From positions 18,073,746 to 18,137,745 of the forward strand of contig CM055113.1 of the NCBI GenBank assembly GCA_029204225.1: DNA of 64,000 nt. The letters run 5' to 3'. Position 1 is the stretch's first letter. Each line of letters opens with the position of its first letter. Source of the stretch: Diphasiastrum complanatum. Taxonomy: Eukaryota > Streptophyta > Lycopodiopsida > Lycopodiales > Lycopodiaceae. The notes beneath the pieces were generated by a model. It was not told the DNA's origin. It searched no databases and was given only the letters and a program-made list of their open reading frames with translations. Below, piece by piece: positions 1 through 64,000 of the stretch. Made by a program: the position numbers and the translations under genes.

Positions 1-351
1 TACCAGTGCTTCAAAGCATTGTTGATGAACCATATGTGCCAAAGCCAAACGTGTTATTAATCAGACACACATATGATTTTCATGATCATATTAATGCGTC
101 CAATGAAATAGAGAGATGTGTAGCTAATATTAATAATATTAGCTTCCAACATCAGTTTAAAATCAAATGTAATGAATCATGCATTATATTATTATGGCTA
201 TTTTCAAATTCAGTTTCATGGTTGCCTCTTGAAGGAGTTTGATTTTTACTTAACATTCCATCGACTCAAATCAAGCTTGTTGTGTTGTCTCTCTTGAAGT
301 CCATGCTAGAAGAACAAAAGGCGCAAAGAAAACATCGTGAGATTGATCCAT
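1..351. other. No recognised gene; short open frame only
   Basis: A 78-codon plus-strand frame occupies 6-242, but it has no motif I recognise and no supporting context. The base composition is AT-rich like the rest of the window. It may be the edge of the transposon-related material that continues at 720-1480. I see no promoter, RNA gene or repeat that can be supported here. Confidence 0.4.
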
Positions 352-718
352 TTGTCTAGTTTTGAGCTCCAAAAAGACCCTTTAAAAATTCGTGCAAGAT
401 GTCTTTTATATTATTAAAATATTATAACACTAATACTTTTGACTTGCCATAACTTTTTAATCATATCGTAGAAATATGTCATGTAAATTGGAAAGCCCTT
501 GTTGAGCGCTTTCCAATGTGCCAAACTCCGCTAAATTTGGACTTACCACTAAAAATTTATGCCATTTTTAGTGTAGAATCAAAATGTGGACTCAAAAAGT
601 TACGTTACGTAGATTTCAAATTTGAGTGTTTTGATTGGTCCATGTGTAAGAAAAATTTAAGAAAAAATATAAAAATAATCTTTACAAAGGGTCTTTTTTG
701 GATTTAGAACTCCTCTAA
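352..718. mobile_element. MITE-like element with inverted ends (family 1, copy 1)
   Basis: The left end (about 352-384, core CCAAAAAGACCCTTT) is the inverted complement of the right end (about 681-718, core AAAGGGTCTTTTTTGG followed by ATTTAGAAC and CTAA). The same two ends bound the element at 6366-7164. The segment 596-718 is nearly identical to 7046-7164, so the two are members of one family. A compact hairpin lies inside at 487-517 (ATTGGAAAGC paired with GCTTTCCAAT). There is no transposase, so it would depend on enzymes supplied elsewhere. No target duplication could be confirmed. Confidence 0.6.
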
Positions 719-719
719 T

Positions 720-1160
720 ATGAGTTTGATCAGCATTGGTGGACAAACCTTTTTGAGGAACAAAAAATCAGTTTGCTCAATCTCAAACATGCATCAACAA
801 TTGGAAGAATTTTATTGGCCTCATAATTTGGGAATTTCAACTACAATTGTCGAACCTTCAAATCTTCCTCAAGATAAAGGTGGGGAATGTGAAATTTATG
901 TGGGCTCAAGGAAGAATAGGCAAAATGTAAAAGCTGCAAAAATGAAATGGCACGGTGATTGGAATGAAATCCAAATTAGAAGCCTTGTTGCACTTCTAGC
1001 TTCAGAAAATAGTGAAGGACATCCATTTTGGATTGCCAAAGTACTTGGTTTCATTCAAAATAGCAATCAAACAAAAGTACTATGTGTCCATTGGGTAGTT
1101 GCGCAACCACTTCAACAAATGCGTTTTTGGGAAGGTACGAACTCGAAATGTTACAAGTAG
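720..1160 (+). pseudogene. Unidentified ORF with conserved-looking chromatin-domain-like block
   Basis: A 146-residue open frame with normal composition. Its C-terminal half, roughly residues 95-130, contains GHPFWIAKVLGF followed by VLCVHWVVA. This spacing resembles small beta-barrel readers such as BAH, PWWP or Tudor folds, where a PFW(I/V)AK strand is followed by a W-rich strand; the resemblance is by eye only. After the stop a shifted frame (about 1148-1260) reads a basic stretch with PKGKRKRLPKNQPR, so the original protein probably continued and a frameshift broke it. It ends against the copia element at about 1.58 kb. It may be a domesticated or transposon-encoded protein. No function is assigned. 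Confidence 0.35.
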
Positions 1161-1584
1161 ATCCAAAGGGCAAGAGAAAGAGATTGCCAAAAAATCAACC
1201 AAGAGTCAACGATTTGAATTTACAAGATGTAGATGTTTTGGCATTTAATTTGCGTTAACAATGACCAATCATCTACGAAAGTCAACTATATCTATATTAA
1301 AAGAACGACTTGGATTAATGAAAAAACCATCATCCTCTACTCGTCATCAATAGAGAAAAGCTGATTTACAAGGTTTTTTTGTTAACATTCGATGCGGATT
1401 CTGAGGAAGATATGTCAGTTGACTCTGATGAAGAAGACATGCCTTTCACCTTTCACTTCATCAGTTGAAAACGAGAGTATTAATAATATGTCAAGTTTTG
1501 AATTGAGAGACATCAGTAAAAATCCCTTGAAACATGTACTTTAAAAAGGAGAATGTGTGAATATAATTTAAGTCGTTTTGTATT

Positions 1585-2844
1585 TCAATGGGATCTTGGT
1601 GCTTGCTTGAGTCCATAAAGACTTTTGAAGAGCAAGCACACTTTGGACTCATCCTTGATGAATCTTTGAGGTTGTTCCATATAGATCTCCTCCTCAAGAT
1701 AACCATTTAGAAAAGCATTGGATACATCTAATTGGAACACCTTCCACTTGAAAAGACAAGCAAGAGAAATAAGAATTCTTATTGTCACCATCTTTGCAAC
1801 GGGTGCAAAGGTCTCCTCATAATCAAGACCATGGATTTGAGCAAATCCTTTGGCACATAATCTTGCTTTATGCTTGTTGATGGTGCCATCATGATTGAAC
1901 TTGATCCGAAATACCCAATTGCAACCAATCACATGCTTGTTGGAAGGAGGATCCACAAGCTCCCAAGTATTGTTGGTGATCAATGCATCATACTCTTGCT
2001 TCATGGCATCATACCACTCCTTGGTATTGAGTGCCTCTTGTATATTCTTTGGCTCTTCATGAGAGACATAAAAAACATAATTAGTGGAATCAAGATCCAC
2101 TTGTTTGCCTTTGTCAACATATGAGAGCCTCTTAGGCTCGGATCTATCTCTCATGGATCTTCTTGGTGAAAAAATCCGAGGAGAGTCTTCTTCAAATCTC
2201 GACCCCATCACATCATGATTGTCTTCAAAATCAATAATTGATGATGCATCCATAGATTTCTTGATCTCGGCCTCTTCAAATGATGAGTGTTGATCTTCAT
2301 GAAAGACAACATCTCTACTTTCAATAATTTGAGAAGTAGAGAGTATAAAGACTCTATAGGCCTTCTTGGTGGATGAGTATCCAACCATGATCCCTTTGCA
2401 TGCACTAGGATCTTCCTTCTTCCTTGTTTCCAAGGGAATATGGACAAAGCATAAGCATCCAAAAACTCTAAGGTGATCAACCATAGGCTTCTTCAAAAAT
2501 AAGATTTCATATGGTGACTTTCCTCCAAGAGCTATATGTGGGAGCCTATTGCAAAGATAATTTGCACAATTAATAGCTTCTCCCCAAAAATCTTTGGGCA
2601 AAGATGCCTCAATTCTCATAGATTTTGTACATTCACATAGAGATCTATTCTTTCTCTCGGCGACTCCATTTTGAGATGGAGAGTAGGCACAAGAAAACTC
2701 TCTTTTAATGCCTTCAAGCTCACAAAAATCTTGAAATTTATTGGAGATATATTCACCACCTCTATCACTTCTAAGAGCTTTAATCTTGAATGAGAATTGC
2801 TTCTCTACATAAGCTTTGAAAATAAGGAAATGATCAAACACCAT
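1585..2844 (-). pseudogene. Ty1/copia polyprotein: integrase core to N-terminal reverse transcriptase (element A)
   Basis: A 419-residue open frame from a copia Pol. Near the start is the integrase core (LRSDRGGEYIS at about residues 24-34, then NGVAERKNRS). The middle has the region after integrase (FWGEAINCANYLCNRLP, KGIMVGY). From about residue 290 comes reverse transcriptase (NTWELVDPPSNKHVIGCNW, KARLCAKGFAQ, LDVSNAFLNGYLEEEIYMEQP, SLYGLKQAP). The frame ends at SLYGLKQAP, before the YVDD catalytic motif, so the polymerase active site, RNase H and 3' LTR are missing. The downstream sequence belongs to unrelated DNA, showing a truncation at about 1580. It continues the 2805-3110 and 3129-4550 frames of the same element after frameshifts. 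Confidence 0.9.
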
Positions 2845-3110
2845 AGATTTTGAAGCAAGAAGATATATCCAAGTGAATCTTGTGTAATCATCAATGAAAG
2901 TAACAAAACAAGTGGCTCCTCCCTTGCTTGTAGTTGATGAGAAATGACATCCGAGTGGATTAACTCCAAAGGATGCTTGCTTTTGATAGAAGATCTTGTA
3001 AATGGTTTTTTGTGAGATTTAGCAATAGCACAAGCCTCACAAGGCTTGATCTTCTTGGAGAATGACTTTGGCAAGCCAATAGCTTTGGATTCTTTGATCA
3101 TAGACATCAT
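2805..3110 (-). pseudogene. Copia integrase N-terminal fragment (element A)
   Basis: A minus-strand frame with IKPCEACAIAKSHKKPF, the second half of the zinc-binding GAG-pre-integrase module of copia Pol, followed by LELIHSDVI at the start of the integrase catalytic core. A frameshift at about 2935 moves the reading into another frame, which joins the 1585-2844 ORF. The gag-protease frame ends just before it at 3129 with LWHRRL, the first half of the same zinc module. In an intact element these three frames would be one polyprotein. Confidence 0.8.
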
Positions 3111-3128
3111 GGATTTGTAGTTGGGATG

Positions 3129-4550
3129 TTACAACCTCCTATGCCATAATTCCTCCATAGAGAGCTTGTTCACAAGAGCAACATTACAAGCATTCACATA
3201 CTCATTTGGATCTAGTTTATAGATGCCACCAAATCTAGATCCTAATGCAAGTATCTCATCATTCTTCTTGATAGTGCAAGTATCAACATTGAATTTTACA
3301 TCAAGGCCATTATCAAGCAATTGGCCAACACTAATAAGATTCTTGGTAAGCTTAGGTACATAAAGAACTCTAGAGAGAGAAAGAACTTTAGAGGATGCAA
3401 GCTTCAAGGGAATGTTCCCTATGCCTTCAATAGGACATTCAAAATCATTTGCAGTGTATATTGATTTCTTCACTCCATCATAAGGTGCAATAGAAGAGAA
3501 AGAGTCCTTGGAGCTACACATATGTGAAGAGGCTCCACTATCAATATACCATAGGTCGTCCTTCTTGAAAGGAGTAGATGAGAAACTAGAGACCATAAGA
3601 GATCCCTCTCCATCACTTGCAATAGTATCTTCCTTCTCATTGGTAATATTGGCTTGCTTGAGTTGATTCTTCTTTTTGAAGCAATTGGTGGCATAATGAC
3701 CTTTCTTGCCACAATAAAAGCACTTGATCTTCTTTTTCTTCTTGAGCTTGGATGATGAAGCATTAGAGGAATCATCTTCCTTCTCATCTTTGTCTTTGGA
3801 TTTGACTTTGTCCTTGCTTGAGGATTGTTGATGTTGGTTCTTGCTCCTCTCTTTGTGCTTATCCTTGGCAAAGAGAGCGTTGCCATCATTATGAGTGAGA
3901 GAAAGCTTGTCCATCCTCAAGAGCTTATACTCTTGTCTTGATTCTTCTGAAATTAGCACACTTTGGAGAGCCTCCAAACTTGGTAGCTCCTCCTTAATGG
4001 CATAGGATTGGACAAGATTATCAAATTCACTTCTCAAGCCATTGAGAATGACTTGAACTAGCTTATTTTGATTGATGGAATCACCAATACAAGCAAGCTC
4101 TCTATGAATATCTTTTACTCTCAAAACATAACTAGATGCACTCTCATCACTCTTTTGGCTACTTTGAAAGATTTGATTCCTAAGAGTGAGAAGCCTAGAG
4201 GTATTCTTAGCCTCATAGATAGTCTTGAGACAATCCCAAGCTTCTTTGGCTGTTGTACAAGTACCTATCTCCCTCAATATCTCATTAGAGACATTCATCT
4301 TAATGTAGTGGAGAGCCATCCTAGTTCTCTTTTTGTATTTTTGAACCTCTTGAAGAACTTGTGGTTCTTCTTCAAGGCCAAGAACTATGTCCATCACGTC
4401 TTGAAGGATCAAGATGGACTCCATCCTCATTTTCCAAATTGAATAATTTGAACTGGTCAATCTTTCACTTGGTTCCAACAAGGATGAACCCATTGAAGAC
4501 ATTTGAAGTGAAGAAAACTCAAATGATGAACAATAAATGTTGTTACACAC
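3129..4550 (-). CDS. Ty1/copia Gag-protease (element A)
   Basis: A 473-residue frame; the natural start is probably Met17 or Met20 (MSSMGSS), because the upstream residues look like leader. Gag (UBN2-type capsid) covers roughly 25-210, with SNYSIWKMRMESIL near its start. Next come a lysine-rich linker, a zinc knuckle CFYCGKKGHYATNC at about 275-290 with all CCHC ligands, and the aspartic protease signature DSGASSH at about 335-341. The frame ends with ELWHRRL, the start of the GAG-pre-integrase module. Gag packages element RNA; the protease cleaves the polyprotein. It is the best-preserved part of element A, which is otherwise frameshifted and truncated and so is unlikely to be autonomous. 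Confidence 0.9.
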   Translation of the reverse strand: MCNNIYCSSFEFSSLQMSSMGSSLLEPSERLTSSNYSIWKMRMESILILQDVMDIVLGLEEEPQVLQEVQKYKKRTRMALHYIKMNVSNEILREIGTCTTAKEAWDCLKTIYEAKNTSRLLTLRNQIFQSSQKSDESASSYVLRVKDIHRELACIGDSINQNKLVQVILNGLRSEFDNLVQSYAIKEELPSLEALQSVLISEESRQEYKLLRMDKLSLTHNDGNALFAKDKHKERSKNQHQQSSSKDKVKSKDKDEKEDDSSNASSSKLKKKKKIKCFYCGKKGHYATNCFKKKNQLKQANITNEKEDTIASDGEGSLMVSSFSSTPFKKDDLWYIDSGASSHMCSSKDSFSSIAPYDGVKKSIYTANDFECPIEGIGNIPLKLASSKVLSLSRVLYVPKLTKNLISVGQLLDNGLDVKFNVDTCTIKKNDEILALGSRFGGIYKLDPNEYVNACNVALVNKLSMEELWHRRL

Positions 4551-5242
4551 TTTTGATAGGATCCAATAATTGAGTACTATCTCCTCCTATGAAAGATCTT
4601 ACAACAATTTGTGAATTGATTCTCACTAGCTACACAAATCTCTCTAAAACAAGATCTATTTCACATCAAATGATGGAGTATAGGCAAAGTTAGGATCCAA
4701 CACTCTTAGCACGAGTGAAATACACTAAGAAACCAAATTTAACTCAAATACAATGATATTGCATGAAACAAAATGGCTAAGATCTCAAAACAGTGCCTAG
4801 ATCACATATAGATGAGATTGGCAAGCATACAACTGTGATTTTGGATCAACCAAGCAATCTCTTGACCAAACCAAATGTGTCCACCCAGGTCTAGGTGCCC
4901 TACCTAACCCTCTTCAAAAGCTTATAACTTTTGATTGGCTCAACCAAATGGAATGAAACTGATTGCAACAGTAGACAAAAATAGCTTCAAAACAAGCTAT
5001 CAAGCAAGATAAATGGATCAAACATGAGAGAGAACTTCCAAACTGAAATTGGATGTTCCTCACACGTGTCTGAGCACCTGATTTCGTACAGTACCAGGTC
5101 AGACCCAATCAATGTCCTTTTGATCTCTTTTGATCCAAGATTGAACAAGATAGCTAGGAAAATGGGCCTTGACAACTTCTAGCTCAAGATTGATGAAATT
5201 TTTTCACTTAGATGGATCAAAATGCATGGTAACCTTAGGTAG

Positions 5243-5254
5243 GCTCTGATACCA
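5243..5254 (-). other. Primer binding site, copia element A
   Basis: The minus strand reads TGGTATCAGAGC, the standard plant copia primer site complementary to the 3' part of initiator tRNA-Met. It abuts the LTR end (AATCAACA on the minus strand), fixing the LTR boundary at 5255. The leader and gag follow at lower coordinates. Confidence 0.85.
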
Positions 5255-5965
5255 TGTTGATTTTCACACGTGTGGACTGTCCACTACATGTACTTGTGAT
5301 CTCCTAAGGTGTGTAGATGCACCAAGATCAAGACTAGATTGAGATTCAAGATCAATCTTGAATCCTATGGCAAAAACACACTACTACATGCATTCAATCA
5401 CTTCCAACTCTCACTCACACGTGTGGGAAGTATTCAAAAAATAATCTAAGTAAAAACAAGCTGCTCTCCTCGGGTAGAGAGAGAAAATGCATCAAGAGCT
5501 CTCGGGTAGAGAGAGAAAGCTAGAAATCCAATAACTCACAAAATCCATGAAATCACCAAATCAATTGATTTCAAAATGAGGAGTACAATGATACTAGTAG
5601 GTCCACGAGCTACCACTATGCTTAACTATGATTGGACCACATTTTGTCACCTCTTGATCCTATTGGATCATTGATCTATGCACCTCTTAATTCTATTGGA
5701 CTATATTCAAGCACACCTCAATTTCCTATTGGACCTCACAAGGTTCCACCTCTATATCCTATTGGACCTTTTGGAATTCATCAAACAAAAACTTTACACT
5801 TGTCTACACTCTAATTAGCAAGTGTTTAGCCTCTTACTCTATTTTGGCTCAATAGTGGCATTACAAGTGGAAATGCATAATTTGCCATCTATGCCAAATT
5901 TATTCCTATCAACATCCTACGCCTAGATGCTTGATGTAAAAAACATAAGACCCCTATATCTAACA
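5255..5965 (-). mobile_element. 5' LTR of copia element A
   Basis: The segment between the primer site and about 5965 begins TGTTAG and ends CAACA on the minus strand. It is clearly related, in the opposite orientation, to the LTR at 38259-38901: both carry a CTCGGGTAGAGAGAGA motif and the run TTGGCATAGATG. Two exact CACACGTGTG palindromes (5265-5274 and 5416-5425) contain a G-box core, the kind of site bound by plant bZIP/bHLH factors. No matching 3' LTR exists, because the other end of the element is truncated at about 1.58 kb. Confidence 0.75.
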
Positions 5966-5994
5966 TAGATAATCTTTTTCAATTCTTCACATGG

Positions 5995-6340
5995 AAGTCA
6001 CATCCCTCACGTCATATAGTGAGCTCAAAATGTGCCATACTTCTTTCAAAGTTTGAGCTTCAGATATGTGGCCAATCAGAGTGTCTGATATATTGAGTAC
6101 GATAAGCGCAAAAGCTTTACCATCTCTTGATTTCACTTTGAGTCGGCTATCTCATCAAGCTTTAGTTTGATACCAGTGACAACATCCCACAACTTGTTGG
6201 CAATTAGCAAGGTCTTCATCTTAAATTTCCACAAATAGTAATTGGATTTATTAAGCTTGTCTACAATGAGACTGACTTTGTCTTGAGAATCCATTTGGAC
6301 GTTAGTCTATAGATAAATCGATGACTTAAGAATGATACCG
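5995..6340 (-). pseudogene. Copia gag fragment (element B)
   Basis: Minus-strand frames read KSRDGKAFALIVLNISDTLI and AQTLKEVWHILSSLYDVRDV, a UBN2-type copia Gag. The same protein, about 80 percent alike by eye, is encoded on the plus strand at 9.84-10.1 kb, so both come from one family. Upstream on the minus strand lies a MITE (6366-7164) and then a primer-like site at 7260. This suggests the MITE landed in the leader of a copia element that is now reduced to part of gag. Confidence 0.7.
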
Positions 6341-6365
6341 TGTGACGCTACAATTGGAAATCACA

Positions 6366-7164
6366 TTAGAGGAATTCTGAATCCAAAAAAGACCCTTTAA
6401 GGAATGTCACGTAGATTGACAAAGTTTATTAATATAAATTACCAAAATAAATTCATTTTCTACCCAAATTCTTTTTCATTTCTGCCCGCACTAGTTTCGA
6501 TGCTTAACCATTCTATGTACATTACCATTTGTAGTTAATTTAAAATAGCATAACTTTTTAACCGTAGCTTTGATTGAGACGAAAATTATACCGTTGAAAA
6601 GCGCTCGATAAGAGCTTTCCAACGGTATTGAGATGCCTACTTCCAAGCCATTATTCAAAAGTTATGGCCGGTCAAAGTTTCAGACCAAAAAAAAAAGGTC
6701 CACATATCTCTCTTGTGCGAGGATAGAGTACTCTATTCGCGCACAAGAGAGAGTACTCTATCTGCGCACAAGAGAGATATGTGGACTTTTTTTTTTTTTT
6801 GGTCTAAAACTTTGATCGGCCATAACTTTTGAGCGGTAGCTCGGAAGTAGGTCATGTAGGATACCATTGGAAAGCTCTCGTCAAGCGCTTTCTAACGGTA
6901 TAATTTTCGTCTCAATTGAAGCTACAGTTTTATGCTATTTTAAATGATAATTGCATATTATACTATGAATAACATGTCATGCTTGCGGGCTGCCCCCGAC
7001 GCCGAATTATAGCATTATTAAGAAAACTTTTTTTTCGATTCTAATGAGCTACGTTACGTAGATTTCAAATTTGAGTGTTTTGATTGGTCCATGTGTAAGC
7101 AAAATTTGAGAAAAATATATAATATCTTTACAAAGGGTCTTTTTTGGATTTAGAACTTTTCTAA
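6366..7164. mobile_element. Foldback MITE (family 1, copy 2) with 33-bp inverted ends
   Basis: The left end at 6366-6398 (TTAGAGGAATTCTGAATCC then AAAAAAGACCCTTT) matches the reverse complement of 7132-7164 with about five differences. There is no ORF of note. A long internal inverted repeat is listed separately. It lies within the leader of a copia gag fragment on the minus strand. Immediate flanks do not show a clear target duplication, so the superfamily is left open. Confidence 0.7.
6538..6945. repeat. Long imperfect inverted repeat inside the foldback MITE
   Basis: The left arm (6538-about 6735, starting ATTTAAAATAGCATAA) and the right arm (about 6760-6945) are complementary along nearly their whole length, including the GTCCACATATCTCTCTTGTG segment next to the centre. 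The centre holds two copies of GATAGAGTACTCTAT-like sequence. A transcript through it would fold into a hairpin with a stem of about 190 bp, a good substrate for Dicer-like enzymes if transcribed. Confidence 0.8.
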
Positions 7165-7259
7165 CGATTATCTGATGCTAAAATTTGATATCACTTGTTG
7201 AAGAATAGATATAGCTCTGATACGATGAAAAGTATTTAGTGATATCGCTTTGATACCAT

Positions 7260-7271
7260 GTTGGAAGAAGG
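7260..7271 (-). other. Primer-like site, copia element B
   Basis: The minus strand reads TGGTATCAAAGC, one base from the usual copia primer site, followed on the minus strand by leader sequence and then gag at 6340. LTR sequence of this element would lie at 7272 and above. Its outer edge cannot be seen clearly. Confidence 0.5.
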
Positions 7272-7800
7272 AAGAGAAGAGCAACTGAGAAGTTTAATAG
7301 TTGTGACTATCAGAAAACAATAATCGATTCACGCATACACGTTGTTGAATTTTGGATTGGTGGCAAAAAGTGATTCACAACATCAGTCAACATTTAAATT
7401 GGTTGAAATTTTGTGGATTGGTAGCTAGGATTTTTTGAAAAATAGAAACAACTTGATAGCTTTTGATAAAAACATCATGACTATGCTATTGAATGCCATT
7501 TTCAAAGCTATGAAGCTGGAAATCATGCTGAGATAGGTCGCTAGAGGGCTATCCAAGATTTTCTCAGTCTTTGATTTGATTCTAGTCATTGTCAAAAGAT
7601 AATAGTTTTCTTTGTATAGAGAGAGAAAAATTAATTTTTTCTCAAGGCTTAAAAATTCTTGTTCTCGACCAAAACAAACAAGTAAGGGGTCTATGTGTTG
7701 AGCTAGACCTAGGTGACCTCAGCTGTAGCTTCTAGCAGGGGTCAAATTGGCTCTTTGAGACAAGAAATCTTCTGCCAAAAATCAATATGAAGGCATGTTT

Positions 7801-7820
7801 CTCTCTCTCTCTCTCTCTCT
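7801..7820. repeat. (CT)n microsatellite
   Basis: Ten uninterrupted CT units in otherwise unannotated sequence between two copia remnants. Confidence 0.9.
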
Positions 7821-7989
7821 CATGGACTCTATTTTATGGTCATTATGCTTTTTTTCACATAAAGAGGTTTTTCCTTATGGTACAAAACCAACAATAAAAA
7901 TGCCATACTATATTAAACTTAGATATGTGACCCCTAAGAATAAGTTTTTTTTTTTTCAAAACAACACTTTTGAAGGGAAATCGGTTTCT

Positions 7990-9247
7990 CTTGAACGGCC
8001 ATGATCTGTGCACAATAGGAGGATATGATCAAACGGTGGGTACTTTGAAGCATTAAGTGCTTAAAGTGTACTAGAATCTCTATATAAAGGGAAGTTACAC
8101 TACCCTAACCTCACTATTCTTGCTCTCTCTCTTTCCTTCTCCCGTTCTCTTTTGGTTTGCCTCTCTACTGCTGCCATCTCGGGTAAAAGCTATCAGAAGA
8201 GTAATCGTGTGGGAGATACCACGCGCAAAGGTAAGAGTGTCATCGCTTGCTTTATTACTGCTTATGAATGGTTAATGCATACTTGCTTGCTGTGTTGGGA
8301 GTGAATAAACTCACGTGGGATATGATTATCAATGAATGTGGTAGTATCCTTGCTTCAAAAGCTACTTTGGAAACAAATACAACTAGGCGCTGCCTCAAGC
8401 GTTTTCGGCAAGACTTTTTACAGGTATGATACTCATCATAGTTATGTTCATGATGGCACTTGACTTATATGAGGTTTCATGCCTTTTTTAGATGGATGAG
8501 CACTAATATATATGTGGTCATTCGCTAGTATATATCTGGTTTCATACCTCTTTGAGATACCAGAATGGTCGCTGGCCAACGGAAGCCTGTTTTGCGCATT
8601 TCCTACTGCATGATTTGTTGGTTTTCACGAGATTCACAGTACCTTGCTGATTGGCTAGTGGGTTTCCATCCTGATTGCAATGGACCCTAGCTATCCTTAT
8701 TTTCTGTTGATTAAACTAGTAGCATACTTCATTGCTCATAATGCATGGGCTAGTTTCTGCTCAGATGATACTTGATACCATACATATGAAGTAGTCTAAT
8801 GATAGTAAGCAAGAAGATGAAAACACAAAATACGAGTCCGCCTGCATGCAATACAATTTCTGTATAGGATCTGTAGGTCCACAAGTCCGCTTGTAAGCGA
8901 GACATTACTCGTGGGAGGACTATATTTTCTCACGCCAATTCACTGTGTGGATCAGCATGCAGTGCTTGAAGAATCAGAAAGTCAATAGATGATCTTGTAG
9001 CCGTTTGCGCACATATCACTCTTATCATGTTTGATCTTGAATGCAAAGCAATCTGCTGTTATTCGTGTGTCTGATTCACTTGTTCATTTAATTTCGCACC
9101 TTGGTTTGATTTTGTTGAATGTTGTATTAATCTCTAACGTAGTACAATAGTGTTTGTCTACATTCTGGAGGATTGTATGAATGATACAACTGGCAGTGAC
9201 CAATAATCAGATCCGAACTCCATCCGAATTGCTCTAGTTGTCATCAG
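7990..9247 (+). mobile_element. Probable 5' LTR of copia element C, outer edge uncertain
   Basis: A TATA-like TATATAAAGGG at about 8090 is followed by a pyrimidine-rich initiator stretch (CTTGCTCTCTCTCTTTCC), typical of an LTR promoter. The segment ends against a primer-like TTGTATCAAAGC at 9248-9259. No second LTR copy was found in the window, so the left boundary is only estimated. Between 7272 and 7990 I see no gene. Confidence 0.45.
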
Positions 9248-9259
9248 TTGTATCAAAGC
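9248..9259 (+). other. Primer-like site, copia element C
   Basis: TTGTATCAAAGC resembles the copia initiator-tRNA-Met primer site TGGTATCAGAGC with two differences. It stands a short distance upstream of copia-derived coding remnants on the same strand. Confidence 0.5.
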
Positions 9260-9358
9260 CTACCTTATCATAATCTGACATAGCCAAACGACTATCAGAT
9301 CCAAGAGGCCAAGCATTCAGACAAACAACCATCAACAAGAGAACAGACTTTAGAAGCA

Positions 9359-9840
9359 ATGGCTTCAATCAGCAGCATACAGAGCAAGATCTATACAATT
9401 CTTGATTATTCGAGGAGACTATGCCACATGAGCTCAATGGCACTTTACCAAGCAAGCCATCATGGAGCAATAACATGGGTCATCATCTGGAATACAACCA
9501 ATTCGACCACCTGTGATGCATGTCTGAAGGGTAAGATGTCATGCACTCCATTTGCCAAAGACTCCTAAAGAACAACCAAGATTCTAGAGTTAGTGCATTC
9601 TGACATCTGTGGGCCTTTCAATGTGATCTCAGTAGGAGGCTCAAAATATCACATAACCTTCATTGATGATTATAATAAATTTGCCAAAGTGTACTTTATT
9701 CAGAATAAATCTGAAGCACTTGATAAATTCACTAAATACGTGAATTGGGAAGAGAGATGTACATACAACAAAGTGAAGCAGATCAGGACAGATCGAGGTG
9801 GCGAATACATCTCGAATCGCTTCACTGACTTCTGCAATGA
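9359..9840 (+). pseudogene. Copia integrase fragment (element C)
   Basis: Two adjoining plus-strand frames read the GAG-pre-integrase zinc module (CHMSSMALYQ, CDACLKGKMSCTPF) and then the integrase catalytic core (VHSDICGPF, GGSKYHITFIDDYNKFAKVY, IRTDRGGEYISNRFTDFC). These contain the first two acidic catalytic positions (HSD and FIDDY). A stop lies between the frames at 9566. The core breaks off after DFC, and the same frame then runs directly into gag sequence. Confidence 0.8.
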
Positions 9841-10480
9841 TGGGAAGTTTGAAGACGACACAACCGACTCAAAGTGGAAATCTAAGAATGGTAAAGCTTT
9901 TGTGCTTATTATTCTGAATATATCAGACACTCAGATTGGCCACAAGTCTGAAGCTCAAACTTTGAAAGAAGTATGGAACATCATGAGCTCACTATATGAT
10001 GTGAGGGACATGACTCCCAAGTTGCATCTCATAAGAAAATGTCGAATGGTGATTCACTTCATAATCAAGTTAACCAGTTTAAGAATATCTTGCAACAGAT
10101 GGCAGCTGTCAGATTGATCATCGACGATCAAGACACAATCATGAGATTGCTTTCGAGCTTGCCTTCTACATACGAGAACTAGGTGATGATCATATCGACA
10201 CACTCAGATTTAACCCTCACTAGAGTTATCACTATGTTGCCACAAGAAGACAATCGAAAAAGTCAAGACACCTCTTCGACTTCATCATCTCATGATCTAT
10301 ATGTTAAGAAAGGCTCAAAATGATAGAAGAAGAAAAGCTCTAAGCAGTCCACATCAAATCAGAAGCCGATACAAAGTCAAGAGCAATTATCAAATCCATA
10401 GTTGAAGAATAAGATGTTCTATAAGTATTGCAAACTTACTAATCATGAGATCCAGAATTGCAGAGTATTAAAAGCAAAGA
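9841..10480 (+). pseudogene. Copia gag fragment placed after integrase (element C)
   Basis: The frame continues from integrase into Gag: KSKNGKAFVLIILNISDTQI, AQTLKEVWNIMSSLYDVRD. After a frameshift at about 10.04 kb it reads QVNQFKNILQQM and LLSSLPSTYEN. Near 10420 comes a zinc-knuckle-like YKYCKLTNHEIQNC. Gag normally precedes protease and integrase, so the order here is reversed. The junction lies within the 9593-10117 ORF without a stop. It belongs to the same Gag family as 5995-6340. Confidence 0.75.
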
Positions 10481-10547
10481 ACAAGGAATCTTATTCACAA
10501 ATCATGAAATTACACGTGTCCTTTAAAATTTTTTTGATTTCTACTCC

Positions 10548-11081
10548 TGATATCGATTTGAAGCGTACTTTTCAGCTTTTTTACCTTCCGTTCGTACATC
10601 CGCGCCTGAAATCGATATTGCTTTTTAGGATATCGCTCTCAAGCGCAATTTTTCTCTCTAATTTTCTCTGGCCAATGTATCCGCGCTCAAAACTAATACT
10701 AGAAGCCTGTTTGATGCACTTGAGATCGATATTGCGAGGAAAAAAATGAAAATTTGCGACAATAAATAAAAATTTTGAGACATGTGGCATCATTTCAGTG
10801 GTCCACGTGGCCATTTGTACACATCATTATGACTATTTGATGAGGGGCACTTGCATTAATCAGAAACAACCACATGTCATTGTACACGTGACAACTGTTG
10901 CATCAATCATTATTTGTACGGAAGAGTATTTTCAACCAATCACACGACATGTGTTCTTAAAAAAAAATTTGATTTCTATGCTTGATATCGATAACAAGAA
11001 TACCTTTCAACCTTTTTGCTTTTCATTTGTACCTCTGCATCTGAAATCGATATTACTTTGTAAGATATTGCTCTCAAACAC
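10548..11081. repeat. Cluster of paired GATATCG motifs, left block
   Basis: Forward motifs at 10548 (TGATATCGATTTGAAGCG), 10627, 10983 and 11063 are each followed about 50 bp later by an inverted partner: 10600-10621 (CGCGCCTGAAATCGATATTG), about 10680, 11036-11055, and weakly about 11112. An extra partner stands at 10714-10735. The blocks 10520-10690 and 10960-11115 are also imperfect direct repeats of each other, about 430 bp apart. A short ORF starts at 11109, right after the second block. Confidence 0.7.
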
Positions 11082-11108
11082 ATTTTTCATTCCGATTTTC
11101 TTTGGCCA

Positions 11109-11366
11109 ATGTATCCGTCGGGCCCTAGAACTGCCACTACTCTTTCTCCTTATGATAGATCTCTAATCACATTGCCTACTTATAATATAGATAATAATTC
11201 TTTTTTGACATTATCGGATATATCGGATCTTTTTGATTTCACAGAGGCTGAGACTCTTTGCATTTTGGGCAAAGAGCTTCATGAATTTTTAGATATAACT
11301 GATTTTGATGTTGATGATTTTCTCCCTGGTGGTGACGATGTAAATAAGGATGAAAAGATTGTTTGA
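11109..11366 (+). CDS. Short acidic ORF downstream of a motif cluster
   Basis: 85 codons, rich in Asp and Glu in the second half (ITDFDVDDFLPGGDDVNKDE). No family is recognised. The ATG lies within the last motif block. After the stop, the next frame reads MAVEEMRQKEDDLSSE, then a stop, then FLRFQSQFGFPKPIVYSP, so the ancestral protein was probably longer and has decayed. It resembles the 20885-21193 ORF in position (start just after a motif cluster) and loosely in an opening DN-x-FL-like pattern. A link is suspected, not shown. Confidence 0.35.
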   Translation: MYPSGPRTATTLSPYDRSLITLPTYNIDNNSFLTLSDISDLFDFTEAETLCILGKELHEFLDITDFDVDDFLPGGDDVNKDEKIV

Positions 11367-12027
11367 AAATGGCTGTGGAGGAAATGCGCCAAAAAGAAGA
11401 TGACCTTTCTTCTGAATAGGAGTTTCTTAGATTTCAAAGTCAGTTTGGTTTTCCAAAACCAATTGTCTATTCACCAACCTTATTGACATCAAAAGGTGGA
11501 CACAATATTGAGGGAGAGACAGTAATCAAGGAAGACAAAGCCGAATGCGTAATTTTTGTATCTTATTATCTACTAGTCATTAGGAGAAATTTGGTCTCAA
11601 AATGGGCCCATTAAGAAGTTTGACTTTAGAGAGAGATTACGTAGAGAGATAATAGAAACCGGTACCATTTGGTTGCCATTTTTTGAGTTTTCGGTAATGC
11701 CCACATTCTAACTACTTTTGGTAGAACTAGCTCTAACTCTAGGAATAATTAGTTAAACGTGTTTTGTAATAATAGACATACGTTTATCATATAATCTGGG
11801 GCTGTAAACGTTTACCAAAAATAATATTACAACATGGTACCTACGCCTTAAAGTAATGAATGGTCTATCATTAAAGCCTAATGATCACCGAATTTCATAC
11901 CTAGAGATATGATACGTTCGCGAAAACTCACGAGGCTCTGCTCTACATAAGCACAAACATGACATTAAAAAAAACTTTACGTTTGAATTTCACGCCCGAA
12001 TATCAGTTCAGCACACGCACAGATCAT
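11367..12027. other. No intact gene; decayed continuation and AT-rich spacer
   Basis: The first 230 bases carry the decayed continuation of the acidic ORF. The rest shows no coding signal. A partial motif, AATATCAGTTCAGCACACGC, occurs at about 12000, just outside the truncated end of the H3-like copy. Confidence 0.4.
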
Positions 12028-12180
12028 TCAGATATCCTTCATCCATGGCGGGTCACGTGGCATGCCCCTTGGCCTAGGAGGCGGTGGTGGAGGACGAGGT
12101 CGTGGTGGATTTCCTTGGTGGCCTCCTTGCATTGGGACACCTCCAAGATGAATCCGTGTTGTTTGCTTCGTGTGAGCCAT
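12028..12180 (-). pseudogene. Histone H3-like N-terminal tail, truncated at start of histone fold (copy 1)
   Basis: The frame starts at ATG 12178-12180 and gives 50 residues. It opens MAHTKQTTR, matching the H3 tail at T3-K4-Q5-T6 and R8, with Gly-Gly at H3 positions 12-13. A proline-rich linker with six consecutive prolines replaces the usual H3 tail. It ends with DPPWMKDI and a stop, where DPPWMKDI corresponds to the start of the alpha-N helix in copy 2 (DPP, then LKDIRK). Homology stops exactly at a GATATC, after which motif-type sequence follows. Copy 1 keeps an arginine and a tryptophan where copy 2 has stops, so the family once had an open frame. Confidence 0.65.
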
Positions 12181-12187
12181 GTGCATA

Positions 12188-13842
12188 CCCAATATCGGAT
12201 CAGCGCGCATGTAGAAAGTCAGTAGCTACAGAATGTAGGTCGGGCATGCCACATCGATATTAGACAGAAAAGTCGGAAACTAGTTGATGATAGCGGATGG
12301 GCGTGCGGGAGTCTAGAACATGAATATCACAATTGGGTCGGGCATGCTGACCGATATTGCATGTTGTAAAAAAAAAATCGTTAACTTTTGAAAGACAACT
12401 CGGATTGAGACGATTACAACGCCATTAGAAAGCTCTCCACAAGAGCTTTTTAGCGACATCCAACTTGATCTAGTTTCGAGCTATGGTTAAAGAGATATTC
12501 TCAGTCAAAGTTTTGGATGGTCAACAGTGTGAAAAAACTGGATCTTGAATGGATCCAGACTCCCAAAATACTTGGCTAAGATCTTTGCTCAACAAGCTAC
12601 AAAAGCTAGAAATGGCAAAGCATCCTAATGCAAACTTTGATACACATGAACTTGACAAAGCATTCAAGAAACAAAAGAAGTTAATAAAAGGTACTGGTGG
12701 CAGCCAAAAACAACAGCATACCAGCCCTCCAACAGCAGCCTACCACTTTTGGAAACCTCTTAAGATCATACACAAAAGCTTGAAGACAATACACATAGCA
12801 ATGCTCTCAATCAAGGAAGAAACTGTGACAATGATCTATTGATCTCTCTCAACGATACAATAAGTTTCTCCAACCTATTCTCCACGAATTTCAGCCTGAT
12901 ATATGTGAGAGAGATGACTCTCTCTCCTCTCTCTAGAACTTAGAACCCAATTTTAGGGCACCAGTAGCCTAAAATAGCCAATTTTGCCCTATATGTCCAA
13001 ATAATATGATTTTGGTGTCATTTTGAAGGTCTTGAAGTTTGGGACTTTCTCAATATGAAATATATACTAAAATAAAAGTATCTAGGTCTCTTTCACATTT
13101 GTGAAAGATTAGATCCAAAACTATGTACAAAAATCACCAATTTAGGCCTCAAACTAGCTAGGAAATGTTGACAATTTTCACAAACAGTCAACGGTCAACC
13201 TAATATCGGATTAGCGCGTGGTTGACCAGTTTGATCCGGTCAAATCCTAAGGGCATGCGCCAATCCAATATTAGAGGTTAAATTTTGGGTTTTTTTTTTT
13301 GTGAAAGAGCTCCAAAACTTTGACTGCCTATAACTTTTGAATCGTAGCTCGGTATTAGGTCATTTTGGTGCCGTTGCAAAGCTCTCGTCGAGCTCTTTCA
13401 CAAAAAGAAATTAAAATCCTAATATTGGATCGGCGTGTGCCCTTAGGATTTGAACTGGTCAAACTGGTCAACCGTAGGCTGACATGATATTAGGTTGATC
13501 GTTGACTGTTGATCACCCAAAACTTTGACTGAGAATATCTCTTTAACCGTAGCTCGAAACTGGGTCATGTTGGATGTGGTTGAAAAGCTCTCGTCGATGG
13601 CTTTCTAATGGCACTGTAATCGTCTCAATCCCAGATGTCTTTCAAAAGTTATCATTTTTTTTACAACATGCAATATTGATTCAACGCGCCTGACCCAATC
13701 GTGATACTCTTGTTCCAAACTCCCGTGCGCCCATCCGCTATTGCCTAGTTTTCGACTTTTTTGTCTGATATTGGTTCGATGCACCTGACCTACATTCTGC
13801 AGCTGCTGACTTTCTACACATGCGTTGATCCGATATTGCGTC
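12188..13842. repeat. Long inverted repeat, arms about 345 bp, with nested inverted repeat
   Basis: The left arm 12188-12532 and the right arm 13500-13842 are complementary along most of their length. Examples are TAGAAAGTCAG at 12212 and its inverse CTGACTTTCTA near 13807, and TGCATGTTGTAAAAAAAA at 12359 and its inverse near 13661. Between them lies a second inverted pair, 13187-13311 with 13391-13503. The 967-bp centre contains a 97-codon frame (12549-12842) with no recognised features. The arms carry the paired 20-bp motifs, so the inversion duplicated the array. Confidence 0.8.
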
Positions 13843-14096
13843 TACAAATGGCCTCTTATACTAAATGAAATATTTTAACTTTCAGAAGAAATATTCTAGA
13901 TTCTCCCTTTGGATGGGAAAAGTATGAAGACTCAAATTCGATCCAAAAACTTAACACAACGAACAATGGCCTATACTCACAGGCGCGTTGATCCGCTATC
14001 GACTGCCGAGTTTCATTCTTGGGTTATCGGTTCAGCGTGCGCCTCCTATACTGCCTCGCTGCTAATTTGTACACATGCGCGCTGATCCAATACTAG
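12191..14096. repeat. Cluster of paired ATATCGGATCAACGCGC-type motifs, H3-like copy 1 side
   Basis: Forward motifs and inverted partners: 12191-12210 with 12241-12262; 12291-12305 with 12339-12360; 13201-13221 with 13251-13273; 13421-13440 with a weak partner at about 13476; 13671-13690 with 13722-13744; 13766-13784 with 13819-13840; 14022-14043 with 14074-14096. A lone partner is at 13982-14001. Start-to-start spacing inside a pair stays near 50 bp although the loop sequences differ. The cluster begins 11 bp upstream of the H3-like start codon. Confidence 0.75.
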
Positions 14097-14600
14097 GACA
14101 TCGCATGGACCGCACCAAACAAACTGCTCCTAGCCCACATCAATCGTTCCTCTTGGTCTCCGATTATTTGTTGCCATTAGTCCAAAATATCTCTATGGAA
14201 GTTGAGTACGAATGAGAACAAAGAGAATGAGAGATATACCTAACAATGACAAGAAGTTCTTAAACTACGGGGATTAGTTAACTACAGTTTATGACTATTG
14301 ACTACAAATCAACCTCAAGTGTAGAAATATGGGCAGGAAAAGAGTATTTGGGCAGTAAATATGGTCCAATCACAATCGTTTGTATTGCTTGGTGGGATTT
14401 TTGAAAATCACCAAAATTTGGCCGGGAAAGGAAAAGCAATTTCCATCCGTCAACCACTGTTACAGTTCATCACAGATGGATACTATTGATTGGGCCACTT
14501 AAGCGTTGAAAGCGTGCGAAGTAAAAAAATAGCATCTTGACAAAGGGCCCATTTTGAGTTCTAATATCCCCTAATGAGATCCGTTATGTCAGATTTTATA
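14097..14600. other. Intergenic; partial MITE family-1 end near 14.54-14.58 kb
   Basis: No gene seen. The stretch 14535-14577 (CTTGACAAAGGGCCCATTTT, then GAGTTCTAATATCCCCTAAT) resembles the right terminal repeat of the MITEs at 352-718 and 6366-7164. A left end was not found, so it may be a fragment. Confidence 0.4.
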
Positions 14601-14629
14601 TTGGAGGTTACTTTTTATTTTTATTCATT

Positions 14630-15299
14630 TCAAAAAACAATTTTTCTTGATGATTTTGCAATTTGTCGAGGAGAGCAGAGATCTTTTTGACAAAATTTTA
14701 CAGCAAAATGAATCCCAATCAACCCTAAAAGTGATGCAATAGGCACACAGATTTGATCAAATGAACCAAAGTAAAGTACAACAAGGTTCTCAGACCTGTA
14801 AAAAAGTTGAGTACCTTCCAAAACAAGCAATTAATGCATAAGAACACTCACATCCAATAGCTAGAACTCGCCACCAAAAGACAATGATGATAGAAGTGGA
14901 AAAACTCAATTTTTCTTGATATTTGGATGGAAATCCCATCACATATTTATACTTTTCAAGCTCAGATCTGAGCATATTAGGGCACCTCTGAACTTATCAT
15001 ATCCTAACCCTAACATCTACCCTAATAGGTCATTGGATCCACCCTAACTTGGGGTCAAGATTTTGAGATCCAAAAACAATGTAAAACATGCTATTTTTAG
15101 ATCCTAGAATTTCTCTAGCCTATCCAAACACATTTTTGCCTCATTTCAAAGATGCTATCACAATGTCATATGAGGAATGAACTTATTGGAAAGCATGCTA
15201 TGTGATTTGTCACATGTGGCATCTATTTACATGGCCATCTTGCCAATTACAATGCATGTCAACAAAATTGGCCAAGCTAGAATTGTGAAATTTTAATAC
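14630..15299 (-). mobile_element. 3' LTR of copia element D, outer edge uncertain
   Basis: On the minus strand a purine tract (GTGAGGAGGAG, about 15300-15312) is followed by TATTAAAATTTCACAATTC. The same junction occurs on the plus strand at 57459, so both are LTRs of one family. A TATA box (TATAAATA on the minus strand, 14944-14951) and the following GTGATGGGATTTCCATCC segment are shared with the copy at 57.8 kb. The far end, near 14.6 kb, cannot be fixed because the two copies diverge there. Confidence 0.65.
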
Positions 15300-15312
15300 T
15301 CCTCCTCACAAT

Positions 15313-15606
15313 CTAGCTAGATGATAACATAGCTTTACTAACTAAGCCAAGGGCTGATCTAAGCTTAAAAAAAGCATTCTTTTGAAGAGGCTTTCTCAAT
15401 ATATTAGCTATGCATTCTTCACTTGAAACATGCTCCAATGAGACCTCCTTAGCTTGGACCTTTTCTTTTACAAAGTGGTGAGCAATCTCTATGTGTTTGC
15501 TCCTTGCATGGTAGATTGGATTGGATGCTAGGTGTTGGGGTGAGATGTTGTCATTGTAGATGAGTGGAATGATACCTAATCTGATCACCTTGAGCTCCTC
15601 AAACAA
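15313..15606 (-). pseudogene. Copia RNase H C-terminal part (element D)
   Basis: A 97-residue frame with the copia RNase H tail: LASNPIYHARSKHIEIAHHF, KEVSLEHVSSEECIANIL, FKLRSALGLV. It continues the 15625-16551 frame after a break between EAEYKALTTTTK and the next conserved stretch. The stop is followed directly by the polypurine tract and LTR, as expected for the end of Pol. Confidence 0.85.
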
Positions 15607-15624
15607 CCTCTTGATCCATAGAAT

Positions 15625-16551
15625 CTACTTGGTTGTGGTTGTTAGAGCCTTGTACTCGGCCTCGGTTGATGAAAGAGAAATTGTTTCTTGTTTTTTTGAT
15701 AGCCAAGAAATCACACCTTCTCCAATGAAAGTTGCAAAGGCACTTGTTGACTTTCTATCCTTCTTGTCCCCTGCAAAATCTGAATCACTAAAAGCATGCA
15801 AGTTAATGGATTCACCTCTATAAAGGATCCCAAAATCTAGTGTGCCCGAGATGTATCTCAATATTCTTTTGGCACATTTCCAATGGATAACTAATGGATC
15901 TTGCATATGTTGACTAAGCTTGCAAACACTATAGCAAAGATCAGGTCTTGTTATGGTTATCCACATTAAGGAGCCAATAAGTTGCCTATAAAGAGTGATG
16001 TCCTTGAAGGATATTTCATCCTCTTTATTGGTCACTTTTACATCATGCTCCATAGGAGTCTCTACATGCTTGATTCCATGCATGTTAAATGTATCGAGTA
16101 ATGAAATGGCATACTTAGATTGACAAATGAAGACATAATCTAAAGATCTAAGTACTTCCATACCCAAAATGAAGTGCAAAAGCCCGAGATCTACCATCTT
16201 GGACTCTTTGGATAGATCTAGCTTAGTTTTCTCAGCACCTTCTAAATCATCTCCACTAAGTATGATATCATCAACATAAAGTAATAAAAGTACAATGCCT
16301 TTTGCACTAAATATTATGTACAAAGTGGGATCATACTCACTAGGAGTAGATCCAATGGAGATAAGAAAAGTATTGAGCCTTGTGTTCCAAGTTCTAGAAG
16401 CTTGTTTCAAACCATACAAGCTCCTCTTGAGATGACACACCTTGTCTTCCATACCTTGCTTGATGAAGCCCTCGGGCTGCTCCATAAATATATCCTCTTC
16501 CAAATGACCATTTAAGAAAGCATTTGACACATCCTTTTGAAAAATAACCAA
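15625..16551 (-). pseudogene. Copia reverse transcriptase and RNase H (element D)
   Basis: A 308-residue frame covering most of the polymerase: DVSNAFLNGHLEEDIFMEQP near residue 7, SLYGLKQASRTW, and the catalytic LLYVDDIILSG with both aspartates of YVDD intact. It runs into RNase H (SDSDFAGDKKDRKSTSAFA, SLSSTEAEYKAL). The upstream polymerase fingers are in another frame (16512-17081) that overlaps by 40 bases, showing a frameshift in the fingers. This is a copia polymerase that kept its active site but not a continuous reading frame. Confidence 0.88.
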
Positions 16552-17081
16552 TCAAAGTGAGAAGCAAGAGCAATGATTAGTTTTATGGTGACCATCTTTG
16601 CCACGGGTGCAAAGGTCTCATCATAATCTATGCCCTTTGATTGAGCATACCCCTTGGCTACAAGCCTTGCCTTGTGCTTATAAAAACTCCCATTTTGATT
16701 CAACTTGAGCTTAAAAACCCACTTACATCCAATTACATTCCTATCCAAAGGTAGATCAACAAGCATCCAAGTATCATGCTCCATCAATGCATTGTACTCA
16801 TCACACATAGCTTGAAACCACTCCTTTGATTCTAAAGCTTCACTAACATTTGAAGGCTCTTCAAAAGATGTGATGAGCTCATAAGAAGAAGTACTTCTCT
16901 CGGCTTGCTTACCCTTGTCCTTGTATGTGAGCCTTAATGGCTCCATCCTTGACCTTGTGGATCTTCTTGGTGTGCTTGGTGTTCTTGGTTCTAGCTCCTC
17001 CTCATGATCAAGCTCCTCCTTGATCTCGGGTACCTCTCTTCCAATAGAGTGGTTAGATGAATCATCTTCAAGCTTATGCAT
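16512..17081 (-). pseudogene. Copia Pol linker and reverse transcriptase fingers (element D)
   Basis: A 189-residue frame. Its first 100 residues are the acidic, proline-serine linker between integrase and polymerase. The rest is the start of reverse transcriptase: DTWMLVDLPLDRNVIGCKW, KARLVAKGYAQSKGIDYDET, FAPVAKMVTIKLIIALA. It ends by frameshift into unrelated residues where the 15625-16551 frame takes over. Confidence 0.85.
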
Positions 17082-17147
17082 TCTAGTCTCATAAAAAATG
17101 ATATCTCTAGAAATGACAACCTTTTGAGAAGAGGGAATGTAGATTTT

Positions 17148-17608
17148 CTAACCTTTGCTTGCATTGCCATAACCTACCATGATCCCCTTCATGGATGATG
17201 GATCCTCCTTGGTTCTTTTGTCCGAAGGGACATGTACATAGCAAATGCATCCAAACACTTTCAAGCTTTTGAAATTAGGCTTTTCTCCATACAATAACTC
17301 ATAAGATGTTTTACCATTTATAGAGCTACATGGAACTCTATTACATAAGAAGTTAGCACATGTGAGAGCTTCTCCCCAAAAAGACTTAGGTAGGCACGCA
17401 TCTAACCTTAGAGCTTTAGAACACTCACATAGTGTCCTATTTCTCCTCTCGGCCACCCCATTTTGTTGAGGATTGTAGGGGCAAGATAACTCCTCCTTGA
17501 TCACAAAAGACTTTAAATTCATTGGAGATATATTCTCCTCCATTATCACTTCTAAAGAACTTGATCTTGTGATTATGATGCTTTTCAATATCCAAAAAAT
17601 ATTGTTTG
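17148..17608 (-). pseudogene. Copia integrase fragment cut by the motif element (element D)
   Basis: Minus-strand frames read IEKHHNHKIKFFRSDNGGEY, then (after a shift at about 17.5 kb) CPYNPQQNGVAERRNRTLCE, FWGEALTCANFLCNRVPCSS and KGIMVGYG, which is the integrase catalytic core and its C-terminal extension. Homology ends abruptly at about 17608 in the middle of a conserved IFKQYF segment, exactly where an AATATCGGATCAACGCGC motif begins. The front half of this element, with gag and the 5' LTR, is not on the other side of the accessory block. Confidence 0.85.
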
Positions 17609-17681
17609 AATATCGGATCAACGCGCACAATATGAAAAGAAACCAAGCAATAACTACAAGGGCATGTCAAATCGATATCGA
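17608..17681. repeat. Isolated motif pair at the copia/accessory-block junction
   Basis: Forward motif GAATATCGGATCAACGCGCAC at 17608-17628 and inverted partner GGCATGTCAAATCGATATCG at 17661-17681, with the same 50-bp spacing as the other pairs. It sits exactly at the break in the copia integrase, so it may mark the end of the inserted block. Confidence 0.7.
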
Positions 17682-17976
17682 AATTTTTTTACCTCTGCAT
17701 CAACAAATTTCAGCTTCGTATATGCTATTGCATGTGGTACTGGAAAGAGTTCCAATATTTTTTGGATATGGCTCCTAGCAATATTGTGTGTGTGTGTATA
17801 ATAGAGTTCATCTTTAAACAAACTGGATTACACACACCCTCATCATTGACATATAAGGACAACACATATAAGCGCCAATGATCGCTGCAATCAGAAAACA
17901 ATAAATTTATGAAAATGAATGTAAAATCAAAATTCATATAAAATATTCAACTTAATAAAATCTGATAGAAATTTAT

Positions 17977-18237
17977 CTACTTTGTTATGTATGGGAGCAC
18001 AATAATTGGAGTCCCCAGTCTGACGTATTGGGGCATATCATCGTGCACACTTTTGAAATCAACAAAATAAAAAACAACCATGAATTGAAGTGGAAACAAT
18101 GCTACATCTATAAGCAGCGGGGTCTGGAAAAACTCCATCCAGTACTGAATTGCTCCCCCTCCTACATTGTCCCCTAGCATTTTATCCCTACTTTCTAACT
18201 CACCTGTATCTAATTTAGAAAGGGGAAGACCCAGCAT
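17977..18237 (-). CDS. Unidentified ORF downstream of the Ser/Pro-rich ORF
   Basis: 86 residues, opening MLGLPLSKLDTGELESRDKM, with a hydrophobic, membrane-like stretch (LLIDVALFPLQFMVVFYFVD) near the middle. It lies on the same strand and 70 bp beyond the Ser/Pro-rich ORF, so it could be the decayed end of the same gene. No family recognised. Confidence 0.25.
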   Translation of the reverse strand: MLGLPLSKLDTGELESRDKMLGDNVGGGAIQYWMEFFQTPLLIDVALFPLQFMVVFYFVDFKSVHDDMPQYVRLGTPIIVLPYITK

Positions 18238-18307
18238 TGATTTTCGGCATCTTAAAATTGTATAGAGGACCTAAAGCTTTAAGATATGTGTTTAACAATT
18301 GGTCATA

Positions 18308-18805
18308 CTATACATATTGAGGAGTATTTACAAAGGCAAGTGCAAGGGGTGAAGGAAGTAATACAGATAAACCACTAAAAGAATTGTCATTCAAAATTGA
18401 TTCTACCTTTACATTTACAAAATCATCTAAATCATTTCCTAGAATAGGAGGTGGGGAACTAATATTTGTGAGGGTAGGAGGAGACTGAGATTTTGAAGGA
18501 GGAGGAGATTTATTAGGAGAGGAAGATTTAGCAGGAGAAGATGGAGATTGAGTTCTAGGAGGAGAAGAAAGAGACTTAGGAGTCACATCTCTGTTCTCCA
18601 AGGAGATCCGATCGATTTCATGAACTCCTGACCTAACAAAAAACATTGTCGAAGCAGTTAGAATCTCATGCAGAGGAGAGCTTTGAAAAATCTCTCGCTT
18701 TATTAGGAGGGTCATGAGACCTCCTCTTCTTTGAAACACTCCTACTCTGTACTCAAAAAACAAGCCAAGATGGTTGAGATTGCTTTCGTTTTCTTTTCTC
18801 TGCAT
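18308..18805 (-). pseudogene. Ser/Pro-rich ORF following the H3-like fold
   Basis: A 165-residue frame. Its informative part is a low-complexity Ser/Pro/Lys region (SPPRTQSPSSPAKSSSPNKS and PPPSKSQSPP) with many S/T-P dipeptides, then a short acidic end (GNDLDDFVNVKVES). The first 50 residues overlap, in another frame, the basic extension described with the H3-like pseudogene. The actual protein may therefore have run fold, basic stretch, then Ser/Pro region, with frameshifts since. Such S/T-P stretches are often phosphorylated, but no function can be read from the sequence. Confidence 0.4.
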
Positions 18806-18861
18806 CTTGTTTTGGAGGAGAGGAATGAGCTGGTCTAAAGTACTCTACAAATTTGTCATAT

Positions 18862-19260
18862 GTGTCCCATAGCCTGAACCACAATGTTGAAATACTTGGG
18901 CATGATGGTCACCCTCCTGGCATGGACAGTTGCAACAACACTATTTGAAAAAAATTTCACTTGGAAATCCTCATATGCAGTGTGCAACGTCTCAATTGTT
19001 GTTACAGTCCATCTCACATCTATAGTTAGATTTCTTGTAACCTGTTTGATGGATCTCTGTATGTGAGCTTTCGGAATCAGAAGATTATTGATCTTTTATA
19101 CCTTTCGAATATCCTTCAGTCAGGGAGGGTCTCTTCATCTGCCCCTTGGCCTAGGAGGAGGTGGTGGTGGATGAGGCGATGGTTGTGGATTTCCCTGACC
19201 CCCTCCTGTGATTGGGATTCCACCAGGGTGGATTCATGTTGTTTGTTTAGTTTGCGCCAT
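18862..19260 (-). pseudogene. Histone H3-like protein, full tail and histone fold with four in-frame stops (copy 2)
   Basis: ATG is at 19258-19260; 133 codons follow in one frame. The tail reads MAQTKQTT then a stop in place of Arg8, Gly-Gly at 13-14, and a proline-rich linker. The fold aligns gap-free with canonical H3 from residue 48: LKDIRK (alpha-N), LLIPK and IQR (alpha 1), DVRWT (loop 1 and start of alpha 2), and VHARRVTIMPK at 112-122. H113, R116, V117, T118, M120 and K122 hold their H3 numbers. Stops are at codons 9, 42, 47 and 55. Loop 1 has H3 length, unlike most CENH3, although Trp replaces Phe84. A +1 shift after codon 133 opens a basic extension (18860-18666) with EKRKRKQ and SKKRRSHDPP, then the Ser/Pro ORF. 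H3 forms nucleosomes with H4; this copy is probably dead, but its family may not be. Confidence 0.72.
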
Positions 19261-19648
19261 TACTAGAGAACGATAAGAACTTTTAGCAAAAAAAATTTAA
19301 GCGTCGTCCATCTGTATATATAGTGCAAATCCGAAATGATTGCATACGTGGTGGTTTGGAATTCCGAGGTTCGGATTACGTTGATGATTACTTTGAGATA
19401 TTTAGAGGCTTGTCAATCAAATCCAATTAAATATCCATCTTTCATAAAAATGATTAGTCGATATGGCTAATGACGACCACAATTAATTTCTACAAAAGTG
19501 TGGTCACATCTACAATTAATTCTACAAAAGTATGGTCACATCTACAATTTATTTATGAAATTGACAAGGTTATGCTATAAATATCCAACCTTTTTCTAAT
19601 ATCCAATCATTATAATTTCAAAAAATTTCAAACGCCATTATGTCATCC
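19261..19648. other. Upstream region of H3-like copy 2, no gene
   Basis: AT-rich sequence with short direct repeats (CACATCTACAATT, at about 19505 and 19538). It separates the H3-like start codon from the motif cluster. I see no clear TATA box at a convincing distance. Confidence 0.4.
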
Positions 19649-20220
19649 AATAGCGAATCGATGCGCATGCATTGCATCTGTAAACTAGAGAGGCTATTCT
19701 CACGTGCTGAACCGATATTAGATGATATATGAATGATCAGAACTTGACTCGATATATTCTTCTTAGCTTTGGACAATATGAAGAGACTACCGAATCAAGC
19801 TTTGATCATGCATAATGTCGTCCAATAATTTTGACAATTTTCAAAAATCTTTTTTTTCCTGCAATAGCGATTTGACGCACGTAGTCCAAGGAAAGAATCA
19901 CTTTCTTCTCCCAGGCGCGCTGATCCGATATCTGAGACGCACTGAAAATATATTGGAACACAATATGAACCATCAAAGCTTGCTTTGGCAGATTTTTTTA
20001 AGCTTTGGATGTATGAGAAATCTCCCGAAACAAGCTTTGATGATTCATAATGCATTCCAATAGCGAATCAACACGCGTAGTCCAAGTTGAAAAATCTTTT
20101 TTTTGGGACGGGCGCGCTGATCCGATATCCGATTCGCCATATCAGAGTATTTAATCAACGTGCGCCTATTTGATCTGTTCCTCTGAAGCACTTGTCCTCT
20201 CACGTGGAATCGATATCGGC
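19649..20220. repeat. Motif-pair cluster upstream of H3-like copy 2, in 197-bp tandem units
   Basis: Pairs: 19649-19670 with 19701-19721; 19861-19882 with 19914-19934; 20058-20080 with 20109-20131; 20146-20166 with 20199-20220. Forward arms read near AATAGCGAATCAACRCGC and partners near GGCGCGCTGATCCGATATC. The second and third pairs sit in repeats 197 bp apart that also share AAGCTTTGATGATTCATAAT-type sequence between pairs. Spacing within each pair is about 50 bp from start to start. Confidence 0.8.
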
Positions 20221-20378
20221 TCTTTCAAAATGCTCCGCCTTATGAAAATGTTCTGAATGGACAATCTCAAAAGAAAAAATTTCGTCTTTACGGTGCTTAA
20301 ATAGGGTGAGAGACTGTAATAATTGCCCTCGTACACGTTTTTCAATGATGTCTATTTAATGTTGTTTATTATTTGTTT

Positions 20379-20517
20379 AATGATGATTCAAGGAGGCTAG
20401 TGATAGACTATTTAATGTATTCCAGCGTAGGTACAAATTTTAGGGTCAGGGCTAATGATGATTTGGAGAATCTAGTGATAGACTATTTAATGTATTCCGG
20501 CGTAGGTACAAATTTGT
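20379..20517. repeat. Tandem duplication, 75-bp period
   Basis: Two copies of a unit containing CTAGTGATAGACTATTTAAT and CGTAGGTACAAATTT, starting about 20397 and 20472, nearly identical. It lies between two groups of motif pairs. Confidence 0.85.
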
Positions 20518-20685
20518 CTCACTCTGATTGGTGGATAAATATAGGCTATGCTCCTCAATTCATTATTTGACAAATGTATGACTGTGATTCACAAGAATAG
20601 GCTATAAATATGGGCACCACTTTCCATATTTCGATTCCGTGATCTTTTATTCTGAACTCCCTCGTCATTTTGTTTTTTTTTTCTC

Positions 20686-20878
20686 GCGATATCGAATCAA
20701 CGCGCGCCTTCACATACAGTGCACAGTCAGATTCATTCAGGCACGTTGAAGCGATATCAGCCTCTTCTAACGTGTGCTCGCGAAAAATTTCACTCTCATC
20801 AAAATGATATCTAATCAACGCGCGCACTGTTGTTCAGTCCTCACCGAAATCATTCAGTCGCGTTGAACCGATATCAGG
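20686..20878. repeat. Two motif pairs immediately upstream of an ORF
   Basis: Pairs 20686-20710 with 20739-20761, and 20804-20828 with 20856-20878, 118 bp apart. Forward arms read GATATCGAATCAACGCGCGC and GATATCTAATCAACGCGCGC; partners read GCACGTTGAAGCGATATCAG and GCGTTGAACCGATATCAGG. These are the best-conserved copies in the window. The ATG of the next ORF lies 7 bp after the last arm. Confidence 0.85.
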
Positions 20879-20884
20879 TTCAAT

Positions 20885-21193
20885 ATGGCTAGCTCCTCTA
20901 TGTCCTCAGATAACAAACTTCTGGATTTTTTGAATGCCAGTGACATTCCATCTGAGAAATTAGAGTATTTTTCTAGTATTTTTTTTGCTCCCTTCGATAT
21001 CGATAAGCTAGTTTATGAGAATCGTTATAATTTAATTTCTCTTCTTGATAATTTTTCTCAGATTATTAGTACTCCTATTCAGGATATAGATAGTTTTTGT
21101 TTCATTCATTTTCAGGACCTTGTGCATTCCCAACCATCCTCTAAGCATAAACACAATTCCAATATCACGCAACCTTTGACAATATCCAAGTAA
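20885..21193 (+). CDS. Short ORF starting just downstream of the motif pairs
   Basis: 102 residues, opening MASSSMSSDNKLLDFLNASD. It is mildly acidic with several aromatic residues (YFSSIFFAPFDIDKLVYENR) and has a basic, serine-rich end. No family recognised. It is oriented away from the H3-like gene, so the motif array between 19.65 and 20.88 kb would be a shared upstream region for two divergent genes. The ORF at 11109 is placed the same way relative to the other array. Confidence 0.4.
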   Translation: MASSSMSSDNKLLDFLNASDIPSEKLEYFSSIFFAPFDIDKLVYENRYNLISLLDNFSQIISTPIQDIDSFCFIHFQDLVHSQPSSKHKHNSNITQPLTISK

Positions 21194-22305
21194 TTCGCTA
21201 TTTCCTTCACATACAAATATGAGAAGATGAGTTATGGACTTAAAATCTGGACACAAATTGGTAGCTGGATCATTAGGATAAATTGATCCATCCACCCACA
21301 AATCTATATTCATATGATTATTCATTCTCAATTTATCTAACTATTGCAGCAACATTCTCTACAACTTTCAAATTTTTTTTAATAATTGGAGTGCATTCCA
21401 TAGGAAGAGCAACATGCAAATGGAACATTGCCATTGTTAAATGCTACAATCCGCGTAAATGCTTCAAACTACAATAAATCAACATGAATAGATCTAGCAT
21501 ACCTTACTTTTGTAATGTTTATGTCGCATTGAAAAATCGTCCAGCCCCATATTTCACTGTAAGTACAGTGATTTCAAAAGTTCTGCTACTCCCGCTTCAG
21601 TTTTTGCATTGAGCACACCAAGATTTTCCATGTTTTTAACCAGGATGTCATGTTGACATCATGGTTTAATAAAAAAATCATAAAAACCAAGGGATAAAAA
21701 TTGTGATGAAGGGAGCGACTATCTAGACTTAGGCGACTGCCGAGAGGGCTCCGCGGCCGGCGATAGGCGCTACCCTACATGAAACGAACCACTGGGGTGA
21801 CGAACGACCTTAGGGTGGTGCAACATTAAAGCCTGTGTGCATTCTGTCCTGAGGCTGTTTTCTTTGTGTCGATGAGAGGCAATAGTTTGGGGACCATGTT
21901 ACATTGAGAAAATCCCTCTTCTGTAGAGAGTCTAATTTTGTGAAGCCTCACACTGTAATAGGGCTGCATGTGCTACTTTTGCACATGGATATAAGATAAC
22001 TAAATAAGATTCTATTTTCTAAAGCACTAGAGTGGATGCACTATCCAAAACAATCTCTTTTGAAACTGCAATGCAAAGCAATCTATTGGGGCTTGCTTTA
22101 GCCAATAGATTCTTTCCTGATCCTCTCGTTCGACTACCGTGTGCCCTCTCGGTTGTAGTATTAATGCTGATAGAATTTGGACTTGTTAGATGATGTTGTA
22201 ATTGAAATCTTGTTTAAACAACAAGGATAACACGAGTCCTCTTTGTGGTTAGCCAGCCCTGTCTCTAAAGCTATCATGCCCCCTTTTCCATTCCTATCTA
22301 TATTA
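21194..22305. other. Intergenic, no gene recognised
   Basis: Mostly AT-rich, with a short GC-richer block at 21710-21830 (around GCGGCCGGCGATAGGCGC) that has no ORF or RNA fold I can identify. Confidence 0.4.
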
Positions 22306-22778
22306 GGGGCCTGCCCCACCTGCAGGTTAGTTAATTGGCAGGTATGTTAGTGGTAGCTTGTGCTAGTTACTATCCTTCTTGCTGCCCCCCCATGTACAGT
22401 TGTCTCCATCAGTTACGTTAGCACTAATTGAAGTGCTGCCCCATCTCCACACCCATTAGTGGCTCAATTGAACCAAGCAATGGACTCCGTTGGTAGGAGG
22501 TTGTGGAGCTTGTTTCAAGCCGTGCTGAAAAGGCTTGTTCCATGCCTGCAAGCTTGTAGACATTGGCACTTGGAGGAGGAGAGGGGCAACGGACTATGGG
22601 AGTTGGGACCTTTCCTAACCTAGGCACATGTTAGCTTAAAGGATGAGTTAATGGGGAGCACAAAATGCTCAGTCCAGGTTAGTGCTAACTGAATTAACTG
22701 TAAGTGAGTCAGCACACTTCTCAGTTAGCTTCAGTTAACACTAACTGAAAAACGCTAACCTGTAAGTGGGACAGGCCC
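22306..22778. mobile_element. MITE-like element with 25-bp inverted ends and TA flanks
   Basis: The left end (22306-22330, GGGGCCTGCCCCACCTGCAG then GTTAG) pairs with the right end (22754-22778, GCTAACCTGTAAGTGGGACA then GGCCC). A TA lies directly outside each end (22304-22305 and 22779-22780). The interior near the right end has more inverted AGTTAGTGTTAACTG-type sequence. TA duplication fits Tc1/mariner-type (Stowaway) elements. No transposase is present. Confidence 0.65.
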
Positions 22779-22965
22779 TATTGGGTTGGTGCTCATCTAG
22801 TAATGAATATAGGATCGTTTCAGTTAGCAAATTTATGAAATTTATTGGTCATGAGTTCAAAGTTCTGCATGATTGAGCCATATCTGTGACAAAGCATCCA
22901 GTTGTCACCAAAAGTCACGAAGTTAGTTTACATTCATTGAGAATTTTTGATTCTTGTAATTGTGC

Positions 22966-23701
22966 TCAATCTCTGAAAAATTGGATGTGAAGCTGCCTGA
23001 AGGAACACCAACACAAAATTGCCACAATAAGGACTAAGCTAGACAAAATAAGCTCAACATCAAAAGGTTTCAATCCAAATTCTTTTGATGGGGCATTTCT
23101 GGGCTTCTTGGCCATGATCTTAACTCCGCTCTTAGAGGGGTCTTTGGTAAGTGCACTATATGATTCAACATGAGTTTCTTTATAAGCAGGTGCACTTTGA
23201 GTGGGCTTCTTTGTGGATTTATCTATAGCATGCATCTTTGACTTGGTAGGAGGACCATTGAATAAAGTTGTTTTATCTTTTCCCAAATATTATTAAGAAT
23301 AGGATTATTTCCCTCAACAACATAATCTACCACATTCGTTAAACATTGTTTTAAGCTCTAAAATAGAAAAAAAAATTAATTAGCATAGCAATTACGAATG
23401 AGAAGTGTTTATTGTATGGAAAACCAATGAATTCTAGATAACTTTTTATTTTGCACATAACAATAAAAAAGAGAACATTTTCGACACCTCGAAAAATATT
23501 CACCTTGAAATGCTTATTACAAAATCCATAATCATCAATGAAAATCAAATCCAAAACAAAAATTAATGTACTTTTGTCAATCTTTTTGACAAAGATCTTG
23601 CAAATTCCTTCCTCATCCTCATCTCCATCTTTGAGCTGATCAAATATGACTCTACCCTCTACTTTGAACTGAGATTCTGATTTAACAAATTTCACAACCA
23701 C
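22966..23701 (-). other. Two unidentified minus-strand ORFs (22966-23286 and 23351-23701)
   Basis: The 23351-23701 frame (116 residues) has a charged first half (FDQLKDGDEDEEGICKIFVK) and a hydrophobic second half. The 22966-23286 frame (106 residues) is lysine-rich and ends in a hydrophobic stretch (LILSSLVLIVAILCW). They could be exons or decayed pieces of one gene, but I recognise no domain and cannot place splice sites. The remaining stretches from 22.78 to 24.04 kb show nothing. Confidence 0.25.
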
Positions 23702-24041
23702 TCAAATGAATATCTCATTAAAATGACTATTATTTACACCTCTTGTAAAATAATATGTTTACTTAGTCTTGTCTTTCTTCTTGACTTCTTCGGGCTTACC
23801 CAAAAACTTAAACATCACTTTTGACATTTCAATAATACAATGTTTGAGAAGGAAAATGGACTACTAGAAATAATAAATTATAAAAATTTGAATGGTTGTT
23901 TTTTAGAGATACAAATGAAAGACTTTTTTTCTCATTTTGAAATTCAAATATTTGACAATTTTCTTACATGAAAAGTAGATTTTTTTTTTATTCTTCAGAA
24001 AAATGGTTGTGGTTAGCATAGAAAAATAAAATCTTATTTTG

Positions 24042-25236
24042 TCCGGGCCTTGGCATTTTGTGAGTAAATTTTTTGCAAGTTTTTCTCTACCCATGATTCA
24101 ACGAAAGGTAGCACATGGTGTGCTACTGTTTTTTTATGCCATTACATGATTTTCTATAAATAAGAATTGTGGGTTTGGTACATAGTTGAGAATCTTTATT
24201 AACCATCAAACTTTAAGTAGGTCCATCAAAATATACTTCTTCTAGGAGGACCAAGTCCGGGGCTAGGGCCTGGTGATTAGCTAGGTCCAATCTCATGGCC
24301 AGGTAAAGCCCAGGAGGGCTATGAATGCAATAAACTACAAGAAGGCTCCTTGTGGTTCCGTGCAGTCCTGCCACCACTTGCAAGGAGCCTTCTTGCGGTG
24401 GGCTAGAGCGCAAGGAGCCTTCTTGCGGTCCCTTGCGGTGGGTTGGACCGTAAGGAGCACGGACCGCAAGGAGCCTGCTTGCGATCCAGCCCACCACAAG
24501 GTTGCAAGAAGGCTCCTTGTGGTCCCTCAGGGTTTAGGGTGTAAGGTTTAGGGTACCCAACCCAACGGACCATAAGGAGCCCACCCCAAGGGACCACAAG
24601 GAGCCTTCTTGCGGTCCAGACCACCGTAAGGGACAGCAAGAAGGCTCTTTGTGGTCCCTTGCGGTGGCTCAAGGGACCGCAACGGGCCACAAGGAGCCTC
24701 CTTGTGGTCCCTTGCGGTGGGCTGGCCGCAAGAAGGCCCCATTGTGGTCTGTTGGGCCACCACAAGGGACCACAAGGAGGCTCATTGCGGTCCCTGGCGG
24801 TGCGCTGGACCGCAAGGGACCACAAGGAGCCCAAGTGTAAAAATAAAAATTTGATTGAATCACTTGGCACACCGGTGATTCATAAAAATAAATAAATAAA
24901 TAAAACTTGTTTTGCCCCTGGCAGCCAACCACCATAGCAGGCTACCAGGGCAAAAAATAATAATAATAATTTTGAATCACTTGGCACGCCGGCGTGCAAG
25001 TGATTCAGTTTTTTTTTTGTTAATGTAGCACAAGGCTAAACATGTTTTTTAACTTCAATAAAATTTTATTTTGGGATTTCATTATGGGATTTCTAACTAT
25101 GTGCCAAACCACAATTCTTATTAATAAACATTCAAGTAGTAGCATAAAAAAGATAGCACACCACGTGCTATCTTTGTATTGACTCATGGCAAGAAAGAAA
25201 CTCGCAAAAAATTTACTTGCAAAATGCCAAGCCCCG
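24042..25236. mobile_element. Element with about 145-bp terminal inverted repeats enclosing a GC-rich minisatellite
   Basis: The left arm (24042-about 24190) and the right arm (about 25090-25236) are complementary throughout, for example CTTGGCATTTTG with CAAAATGCCAAG, TAGCACATGGTGTGCTA with TAGCACACCACGTGCTA, and AATAAGAATTGTGG with CCACAATTCTTATT. Long TIRs of this size are typical of Mutator-like elements, but no 9-bp duplication or transposase is visible. Inside, from left to right, are the minisatellite, a hairpin (24911-24955, TTTTGCCCCTGGCAGCC with GGCTACCAGGGCAAAA), and a near-perfect palindrome (24974-25006). Confidence 0.75.
24330..24835. repeat. GC-rich degenerate minisatellite
   Basis: Repeated short words CAAGGAGCCTTCTTGCGGTC, CCTTGCGGTGGGCTGGACCG and GGACCACAAGGAGCC, in both orientations. 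The block is far richer in G+C than its surroundings. Open frames in all six phases here are by-products of the repeat. A short TTTAGGG-containing stretch at 24533-24556 is isolated and not a telomere array. Confidence 0.85.
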
Positions 25237-25569
25237 TCTCAATTTTGCTTCGATCCAAAAACGATGTTGACAGTCATCTACTTCCAAAATCAACTCCTAT
25301 GATAAGCTACTAATATTTTTCAAATATGTACACACGTGGGAATAGCCTCTCACATGTGGGAATCCTCCATTATTCACATGGGAATGCTTGATCAACTAGT
25401 AAAATGGTGCCAAATGGCAATTTCCTGCTTGAGTGTCAATCAAGACTTTTTCTATCTAACTAAAAATAAATGCATTTAGGACTTCCATCCACACGTGAGA
25501 ACAGGGTCCACAGGTGTGGGATCAAGTTATGTACAAATAATCATAGATCAAAAGCTAAAGTTTGACAAT

Positions 25570-26290
25570 TTAACAATTTGTATATAGTTTTTGTACATGA
25601 CATAGCCTTCTGTGCCATAAGATGTCAGTGGACTCGTGAATCTGGTGTGTCTTTTCACTTGGAATTCGTATCTTCAAATGGTACAAATTGCCTCTGCACT
25701 TTCCTTGTGTGATGATGTGAGTGTTGTTTGCTTCGTTCACTTCACATGAGTCGTCTACAAAGGTAATGCTCATGCATGCACCAACCAATTTTGCGACAAA
25801 TAATAGATCCTTTTGGAGTGTTGGGATGTATAGCACGTCGTCAAACCTCCTATCTCTACCATTGGCATACGGCCATAGTCGGCCTGTTCCACCTACTTGG
25901 TGTCTTGATCCATCTCCCAGAATAATGTATCTGGAGGAATCCGTCTGACGGTAATCAGCAATCATGTGCTTGGTGGTCACGAAATGTGACGTAGCACTGG
26001 AGTCAAGAATAACTTCTTGTACATCAACTTGAGATGTGGTGCACACTTCGGTGCATAGGTAAAGCGGATGGATTGTTTGTTGATCTCTCCTCAGCCATCT
26101 TCGAAAACTCTGGCTTCTCTACATACGATGAGCTTGGGTTTTGAAATCAGTCTACTATTGCATGACCCTTCTTATGACAATGTACGCATTGAATGTTTGG
26201 ATTTAACCAACATGTATCAACGGTATGACCGTCGCGTCTGCATCTAATGCAACTTCTTGTCACCACCTTGCGGTTTTTGCTTGGTAGGTG
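25570..26290 (-). pseudogene. Copia gag zinc knuckles and protease fragment (element E)
   Basis: The 25570-26046 frame (158 residues) carries the protease region with DSSATSHF, a Gly-to-Ser change in the usual DSGATSH, followed by FDDVLYIPTLQKDLL and the GAG-pre-integrase start DILWHRRLCHVQ. Upstream on the minus strand (26060-26280) is a two-knuckle gag tail: CIRCRRDGHTVDTC and CVHCHKKGHA. Homology is cut at 26296, where the 5' LTR of element F begins, so element F inserted into this older copy. Confidence 0.8.
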
Positions 26291-26295
26291 TCCTT

Positions 26296-26948
26296 TGTGA
26301 GAGATTTCAACTAGTTTAGTCTAGTTTAGTCACATTTTGGTAAATTGTCAATAAGAGGCCAAAACTCATTTTAGACTTAGAGATAAACTTTTTGAAGTTA
26401 TATTAGTTTAAAATACATTCAATAAACACTTTATGAAAGTGTGGGAAAGTTGGTAGTCGAGTTTGAGAGAGATTCAAATTTAAACTTTGGGTACATTGAA
26501 TCTAGACCCAAAAATAGTAGGGTTTACATTTTGGAGGGGAAGCCAACTGGCCAAATAGGGTTTGAAAACTCTATAAAAGGATGTAACTCGTGGAGAGACA
26601 CATATTCTCTCTTCTCTCTCTCATTTCGTCATTGTAAATGGTTCTCTTTGGGTTCTACTACTCATTGGTGCACTATCTTGATGTTATCTTGCAATTATAT
26701 GTGTAGAATAATCATTTACTGCTATTTTCAGTTCCACACGTGTGAAATATAGTAGGGTACTGTAATTGTACGGACATCAAACATATTTTATGTTTTGGTT
26801 CATGTTTGATTAGTATCTCTTAGAGTTTGCATCTCATTTGTATGTAGATGCTAATTTTTCTACATGGGCAGGATTGTTGGTTTGCTCCTTATTGTAACCA
26901 AAGATTAGGGACATGGATTGGATCTTGAATGATCTGAAATCTTTCACA
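26296..26948 (+). mobile_element. 5' LTR of copia element F
   Basis: Starts TGTGAGAGATTTCAACTAG and ends just before a primer site. The first 50 bases recur at 31082-31136 after a polypurine tract, which identifies the LTR. A TATA box (CTCTATAAAAGG) is at about 26570. A CACACGTGTG palindrome at 26734-26743 lies downstream of it. Confidence 0.85.
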
Positions 26949-26960
26949 TGGTATCAGAGC
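26949..26960 (+). other. Primer binding site, copia element F
   Basis: TGGTATCAGAGC, complementary to initiator tRNA-Met, directly after the LTR. Confidence 0.9.
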
Positions 26961-27548
26961 TATTGTGTTTCAAGTTATGAAAGGATCAGCCATCTTTAGC
27001 AAGGATTTGGAGGAGTTACCAATGCTAGACATGCTAGATTGATCTCTACTCAAAAATCAACATTTTTGCATGTGTAGAATTGATCTTTTGTAGGTCAAAA
27101 CTCAATATAGGGTTATATACTTGATCAGTTATGATTTCACACTTGGCTTACTGGATTTAGATGATTTCTGGTGCATTAGTAAGGTCTCATTGGAGTCTAC
27201 AAGAAGATACATCAAGTTTCTAGAAATTGCATGTAGAATTTGAGATATTCACTTTTTTGTGATTTTGTCAAAACCCTAATTTTGATTGGATCTCTAGTTT
27301 GTGAGGTTACTGAACTTCATTTGAGTGTGTTTCAATCTTGGGAAGTGGCAAGAATCATTATATTGAGGATAGATCATAGGTTGATCAAGATTTCACTATT
27401 CTATGTGTTGATTTTCTAGTTAGAAGTGCTAGAAGAGATTTGAGAGGTTCCATATATTTGGGATTTCTTCTTGAGTTCATTTGTTGACATTCAAGAGAGT
27501 GCTTTGTGCATTGGAACAAGTTGAAAGAGAAGATCAGGTCACTTCAAC

Positions 27549-28988
27549 ATGGCTACAAGTGGAGGCTTTATGTTGGAGAGCAATGATAGGCTTACCTCAA
27601 TCAACTATTCTACTTGGAAGGTGAGGGTGGAGTCCTTATTGGAGATGAATGAGTTGATGGAAATTGTTGCAGGTGTGGAGGAGAGGCATCAAGCACCTCA
27701 AGATCAAGTGACGTATGACAAGAGAGCAAATAAAGCTCTACACATGATTAAGATGAATGTTACCAATGAACTTCTCAAGGAAATTGGTAAGTGCACATCA
27801 TCTTTGGAGGCTTGGGAAGCTTTGAAGAAGCTTTATGAATCAAAGTCTACATCAAGAGTGCTTACTCTTAGGAGGCAAATCTTTCAAAGTTTTCAAAAGA
27901 AGGAAGAGAGTACTCATGCTTTTTTTTTGAGGGTTAAAGCATTCAATGATGAGTTAGCATGTATTGATGAAAGCATTAAGGAGGTAGAACTTGTTCAAGT
28001 TATACTTAATGGCTTGTTGGATGATCATGCTAATCTTGTTCAAAGTTTTGCTATTCAAAAGACTTTGCCAAGTATTGTGGATTTGCAAGAGATCTTGGTG
28101 AATGAGGAGTATAGGATTCAATCAAGAGGAGGTGGATCTACATCAACATTTCATTTTGAAGAGGAGGCTATGTTCATCAAAGGCAAGTTCAAGGGCAAAG
28201 GAAAGTGGTCTAAAGGGCAAGATCAAGGTGAGACTTCTTCTTTTGGCAAAAAGAAAGATAAGTCTAAGTTAAAATGCTTTTATTGTGGAATCAAAGGGAA
28301 TTTTGCAAATGAATGCTTGAAGAAGCAAAGAGATGAAGGTAGCAAGCAAATCAACTTTACTACTAATGATGAGGATCTAGGTGGTTGTGATTATCTTTTG
28401 ATGTGTTCTTCAAGTCCAATATCAAGTGAAGGTGACAAAGATTCATGGTGGATTGATAGTGGAGCTAGTTCACACAAGGAGTTCTTTACTTCTTTGGTCA
28501 CTTATGATGGAGCCAAGAAAACAATTCACATGGCCAATGGTGGTGAGTGTGTGATTGAAGGTATTGGTTCAATTCCTATTTGTCTCTCTACTAATAGGAA
28601 AGCAAGACTTGATGGTGTTCTTTACATTCCTTCACTTTCAAAGAATTTGCTAAGTGTTGGTCAAATGATAGAGAAAGGATACATGGTAAAGTTTGGTGGT
28701 GACGCTTGTTTCATTACAAAGGAAGAAATCTTGGTTGCTAGGGGCAATAGACAAGGTAGACTTTTCAAGCTTGATGCTTTCGTTATGGCTAACAAAAAAG
28801 ATGGAATGAAAAAGGAGATTGGTCTCAACTTTCCAAAGTTCTCTTTTAGCATCAATAAGATTGGTGGATCTTATAAAAAGTCTAACAAGCTTCCTTATGC
28901 TAGATCTAGGTCAAGATCTAATATTCTTCTTGGAGATGTTCATCTTTGTGCTAACTTGGCTAGTCTTGAGGATAATGATGGTGTTTAA
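27549..28988 (+). CDS. Ty1/copia Gag-protease (element F), gag-only element
   Basis: 479 residues, opening MATSGGFMLESNDRLTSINY. UBN2-type Gag spans about 10-200 (LTLRRQIFQSFQKKEE, LVQVILNGLLDDHANLVQSF). The zinc knuckle reads CFYCGIKGNFANEC, with Asn in place of the ligand His. The protease motif WWIDSGASSH is intact, and the protease continues to about residue 400 (LDGVLYIPSLSKNLLSVGQM). The last 80 residues are not copia-like and end DNDGV before a stop, so GAG-pre-integrase and integrase are missing. The leader from 26961 to 27548 has no ORF. The frame is long and clean, which suggests selection or recent origin even though the element lacks its own integrase. Confidence 0.85.
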   Translation: MATSGGFMLESNDRLTSINYSTWKVRVESLLEMNELMEIVAGVEERHQAPQDQVTYDKRANKALHMIKMNVTNELLKEIGKCTSSLEAWEALKKLYESKSTSRVLTLRRQIFQSFQKKEESTHAFFLRVKAFNDELACIDESIKEVELVQVILNGLLDDHANLVQSFAIQKTLPSIVDLQEILVNEEYRIQSRGGGSTSTFHFEEEAMFIKGKFKGKGKWSKGQDQGETSSFGKKKDKSKLKCFYCGIKGNFANECLKKQRDEGSKQINFTTNDEDLGGCDYLLMCSSSPISSEGDKDSWWIDSGASSHKEFFTSLVTYDGAKKTIHMANGGECVIEGIGSIPICLSTNRKARLDGVLYIPSLSKNLLSVGQMIEKGYMVKFGGDACFITKEEILVARGNRQGRLFKLDAFVMANKKDGMKKEIGLNFPKFSFSINKIGGSYKKSNKLPYARSRSRSNILLGDVHLCANLASLEDNDGV

Positions 28989-31081
28989 ATGGTTCTTCAT
29001 GGCAAGTGCAAGCATGCAAAAGGTAAGGAAAGAGCTAACCTCATCAATGGAGGTGAAGGTTCTTCCTTGGAAAAGATTATTGTTAATGATTTCTTTGATC
29101 ATATGTCAAAAGACGTTGCTAGGTGCATTCATGAAGGAGATGGTTCTTCTACATTCTTTTGTGATGAGTCCAAGAAAGTCATTTTTGCAGCAAGTGGAGT
29201 CACATGTCTTCATAAAGAGAGTAGATCAAATCGTTCTATCAAGAGACTTGGTGAGGGAGATAGTCACAAGTCGAGAAGAAGAGAAGTATGTGAAGTGTTC
29301 AAAGTAGGATGTACTTTGAAGATGTCATTGTGAATGATAGTGAGAAAGAATCATTATCATATGAGTCATTACCTAAAACAATGAGGAAAAGTTCTTGTTT
29401 GAAAAAAGAGATTACTTCAATCATCCTTATGTTGAAGTACTAATCATTTTTTTCATGGCTTCTAATGTTTTTGAGATTTCTACTTCTTATGATGCAATCA
29501 TTAAGAGGGAGTCCTATAAGGAAAGAGCAATGGAAGATTGGTTCTTGGGAAGATCCAAGGCATGGAACTCACATCTCTTCATCAACTCAAAGGATTCTAT
29601 GATTGTGAATTGATCAATCATGATTGAGATGGCAAAAGGTTGGTTGGAGAAGACTACATAAAGAAAATCGAGAGGCAATTTCTTCAAGGCAAGGGAGATC
29701 TCATTGGTGAGCTTATTGAGGTTTGTTATGGACTCAAGAGGGCTGGATTTCTTAGGTTTTATGCTCATCTTCACCTACTCTACTTCATGTTGGATGGAAA
29801 GTTTGGAATCTATCTTTTGTTTTATGATGGTGACATTGTTTTCACTAACCTTTGTGGAAATTCGAGATCAAGCATTGATGAGATATTGTTTGATCTAGAT
29901 CATATGTTTGAGAGGGAGTATTTCCAGAGGTTTAGGTCTAAAGATATTCATATCTTTGATATCTTTGATGATCCTTGAAGATGGTATACGAGTAGCTATT
30001 CACTTGGTTGTTGATGGAAGCGTGTTTTAAATCGGAAGGTCATCCCCCTAACCGTAGAAAGTTCAAAAGCTGAACCCCAGTTTGAAAGGTAAGCAAGTAG
30101 AAGCGACTCATTTTGCTTTACTCACATGTTTTGGAGAATCTTCTTGTGTAGATGATGCTATGCAAGTGGATATTGGTTCTCATGGTTTTCATACTAGAAA
30201 ATCAAGTAATGGATTTGAAAAACAAAGTTTGTTCAATGACTTTGGTTGATGATCAAGAGTTTGGTCTCAAAACGCTTCAACTAGTCAAAAGGGAAGGTGG
30301 CAATCTGGAGCTAGTCAAGAGCATCAAAGGAAGAGTATTTGGCAAAGATGTTTTGGATCTGTTTTTGCAGCTTGTTGAAGAGTCAAGTAAGGTCAAAGGA
30401 GCAGCAATGAAGTGTTGCTCAAGTTTACTTTACTTGTTCTATCTCATGTTTGAGCTATTTCATGTGGATGTGTGCAAATTGTCAAGATATGGACAAACTA
30501 GCTACATTGTCTTGCAATATCTTATTGTTGGAGTTGTACTAGCATTCTTGGCTGGTTTTGTTGATGGAAATGAAGCTATTGGAGGTTTAGATCAAGTTCT
30601 CAAGTGTTGAGGTACTTGATGCCAATGTTTGGAGATTGTCAATTTTTGGTGAATTCATGGTCATTTTCTTGTGTTAAGTAGATCTTGAAGATGGACTAGT
30701 GCAACCTACTTGGTTTATGGAGTCATGTGGTGTTGCATTTGCATCATTTATAGGACAAAGTTGGAGGAGACAAGCAAGCAATTGGTCATCACTCACATTT
30801 ATTGTTTGGTTGTTGTAATTTTCCAGAGAGTTCAAAGTTTGAAACATGGAGGAATCATTTCATTCACATTCTATTTGGTTTTTCATGTTCTAGTTATATC
30901 TTGACGTGTAAAATTGATGTAAGAAATAGTGAAGCATCCAATTTGGACACTATTCTCTATATCAATTATGAAAGATACTTTAGAACCTTAGAAATGAGAT
31001 CTATACTTAGGATGGAGATCATTCTAAAGTTGGATCAAAGTTCTATTGTCAAAACTATGCCAAAACTAGTTGAAGAGGGAG
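28989..31081 (+). pseudogene. Degenerate interior of copia element F, with reverse transcriptase remnants
   Basis: Several short plus-strand frames replace integrase and polymerase. At 29640-29978 the reading GDLIGELIEVCYGLKRAGFL, LLFYDGDIVFTNLCGNSRSS and IDEILFDLDHMFE is recognisable, though decayed, as copia reverse transcriptase: YGLKRA matches YGLKQAP, and FYDGD stands for YVDD. Frames at 28989-29333 and 30152-30610 match nothing I know. A purine tract (GAAGAGGGAG) directly precedes the 3' LTR at 31082. Confidence 0.6.
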
Positions 31082-31136
31082 TGTGAGAGATTTCAACTAG
31101 TTTAGTCACATTTTGGTAAATTGTCAATAAGAGGCC
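31082..31136 (+). mobile_element. Truncated 3' LTR of copia element F
   Basis: Fifty-five bases matching the start of the 26296 LTR, minus a 10-base TTTAGTCTAG segment that is duplicated there. Homology then stops at 31136. Because the 3' end is missing, no target duplication can be checked. Confidence 0.85.
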
Positions 31137-32250
31137 GATGATCTTTGTGAGCACTACTTGGCATACCGCACAACGCGTTGACGCAAGAGAATCTCTGTCT
31201 CTTACGAATTCTAACTCATTAAGTGGTTTCGCTTACTACCGGACTTTGACATCAACTCATCTACCAATGCTTTGCAACTCTCACAGCCCTCTCTCTCGCG
31301 TTCATCCTATTTATATAAGAACAGAGAGAATGGGCTTAAGCTGATCATCAGATTACAAGAATTGGTTTAAGCACGTTCTAACGGCTTTCAGTTTGTTGTC
31401 TCCTTCGTCTGTGGAGTTCATTGTGCATCTGGTACTTCGCTTGATCTTCCCTATACTTGGGTCTTGAAGATCCGCCATATTTGCAGCCATTTGTGACTAT
31501 AATCGTTTCTCCACGTTTCTGTCGTGAAGATTCTTTGGCAAGCAACCGCAGATAGACCATAGCAGGGGTTTCTGCGGTGTTCGGGCGGTTCATCTCTTTG
31601 AGAGGAGAGAACCATTGTGAACCGTATTCGTTGACTCTACGGTGGCCTTCGGTCAGCTTTCTTCACGGACTATCTTTGTTTTGCTTCGTAGGTGACCATA
31701 AGTTCCAGCTTGGCAGTTGCCTTCGGTTTGCTTCATTGTGAGTCGTGGTCTTCGTAAGTGTTGACCTTCAGTTTGCTAAAGCATATCGCAATGGACTGTA
31801 GACCGGAGTGTTGCGGTTCGTTGAAGTGGCCTTCGTTGCCTTTGTTGCTTTGCTTTCGTGGTGGCCTTCGATTCGGTTGTGCTTCGTTGGTCTTCACTTG
31901 TAACCGTAAGGTTGACCCTTGCGGTGCGTTGCAGTTGCGATTTCGTTCGGTTTATTTCGACTTTGTAATGGACCGTATGCATGACTTTACGGTTGCCTAC
32001 GGTGCCTTAGTTAACCGTTTGCAGAACTTTACGATTGCCTATGGTGGCCTTCGTTGAAGCCATATGTAGGAGTGTTGCGATTTTTTACAGTTTTTGTCTG
32101 TTGGCAGTTTCCATGTATTTCTGCAGAGACAATCTGCTGGCCTTTTACGAGTATTTCTACAGGTAAGGCCTGTTGGCCCTTTACGTGTATTTCTGTAGGT
32201 ATTGGATCATAAGCTATAAGTGCTTTGTAGGTAGAAACATCATATTTCTT
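31137..32250. repeat. G/T-rich region with recurring GTGGCCTTCG words
   Basis: Between 31640 and 32060 the words GTGGCCTTCG, GTTGCCTTCGG and TTGCGGTGCGTTG recur in degenerate form. TATTTATATAAG at about 31308, followed by GAACAGAGAG, looks like an LTR-type core promoter, so this may be part of another LTR or leader. No coding frame is credible. Confidence 0.4.
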
Positions 32251-33493
32251 CAAGCATTACTCCGTTAAAATCGATTAATTATAATGTAACTTATGAAAGT
32301 TTATAAATGAAAAATCCAAAATTTGGATTCCAGTAATTCTCTTACTGTATTTAACAAATTTTTATGTGTTGACTAAAGAATTACTTCCATTTATTACCAA
32401 TATTCATTAGTTTAATTGAAATTCACTTTAACAAGTATCTTACTAAAAGCTTTTGCGTGCTAAGCTTAATGACGGAATCGTTTAGAATGCAATAGCAAAC
32501 CTATCGATCAAAAAAGAAAAAAAAATGGATTTGAAAATCCACGAGCACAATTTAACTCAATTCATCGAGAGTAACCTCATTCCAAAGTTAAAATTGTTAA
32601 GCACACGACGGTACTTGGTAATTAAAATTTTCGTCACTAGTTACTTGCATGAGACCCCTTTCTTGAAGACTATTTATTTGCCGTTAATTCCAAATTTATG
32701 AACCTAGTTCTTAACCCTTACTACTTAGGATTAAATCCAGGCAAAAATTATTCCTTCAACGATTTCCTCGGTCAAGGTTTAATAATAATAATATCCCGGC
32801 TTTTATTAAAAATGATGAGAAAACCCATGATCATACAAGAAGATTAAAGTATTTAAAATAATACCATAGAAAGCAAAAATGAATTAAGCTACCCAATAGC
32901 TAAGTTAAAAATAAAAAATAGTGAGCTAATTGCTCAAAACCAACTGCCCTTGCCGTAAATCACTAACTAAAAACAACCATACATTGGTCAAGGTTTGAAA
33001 AATTGGCATTCTCAAACGTGGGTTTAGGTGGATTTCAAAAATCACCTTTTTGAACCAACAACAAAGTTTCTTCTCATGCAAAGGACGCAAGAAACACTAG
33101 AGGCATTACAAGCCCTCACCAAAGAGTAAGGGAGTTGATGAAGACGCAACAGCCGCCATTGCTATTTCTTGCTCCACCTATCAATCTAGCATTGCTGCCC
33201 TGCAGCAAACTGTGGCAAAATCGAGCTTCAGCTCATAGGCACCATCTGCGCCATATCCAGATACAAGCAGCTTTGGCTTCCTGTTGGTGAATGGCAACGA
33301 GCAATAGGAGGTGTTGGATCGAGCTCCAGACAGCGGCATCCCTCAAAACTAATGGCTTCAGCATCCCAACGCTCTTCCAGCAAATCAAAAAGCCACCTAA
33401 CTTGCTGTTTCGTCCCTAAGGATTCTGTGACAAGTTCCCCAGCGTCAGAGATTCTGACTTCTGAAATTCAGAAACCATCATTCCATTCATAAA
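32251..33493. other. Intergenic, AT-rich, nothing recognised
   Basis: No ORF above about 60 codons and no structured repeat. From about 33130 the sequence becomes more balanced in composition, but I cannot assign it. Confidence 0.4.
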
Positions 33494-33575
33494 TATTCCT
33501 ATGGTCAGAAACCAGTGGAGGTAGAGCGTCAGTCTTGTAAACTGAAGGTCCAGAGTTCAATCCTCTGTGGAAGCA
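33494..33575 (+). tRNA. tRNA-Thr(TGT)-like sequence, 5' half damaged; probable pseudogene
   Basis: The anticodon arm TCAGT-CTTGTAA-ACTGA has anticodon TGT. The T arm CAGAG-TTCAATC-CTCTG pairs perfectly, and the 3' acceptor strand is TGGAAGC plus A. The D-arm region reads GTGGAGGTAGAGC with extra bases, and the expected 5' acceptor strand (complement of TGGAAGC) is replaced by a poor match (ATTCCTAT). The internal control regions are partly kept. It is either a decayed plant tRNA-Thr gene or a tRNA-derived retroposon; the 3' half is near perfect. Confidence 0.55.
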
Positions 33576-34332
33576 CAAAAAAATAAACAGGTTGCTAACT
33601 TTCTTCTACCCGTTGTGAACGGGTTGCCCTCCCAATTGCATGGCTTAACAAAAACTTCCATTCAGATCTATCTCTATGCTTTCTCCATAGTGCTACAAAT
33701 TCACAGGTTCACAGCACAAAAAAAAGAAGATCAGGAATTGCTTTTAGCAGGCGAATGATTCTTCTGTGGAAGTCTCCACTCAGTCTTAGCTTACTTTCAA
33801 GTCAACATTTGAATAACTGCAATTTCAATCAATGTCCCTCCACATGCAGGTACACAGGAGGATTTGGGTATAGAGAAACTTCTAATCCTCTGGAATCATG
33901 CTTCTACTTGCATACAGTTCATTATATTCACAAAAAATTGAGTTTGCAATCAAGTTTTCAATGAAGCAAGAAAACATGATTCAGAACATTATGGGGTCAT
34001 GCATGTTATCATAATGCTTAACAAGCAGAATTAAGCTGTGTGACAAGCAACATAATCTACACATGCAGATCATTCTATATCCTATGAAAGCCTCCCCAAG
34101 AAAAACAGAAAATTATCAATGAATTCACACCAATTCTCAGCATCTTTGGAAAAAATGTTGAAAATCAATCTACCACATATTTTTTGATAAGTATGCCAAC
34201 AAACATGAATTAGTGAACCCATCTTCAACTTCTCTTGAGTAATCAACACTCCAATCCGGGACATGAATCCACGTGCTTCCGACTTGATGCAAAGCTTGTC
34301 TCCAATCCTATCCAAGACTGCATCTTAGCCGG

Positions 34333-34344
34333 GCTCTGATACCA
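34333..34344 (-). other. Copia primer site on the minus strand
   Basis: The minus strand reads TGGTATCAGAGC. The sequence at 34346 and above, starting TGTAACCTAGATC on the plus strand, would be the LTR side. No gag follows at lower coordinates, where only a 77-codon unrecognised frame (34082-34315) is present. It marks another reduced copia copy. Confidence 0.6.
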
Positions 34345-34345
34345 A

Positions 34346-35843
34346 TGTAACCTAGATCAATCCTGGATCTAGCCCTTGAGCCATGCCATGTGAATGCTTG
34401 AGGAGAAGATAGCAATTGGTAACATGAACCAAAAGTTGTCGACGGGTGAATCTCTACCCCAATATTTAGAAAGTAGATTCATGTGCATGACCTCATGCAA
34501 TCCTCATGCAACCCAACTATGAATAGATCACAGCTCTCATGCGGTCCACATGCATACAACAGTCACATATTGCACTACTCCATATGTCTCATTAAAGAGT
34601 GTCTGGGTCCTCTCAAGGTCATTAGTCACGAATTGGCCTTGACATGAAATTAAATCTCACCAACAATCTCGAATATCGAAGCGCCGGTCCACCATATTAG
34701 GACTATTCCATGTCCTTAGCTGAATATGGGCGTAACAACTACAATTCAGATGCCAGTGGGTGGAATATCCCCAAAGAGACACAAAGTCATAGTTCTAGAG
34801 AGTTTCTAAGAAGAAAATATTTTTGAAGAAGAAGAGCTCTCAACTCTTAGCAGTACCATTAGGTCAAGCTAGCACTTCAACATTAGTCTTTATTGATTCT
34901 CAAAGTTTTCTAGGGCTACATCAACACTAAGGACAAATGATAAAAAGATGATGGAAAACAAGATAGTTGTGGAACTCCAAATACCAACTTTGGGCAAGAA
35001 AAATACTTTGATGGCCCAAAAAATTAACAAAGCTCAATAAATAACATTTAATATCAACATAACATGGGGATTAATTAGCAAACGCACAATTGTAGCAGAT
35101 TTAAGCACATGAAGAAGCATTGTAGAAATGTGTTTCCTAGTTGCAAAACTATATACAAAGTACGTAGTATTGATTCACAGAGAATAAGGACGTTGAATGG
35201 ATTTTTTCAATCCTCAAGAGTGATTGATTGCATGGTCAGATCTATCTCCTTGATAATCTACCTCCAATGGGTTGAGATAGAGTCACAATCTTGATCAATA
35301 GTAGCAAGAGCAATCAAAAGAGAGTAAAAATAGACAAAGGAGACCACGTGTGAAGTATAGTCCCCTGTACAGCCCGTTAGCAGAGTTTAATGTTCACAAA
35401 TATTTGATTGCAAAATGATCACTCAAAAACAAGTTACAAGGGAGAAAACCCAAGACTCGCTTTTGGACTCCAAAATCATGATTGTCACACTAAGCTCCTC
35501 AATGAGCAAGTACATCAAAGTCATCATTGGGGCTGGTTGAGCAGTTGTGGCTCATGTTCAAGTGGCATGTCATCAATAGATCTACCTACTCATCTCTAAT
35601 TTACCTAATCATTAGGTATGCAAAAAACAAGGGTTAGTAGTTCACCACTCTAATTTCCTTGATTTTAGGAGTAGGGCCCTAGATTATAAAAATCTTGACC
35701 AAATGACCTACCTAACACCTATGGTTTAGATCTAAACTTACCTAGGCCTATTCTTCACACATGGAAACTGCCTCCACACATGTGGGATCTACTATGCACA
35801 AGATTCACATGGTTAATCAAGTTAGAATTGTCCAATTTTAATA
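34346..35843 (-). mobile_element. LTR or LTR-bounded debris between a primer site and a polypurine tract
   Basis: At 35843, on the minus strand, GAGGAGG is followed by TATTAAAATTGGACAATTC, nearly the start of the element D LTR, so an LTR begins there. A primer site abuts the other end at 34344. Either one 1.5-kb LTR serves two elements in tandem, or two different LTR pieces have been joined. There is no gene inside. Confidence 0.35.
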
Positions 35844-35854
35844 CCTCCTCAAAA

Positions 35855-36660
35855 CTACCTTGATAAAACTATGATATAGTTATCCATAACTCCAAGGGCT
35901 GATCTTAGCTTGATAAATGAATCCTTAGACAAGGATTTGGTGAGGATATTCACTATGCAATCTGATAATGACACATGTTGGAGTTGGATCTCTTTAGCTT
36001 GCACATTCTCCCTCACAATGATGAGCAATCTTGATGTGCTTGCTCCTTGCATGGAATGTAGGATTGGTTGCAAGTTGTTGGGATGACTGGGTGTCACAAA
36101 AAATGATTGGTACCTCCTCATCCTCCATCACTTAAAGCTCCAATAACAACCTCTTGAGCTAGAAAACCTGCTTTGTTGTGGAGGTCAAAGCTTTCTACTA
36201 GGATTCTACTGGTGATAGTGAGATTGTATTCGTACCTAATATGCAAGTTACATCTCTAATCCTAGCCTTACATTGTCCCCAATGGTCAAGACGAAAAAAA
36301 GATAAATGTAGCCAATATAATGTAATAACTTGTGCAACATTCCAAAGAGGTAACTTGAGACTGAAGTTTGCACAATGTTAAAAAACCACCCCATCACATA
36401 AGAATGTTGCAAATGTACTTATGAAAATTTGATCTACTTTCTAACTTGCAAAATCAAAATTTGAGATAGCTCTCAAGTCAATGTTAGCACCTCTATAAAG
36501 TATGCCAAAATTCTTGGTGGCTGAGGCATACCTTAGCACCTTTTTGGCCATTTTCCAATGTAGAATGAGAGGATCGTGCATAAATTGGCTCAATTTACCT
36601 ATGTTATAGCTAATATTAGGCCTAGATATAGTTAGATAGATCAAGGAGGCTATACACTTT
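35855..36660 (-). pseudogene. Copia RNase H fragments (element G)
   Basis: The 36441-36644 frame reads LTISRPNISYNIGKLSQFMH and HWKMAKKVLRYASATKNFGI, a copia polymerase/RNase H join. The 35855-36121 frame gives the C-terminal tail (KEIQLQHVSLSDCIVNILTK, FIKLRSALGV). Between them the RNase H centre is frameshifted, with about 150 bp of foreign sequence near 36260-36400. The tail is followed by a polypurine tract and LTR start at 35843. Confidence 0.75.
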
Positions 36661-36699
36661 CTATTAAAAATGTCACTTCCAACTTGATGAGGCTTGGTT

Positions 36700-37560
36700 A
36701 ATCTTGAGATAATTGATCTTGATAGGATCTCACACGTGTGGAGTCTGTTCCCACGTGTGAAAGGATGTACATAACTTACTTTTATAATGTTAGATTGATT
36801 TTAGTTAGATCTACAGTGTGAAATTGACTTTTGACTAGAATCTAGAAAAAAGTCATTTTGGTCAAACTTTATGTAAATAGATTGCACTTCCATGTGAATG
36901 AGTTACTACTCACACATGTCAAGATGCCATTCATACATGTGGATAAGATTGTAGATGATAAGATTGAGAGATTTCATTAGATCCTATTTTATAGGATAAT
37001 TGTAGAAGACTAGTTTTTTTGTTTCTAGCTAATGAGAATAGTCAACTCTGGGAAATGAGCATATATGGCTCCCATTGGTGGATCTAGATGATTAGGCACT
37101 CTTCACACGTGTGAAGGCTTGCTGGATAGTACACAGCTCATGGATGTACTTGATCTATAAAGGGATCAACCAAATCAATGAGAAGTTGATGTGACATTGG
37201 CAATTTCTAGTTTTCCTTGTAATTTCCACATTTATCTTGAGCTTTTATGATTGGAAGACTTTAGTATGCAAATGTACTTTACTCTCTGTCTATAGTCCGT
37301 ACTGGTATTGTCCTCCACACGTGTGAGGCCGCTCTCATGGACATACTTGTCTTATAAAGGGATCAACCAAATCAATGAGAAGTTGATGTGACATTGGCAA
37401 TTTCTAGCTTTCCTTGTAATTTCTATGTTTGTCTTGAGTTTTTATGATTGGAATACTTTATATGCAAATGTACTTCACTCTCTATTTACAATCCGTACTG
37501 GTACTGTCCTCCACACGTGTGAGACCACTCTTCATAGTTTTTAATCATTTGATCCATTGC
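36700..37560 (+). mobile_element. LTR segment with duplicated core promoter
   Basis: Contains exact CACACGTGTG palindromes at 36731, 37104, 37316 and 37512. A 197-bp tandem duplication (37143-37339 and 37340-about 37530) gives each copy its own TATAAAGGGATCAACC (about 37156 and 37353). It separates copia fragments on the minus strand, so it is probably an LTR that landed in them. Exact ends are not visible. Confidence 0.55.
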
Positions 37561-37599
37561 TCTTGCTAAAATCATAGTGTAATGCATCTAGATCAATAT

Positions 37600-39560
37600 C
37601 TGACACATAGAACTTGATAGATCATTGGATTAAGCAATCAATTACTCTTTTTCTTACTACTCCATGAAATTGCACATAATCATAATGAGAGCATGTAGTC
37701 AGTTGTTGATCATCTTTGTTGGTAGCCCAATTTGCATCGACATAGCCTTGTCATTTTATCTCATTGTTGTCATTATATTCCATGCCAAAGTCATAACTAC
37801 CTATTATGTGGCAAAGTATACTTTTTGTCGTCTTCTAGTGAACTTCTCTAAGTTCATTCATGAATCGATTGATGACTTTGGTTGCATAAGCTATATTTGG
37901 TCATGATGTTGTTAAGAAGATAAGGTTGCCTACAAGTTGTCGATACAAAGTTGCATTCACCAAAAGATAAGCATCAAGCTTGGCCAAATTTTCACTTGAG
38001 TCAATGAGAGTTTATGTCAGCTTGCACTCTTGCATGTTGAACTTCTTGAGTATCTCTTGAGCATATTTTGCTTGAGAAATGAAAATATAGCTCCTTTGCC
38101 TCCATATTTTGAGGCCTAAATGAGCAAACCAAGGTCAGTCATTTCTGTGAAAAATCGTCAAAATCTATCTTGGTTATTTTGTGTTTCTAGTTTGTGAGGA
38201 AAAATCACATGAGTGGAGCATGTTCTCACATGTAGAAAAAGTCAAAAATAGTTTATGATGTTGACTTTAGGGGTTTCCTAAGTTTTGATGTCAAGCATTT
38301 TGGTGAAGAGTTGGCATAGATGACAAATTGATCAAATCCACATGTAATGCCTCTATTGAGCCAAAGTAGTGTAAGAGGTGAAACTCGAGCTAGTTAGGCT
38401 TGTGACACTTGTTTAGATGTAATTTGATGAGTGATCAAGTCAAAGTGTTGGCTGTGGTCAAAGGATCCAATCAAAATAGAGATATCCTTATGAAGGGTCC
38501 AATAGAATTGCAAGATGGATGCATCACTCATCCAATAGCATTTGAGAGGCTAGGATTAGGGGTCCCATGAGTTTTATATGTACTCCTCTTTCCAATCATG
38601 ATCTAAGTTGAGTTTTTGAGTCAAATTTGAGAATTGTGGATTTTGCTTGTATTACACTCTTTCTCTCTACCCGAGACCAAAAGTGGTATATTCTCTCTCT
38701 ACCCGAGGAGAGGAGCTTGGCTTTACTTAGTTTTTTCATGAATCACTTTCCCACCTGTGAAAGTACTTTGCTTATCTATCTTTGCCTCTATGTCTTAGAT
38801 TTTTTATCTAGATTTTGGATTTCAATCTAGGATTGATCTAAAAGTGCACAAGCTTGCTTAGGAGATAACATCAGGCATTCCCACACATGTGAAATTTCAC
38901 AATTTCAAACATTTTGGTTAGACCTACCTCGAGATCATCCATTTTTGCTAGATTAGAGTATGTAATTATAAGATCATCAACATGAAAAATATTATTGATA
39001 GCTTCACCATCTTTCTTCATGTAATGTGTGGGTTTAGATTTGGTATTTTAGCTTGCTTAAATATTGTTTATGTGGCCATACCTTGCTTTGGGAGTTTGTT
39101 TGAGTCGCTAGAGCACCTTTCTTAGTTTGCGTACATAAAGGTCCTTGCCTCCAGCAACAAATCCTTGTGGTTGTTGCATGTCAACTTCTTTCTCAAAATA
39201 TTCATTTGAAAATGCAATTTTCACATTCAGTTGTTGGAGGTTTCAATTGCAATAAGACACTATTGCCAAAACAAGTCGGATTGAGGGCACTTTTGCTATG
39301 GGAGAGAAAGTCTCTTCATAATCCATACCTTTTTTTTTTTATGCATATCCTTTTGCAAACAAATCCTGCTTTGTGTTTGTCAATGATTCTATTGGCTTTG
39401 AACTTGGTTTTGTAAATTTGTTTGCAACCAATGGGTGTCTTTCCTTATGGTAACTTCACTAGCTCCCAAGTGTTATTTTCCTGAAGTGAGTTTAGTTCCT
39501 CTTGCATTGCTTGTTGCCAAGCTTCTTCTTTGCTAGTTTTTGAAAAATTGAGGTTCTTGG
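37600..39560 (-). pseudogene. Decayed copia reverse transcriptase/RNase H (element H), split by an inserted LTR
   Basis: Minus-strand readings, across many frameshifts, give AWQQAMQEELNSL near 39.5 kb, YEETFSPIAKV near 39.3 kb, VDDLIITYSNLAKMDDLEVG near 38.95 kb, FTEMTDLG near 38.13 kb and an RNase H tail down to about 37.6 kb. The reading is interrupted between LTKMFEI (38.91 kb) and FTEMTDLG (38.13 kb) by the LTR at 38259-38901. This is a Tnt1-like copia lineage distinct from elements A and D. Confidence 0.7.
38259..38901 (+). mobile_element. Solo LTR inserted in copia element H
   Basis: Starts TGTTGACTTTAGGGG and ends TTTCACA. It is homologous along its length, in the opposite orientation, to the element A LTR at 5255-5965, sharing TTGGCATAGATG, TAATGCC-CTATTGAGCCAAA and CTCGGGTAGAGAG. 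No internal element follows it. The 5-base flanks (TATGA and ATTTC) do not match, so its ends may have been altered. It interrupts a copia polymerase. Confidence 0.7.
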
Positions 39561-39569
39561 TTGTCATCA

Positions 39570-40330
39570 ATGCAAAATTGGTGTCATGCCTTGGCTAACT
39601 TGGTCTAAATCTTCTTGGTCATCACTGGAAGCTAGATTAGCCTTCTTCAACATTGTTGGCACTTGGTGGGTCCCACAATGAAAGTGTATTAGCCCAACCC
39701 AATGAGCATAATCATTAGATCTGTATAACTTGTAAACTAGGAATAAAAAGACTTGAGGCATTAGCTTAGAATAAAATAATGTTGAGGCCCCAAAGTCAAG
39801 TTAGTTAATTTCTAAGTTTAGACAGAATTACATGTACATGTGAGGGCCCTTCTCACTCTAAAATAAACTCATATGAATCATGTGGAGGGGACTCTTCTAA
39901 ATTAGAACCTGTAGAATTTAAATGAAGGGCTTGGATTAAAATCCTTTTTCATTTAGAGATAACCAATTAAAGACAAGGGATAGGGCCTTCTCCAAAAATC
40001 AAACCTCTTGTACTCATTTGCCATGGTCAAACAAGAGGAGGAGACTTAGTCTGTTTGTGACCTAAACGTTCTCTCTCTCTCTCTCTCTCTATGCTTTTCA
40101 TTTGTTCATGCTTTCTAGTTTATTGCTTTTGTTTTTTTCTTGAACTCTTAAGAGAGTGAGAGAGGGGAAGGTACAAGAGGCCTCCCTTGACTCATCTTGT
40201 TTTGGTAGATAGGTTGTGGTTAGTTAGGAGTGGGTTAATTAGGTGAGAAGGGTTTTGGTAGTTAGGTTGTGGTTAGTTAGGAGTGGGTTAATTAGGTGAG
40301 AAGGGTAGAAAGCCACAAAGATAAGCTATC
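39570..40330. other. Foreign insertion in copia element H, with 53-bp tandem duplication
   Basis: Copia homology stops near 39.57 kb and resumes near 40.3 kb. The gap holds a (CT)n run at about 40071-40090 and two copies of a 53-bp unit (40211-40306) containing AGGTTGTGGTTAGTTAGGAG. It may be an LTR or MITE, but ends are not clear. Confidence 0.45.
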
Positions 40331-40599
40331 TTCGTGAGGGAAAATGCTATTCCCTTGGCAACAAAATCCCCATTTGACAGGTACTCTAAAACCACAACAT
40401 GCTTCTTTCAAGGTCTCAATGGCCCATCTTGGGACTTTCTTTGAGATGATGATGGTGGCATCCATGTGTCCCATGAAAATGAGATGGTCTTCCTTTTCCT
40501 TGATTTTTCTTCATCTTCATGTTGTTCTTGTACTGCCTGGAGTTTCTTGTTTTCTCCTTATACATTAAGACCTCATTGATAGGTATCAAAGTTTTGTTT

Positions 40600-42310
40600 T
40601 CAACTTCTTTGTCTTCTTGCTAATTCTTGAAACACAAAGAGTCATCTTTGCCAAATATGACATATGTTGATGTGATGGATTTGTTGGCATCAAAAACAAG
40701 TAAGCAATATGCCTTTGGATTGGTCATGATATCCTAAGAATATATGTTCCTTGGATTTAGAATAAGGTTTATGCCCCTTTTCATCTCCAATATGGCCATA
40801 AGCAACTTAGGTTTTGGGATGGGACACACTTGTCTTTATGCTTGAAAATATTTCTTTTGGAGTTATTCCTTCCATGGTCTTTGTTGGGTTTTTATTAAGC
40901 AAATTGTCGGAGAGAATTTTGGCTTTAAAAATTGTCGGAGAGAATTTTGGCTTTAAGCGTGCTCATTACACATTCAACAATCATTCAATTCTTTCTTTGG
41001 CCACTCATTTTGCTATGAAATGCATGGCGTTGCAAAGTGCCTTCTTATTGGTTCAAGCATGCTCGTTGCACATTCAAAAATATTCAATTCTTTCTTTGAG
41101 CCACTCATTTTGTTGTGAAGAATATGGTGTTGCCTTTGTATGCCATGGTAGTCACAAAACTTCTGGATTTTATTTGATATGAATTCCACTCCTTGATTTA
41201 ATCTTGTACACTTGATTTTTTTTGTTGACTTGATTTTCTACCTCAACTTTATATGGCTTGAAATTAAAAAAAAAGCTTGGCCTTTTTCTTTTTGGAAATA
41301 GACCCATACCTTTCTTGATTAGTCATCAACAATAAGTGCCCCAAGACAAAGATTTTCAAAAGGACATGTGTATCAAGCAAAAGAACCATTGGAGCTTATG
41401 CGTATGGTTCTCTTGGTAAGCTCCAAAAGAAAGAATCAATATAATATAAAGTGCGTCCAAGAGATCTCGTTTGTGTAGGATCTCATAGATCCATATGGAT
41501 AAACTCCAATGGTTATGCATGTGGAGGTTACACACTCCTCCCTTTGGAATTTTTTGTTTGTGTTGTTTGCCAAATACACAAGCTTCACATAATTTGGGAT
41601 GGAATTGCAAATTTGGTAGGCCATGTACCATATTGTGTCTTTTGAGGCCTTGAAGACTTTGATAATGCCACAATCTTTCCTAAGAGGTGTGAGAGAATAT
41701 TTGCTTGCTATGTTTCTTTATTTGTACAATTCCTCGTCCTTTGACCTCATGAGTACAATTATCACCAATGCAAACTTTTTGTCCATTTGGAATGTCATAT
41801 AGTCTAATAAGCCACTCTTTATTAGGAGTCATATGTGGCAAAATTCTTGAATCAATATACCATTTTGAAATAGGCTTTTGATCATTATAAGGGTGATGGA
41901 TAAGAGAACATCTTCTTGTGGTGCTTTTTGCCCATAATGTGAGGATGGTCTCCTAACTCCTTTTGTCTTCTTGAGAGGTGATTCCTCGTCTTGCTTTCAA
42001 AGGCAAAGTTTCCAAACTTGCCACAATAGTTAGCAGCTCCTTGTCTTTTTTGTGTGCTTGAAAATTGCTGAGCATTTGAGTATTTTCCTCATCCTCTATG
42101 TAAAGTTTGCCATCTTTGGCACAATAGAATATTATTTGCTAAAATTTTGCAAGTGTTTGCTTCTTTGGTCTGCACGACCAACTTTTTGTTAGTAGCAAAA
42201 GCATGCTCTTATGATTTGTCTTTCAAGGAGAAAGATTGCCTTCTAAGTTCTTCATCCAAAAGCATTCCATTCAATTCCTTAAATGTATTTTTGTCAAAAT
42301 ATTTGCATGC
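40600..42310 (-). pseudogene. Decayed copia integrase, GAG-pre-integrase and gag (element H)
   Basis: The 41356-41673 frame reads LKRHNMVHGLPNLQFHPKLC then EACVFGKQHKQKIPKGG, a Tnt1-type GAG-pre-integrase zinc module. Integrase pieces with many stops follow down to about 40.8 kb, and the 40905-41110 part is internally duplicated. The 42209-42310 frame (KYFDKNTFKELNGMLLDEEL) is gag. A strong palindrome (42306-42336) sits just beside the gag piece and breaks its homology. Confidence 0.65.
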
Positions 42311-43026
42311 ACCTTCCATATGATGGAAGGTGCATGTAAAAGAGAATTTACAACCATAAAAAGAGAATTTACAACAAAAAAAAAAGCTTTCTAAAAAAAA
42401 GTAAAAAATGTTTTCTCGTCGAGGAAGGTCCACCCCTAGTCGTTTCGCCATGGGAAGGCCCTTTCCATGCTAAATGGCCTCGAATGACAACCTCCACATC
42501 CTCTCGTTCATCCTCATAGTGATGCTTCTTCAAGTACTTTGTTCATCAAGCTTTTTGTTTCATAGAGGTTGCAGAGTTTTTCTCAACTATTTGTGGATCT
42601 TGAGCCCCACATACTTGCCTTGCAAGCGAATCTCCTAAAGCATAAAAGCATGAGCAAATGGTGGCATATGCCTTTCCTTATACTTAGACGCAACTATGGT
42701 GTAAAGAACCAAACACGTTCCATTCACGTCACTTGTGCATCCTAGAGGCACGTGGATTTGGGCTCAAATCCATGAACAAAAGTCACAATAGCTTCCTTTC
42801 CTGGAATTTCATCTCCATGCACCATTTCCGTAGGCCAAAGTTTTTTCCTTTTCTTCACAATACATAATGCCAGGTGCTCTGGTTTCCTTTGTATTCCAAA
42901 AATACCTTCAGTGGCAAAATATGCACCTGGATTTCTCTCTCCATCATCTCAAAACATTATGTTCTCTCTATGAAAAGTGGCATTCTCTCTTCAAAACTGA
43001 GATTCTCTCTTCTCGCACTAGCTCAT
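42311..43026. other. No gene recognised; leader or spacer
   Basis: Contains a short direct repeat AAAAAGAGAATTTACAAC (42355 region) and A-rich tracts. It may include leader sequence of element H. Nothing else can be supported. Confidence 0.35.
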
Positions 43027-43273
43027 AGTTAAAATAGCAATGATCGACTTATACAGTGCTTTCTTATTTCGACGGCACCACGTGTGCTTAGTTCTAGAGT
43101 TATCGGGCCATCTTTCTTTTACGAGCCCTTTGAGTGCCTTTAAGCAACTTATCTTTGTACTTACTTATTAGCTGAATATACAGTTTGAGGTGAGTAATTT
43201 TGGGTTCTTGTTGCACTTGACGTTGTGCTGTGGTGATTGATCCGGTCGGGTGTTTAAACTGTGTTTTCTTAAC
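43027..43273 (+). mobile_element. 5' LTR of copia element I
   Basis: 247 bp from AGTTAAAATAGCAATGATCG to CTTAAC. A second copy at 45950-46195 differs at only about eight positions. The primer site follows directly. It is unusually short for the copia LTRs in this window. Confidence 0.92.
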
Positions 43274-43274
43274 T

Positions 43275-43286
43275 TGGTATCAGAGC
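43275..43286 (+). other. Primer binding site, copia element I
   Basis: TGGTATCAGAGC, one base after the 5' LTR end. Confidence 0.9.
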
Positions 43287-44534
43287 CCTTGGTGGCTTGA
43301 ATCACCGGACAAGAACAGAGAGCTGCGAATTCACGATGGTTTGTTGGCTAGGAAGCACAAAACCGAGTCTGTGGAGATTCGTGGAACAGCTCAAAACTGT
43401 AAAAAGGATTCAGAGATAGGGAATTGTCGGTTGAATAAAAAAGCAAGCAAAGATTGAAGCTAAAAATTCTTCTAGAGGGTTGCTTGGCATTTGTGATTGG
43501 TTTGAATCCAATCAAACACCGTTTGAAGAGCGGTTTGGAGTAGAAGATTGCCTGTTGTAGGGCGACCTTAGCCAGATAGGAGCTGCAAGTGAAAGCTTAG
43601 GGAAAGCCTGAGTAAAGCCCAATATACCCTTCTCTTCAAAGTTGCTAGGGTTTCAAAGTGCAAAATCTGGGATATCTCCTTGTAGGAGGCCGTTTTCAGA
43701 GTTGTAAGTTGTTGAGAATGGGCGCCCTGGTAGTGTGACTCAGTAGTAAGGAGGCCGCAACTGGCCGTGGAGAAGGAAGGCAGCTAGATCGATCCACAGG
43801 GAGCAGCCATAGCCTGTGAAAGAGAGGAAAATCCATCGCAGAGAGAGAGAAGAGGAGGAGAGTTCGCGGGACCTCGCGCGCCCAGTTCAACTTGTCGATT
43901 AGTGGCCGAAGTGCCTGGTGCTTCGAAGGCCCTTGATCAACGCACAAAAGCGTGGAAAGCTGTCCGATCTCCAATCACACAGATCGACGATGGTCATTAC
44001 ACGACAGGTGGGTCGTTGGATCTAAAGGATCCGTTAAATTGATGTGAAAAAGCCTCAAGGGGTCTGAAGTGCAAAGTGCATTGCAACTTCATTAAAAATC
44101 TTCAAACTGAAAAAATTGTTGGGTCCCAAGTTTTTGAAGGGTGAAGTTTCTTCACACTGAAGAAACAATTCAAAAACCCAAATTGCCCTTATTTTCACCT
44201 CCTTTAGCCTATTTTGGCCAAACGAAAGGCTATAGCCTCCAAACGAAGGGCACCCTAACTGTACCTACAAGTACGGTACACCAAAACAGAGTGATTGCCG
44301 TGGAGAAAGTGTTCGAAGCGCGCCAGAAGTGATTTTACCATTCGACTGGGCATGAAGCTGGGAGCTGGTGACAAGAAGCATTTCGAAAAACGACACCAGT
44401 TTTGGCTTTCAATTTGGAGAAAGAGTGGCGGGTGGCTTGGTAAGCCAAAAATTGCAGGTCATTATTATTGCTTTCTGACATCACGGTTGGCTCTAGCGTA
44501 CACTTTATAGCCTACAAGTGAAGTTTCAAGCGGT
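43287..44534 (+). other. Leader region of element I, no gene recognised
   Basis: 1.25 kb between primer site and the first copia-like codon, with several short frames of no recognisable type in both directions. It is long for a copia leader and GC-richer than the surroundings around 43.7-43.95 kb (GGACCTCGCGCGCCCAG). It could include captured non-element DNA. Confidence 0.4.
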
Positions 44535-44726
44535 TTGGAGATGGCAAACATCAATGAGACAATTTTGGGCGATGCAAGCAAATTTGATGGGGCTTCTAAG
44601 TGGACTATGCTACGTCTTATCATTGCCTTAGCATTTCATTTTGGGTGGAAGATCTATCAAATGGATGTGAAGTCTGCATTTTTGAATTGTGACTTAGAGG
44701 AAGAAGTTTACATGGTCCAACTGTAG
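44535..44726 (+). pseudogene. In-frame Gag start fused to reverse transcriptase (element I)
   Basis: A 63-residue frame that starts like a copia Gag (MANINETILGDASKFDGAS) and passes, at about residue 20-22, into reverse transcriptase (LRLIIALAFHFGWKIYQMDV, then KSAFLNCDLEEEVYMVQL). Protease and integrase have been deleted without breaking the frame. A TAG follows MVQL, where intact relatives have a proline-glutamate-glycine run, so one more mutation separates it from the 44733-45854 frame. Confidence 0.8.
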
Positions 44727-44732
44727 GGCTTC

Positions 44733-45854
44733 ATGGCAAAAGGGCAAGAACAGAAGGTATGTAAACTACATAAAGCACTTTATGGCCTTAAGCAAGCGCC
44801 ACGCGCATGGTATGGACGCATTGACAGTTACTTTCTTTCTCATGGATTTCTAAGAACAAATTCAGATCCAAATCTTTATGTTCTTATAAATGATGACAGA
44901 ATTGCCTTGATTGTACTTTACGTTGATGATATCATCATCACGGGCAATGATGAGAACCTCACTTGTTCTATCAAAGTCAACTTATGCAAGCAGTTTGAGA
45001 TGACAGATTTAGACCTTATGCACTATTGCTTGGGTGTCGAAGTATGGCAAACTAGAAGTGATATCAGGTTATATCAAAACAAGTATGTAGGCAAGATATT
45101 GGAGAGATTTCACATGACAGAGTGCAAACCTTCCATCACCCCTTGCGAAGCTGGTAAGAAATTATCTCGTATTGATAATTGTGCACATGTTGATGCTATA
45201 CTATTTCGTCAGCTAGTTGGGAGTTTGATATATCTTACGACTACTCGTCCTAATATCTGCTATGCTGTAAGTTTGATTAGCCAATTTATGTCATCACCCA
45301 CTATGGACCATTGGAAAGCTGCAAAAAGGATTTTGAGGTATGTGAAAGGTACACCTAACCTTGGTCTAATCTACAAAAGACAAAGTGTTTTACCTAAGTT
45401 GCAAGGTTATGTTGACGCTGATTGGACAGGAAGTATAGATGATAAAAAGTCAACAACAGGTTATGCCTTCAATTTTGGTAGCGGTTGTGTTTCATGGTCT
45501 AGCAAGAAGCAAGATACTATTTCTCTTTTTTCCACAGAAGCCGAATATAAAGCATTGAGTGCTGTTTGGCTACGTAAGTCATTATGTGAGATTGGCATGA
45601 AGCAGGTGAATCCCACTGTTATTTTCTGTGATAGTCAAAGTGGAATACAATTGGCTAAAAATCCTATCTTTCACGCAAGGACAAAACATATTGAAGTAAA
45701 ATATCACTTTGTGCGTGAAAAGTTACAATCTGAAGATATAAGTATTGTACATTGTTCTACGTTATTACAAGTTGCTGATATATTTACGAAAGCTTTAAGT
45801 AAAGAAAAGTTTGAGACTTTTAGAACCAAACTTGGCTTAGATATGGTTATGTAA
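44733..45854 (+). CDS. Copia reverse transcriptase and RNase H (element I)
   Basis: A 373-residue frame with the polymerase palm and RNase H nearly complete: LHKALYGLKQAPRAWYGRID near residue 11, catalytic LIVLYVDDIIITGND near 65-80 with YVDD intact, FEMTDLDLMHYCLGVEVW, ATTRPNICYA-type thumb, and RNase H with GYVDADWTGSIDDKKSTTGY, SLFSTEAEYKALS, ARTKHIEVKYHF and the C-terminal FTKALSKEKFETFRTKLGL. It ends 95 bp before the polypurine tract (GAGGGGGAGA, 45941-45950). It reads as one frame from GFMAKGQE, with the fusion frame upstream separated by a single stop. The element lacks protease and integrase and so is non-autonomous. Confidence 0.92.
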   Translation: MAKGQEQKVCKLHKALYGLKQAPRAWYGRIDSYFLSHGFLRTNSDPNLYVLINDDRIALIVLYVDDIIITGNDENLTCSIKVNLCKQFEMTDLDLMHYCLGVEVWQTRSDIRLYQNKYVGKILERFHMTECKPSITPCEAGKKLSRIDNCAHVDAILFRQLVGSLIYLTTTRPNICYAVSLISQFMSSPTMDHWKAAKRILRYVKGTPNLGLIYKRQSVLPKLQGYVDADWTGSIDDKKSTTGYAFNFGSGCVSWSSKKQDTISLFSTEAEYKALSAVWLRKSLCEIGMKQVNPTVIFCDSQSGIQLAKNPIFHARTKHIEVKYHFVREKLQSEDISIVHCSTLLQVADIFTKALSKEKFETFRTKLGLDMVM

Positions 45855-45949
45855 AAAGAAAGCCTTTACTTGTAATACTATCATGGAGGTATGTTCCATG
45901 AATAGAGTAAACTATAAAATGAAAAGAGACGTTGATCATTGAGGGGGAG

Positions 45950-46195
45950 AGTTAAAATAACAATGATCGACTTATACAGTGCTTTCTTATCTCGACGGCA
46001 CCACGTGTGCTTAGTTCTAGAGTTATCGGGCCATCTTTCTTTTACGAGCCCTTTGAGTGCTTTGAAGCAACTTATCTTTGTACTTACTTATTAGCTGAAT
46101 ATACAGTTTGAGGTGAGTAATTTTGGGTTCTTGTTACACTTGACGTGGTGCTGTGGTGATTGATCCGGTCGGGTGTTTAAACTGAATTTCTTAAC
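45950..46195 (+). mobile_element. 3' LTR of copia element I
   Basis: 246 bp matching the 43027 LTR at about 97 percent by eye. It follows a polypurine tract GAGGGGGAGA. The 5-bp flanks of the two LTRs do not obviously match. Confidence 0.92.
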
Positions 46196-47407
46196 TCTAC
46201 AAGAGTTTTAAGTAGTTTTCCAGACCAATTGGAAGAGCACAAGTTGGGTCAGAATTATTTGGTCTTGAAAGATGCTACCCTGTATTTTGAGGGAGTTCAG
46301 AGTTCCCCAACATGATGCATTCAGGTCAGATTTTTCAGCTGATTGATACTCCAGCAATATTTCTTTTGCGGAGTCAACGTGACAATTAGGAACTCAGGTT
46401 CAATGTGGGGTTTTTTTCCCAATTCCCAAGTCAGTAGGTTCTAGAAAGCTTCAAAGTAGTTCAAGATCCATTGAAAGACTTTTGGCAGCCTTTGGAAATT
46501 TAGTTGAGTTTATTGGTAAGGAAGCTCTTGCAGATATTTGAGTTACTTGAAAAAGAAATTTAATCATACCTTTCGGCAATTTTCTTGCAGTAATTGATCT
46601 CAATTAAATTCTTGAGTATGCTTCAGCCAGTCAAAATCTCACCACTCAGAAATTTACCAGCTTAGCTTTTGTATTAGGGTGCACAACTGGGTGAAAGATG
46701 AATTGTCATCTTAAGCTTTTCGGTCATTCAAAAACTATCTGGCATCAGAAATTAATTCGACAAAATCATAGCAGTCTAACTTTTGGGAATCCAGAAATCT
46801 GCCAGCCATAATAAAATTTGGAATGAATACAGTTCAATCTTGATTTGATTTGTGAGAGAGATTCTAGCAGAGCAAGGAAATGACCTCAAGTGCCAAGGCG
46901 TGCCACCGAGATTCTATCGGTGGTCAGTAGATAAGGACACAAGAGTCTCAATCTCTCATTGAAGTTTGCTGCATTTTCATTCTGTTTCAGAATTGATGCT
47001 TTTGATCCTCATTCACAAATTCACGATTAATGAGCATAGAAATTTTTGAAAGGTTGCATGTAGACTTGTACCAGAAAGCAATCTAAAAGTTCCCATTTGA
47101 AAGTGTTCATAAGAATGGCAACACCAACTACGGATGAGGAAACCAATGCCTCAAACGAATTGCAGCCTTAGGAAGTTGAACATTAATCTCAGAAATTGTG
47201 TTTAGCCAAGCGATTTTTATGCATAGCTTCAGCCAAAATGTCAAGAAAAAACTCATCAAAAATTGTATTTAGCCACGCAATCTTTATGCGTAGCTTGTGC
47301 CTAAACTTCATCACCAGCTGATATGAACGCTCAGCTGAACAATAAGTCTCTTTGTCATATAAGAGCTAACTGCTCGTTACTCAACGCCTGGATGCTAAAC
47401 ACAGAAC

Positions 47408-47411
<4 letters not shown>
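46196..47411. other. Intergenic, nothing recognised
   Basis: AT-rich, no ORF or RNA gene. Two similar stretches (around 47195 and 47255, AATTGTRTTTAGCCAMGCRA-type) are short local duplicates. Confidence 0.4.

Positions 47412-47453
<42 letters not shown>
47412..47453. repeat. (CT)n microsatellite in the likely 3' UTR of the F-box gene
   Basis: About 20 CT units, 78 bp beyond the stop codon of the F-box gene. On the transcribed (minus) strand it would be (GA)n. Confidence 0.9.
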
Positions 47454-47455
<2 letters not shown>

Positions 47456-47530
47456 CCTCTCTTTCTATCTCTATCTCTTTCTCTACTCAGCAGCATTCTC
47501 TGCTAAAAAGTGTAAGGATCACACTCGAAA

Positions 47531-49623
47531 CTACAAATTTGCTCCATGTACTTGCCTAGCTTCCCAGTCTACCACGGGCCTGCAATGGTACTTATGCCTC
47601 ACTTTCCAATCCAGAGCTTGACAAGCCCGCGAGCAGTAATTGACAGATCCACAGGCTGAGCATCTTCTGAATTCATGTTTTCTGGTTTCTAGTCGCCCAC
47701 AGTTTCCGTGGGAGCACAGCCTCAACCCGCAGCTTGGAGGATGAAGAGAAAACCAGTCGACCAAAAATCTGTTTGCTGCATGAAGCTTGGGAGGAGGAAG
47801 ATTGCAGCCAAAGTCACTGAGCAGAGAGCAGGCACCATTGTGCAGAAACCTAAAGATAGGACGCCGATCCGCTCCAATGCTAACAAAATTTCCCGAGTGA
47901 TCCAAAAGAGCTCTTTGAATTACCTGAGCTTTATTCAACACGGAATGGAAAGGAAAGCTGTGATGTGGACAAGTTAATCGCAAGGGGTTGGCCATAGTTT
48001 GTAAGACTGACTGCACGAAACTCCTCGGAGATGCTACGACTGCCGCTGCAGCTTCTCTGGCATTGGCTTCCAACAGCAGGCGGCGACCTTCAACAACATT
48101 TTGCAGAACACCATAACCATCTTGTAGGCAATGACCAAGCTCGCGTATAGCATCCACGTGACCCAATGCGGCTGCTTTTGCACAGAGAATCATTCCGGCT
48201 TTCAAGTCCTTGTCTTTTCTAATACCTCCGCTTCCATTAAACTGAATAATCGCAAGAGAATGAAGAGCAGAAGTGTGTGCGACCATTGCCGCTTTTGACA
48301 TGAGAGAGGCACCTGCACCTCTATATCCTAGACAGTAAAAGCGGATCTGCAAATGCATTGCATCACAAAGCTTGTTTAATAACAAGCGATGGACTGTCTG
48401 TGAATTTTAAGGAATGATTTAGAAGAGACTACATAGCCAAAATCTCCAAGCCAGTGCCAGCTTCAAGTGCTATGCGTCACAGAGACAGCTAACAACTATC
48501 ATGGAAGAGGAAAGATAGGCGAATTGCTACAAAGGAATACCAAAGAAGTGCTATTCACTAAATTTGTTCAAAATACAATAGTTCGAGTTTGTAGCACACA
48601 GAGATGCTTGATATTGTTTGAGGAACAGATCTTTACCATTCCAAGCATGTAGCATGCCTCAATGTTACCGGCACCTGCACACTTCTTCAAAAATCGATGC
48701 GCCCCTTCAGACCAGGCCCGAGCCTTCACTTCAATAGCAGGGACTGCTGCCCTGGCAAGCACAAGAGGATGTGTTGCAGCGGCACAAAATCTTCGGCATC
48801 TACTCAAACATTTTCAGCGCGACTTTACTCAATAACGGAATAATTATACATGCGAATGACGTACAGCTTTATCCCGCTTGGGTAGCACATAAACAATCAA
48901 CTAAACGTAAGAAAGTTTAGCACATTTCCATAATGCACGAAAGAACTCTCTGGTTGAAAAATAAAACCCCATCTCATTCGTTACTGTCATTCTTGAAAAT
49001 GAAGAATTACGAAAAATTATGACAATGTCACAGAGAAAACCTTTGGAAGGATAAAATTGACAAAATTGAGGTGCAGGAAAAACACGAAGCGAGAATTCAT
49101 TTATAATGCAAATTCTTCTGGTTGCAAAACAGCAGATTTGACATAATCAGTTCAGATGATTGCAGGCCAAAAAGAAAACAAGTAATACTCAGAAAAGAAC
49201 TAGGCTTGTGAATGGGATGCAAAATGCCATGAATATCAGTTGCGCAGGAAGTAAGTTAGGAGCAGAGCGTTTAAAGCATAACACAAACAAATCTCACTCC
49301 GCTTGCCTACATTTGTAGCAAAATAATCAAATGAGTTACAATCAATTGCAAGATCGAGTCACATACGTAAGCATTGCGTTCACAAGATCCGCCGGAGACG
49401 AAGCTGTAGAACCGACACACGTGATGATGGCGATAAGCAAATCATCTGAAAGGGCATTGATTCCATCGTTTGAATCGTTCTTCAGGCGAGTAACGCGATT
49501 CATCTTCTTCGGCCTGTCATTGATATCCTTCATAACCAGCTGCGGCCTCTTTCGAAAAATAGGTCTGATATTGAAAGTGATTCCATCTGATGGAGTTGGA
49601 TAGTTCGCTCGCCTGGTCCGCAT
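47531..49623 (-). CDS. F-box protein with Sel1-like repeats and MYND zinc finger (At1g67340-like), three exons
   Basis: Spliced host gene, 412 residues. Exon 1 is 49623-49367, exon 2 48802-48637, exon 3 48346-47531. Introns have GT/AG ends (donor GTATGT after 49367, acceptor before 48802; donor GTAAAG after 48637, acceptor TGCAG before 48346), with phases 2 and 0. Exon 1 encodes MRTRRANYP and an F-box core (INALSDDLLIAIITCVGSTA). Exons 2-3 encode Sel1-like helical repeats (AHRFLKKCAGAGNIEACYML, IQFNGSGGIRKDKDLKAG, LGHVDAIRELGHCLQDGYGV). Near the C-terminus is a MYND finger: CSHGNC, then CSACGSVNYCSRACQ and HKYHC. Family members are putative substrate receptors of SCF ubiquitin ligases. Start chosen because MRTRR matches the family N-terminus. 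No frameshift or stop, so it looks functional. Confidence 0.92.
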
Positions 49624-50865
49624 GATCAGAAGGAGCTATCACAAGAAACAACACAGAAAAACGGACCAGATCTCTAAACGGAAAGAGGCAAGGCAACCTA
49701 CAAACTACTAACAAAACGTGTTGAACGAAGCTGTGTGATCGTAGCGGATCATCCTATTGGCTTTCTGTGCTAGTCTGTGCGACCGACAAGTGATTTTGAA
49801 ATAAGACTTCTGCTGTTGAGCAGATTCAGCTTCGCATTGGTTGTTAATAATCCCGTTGCGATCTAACAAATCTATGCAAGCAGTGCTTCCGTAAATGCAA
49901 AAATCTAATACTGATGAGGCAAAAAAATCTGAATCCTGTAGCTGGGCTGTCGCCAAAGACACTGCAAAATTTGTCGGTGGAAGCATCTATGTGTTGGACT
50001 ACGTCTGGCCTTCCAAAGAGTGAAAAGGCTCCAAAAGACACCAGACACCATAGCCAAATTCAATCACAAAGAACAAACGGAAGAAATGCAGAAGCTACTG
50101 TTGGCCTAAAAGCTACGAAGCTCAACAAAATCTTTACTTCCGACTCAAAATCTTTACTTCCGCCTCCGCCTCACTCCAGGCTTCCAGCCTGCTATGTTAT
50201 GCAAGGCAGTGAAGCAAAAAAGCGTTTGAGGGTCTGATACAAAGCTGCAGGCCGCTGCGCAGGGCAGAAGCTTAAGCAAATGAATGCGTACCTGCTGCAA
50301 GGGGAGTACCAAACGGAAAAAAACAAACCCCAGCAAGCAAAAGAAAGATTGCTGGAGAAGGCAAGGCGCAGAAACCGAGCTGCAGGAGCAGTGAATGAAG
50401 CAAGCAAGCAAAGCAAAGCAGAGCAATATGGAAAGAGGATGACAAGAGCAAGCCAACAGAGGTGGCTAATAAATGCCATGAATTACATCAACAACACCAA
50501 CAGCGCGCGGCATAATCCAGCAATAGCAACAGTAGCAAATGCGGAGGCACCGAAATAGGTGAGAAGAAGCCACCGCAGAGAGAGAGAGACGGGATGGATC
50601 GCCATCGCTCTTGACCTGCTCTGGATTCTCTCTCATCCACTGCTCTCGACTTCTGCCCAGCTACCCCCCCCCTTAGCCTTAAAGGCACTGCCCTGGGTTT
50701 TGGCCCCAGCCTTAAAGGCGCCCCCCCCCCCCCCCCCCACCCCCCCCCCCCCCAAAAAAAAAAAAAAAACCCATAAAAAGTGTTACATGGCAAGTGCAAT
50801 AGGCATATTTGATGGCCTACTTTTATTTAAGTGTCAAAAGCTTTTTGGCTTGAAAATTGTCTAGG
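49624..50865. other. Upstream region of the F-box gene; simple-sequence tract at 50665-50770
   Basis: No credible coding frame. It probably holds the 5' UTR and promoter of the minus-strand F-box gene, but no clear TATA box was found. A poly-C run (about 50720-50750) next to a poly-A run (about 50754-50770), flanked by direct repeats of CAGCCTTAAAGGC, is unusual and could be an assembly-prone site. Confidence 0.45.
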
Positions 50866-53090
50866 CATCAAGCTACCCCCCATTATTATTAGATTTGCTT
50901 CCCTAGCTTCATGACTCTTTACGACATCACACTAAAGAATGACTTTATTTTTTGCTTTTTAAAATCCAAGTGTTCTATTTTCAGTTTTGTCTCAATAGTG
51001 GTAAGTTATTTCGAGAATTTGTTAAAAGTTACGAAGTTATTTTAATGTGAGTTTGGGCATATGAATGACATAAGGTTTAGATTTTTTTATTCTTTTCAAA
51101 TACAATCTTTGCTTTTTTTAGAGTGTTTTAGTTACTTCGATGTTATGCCTAAGTCCAAGTTTTCTCTTTTTGTAAGTTTCTCTTTTTGTATTGATCACTT
51201 TGTTGTTTGCAAAGATGCTCGTAATTGTTGAATCACCTTCTCTCTTTTTTAAATCATATCATGGTATTTAAAAGAACATTTATGCTCATAAAAAATCTAC
51301 AAATTTCATCAACCAATTGATTCACTTCAAACGAATTAACAATTCTTTGTAGATAATGTTTAAAAGAGCAAAAAAAATGGATCATCACATTGGAAAATCA
51401 CTCCCTTATGTGGAACTTTAATATAAAATTTTAGTTACACAAAATGTTTTTTTATATGACATCATTTTGTATAATAGATTTACGTATTGCCTCATTCCTA
51501 TAGCATTTTAGAGATGAGCGTACTTAGTCATTGAGCATCAGCCGTCTCATTGTGAGGGTGAGTGATAGTGTCATCTTTCCAAGATGGTATAATATCTCCT
51601 CACCTTTATGTTTTTGGGAGCCCACCATTGTCATTACAATGGTGGTTCAAAATACACTCCCATGAATCAAAACATCATTTTTATGTGGGAAGTTGACTTA
51701 TTGAATGGATTATAAATTTCACTTGATGTAAAATTTTGATAAAGGCAAAGATATAACCATGATTTGCTAAAAGATGTAATAATTATTAACATCCTGAAGA
51801 TTTGCTTAAAGTCGAGGAGCCTCTAATGTGTGATTTTAGCACATAACTAGGAATTTGTTCGTTTTGCCACTCTAGTAGCGATAAGTTGTTGTGACGGTTT
51901 GTTAAAAGCCTTAGGTGTCACTTGTACATGAGTTTGAACATTAAAACAAAGTTTTCTAACTTTTTTATTCTTATGACAATCTTTGTTTTTTTTCAAGTTT
52001 TTTCTTAACAATTTTAATGCCTTCTATAAAGCAAAGCTTCTTATCATCATGATGTATCACTTTATTTACCTCTTTCAAATTAAAATCTTTATATTTCAAT
52101 TTTTAACAATTTAAATGAGTCTCTAGAATAAGCAAAGCTTCTTGCAATGTGTCATCTTGTTTAGTCTTTCAAATTGAAAGTTTACTTTGTGATTTTTACC
52201 AATTTAATGAGTCTTTGAAATTGCACATATACAAGACAACTTGAATGAGTGAAAACTTACCCAAACAAATCTAGTCACAATAATTTTTTTTAAAAAAAAA
52301 AAAGCGTGATAAACCCCCCAAAAAGATTTTATTCTCACATCAAAAAAATTGCATCGACCAATGCTTGAAAAAATCGGCAAAGTATGAGAATGAAATCAAC
52401 TTTTTTGCTCAAAAACCAATATCGTGAAATTTTTAACAATTTCTATATAAACCCTTTTATGAAAGATTCTCGTCTTCCAAAACAAATGAACTTTTAAGAA
52501 AGCAATGCAAATTTTTTACGATAACTTAATCAGTTTTCCTTCTTTTACAAAGGAAAGGAAAGCGCCGCCTCGTAGGGAATTTGTGCACCCTCCTCTTTTT
52601 TCCAAAAAAATTTACGTCATCCGGATGTCGAAAGTTGCATGTAAAAAACAATTCAGGCAAAAAACCATTTGAAAAAAATAAAAACAAAAAATATGATGGT
52701 GTGGACACCCTTACTCTTAATGGGCAAAATGCCCTAGGAGAGTGACCTTCCCCTCTTAAAGCACTTGTACCAACTCGCAACCTTCAGTGCTCTCGAGAAA
52801 ACCAACAAACTATAGAAATGGAACATTAAGCTTTCTCAAAAACCGAAATCATAAAATGTGTGACGATTTTTTATGCAAGCAAACATACCTTTTTACAATT
52901 AAAAGTCTTCAAAAAATTAAGTTGTTATAAAAATGCAGGTTTTTTTAGGATAACTAAAAAGAGGTTCCATCACGGGGGCCCAAGCTAAACAGCTACTTCT
53001 TAACCTGATCATGTGCTATTTCCATCCGCCTTTATTATAATTCTGTCACCAATTTTAGGTCAAATAGCTTTTCTAGATAATATCTCCGAC
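50866..53090. other. AT-rich intergenic DNA with degenerate direct repeats
   Basis: No ORF above about 80 codons. Two segments about 890 bp apart (near 50998-51130 and 51888-52020) share the order GATAAGTT, TTGTTAAAAG, ATGAGTTT, TTTTTATTCTT and CAATCTTTG, so they appear to be old tandem copies. Nothing else can be supported. Confidence 0.4.
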
Positions 53091-53145
53091 TCAGAGATCC
53101 TCACACTCATTCTTGCATGACGCAGCGATCCTCACACTCATTCTT
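53091..53145. repeat. Short tandem duplication
   Basis: GATCCTCACACTCATTCTT occurs at 53096 and again at 53127, in direct repeat. Confidence 0.8.
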
Positions 53146-53362
53146 CCATATCTTATATTTTAAATCCTTTTTTATATCAAACAAATCTGTTCTCCAAAAG
53201 AAATATAAAGTTCGTAAAACTGAGCGAATTTTCACTTCCGTACTAGAATTCGCAAAAACAGTGCCTTATTTTTTGGGGAGCAGTAAGTACGGCGCTGGTG
53301 AGAGGACAGGGTAAAAGTAAACACTAAATAGTTCCTCGATCGCCGACACGAGAGCCTAGAAT

Positions 53363-53412
53363 GAAGGGGGAGGGGGGGGGCGACGAGGGTTCGAATCCCA
53401 CGTGCCGCCCAA
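53363..53412 (+). other. Isolated tRNA-like B box (GGTTCGAATCC)
   Basis: The G-rich run AGGGGGAGGGGGGGG is followed by GAGGGTTCGAATCCCACGTG and CCGCCC. The GGTTCGAATCC core is a canonical RNA polymerase III B box with a short pairing stem, but no D arm or anticodon arm is recognisable upstream. It may be a SINE remnant or the 3' end of a tRNA pseudogene. Confidence 0.35.
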
Positions 53413-54325
53413 GACTCTAAGAAATAATATAGGTTTTCAGTTTTGTTCCTGGGCCCCAGGCCAAACAAAAAGAAAGACGTGCTGGAACCCTTTGAAGCCA
53501 TGTTGACATGATCATTGAACCTTGGGCAGTATTGCATTTTGCTACTCTAGTAAACCCTAAAAAAATTGTTAAAAGTATGGTGTTATGGGAGGGTTGACAA
53601 CTTCCAAGGATAGTCATAGCACACCCAATGACTCCATTGGGCTCACCAACCCAAGTTCTATTCTAGATTGAGATTGAGAATACGGCAAAGCAATGATTGA
53701 TGGCACTTCATTTGGAAGGTGTCCAAGTTCCAACTCCTATCTTTGAAGAACATTTGGTGCACACAATCTAACCATCAAAACTTCTTACAAAGTAGTATTG
53801 TGAATACCATTGATGGAGACACTCTACTATCAAAACTTTACTAAACTCTAAATTGTCAAGAGGAACTTTATAAATAAATTTCAGCAATATATTCTCACGT
53901 TGATGGATTAATGTTCACTCAAAATTTGATTAAAACTCTACTTTTCCATAAGCCTCTCAAATTTCATGGGTTCTCGAGTGGGGGAGCCTTCTCCTATATT
54001 AAACCATGCATCACTATCCAGCTCAACACATACTATTACCGTATATCCTCACCACCTATACACTAATGACATTGCATGGAGGTGTGTTCCACATGATTAA
54101 TATCATATGCAAATGGAAAGGTGGGAGCCATTTTGAAAATCCTTGCAAGACAACACGTGTACACACAAATTGATACTACCAATCGCTTTATTCTTCCCTA
54201 TTGCAATAATATAATATGTAGGTGGAAATTGCAAGTTGTGGCATCCCTTCTACTCAATGCTATATGCACATAGCATAATAAGAAAGAGAATCTCTCAATG
54301 TCGCCTTCTTCGTTTACGAGACAAA

Positions 54326-54329
<4 letters not shown>
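53413..54329. other. Intergenic, nothing recognised
   Basis: No coding or structured element found in this stretch. Confidence 0.4.
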
Positions 54330-54388
<59 letters not shown>

Positions 54389-54399
54389 TGTGTGTGTGT
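54330..54399. repeat. (AG)n then (TG)n compound microsatellite
   Basis: About 28 AG units (54330-54385) followed by a short TG run (54387-54398). Open frames crossing it are artefacts. Confidence 0.95.
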
Positions 54400-55440
54400 A
54401 ACATGCTCCTTCCAAAATCATTTCCACTTGTGTGGAAGCAAAAACCTGCATACACATTGTGTGGGACAATCTATAAGTATGGTTGTATATGACATACAAT
54501 AACATATTTGGACATTGAGAGTTGCTTGAAATGGCAACCACCCTTTTATCAAGTCAAAACTTCCTCTTATAAAATTGAGAGAGGGCTTTAGAAATGTCAC
54601 TTCATATATATCGTACATGATGTCATTTTGTCGTTGTCCTAAGTGGACATCATGGTCACTTTGATAGAAGAGAATTCATGCTTCAAAGTTTGCAATATTT
54701 CCTTGCTCCCACCATGGATTTGATTTTCTATTGTTGCCATAAGTCATATTGTGATATTTTTTTTGGGTGGGGAAAAGGTGGGAGTCTTAGACCATTGCAA
54801 GTCATGTGAATCTCATGATCTAGCTCAATGCTTTTATTGGTAGATGTTGATATCTGAAGTGGAAATACTATAGTGATGATGTGTCAAAACCTAATTGCCA
54901 AAAAAACTTTATTCACTAAAGTCTCATGGATGGACCTCGAAGAAAAGCCATTCTTTCATAGCACTAAGTATGTGTGTAGGTAAAGTGACTTCATTATCAA
55001 CACTTGTATAGGTTGATATGTTTCTGGAAATATGAATCTTCGTGGCTTACAATATGCACTTCCAACTAAAGACTATATCTCTTTTGCATATTTTGGGTAT
55101 CATGACATTTCAATTGAACCTACATATAGCCTATGGGGAATAAGCTTATTGAGAATGCACACTCACACAACTTTAAATAAAAAAAGTCTTCCAATAGTAC
55201 TTACTTTTTATTGGCTAGATAGCTCTTGAAGTCGTGTTCATACTCAAAGAATTTAGTAGAACCAAAAACAATATAAATTCATTTTGTATCCTTAAACTAC
55301 TTGATTCAAACACATGTATGGTAGACACAAACGCAAGAATCATTCATAAGCAAATTGGAGGTAGATGCATGTAAATCAAAGGTGCATCATGTGAATGAAA
55401 ACAACATACATGCCATTAATAGAACAATATTAGTTCTGAT
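54400..55440. other. Intergenic, nothing recognised
   Basis: AT-rich, only short frames without features. Copia homology on the minus strand fades in from about 55.44 kb. Confidence 0.4.
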
Positions 55441-55602
55441 TGAATATGTGTGCGGAAATTAATGCGGAAGTAAAAGACAACTTAGACAATAAGAAACTAT
55501 TGACCAGAAACGAATTTTCATGGTTGCCCAACTTGCGTCACTGTAAGATTTGATGTGAAATCCAACTTCCTTCGAATAACACAGTCCATAGTCTTTCGTT
55601 TC

Positions 55603-56343
55603 CTAGAGATATTGTAGTACTCTCATTGCCAACTTCCAATGTAACGATCCTGGGTTTTGATTATATTGGCTCAGCCTATATACTGCAAACGCTATATCAG
55701 GTCTGGTGTTGTCTGCTAGATATAATAATGATCCAATCAGCCTACGATAGGGTGTTTTGGCCATTCGTTCCTCTTCCTCGAGAGTCTGCGGACAATCTGC
55801 CTTGCTCAGTATTGTTCCAGATATCATGGGAGTATGCATGTTGAAGTCTTCAATGATCTTGTGAGTGTACTTTTGTTGGTGAAGATACAACTTACCACCT
55901 TCAAAGTCTCTCACGATCTGCAAGCCTAGATAGATTTTAGCTTCTCCTAGGTCAGCGATCTCAAATATTTCAAAAATGTCCCTTTTGACATCTAAAATTA
56001 ACTTATCTCTTCTTGAGAAGATAAGCGTGTCATCAACATAAACAACTAGAATGATTATTTCATTTTGGACATGCTTGATATAGACATTTGATTCAGCAAA
56101 TAGAGGTTTGAAGCTTATGGAATGTAGTGCTTCGTTCTTCTTTCTATGCCATTGTCTCGCTGCTTGTTTCAGACCATAAATGCTTTTATTCATGTGACAT
56201 AAGTATTCTGAATTTTCTTGGCTTACAAAACCAAGTGGTTGGTCCATGAATAAGTCTTCTTCCAATTTTGCATGCAAGAAAGCAGCTTTCTCATCCACAA
56301 TATGGATTTTTAGATCATGAGCCACTGCATACATGAATAACAA
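55603..56343 (-). pseudogene. Copia reverse transcriptase (element J)
   Basis: A 246-residue frame with HIVDEKAAFLHAKLEEDLFM (fingers/palm), MNKSIYGLKQAARQW, the catalytic VVYVDDTLIFS with YVDD intact, and LGEAKIYLGLQIV. It ends with RPDIAFAVYRLSQY and LHWKLAMRVLQYL, where a stop interrupts the passage into RNase H. Beyond it (55.45-55.6 kb) the reading ETKDYGLCYSKEV continues. It is a different copia lineage from elements A, D, H and I. Confidence 0.85.
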
Positions 56344-56423
56344 GCGAATTGATGTATGTTTGACTACCGGTGAGAAAGTCTCAATGTAGTCGATCCCATA
56401 CGTCTGTGAAAAACCTTTAGCAA

Positions 56424-56831
56424 CTAACCTTGCCTTGTATCTGATGTTTCTCCATCAGGACCTGTTTTGATCTTATAGATCCACTTGCACTTGACTAATT
56501 TTCTGCCATCAGGTATAGGTGCAAGTGTCCATACATTGTTCTTGTACATGGATGACATTTCGTCCTCCATTGCCTGAATCCAGTGATCTTTTTCTGGTCC
56601 ATCTACAGCTTTCTCGAATGTTTGAGATTCGTCAGAGAATCCACAAAATTCGATGGTTGTATTAAAAACAGCCTGACCATACCTTTTTGGTGGTTTTTGT
56701 TGTCTTTTTGATCTTCTCATAGGTGGTTTTGAGTTCGGTTCTGCAGGTTCCCAAATAAAGTAGTATTGGATTTCGATGTGCTTTGACCTGCCATGAAATC
56801 TGGGATTCAACGATAGTGAAATATAGCTCAT
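56424..56831 (-). pseudogene. Copia Pol linker and RT fingers, with misplaced RNase H segment (element J)
   Basis: A 135-residue frame. The first 28 residues (LSLNPRFHGRSKHIEIQYYF) are a copia RNase H segment. Residues 29-135 are the linker and start of reverse transcriptase (RRSKRQQKPPKRYG, HWIQAMEDEMSSMYKNNVWT, LVKCKWIYKIKTGPDG). RNase H normally lies after the polymerase, so this frame joins the end of one copy to the middle of another. A frameshift at about 56430 leads into the 55603-56343 frame. Confidence 0.8.
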
Positions 56832-56890
56832 GTTGTCACATAAATGGTAGCAGGTTGAAATTGAGTGTGATGTAAATTGTGAAGTAGTAA

Positions 56891-57247
56891 TTGAGTGTGT
56901 TTGATGTCATGAATTTGACAAAGTCCTTTGATGATGCTAGTATGAACATTGTTTTTCATCCTATATCTTATGATGATGAAATAGTGACCATTACTACTTT
57001 GATTGGAGTTCCAAATATGTATTCAAAGGCCTCATATTATGATCCATTCACTCTTGAATTTCCAAGGAAAGAAGACCTTCATTGGAAGAATGCCAAGTTG
57101 GAGTTCATTGTTTTGGTGGATAAAGTCAAGATGGTGATATCTCAAGCTTTGATTATATGTGCTTCATACAAAAGTTGGATCTTATGGAAAGCTGTTGTTT
57201 TTCATCTTTATTTTGAGGAGGAGACTCACTTTTGCATCCCAAGGTGA
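56891..57247 (+). other. Unidentified ORF before an LTR
   Basis: 118 residues, opening MSVFDVMNLTKSFDDASMNI, with no motif I recognise. It ends about 210 bp before a polypurine tract and LTR on the same strand, so it may be a non-copia tail ORF of that element, as seen in element F. Confidence 0.3.
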
Positions 57248-57458
57248 TCATTCAAACCAAAGACAAAGCTTGGATCTTGAAGACAATCCTTATTGAGCTC
57301 TCACTACATTTGAGAACTTGGAGCTCAAATCATATTCTTATCATGATGAAGTGATCATACTCACTCAAAAAAGCAATAACCTGGAAATTATGTTGTTTTT
57401 ATCCATGTATTAATTATTGATCCAGGATAGTCTCATCAAGCTAAATTGTGAGGAGGAG

Positions 57459-57950
57459 TGTTAAAATTTCACAATTCTAGCTTGACCAATTATTGCTTGT
57501 AAATTGTATCATATGTTGTGGCTTGTCACACGTGCCAAATAGCATTGGGTACTCTTTGTAAGTCTCATTCCTAACCTAGCATAGGAGTGGCACCTTTGGA
57601 ATGAGTCCAAATAGTGCTTTGATAGGCTAGAGAGATTCTAGGAGCTCAAAATAACATGTTTTTCATTGTTTTGGGATCTCGAGATCTTGACCCCTAATTA
57701 GGGTGGATCAAGTGGATATTTAGGCTAGATGTTAGTGTTAGGTTATGATGAATACATAGAAGCCCTAATATGCTCATATCTGAGCTCTACATGTATAAAT
57801 ATGTGATGGGATTTCCATCCAATTATGAGCAAAATGGAGATTTTCCTTCTTGACTAGTTTGAGTCTATGATTTGATTGATGAATGTTATTGGCATATGAT
57901 TTTTGGTGATGATTGAATGAGTTTGGAGTTGCAGGTACAGTACACAGGCA
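57459..57950 (+). mobile_element. LTR of the element D family, right edge uncertain
   Basis: Begins TGTTAAAATTTCACAATTC directly after a purine tract (GTGAGGAGGAG), the same junction as at 15299 on the other strand. TATA box TATAAAT is at 57794-57800, followed by GTGATGGGATTTCCATCC as in the element D LTR. The rest diverges. A CACACGTGTG palindrome is at 57968-57977. Confidence 0.65.
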
Positions 57951-57977
57951 TCAGCAGGCCATACTTTCACACGTGTG

Positions 57978-60900
57978 AAGAGTTTTGGAGCTAATTCATG
58001 GAGTTCAAGCCAAGATAAGCTAGAAATGAATGCATTGAATAGTAATCTAGCTTCTAGATCTTGTTTGGATCTTAAGTAGGTGCTTTCTCCATCATTTCTA
58101 GGATCAAATGGGATTATTTTGCTATTTTTATCAAAATAGTGGTTGATGAGATTATTTTTATGAGAATAAATTTGTCATCAAGCTAAGATTTGGCACATTT
58201 ATCTATAAGCATCATGTTATCAGAACATTTTGTAGTCTTCATATTTTATAACTATTTCTAGTGACTAATGTAGTTCTTTTATTCAAAAAGAAAAAATCAT
58301 AGAAATTTTTTCTTCTACAAATTTGTGAATCATTTTTTCTAACATATAATTATGACACTACTACCATATGCACTTGACTTTGAATTGTTGACAATGGGAT
58401 TTGCTCAAATCAAAATAGTTGATGGAGATTGTTGCTTGCCAAGTTATCTAATCATAAACATTTTTCGTTAGGTTGTGGCATGTTCATAGGTCAACTTGCA
58501 AAAACATCTGATAGCATGACTCACACTATGCAATCAAAAGTATGTTGCTCAACTATGTTGTTGCTATGTTTTGAAGTGTGATCTACTATAGTTTTATTCA
58601 CTTGCTATGAAAAAGTTTGACTCTTGGGATCTCAATTGCCAAAGTGAAAACTCAAAATTTTGCTATATAGAAATACATCAGGTTGGAACTACTACTAAGC
58701 AATATCACTAGGAACTTGTTTCTATAGTGTTTTTTTTTGTTAGTGTGAACCTTTTGAGACTCTTCTTATTAAACCCAAAATTTGGTCACTATGTATGAAC
58801 ATAAATTTTCTAGCACCAGATTGTAGGATGTTAGATCAAGATTATTAATTTGAATAATATAAGTCATTTAGTGGATATGTTATCTAAATAAGTATCAATT
58901 ACATTCAAATATATAATTGTTTTCATTCCATTGTATTGTCATAGTTGTTTTCTTTGCTTTTCCTTAAGTCTTAGAGCCTGAAATGGCTACTACAGACCAT
59001 TGATGTATAGTAATTTTATAGCAATGAGATAGACTTGTCCAATTATGAACTTTCCATTCCCATGACACTCAAGAAAGTCTCAATCTCAATAGGATTTCAC
59101 TATTTAACTATGCATGTATCATTATCTTTTGGAGCTCAACAAATGGTTAAGCCATGTATCTTATGCTTTGTGAACCCATACTTGAATGGCATAACAAACA
59201 TGATGCAAATACACCTACTTAATATATCTGTGATAAAGATAGAAATTTATATTTCAAGCTAATAATCATATTCATTAGTATGGATTGGAGCTTTAGAACA
59301 TGAATTTATAAACTTACAAAATGGTGATCATGCAAGAGTTTGACATGGGTGATGTTCTCTCACTTCTACAATATAGTGGTCCTAAGGGCACCAACAAATA
59401 AACAAAGGACAACAAGTCATATTAGATATGTAAGACTAATTTTATGATGCATGTCATTATATCAAACTTAGAAAGTCAACAAACATACACATAGGTTGCT
59501 TTAGCAATTTAAAAAATCATCCAATTGATTAATGCCAAACATTTATCTATAAAATTAAAATTTAAAATTTATTCTTACAAGATGTGATATCACATTGTTG
59601 TTTACATTCATACGGCCTAAATAAAAGCTTGTCGGCATCGTGCCCTAGTTGCATATATTTAATTCCTATGTACCAAAGCAAATGTGAGGTATGAAAATCC
59701 CACAAGCCTTAGAAATTTTCATGAATGATGAATACATTGGCAGGCTCCAAAACATAGAGGTAAAGTGAGAGTATACTTGAAATGAGGCCCCACTATTTGA
59801 TGATTATAGAAAAGAAAATAGAAATTTTAAGAGTAGCAATAAATCAATCTCATATAATTCACTAGAAATTTGGAGTCCAACGCACTTTTGCATACTAGGG
59901 TGAATGTTCAAGAATTATTCATATTTTTGAATTCATCTAATAATGTCCACTTCGCCAAACATTTTCATAACCACAACATGTAGACTAAAACGATTAAAAC
60001 AAGAATAAGGCCAATAAAGAAGGAGCAAACTTTCATTATGTCCCTGTGATAATGTACACAAGCTTTCGTTATGCCCTGTGATAAGGTACACAATCCACTA
60101 GAGATTATGAGAATGAAAACATTGATAAATGAGAAGCTGCTAGTAGCTTTGAGGGAGTGAGAATGAATTGAGTGAGGTCAATGCTTGAGTTGTACAAAAC
60201 AAATGTAGCTAGAAGCAAGCTAATTCAGAGGATTCTACAAGAAGAAATGAGGCCACATCAGTGCTCATGAAACCTCTTGCCACTTAATTTGGCATAAGAC
60301 TAGAGTTCTCAGAATCCTACTTTAATACCTTGAACATCCTTAATTTACGAACATATAACATCACTTTTCTTGCACATTTTCCCAAAGTTTGAAATCCTAC
60401 AACTTTCCATTTGCAACCTTCATTTCCTACATAAAACTTGCTCTTTCCTTTGTGCAATTTTTTTTTCTAAATCTTGTCACCTTTAACTTTTCATTTCCGA
60501 ACTTATATTTTAATTATATAATGCACCAGGTGCCTTGTCCTAGTACTTTTGAAAATTGAATTTGCTATGGCTAGTTGCTTGTTCTATAACTGAAAGCATT
60601 GTGTTGAAAAAACACACAACAAAATGTGTTGAAAACATGTACAAAAGCATTATGCAAAAAGAAAGTGTAACCACTAGCAAAAGATGCTTTCATCAAATTC
60701 AAAAATACATTAGGAATTACATTTGATGTTGATTTCATGGCAAAATGGTGCACGTTTAGCATGTTCAAAAAACAGGTTTTCCCAAGATGACAAAAGCTTA
60801 CAAACCATAAATCCCATCTATTGTCATTGATAAAAAAAATGTACAATATGGTTCACCATTCTAGGATCACTTTACATATATGCAAAAGAGTGAATCCCTA

Positions 60901-61080
60901 ATATAATTTAGAAATCCCCATCCATGAGTGGTTTGGCACTCCCATGAGTTGCCTTCTAAAAGTATACAAAATTATGCAAGTGTCTAAATACCAAACCATG
61001 GAGTCATATGCATATAGTCGACCATCATGAGTTATAACCCAACAAGTACTAGTGCTGGTGCAAGCTATATAGATTCCTAA
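57978..61080. other. AT-rich intergenic DNA, no gene recognised
   Basis: Only short frames (for example 59035-59262 and 60571-60846) without motifs. No structured repeat, RNA gene or LTR could be supported. Confidence 0.4.
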
Positions 61081-61095
61081 AATTACACAAATTTT

Positions 61096-61740
61096 CTAAG
61101 AACTTTTTTGATGCGGCAACTCGAATTCCTTAGATGATAGGACAACTTTAAAGGGATCCTCATTGATATCAATAGTGTCATCGTATTGGGATGAGCTTCT
61201 TTGATTGTTTTTTTTTTTTTTTTTTTTTTTTTCTGTTTTTGATAGCTTGTTAAACTCAACTTGTATTGCAGATATGATAGGTTGGAGAACATCACACAAT
61301 CTCTTAAGAGAGCCATGTTGGCTCAGCCATCTAATGCTAATCACTCTTGTCAATTTCAGCACATCATTGGCCAAATTGAATTCTATTTCTAAAGACCGTA
61401 GAAGTGCTAGCCTTTACAATTATTGCAAAAAATGTGATTGTTAAATTAACAAGCGCATCAAGGAACTTAGCATAGGGCAGTCTAGAAGTTGAACTAGAAC
61501 AAGCGAGGTTACATCTATGAGCACCATAATGTATGCTTGATTAAAAGTGACAAACTGCTTTCAACCTAATTGCAACTCCAAATATTGAGCCAGCCATGGC
61601 TCTAGTTCCATATGAGACAAAGCCAACAAACTTTTAGATGTCAAGCTTAGATGCATTGATGATACCAATTATGATGCTTCAGCATTTTCGTGCGGCTACA
61701 GAAGGGCACCATTGAGGCCATCTATCACTCACCATTGTTG
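61096..61740 (-). pseudogene. hAT-type transposase fragment (ZNF862/DUF4371-like)
   Basis: Readings from high to low coordinate in several frames: FVGFVSYGTRAMAGSIFGVA, then IRLKA, then AHRCNLACSSSTSRLPYAKF, then LKLTRVISIRWLSQHGSLKR and LCDVLQPIISAIQVEFN. The pattern of D/Y-G-(T/A)-x-A-M-x-G, a later H-R-x-x-L-A-C and then R-W-L-S is the catalytic-core layout of the hAT-like family that includes ZNF862-type proteins. A stop or frameshift falls between each block, and a 23-base T run (61209-61231) lies inside, so it is dead. Terminal inverted repeats were not found. Confidence 0.6.
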
Positions 61741-61974
61741 CCAACTGCGCCATTACAACATCCATTTTTTTGTGTGTGATCAACTCCATTCAAATATGTG
61801 CCACCATACACTCATCTCTCAATAACCATTTCAAATGTCATCTTGTAAAATTTGTTAGTTATTCGTGTTTCTTTCATCCCTTCCAATCATCAACCACTTA
61901 TCAAAACTCGAACAAGATCCACTTAGATCCACTGTTGCCATATACCTTCACATTGTATCAAACCTGCACAGTGA

Positions 61975-62586
61975 ATGAGATTGAGATCTGGTAGAATACT
62001 ACCTACAGAGAATCCAGAGCTACATCAAGCAGCAGCGGAAGAGATCCGACCAAATCAGCCAAATCCAATGGATCAAAATATTCCTATGCCAGCGGTACCT
62101 CTACAAGCAATCAGAAGATCTCCCAGATTGGAATTGCCCAAATTTGATGGATCCACAGATCCTATCAGATTCTTGCAGATCTATGGGCAAGCATGCGAGA
62201 TCTATGGTGAAACCACCTCGGTAGAAAAACTGAAGCTGTTTCCAATGTCCTTGACAGGAGCGGCTTTAGATTGGTTTTTCAATCAGAAGACACAAGAACG
62301 AACAGACTGGGAAGTGGTAAAAGTAGCTTTAATCACCAGATTTAAGCCGCAGAAGTTTCTTGAAGACCTGTTCCTCTTGCTTAGCAAAATCAAGATGACA
62401 AAAAGAGAAAGGGTCAGAGACTACATCGAATGGATCAAACACCTGAGATCCGAGTGTAATGCGGAGCTTACTCCTGATCATGCGGTCATTATGTGGTTCC
62501 TAGCGGGACTACCTAGAAGCATCAAACGAGAGCTAAAAAGACGGGAACATATGCCACATTGCACGAAGCTATGGAAGATGCAATGA
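61975..62586 (+). pseudogene. Gypsy-like Gag, capsid region
   Basis: A 203-residue frame, opening MRLRSGRILPTENPE. The capsid (retrotransposon gag) domain spans about 50-185: LPKFDGSTDPIRFLQIYGQA, LFPMSLTGAALDWFFNQKTQ, WEVVKVALITRFKPQKFLED, KRERVRDYIEWIKHLRSECN and HAVIMWFLAGLPRSIK. The frame shifts at about 62550; the next frame continues AMREEDEGSDDDSTPGT. There is no clear LTR or primer site upstream. It starts an element that runs past the window end. Confidence 0.8.
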
Positions 62587-63789
62587 GAGAAGAAGATGAA
62601 GGATCAGATGATGATTCTACACCAGGAACTACATCTCTTCATGTTTCAACTCCTTCAATTGCATCAACGTCAGTCTCTACAAGCTTGTCCAATGAATCGA
62701 TGATGGAACAGATCATGAAGTTACACAAGCAATAGATGGAGCAGCTCATAGTCCAATTTGACCAAAAACTTAAGCTCTTCAAAATACTACAACACCACAA
62801 CCAGATCCTTATCAGCAGCAGTATCCTCGACAGGACAATGTTTGGTGTCCCATTTGTATCCAAAATCACAATTCCAACGAGTGTCCGGTACTGAAGTAGA
62901 ATTTGAAGCTGACGCATAGATATTGTCATCTGTGCAATGCGTCCTTGCACGACATTGCGTATTGCCCCTACAACCCATGGATCATACAGCAAAAGAGAAC
63001 TCAATTCCAGACCTCTTATGCTTACCATCAAGGAGCACCTAATGCAGCACCAAGGCTTGGACCAGGCCCTCAACAACAAAGAATGGCACTACCAGCACCA
63101 CCAGGGCCAAATAATCCTCAAGCAGCCCAGGTGAATCTCACAGTGGCAGAAGCTTAAACATTTTTCCAATAGGAAATGCAACAATGGTATGGACCTGATG
63201 AACCATTCATCAATTTTGTTATTAATGAGTATTATGCCACATACGCTGCACAACCACAACGCCAAGGGGGCAGATTATATGGATGTTATGGATGCAGAGA
63301 AGGAAATAGGATTGCAAAATGTCCAAACAAAGGAATTTATACGCCATCTATCGCAAGTGTGGATATGGACATTGCTACAAGAATTGTCCATTGAGAGCCA
63401 GCACCAACGCACCATTGAATTGGATTGCAGTTCAATCAGCAGGCCCAAGCACAACTCCACACTCAACTATACCAAGGAGACCTCCCTATTGTAACGTTCC
63501 AGTGTTAGCTATTACGCGAGCACAAAAGTGCAAGGAGGTAGCTCCATCATCACCACACTCTGTATCAGTGTCAGCTGATCAACCTTCAACATCAGGAGGA
63601 GCGAGATTACCTTATCCAAATGCGAAGGATGAACAAAGACGATATCAGAAGATCAAGCATTGGATACAAGAAGCACAGGCGGAGGAAGCTGCACATCAAC
63701 CGACAGCTCCTCACGACACTGCACCAAAAAGAGATCAATATGCGAACGCATCGCAAGGTTCACCACACAAACTAGATGTGAACGTGTGA
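62587..63789 (+). pseudogene. Gypsy-like Gag, nucleocapsid with repeated zinc-knuckle motifs
   Basis: Plus-strand frames with breaks encode four knuckle-like motifs: CPICIQNHNSNEC (about 62850), CHLCNASLHDIAYC (about 62930, all CCHC ligands), CYGCREGNRIAKC (about 63285, His replaced by Asn) and a degraded KCGYGHCYKNC (about 63350). The last frame (63319-63789) continues with PVLAITRAQKCKEVAP, a stretch typical of the sequence between Gag and protease in gypsy elements, and ends in a low-complexity tail. The next frame, from about 63820 to the window end, reads TKLLTSILSSRMNISIGEFL, which often precedes the protease. Confidence 0.7.
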
Positions 63790-64000
63790 CTACACCATCA
63801 AAAAGAACTATTCCATATGGCAGAACCTGAAGCTCCAAGGACGAAACTATTGACGAGCATCTTATCCAGCAGAATGAATATCTCTATTGGAGAGTTCCTT
63901 CGACTTGCACCTCAAGCAAAGGGTGTCTTGTCAGATTGGTTGAACATTGAATCAGACATACCTTCCAAAGAACCATTATTTTGCACCAATTTTGAAGAAG

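Follow-up and report, generated by a model that had tools for sequence, protein, structure and literature searches.

A histone H3-like gene in Diphasiastrum complanatum is probably a dead copy from a multi-gene DNA transposon family

A DNA stretch of 64,000 nucleotides from Diphasiastrum complanatum, called the window in the following, contains an interrupted gene for a histone H3-like protein on its minus strand. The best explanation, to which we assign a probability of roughly 0.77, is that it is a dead copy of an H3-like gene that resides in a multi-gene DNA transposon family and encodes a variant that would hinder silencing. Judged from the sequences, the gene is a member of a large, old mobile-element family with many copies in the same genome. 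That the carrier is a transposon is very likely, and that the H3-like gene is a resident gene of the element is likely to a slightly lesser degree. The anti-silencing role of the predicted H3 variant is put forward as a tentative proposal.

Results

The window gene and its second copy

The histone genes of the window comprise the following features:

18862..19260, minus strand: H3-like tail, proline linker and histone-fold core of a histone gene of the gamma family, with four internal stops (copy 2; Pfam, PDB, alignment and genome search)
17980..18861, minus strand: C-terminal extension of this gene with a basic patch, a proline/serine-rich stretch and a C-terminal block with the end VLPYITK, frameshifted and with stops (reading frames; blastn with locus L045)
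12027..12180, minus strand: copy 1, a second H3-like gene of the gamma family, present with tail and linker and cut off after KDI (tblastn and alignment; L045:2969-3315 corresponds to window 12374-12027, 64.8%)
14105..14143, plus strand: a possible third H3-tail-like start, MDRTKQTAPSPHQ, 12 nt outside an inverted unit (weak; from the sequence only)

A first-pass annotation had proposed a frame of 133 codons on the minus strand at 19260-18862, and this frame is present as described, with stops at residues 9, 42, 47 and 55. It matched the Pfam Histone profile, a check that had been suggested, with 50.9 bits (E=2.4e-13; cut-off 26.4), and in the PDB it matched H3 chains with E-values down to 8.6e-13. 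The alignment of the core with H3 is indeed gapless; it covers residues 49-123 (counting Met), i.e., 75 residues that are 36% identical, and tblastn within the window gave E=1.6e-12. Across the entire frame the identity to H3 is 29%, close to the earlier estimate of about 30 percent. The coordinates of the frame had been given correctly, but the gene does not end at residue 133. The homology to a full-length relative continues to about position 17980 and past it, and the 133-codon frame is only the first third of a gene that is about three times longer. Copy 1 retains Arg at the first and Trp at the third stop site, as the annotation had stated, and its further claim that every stop is one transition away from a sense codon was not borne out at all four sites in a comparison with two relatives.

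Neutral decay was simulated starting from H3 and running to the observed identity, and 0.05 to 0.15 indels per substitution were assumed. About 125 substitutions in 75 codons were required, and an indel-free frame was rare (p <=0.002). Because a gapless frame is so improbable under simulated neutral decay, the window frame is beyond chance and was not freely decaying. On average 3.3 stops per 75 codons arose in the simulation, and at most one was present in 13.9% of the runs. The observed core has one, and the stop count alone gives no decision for or against neutral decay of the core. A fold model of the frame, read through and predicted from the single sequence, had a pLDDT of 42 and was set aside. 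Protein database searches with the histone frame, the downstream ORF and a fragment of the neighboring gene S yielded no matches at E 0.001.

Genome copies and three histone families

The source assembly (1,744,706,496 bases or 1.74 Gb, 5,176 contigs), in which the window occupies positions 18073746-18137745 of one contig, was searched for further copies. The Pfam Histone profile gave 153 matches from the best 150 of 6,325 loose candidates. Thirteen scored 163.7-165 bits and were canonical H3 where inspected, and all others scored 109.5 bits or less. The latter include at least two host H3.3 exons and otherwise consist of dispersed H3-like frames, many of them long and stop-free. With the gamma protein of the window as query, all 150 scored candidates matched (best 150 of 7,134), namely the window copy and 149 other places. 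These are 72-81% identical, linker included, and nearly all span residues 1-129. Shared flanking repeats and genes further support the claim of an H3-like protein on mobile or repeat DNA. The annotation had also suggested a search for intact copies with this linker, and 49 of the 150 matches (best 150 of 7,134) contain no stop within the match. The beta protein matched in 122 of 122 scored candidates (best 122 of 9,916) with 84-100% identity, the query included, and 24 matches were stop-free. The gamma and beta copy numbers are lower bounds, because only the best candidates were scored; on the other side, equal-scoring matches on unplaced contigs may in some cases represent a locus that was assembled twice.

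The H3-like proteins fall into at least three deeply split families. The alpha protein (e.g., in L009) has the sequence MSEE followed by an MARTKQTAR tail, a very long proline-rich stretch and a C-terminal histone fold. The beta protein (L025) has about 327 residues and is composed of a short tail, the fold, and a basic and acidic extension. The gamma protein (window, L045, L046) contains the tail, the linker PPPPPPRPRG, the fold, and a basic proline/serine-rich extension. The gamma gene of L045 is open over 404 residues, counted from its ATG, and ends with VLPYIKK, corresponding to the end VLPYITK of the window gene at about 17980; by blastn, L045:3155-4781 corresponds to window 19264-17588 (80.6%). 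In L046 the gamma frame is shortened after 364 codons of open frame. The fold was recognized by Pfam in alpha (E=6.8e-29) and beta (E=5e-28), and the two histones are about 49% identical. In a tree alpha and beta each form a tight group, and the union of the three families is not firm (49/67); the tree, which includes one misframed translation (the second L027 copy), was used only for the tightness of alpha and beta. L027 contains two different H3-like copies (4018-4410 and 6171-6914) with S-like fragments, as well as a start MARTKQTAREP, possibly a fourth family. Two loci considered as CENH3 candidates, L033 and L034, were rejected, as both are ordinary host H3.3.

The tails were compared at 26 N-termini (9 alpha, 11 beta, 2 gamma, 1 from L027 and 3 from the window), of which two or three may be locus duplicates (L010/L012, L037/L038); the count covers loci with a pattern match and excludes L015, L017, L018, L019 and L040-L042. 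Lys9 is present in none of the 26 and is replaced by D, G, N, E, I or S; it is present in both host H3.3 loci of the same search (n=2). Lys4 is present in all 26, a retention that is partly built in, because the N-termini were chosen by their KQT pattern. The canonical contexts of K14 and K27 are replaced, as judged by eye. The predicted proteins of the window and of the alpha and beta families are diverged H3 variants, not canonical H3.

The carrier element

Additional genes, designated T, S and c3, are found beside the H3-like genes. One part of T is present in 11 of 20 fetched loci, one part of S in 15 and c3 also in 15. The window contains remnants of T and S and an adjoining retroelement:

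20885..21202, plus strand: 5' portion of S, in divergent orientation to the histone gene (window 19950-21202 corresponds to L046:3159-4347, 74.7%; in L046, S_beta has matches at 4197-4487 and 4612-4842)
11163..11330, plus strand: 3' fragment of gene S beside copy 1 (tblastn with S_beta residues 219-274, 37.5%, E=2.1e-8)
21170..21328, minus strand: N-terminal fragment of T, transposase-like (tblastn, 43.4% over 53 residues, E=1.1e-10)
15313..17600, minus strand: Copia fragment adjoining the element at the left (ORFs; reverse transcriptase match at 15625-16551)

The alpha and beta elements are multi-gene DNA transposons with inverted terminal repeats, a point that the first-pass annotation had missed together with the length of the gene and the deep split of the histone families. 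Sharp shared ends were found at 6 of 12 alpha loci and, with another end, at 6 of 7 beta loci; both ends start with CATTAG and have unrelated flanks. The distance between the inverted ends is 8,681 and 9,305 bp in two beta elements and 6,404 bp in one alpha element, in which one end reads CAATAG. Nested in the beta element of L014 is a copy of 1,090 bp that has alpha ends (L014:784-1873). The empty site of this nested insertion was found: the joined flanks are gapless across the junction in comparison with L017, L020 and L021. A fourth relative, L025 (537-758), lacks 17 nt starting exactly at the insertion point, which is perhaps an excision scar. At L013 the joined flanks restore a Copia reading frame. 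Seven Copia matches extend across the join; in six of them no base is gained or lost there, and in the seventh 2 nt are missing close by. For the two full beta insertions no empty site was found among the fetched loci. A target site duplication was seen neither at the four elements inspected by eye nor at the empty site, and thus the 8-bp duplication of hAT elements is lacking.

Gamma terminal repeats were sought in L045, L046, L047 and the window and were not found. Therefore, gamma was placed in the same type of transposon by its shared genes and units, and we infer that its elements end in the same way as those of alpha and beta. Much of the locus L047 matches the window Copia.

The N-terminal part of T is repeated in the genome (105 matches from the best 103 of 7,602 candidates). 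In 11 of 12 neighbor pairs, picked by eye from match tables, T lies 3.7-3.9 kb from the H3-like gene on the opposite strand; in the twelfth it lies on the same strand at 4.6 kb. The T proteins of alpha and beta are 42-48% identical in the longer pairs and 34-43% identical in comparisons with L025. The c3 proteins of the two families are 32% identical (E=2e-33), and those of S are homologous only in the C-terminal part (31%, E=1.5e-11). The scanned pieces of T (two), S and c3 had no Pfam match at E <=0.01, and in particular those of T had no hAT or PHIS-type match. A fold model of the S fragment, predicted from the single sequence, had a pLDDT of 48 and was likewise set aside. In its position, its spread and its resemblance T fits a transposase, and we regard it as the putative transposase of the element. 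S and the histone gene point away from each other in beta, gamma (L046) and the window and toward each other in alpha, as if genes had been turned round as cassettes.

Elsewhere in the window, a minus-strand ORF (47531-48385) matched a MYND finger and, just below the cut-off, Sel1; it is perhaps a host gene. A G+C-rich, minisatellite-like region (24403-24900) is open in several frames. Fragments of Copia and Gypsy elements, part of the plant repeat background, were detected by Pfam at 3129-4550, 15625-16551, 27549-28988, 44733-45854, 55603-56343 and 61975-62586.

Selection on the histone genes

The annotation had named a dN/dS below 1 among copies as a check, and this was found for the two window copies. 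In 47 codons, with five codon columns containing a stop or gap left out, 17.5 synonymous differences at 35.5 sites and 15.5 non-synonymous differences at 105.5 sites yield a dN/dS of 0.20. The differences are distributed 9/8/22 over the codon positions, and there is one three-base indel. This low ratio indicates that the tail and the linker still belonged to a working protein after the copies had parted. Comparison of the window with L045 and L046 gave 0.24 and 0.32 for the tail and 0.54 and 0.46 for the fold, so that the diverged gamma copies range from 0.20 to 0.54. Higher values were obtained for L045 versus L046 (0.92) and for five close beta copies (0.54-1.37), and the recent beta and gamma copies look near-neutral. 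The pooled pN/pS in the fold is 0.41 for alpha (10 close copies) and 0.21 for beta (7 copies, two subgroups). The pattern, which is pairwise and pooled and not branch-wise, fits constraint in a moving lineage and drift in dead copies.

A decay of the methylation type was considered and rejected. The beta stops are mostly TAG (162 of 192), and the query ORF contains 11 CAG and 1 CAA, but only 2 of 7 stops placed in 9 loci correspond to CAG in the relative (3 distinct sites). By eye the TAG excess is alike in gamma and absent in T, and it is probably due to codon make-up and shared descent.

The same data bear on the alternative that the carrier is a transposon and the histone gene is transduplicated cargo of no benefit, comparable to that of Pack-MULEs and to the inactivated H3 copies of fungi. 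The near-neutral evolution of recent beta and gamma copies would fit such cargo, and hAT elements of fungi are known to have captured H3 (PMC6710886, PMC3538342). Nevertheless, we regard this alternative as unlikely. H3-like genes were retained in three diverged families, of which alpha and beta have them beside the same T and c3, and the fold is recognizable (E=5e-28) in spite of an alpha/beta identity of about 49%. The ratios between the diverged gamma copies and the pooled values of alpha and beta given above also argue against cargo and for a resident gene.

Inverted-repeat units around the histone genes

The window contains inverted-repeat units that are found in and around the element:

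19650..20874, no strand: six units of 68-70 bp with ATATCGGATCARCGCGC-like arms, arm starts 50-52 nt apart, between the histone gene and S (motif and weight-matrix searches)
12192..14093, no strand: seven further units between copy 1 and the start at 14105, the right arm by eye only in two (motif and weight-matrix searches)
17610..17678, no strand: a unit downstream of the histone gene, at the place of the downstream doublet of gamma loci (weight matrix; gamma loci)
10550..10618, no strand: a unit near the S 3' fragment (weight matrix)

The motif ATATCGGATCAGCGCGCC occurs nine times in the window with at most three mismatches, compared with 0.02 expected occurrences, and all nine are at 12.2-20.9 kb. 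A weight matrix of the unit found 32 matches, 31 of them at 10.5-20.9 kb, and four random sequences gave 0 or 1. Most matches are convergent pairs with starts 50-52 nt apart. In L045 and L046 together there are ten arm pairs, all with a spacing of 51 nt, and two unpaired arms. The 68-70-bp units bracket the histone gene in both fetched gamma loci (L045, L046), with doublets on either side, and in L046 a doublet also precedes S. Weaker arms are present in all seven beta loci, in three of them (L016, L020, L021) as pairs with a 53-nt spacing, and also in L027; none was found in the 12 alpha loci. Related hairpin-like repeats at window 6530-6929, 12362-12528 and 13183-13660 lie inside as well as outside the element.

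Of 30 unit ends in the window, 7 have an ATG at a distance of 11-13 nt on the outside, compared with 2.0 expected (p=0.003), and in 5 the distance is exactly 12 nt; the pattern was spotted before the test, and the ends lack independence. Copy 2 lacks the 5' doublet that is present in L045 and L046, and thus its likely promoter is also gone. The homology between copy 1 and copy 2 begins exactly at the ATG and is confined to the tail and the linker. Copy 1 stops at a GATATC that resembles that of a unit arm, so that recombination may also take place at the inverted units.

Remnants of an endogenous DNA virus with palindromic promoters might likewise show several genes, divergent promoters, repeated inverted units and ATGs near unit ends (7 of 30, 2.0 expected, with ends that are not independent). 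We consider this origin very improbable, as the elements are short (8.7-9.3 kb), have inverted ends and a clean empty site, and occupy dispersed places. The ORF pieces scanned, which are part of the element, contain no viral Pfam domain, capsid or polymerase. In IMG/VR the unit pattern had no match, and in the protein search none of 14 pattern-matching stretches was confirmed.

Discussion

The multi-gene DNA transposon accounts best for the window gene. Decayed copies of host H3 or CENH3 that arose by retrotransposition or tandem duplication, outside any element, are hardly credible. The frames lack the introns of host H3.3, yet host H3.1-type genes are unbroken too, and although the window core scores 57.4 bits with Arabidopsis CENH3 and 48.6 bits with H3, the copies have the linker, the C-terminal extension, the neighboring genes and the ends in common, were constrained after duplication (dN/dS 0.20 for copies 1 and 2) and lack the CENH3 loop-1 insertion. 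The common order of the genes and the empty site also argue against such copies. A CENH3 pseudogene in particular was rejected, as the score leans slightly to CENH3 but loop 1 and the copy number do not fit. With CENH3 the window copy shares a diverged tail and the NLLIP, RW and HARRVT residues; in contrast to CENH3, loop 1 is not longer, very many copies are dispersed, and there is an additional C-terminal domain.

Spy elements are not known to carry a histone. Like the elements described here, they have no target site duplication (PMC12730594, PMC4482050), and here the scanned T pieces had no Pfam transposase match. The closest precedents, also missed by the first-pass annotation, are fungal: an H3-like (H3L) hAT transposon is described in Pyrenophora tritici-repentis and an H3-carrying hAT in Pseudocercospora fijiensis, the latter with 8-bp target duplications, and the fungal H3 copies are reported to be inactivated (PMC3538342, PMC6710886). 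These elements have a hAT transposase, whereas the present ones are from a plant, have no hAT Pfam match in the T pieces and no target duplication. Three diverged families, long added domains and a low dN/dS between diverged copies further distinguish them. VANDAL elements with VANC are likewise plant DNA transposons with a protein that counteracts silencing and with non-coding motifs (PMC10398659, PMC5735166, PMC12730594). However, for the present elements this role is a proposal, VANDAL elements are of the MuDR type and VANC is not a histone. Transposons with TET/JBP dioxygenases or SET methyltransferases also carry a chromatin- or DNA-modification gene, which encodes a mark-changing enzyme and not a histone (PMC12730594). 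Among the titles and abstract starts listed from open-licence PMC papers, there was no plant transposon with its own H3.

From these features a mechanism can be outlined. T would move the element as its putative transposase. The predicted variant may enter or mimic nucleosomes on the element, or it may bind enzymes of the H3 tail. Because the variant has neither Lys9 nor the canonical Lys27 site, silencing based on H3K9 would be hindered; alternatively, it may be a decoy that occupies readers and writers of the H3 tail. We regard the paired inverted units as putative regulatory sites that would drive the divergent H3-like and S genes and may recruit element proteins. A far-reaching version of this outline, which we regard as rather doubtful, is that the elements represent a new superfamily of plant DNA transposons without target duplication, with a core gene set that includes an H3 variant with a Lys4 tail but without Lys9. 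The element chromatin, built or mimicked with this variant, could then not be marked by the host for H3K9-directed silencing, and the paired inverted units would position or recruit the variant and let gene modules swap or invert.

Taken together, transposons with chromatin-editing enzymes and fungal hAT elements with H3 are already known. A transposon lineage that retains a diverged histone through deep splits would represent another tactic, namely to supply the substrate and not to edit the marks. It would make testable the long-standing question of whether selfish DNA can evade silencing with its own nucleosomes. In addition, a single plant with three H3 variants, each in many copies and extended by further domains, would provide a natural experiment on where the H3 tail and fold tolerate change.
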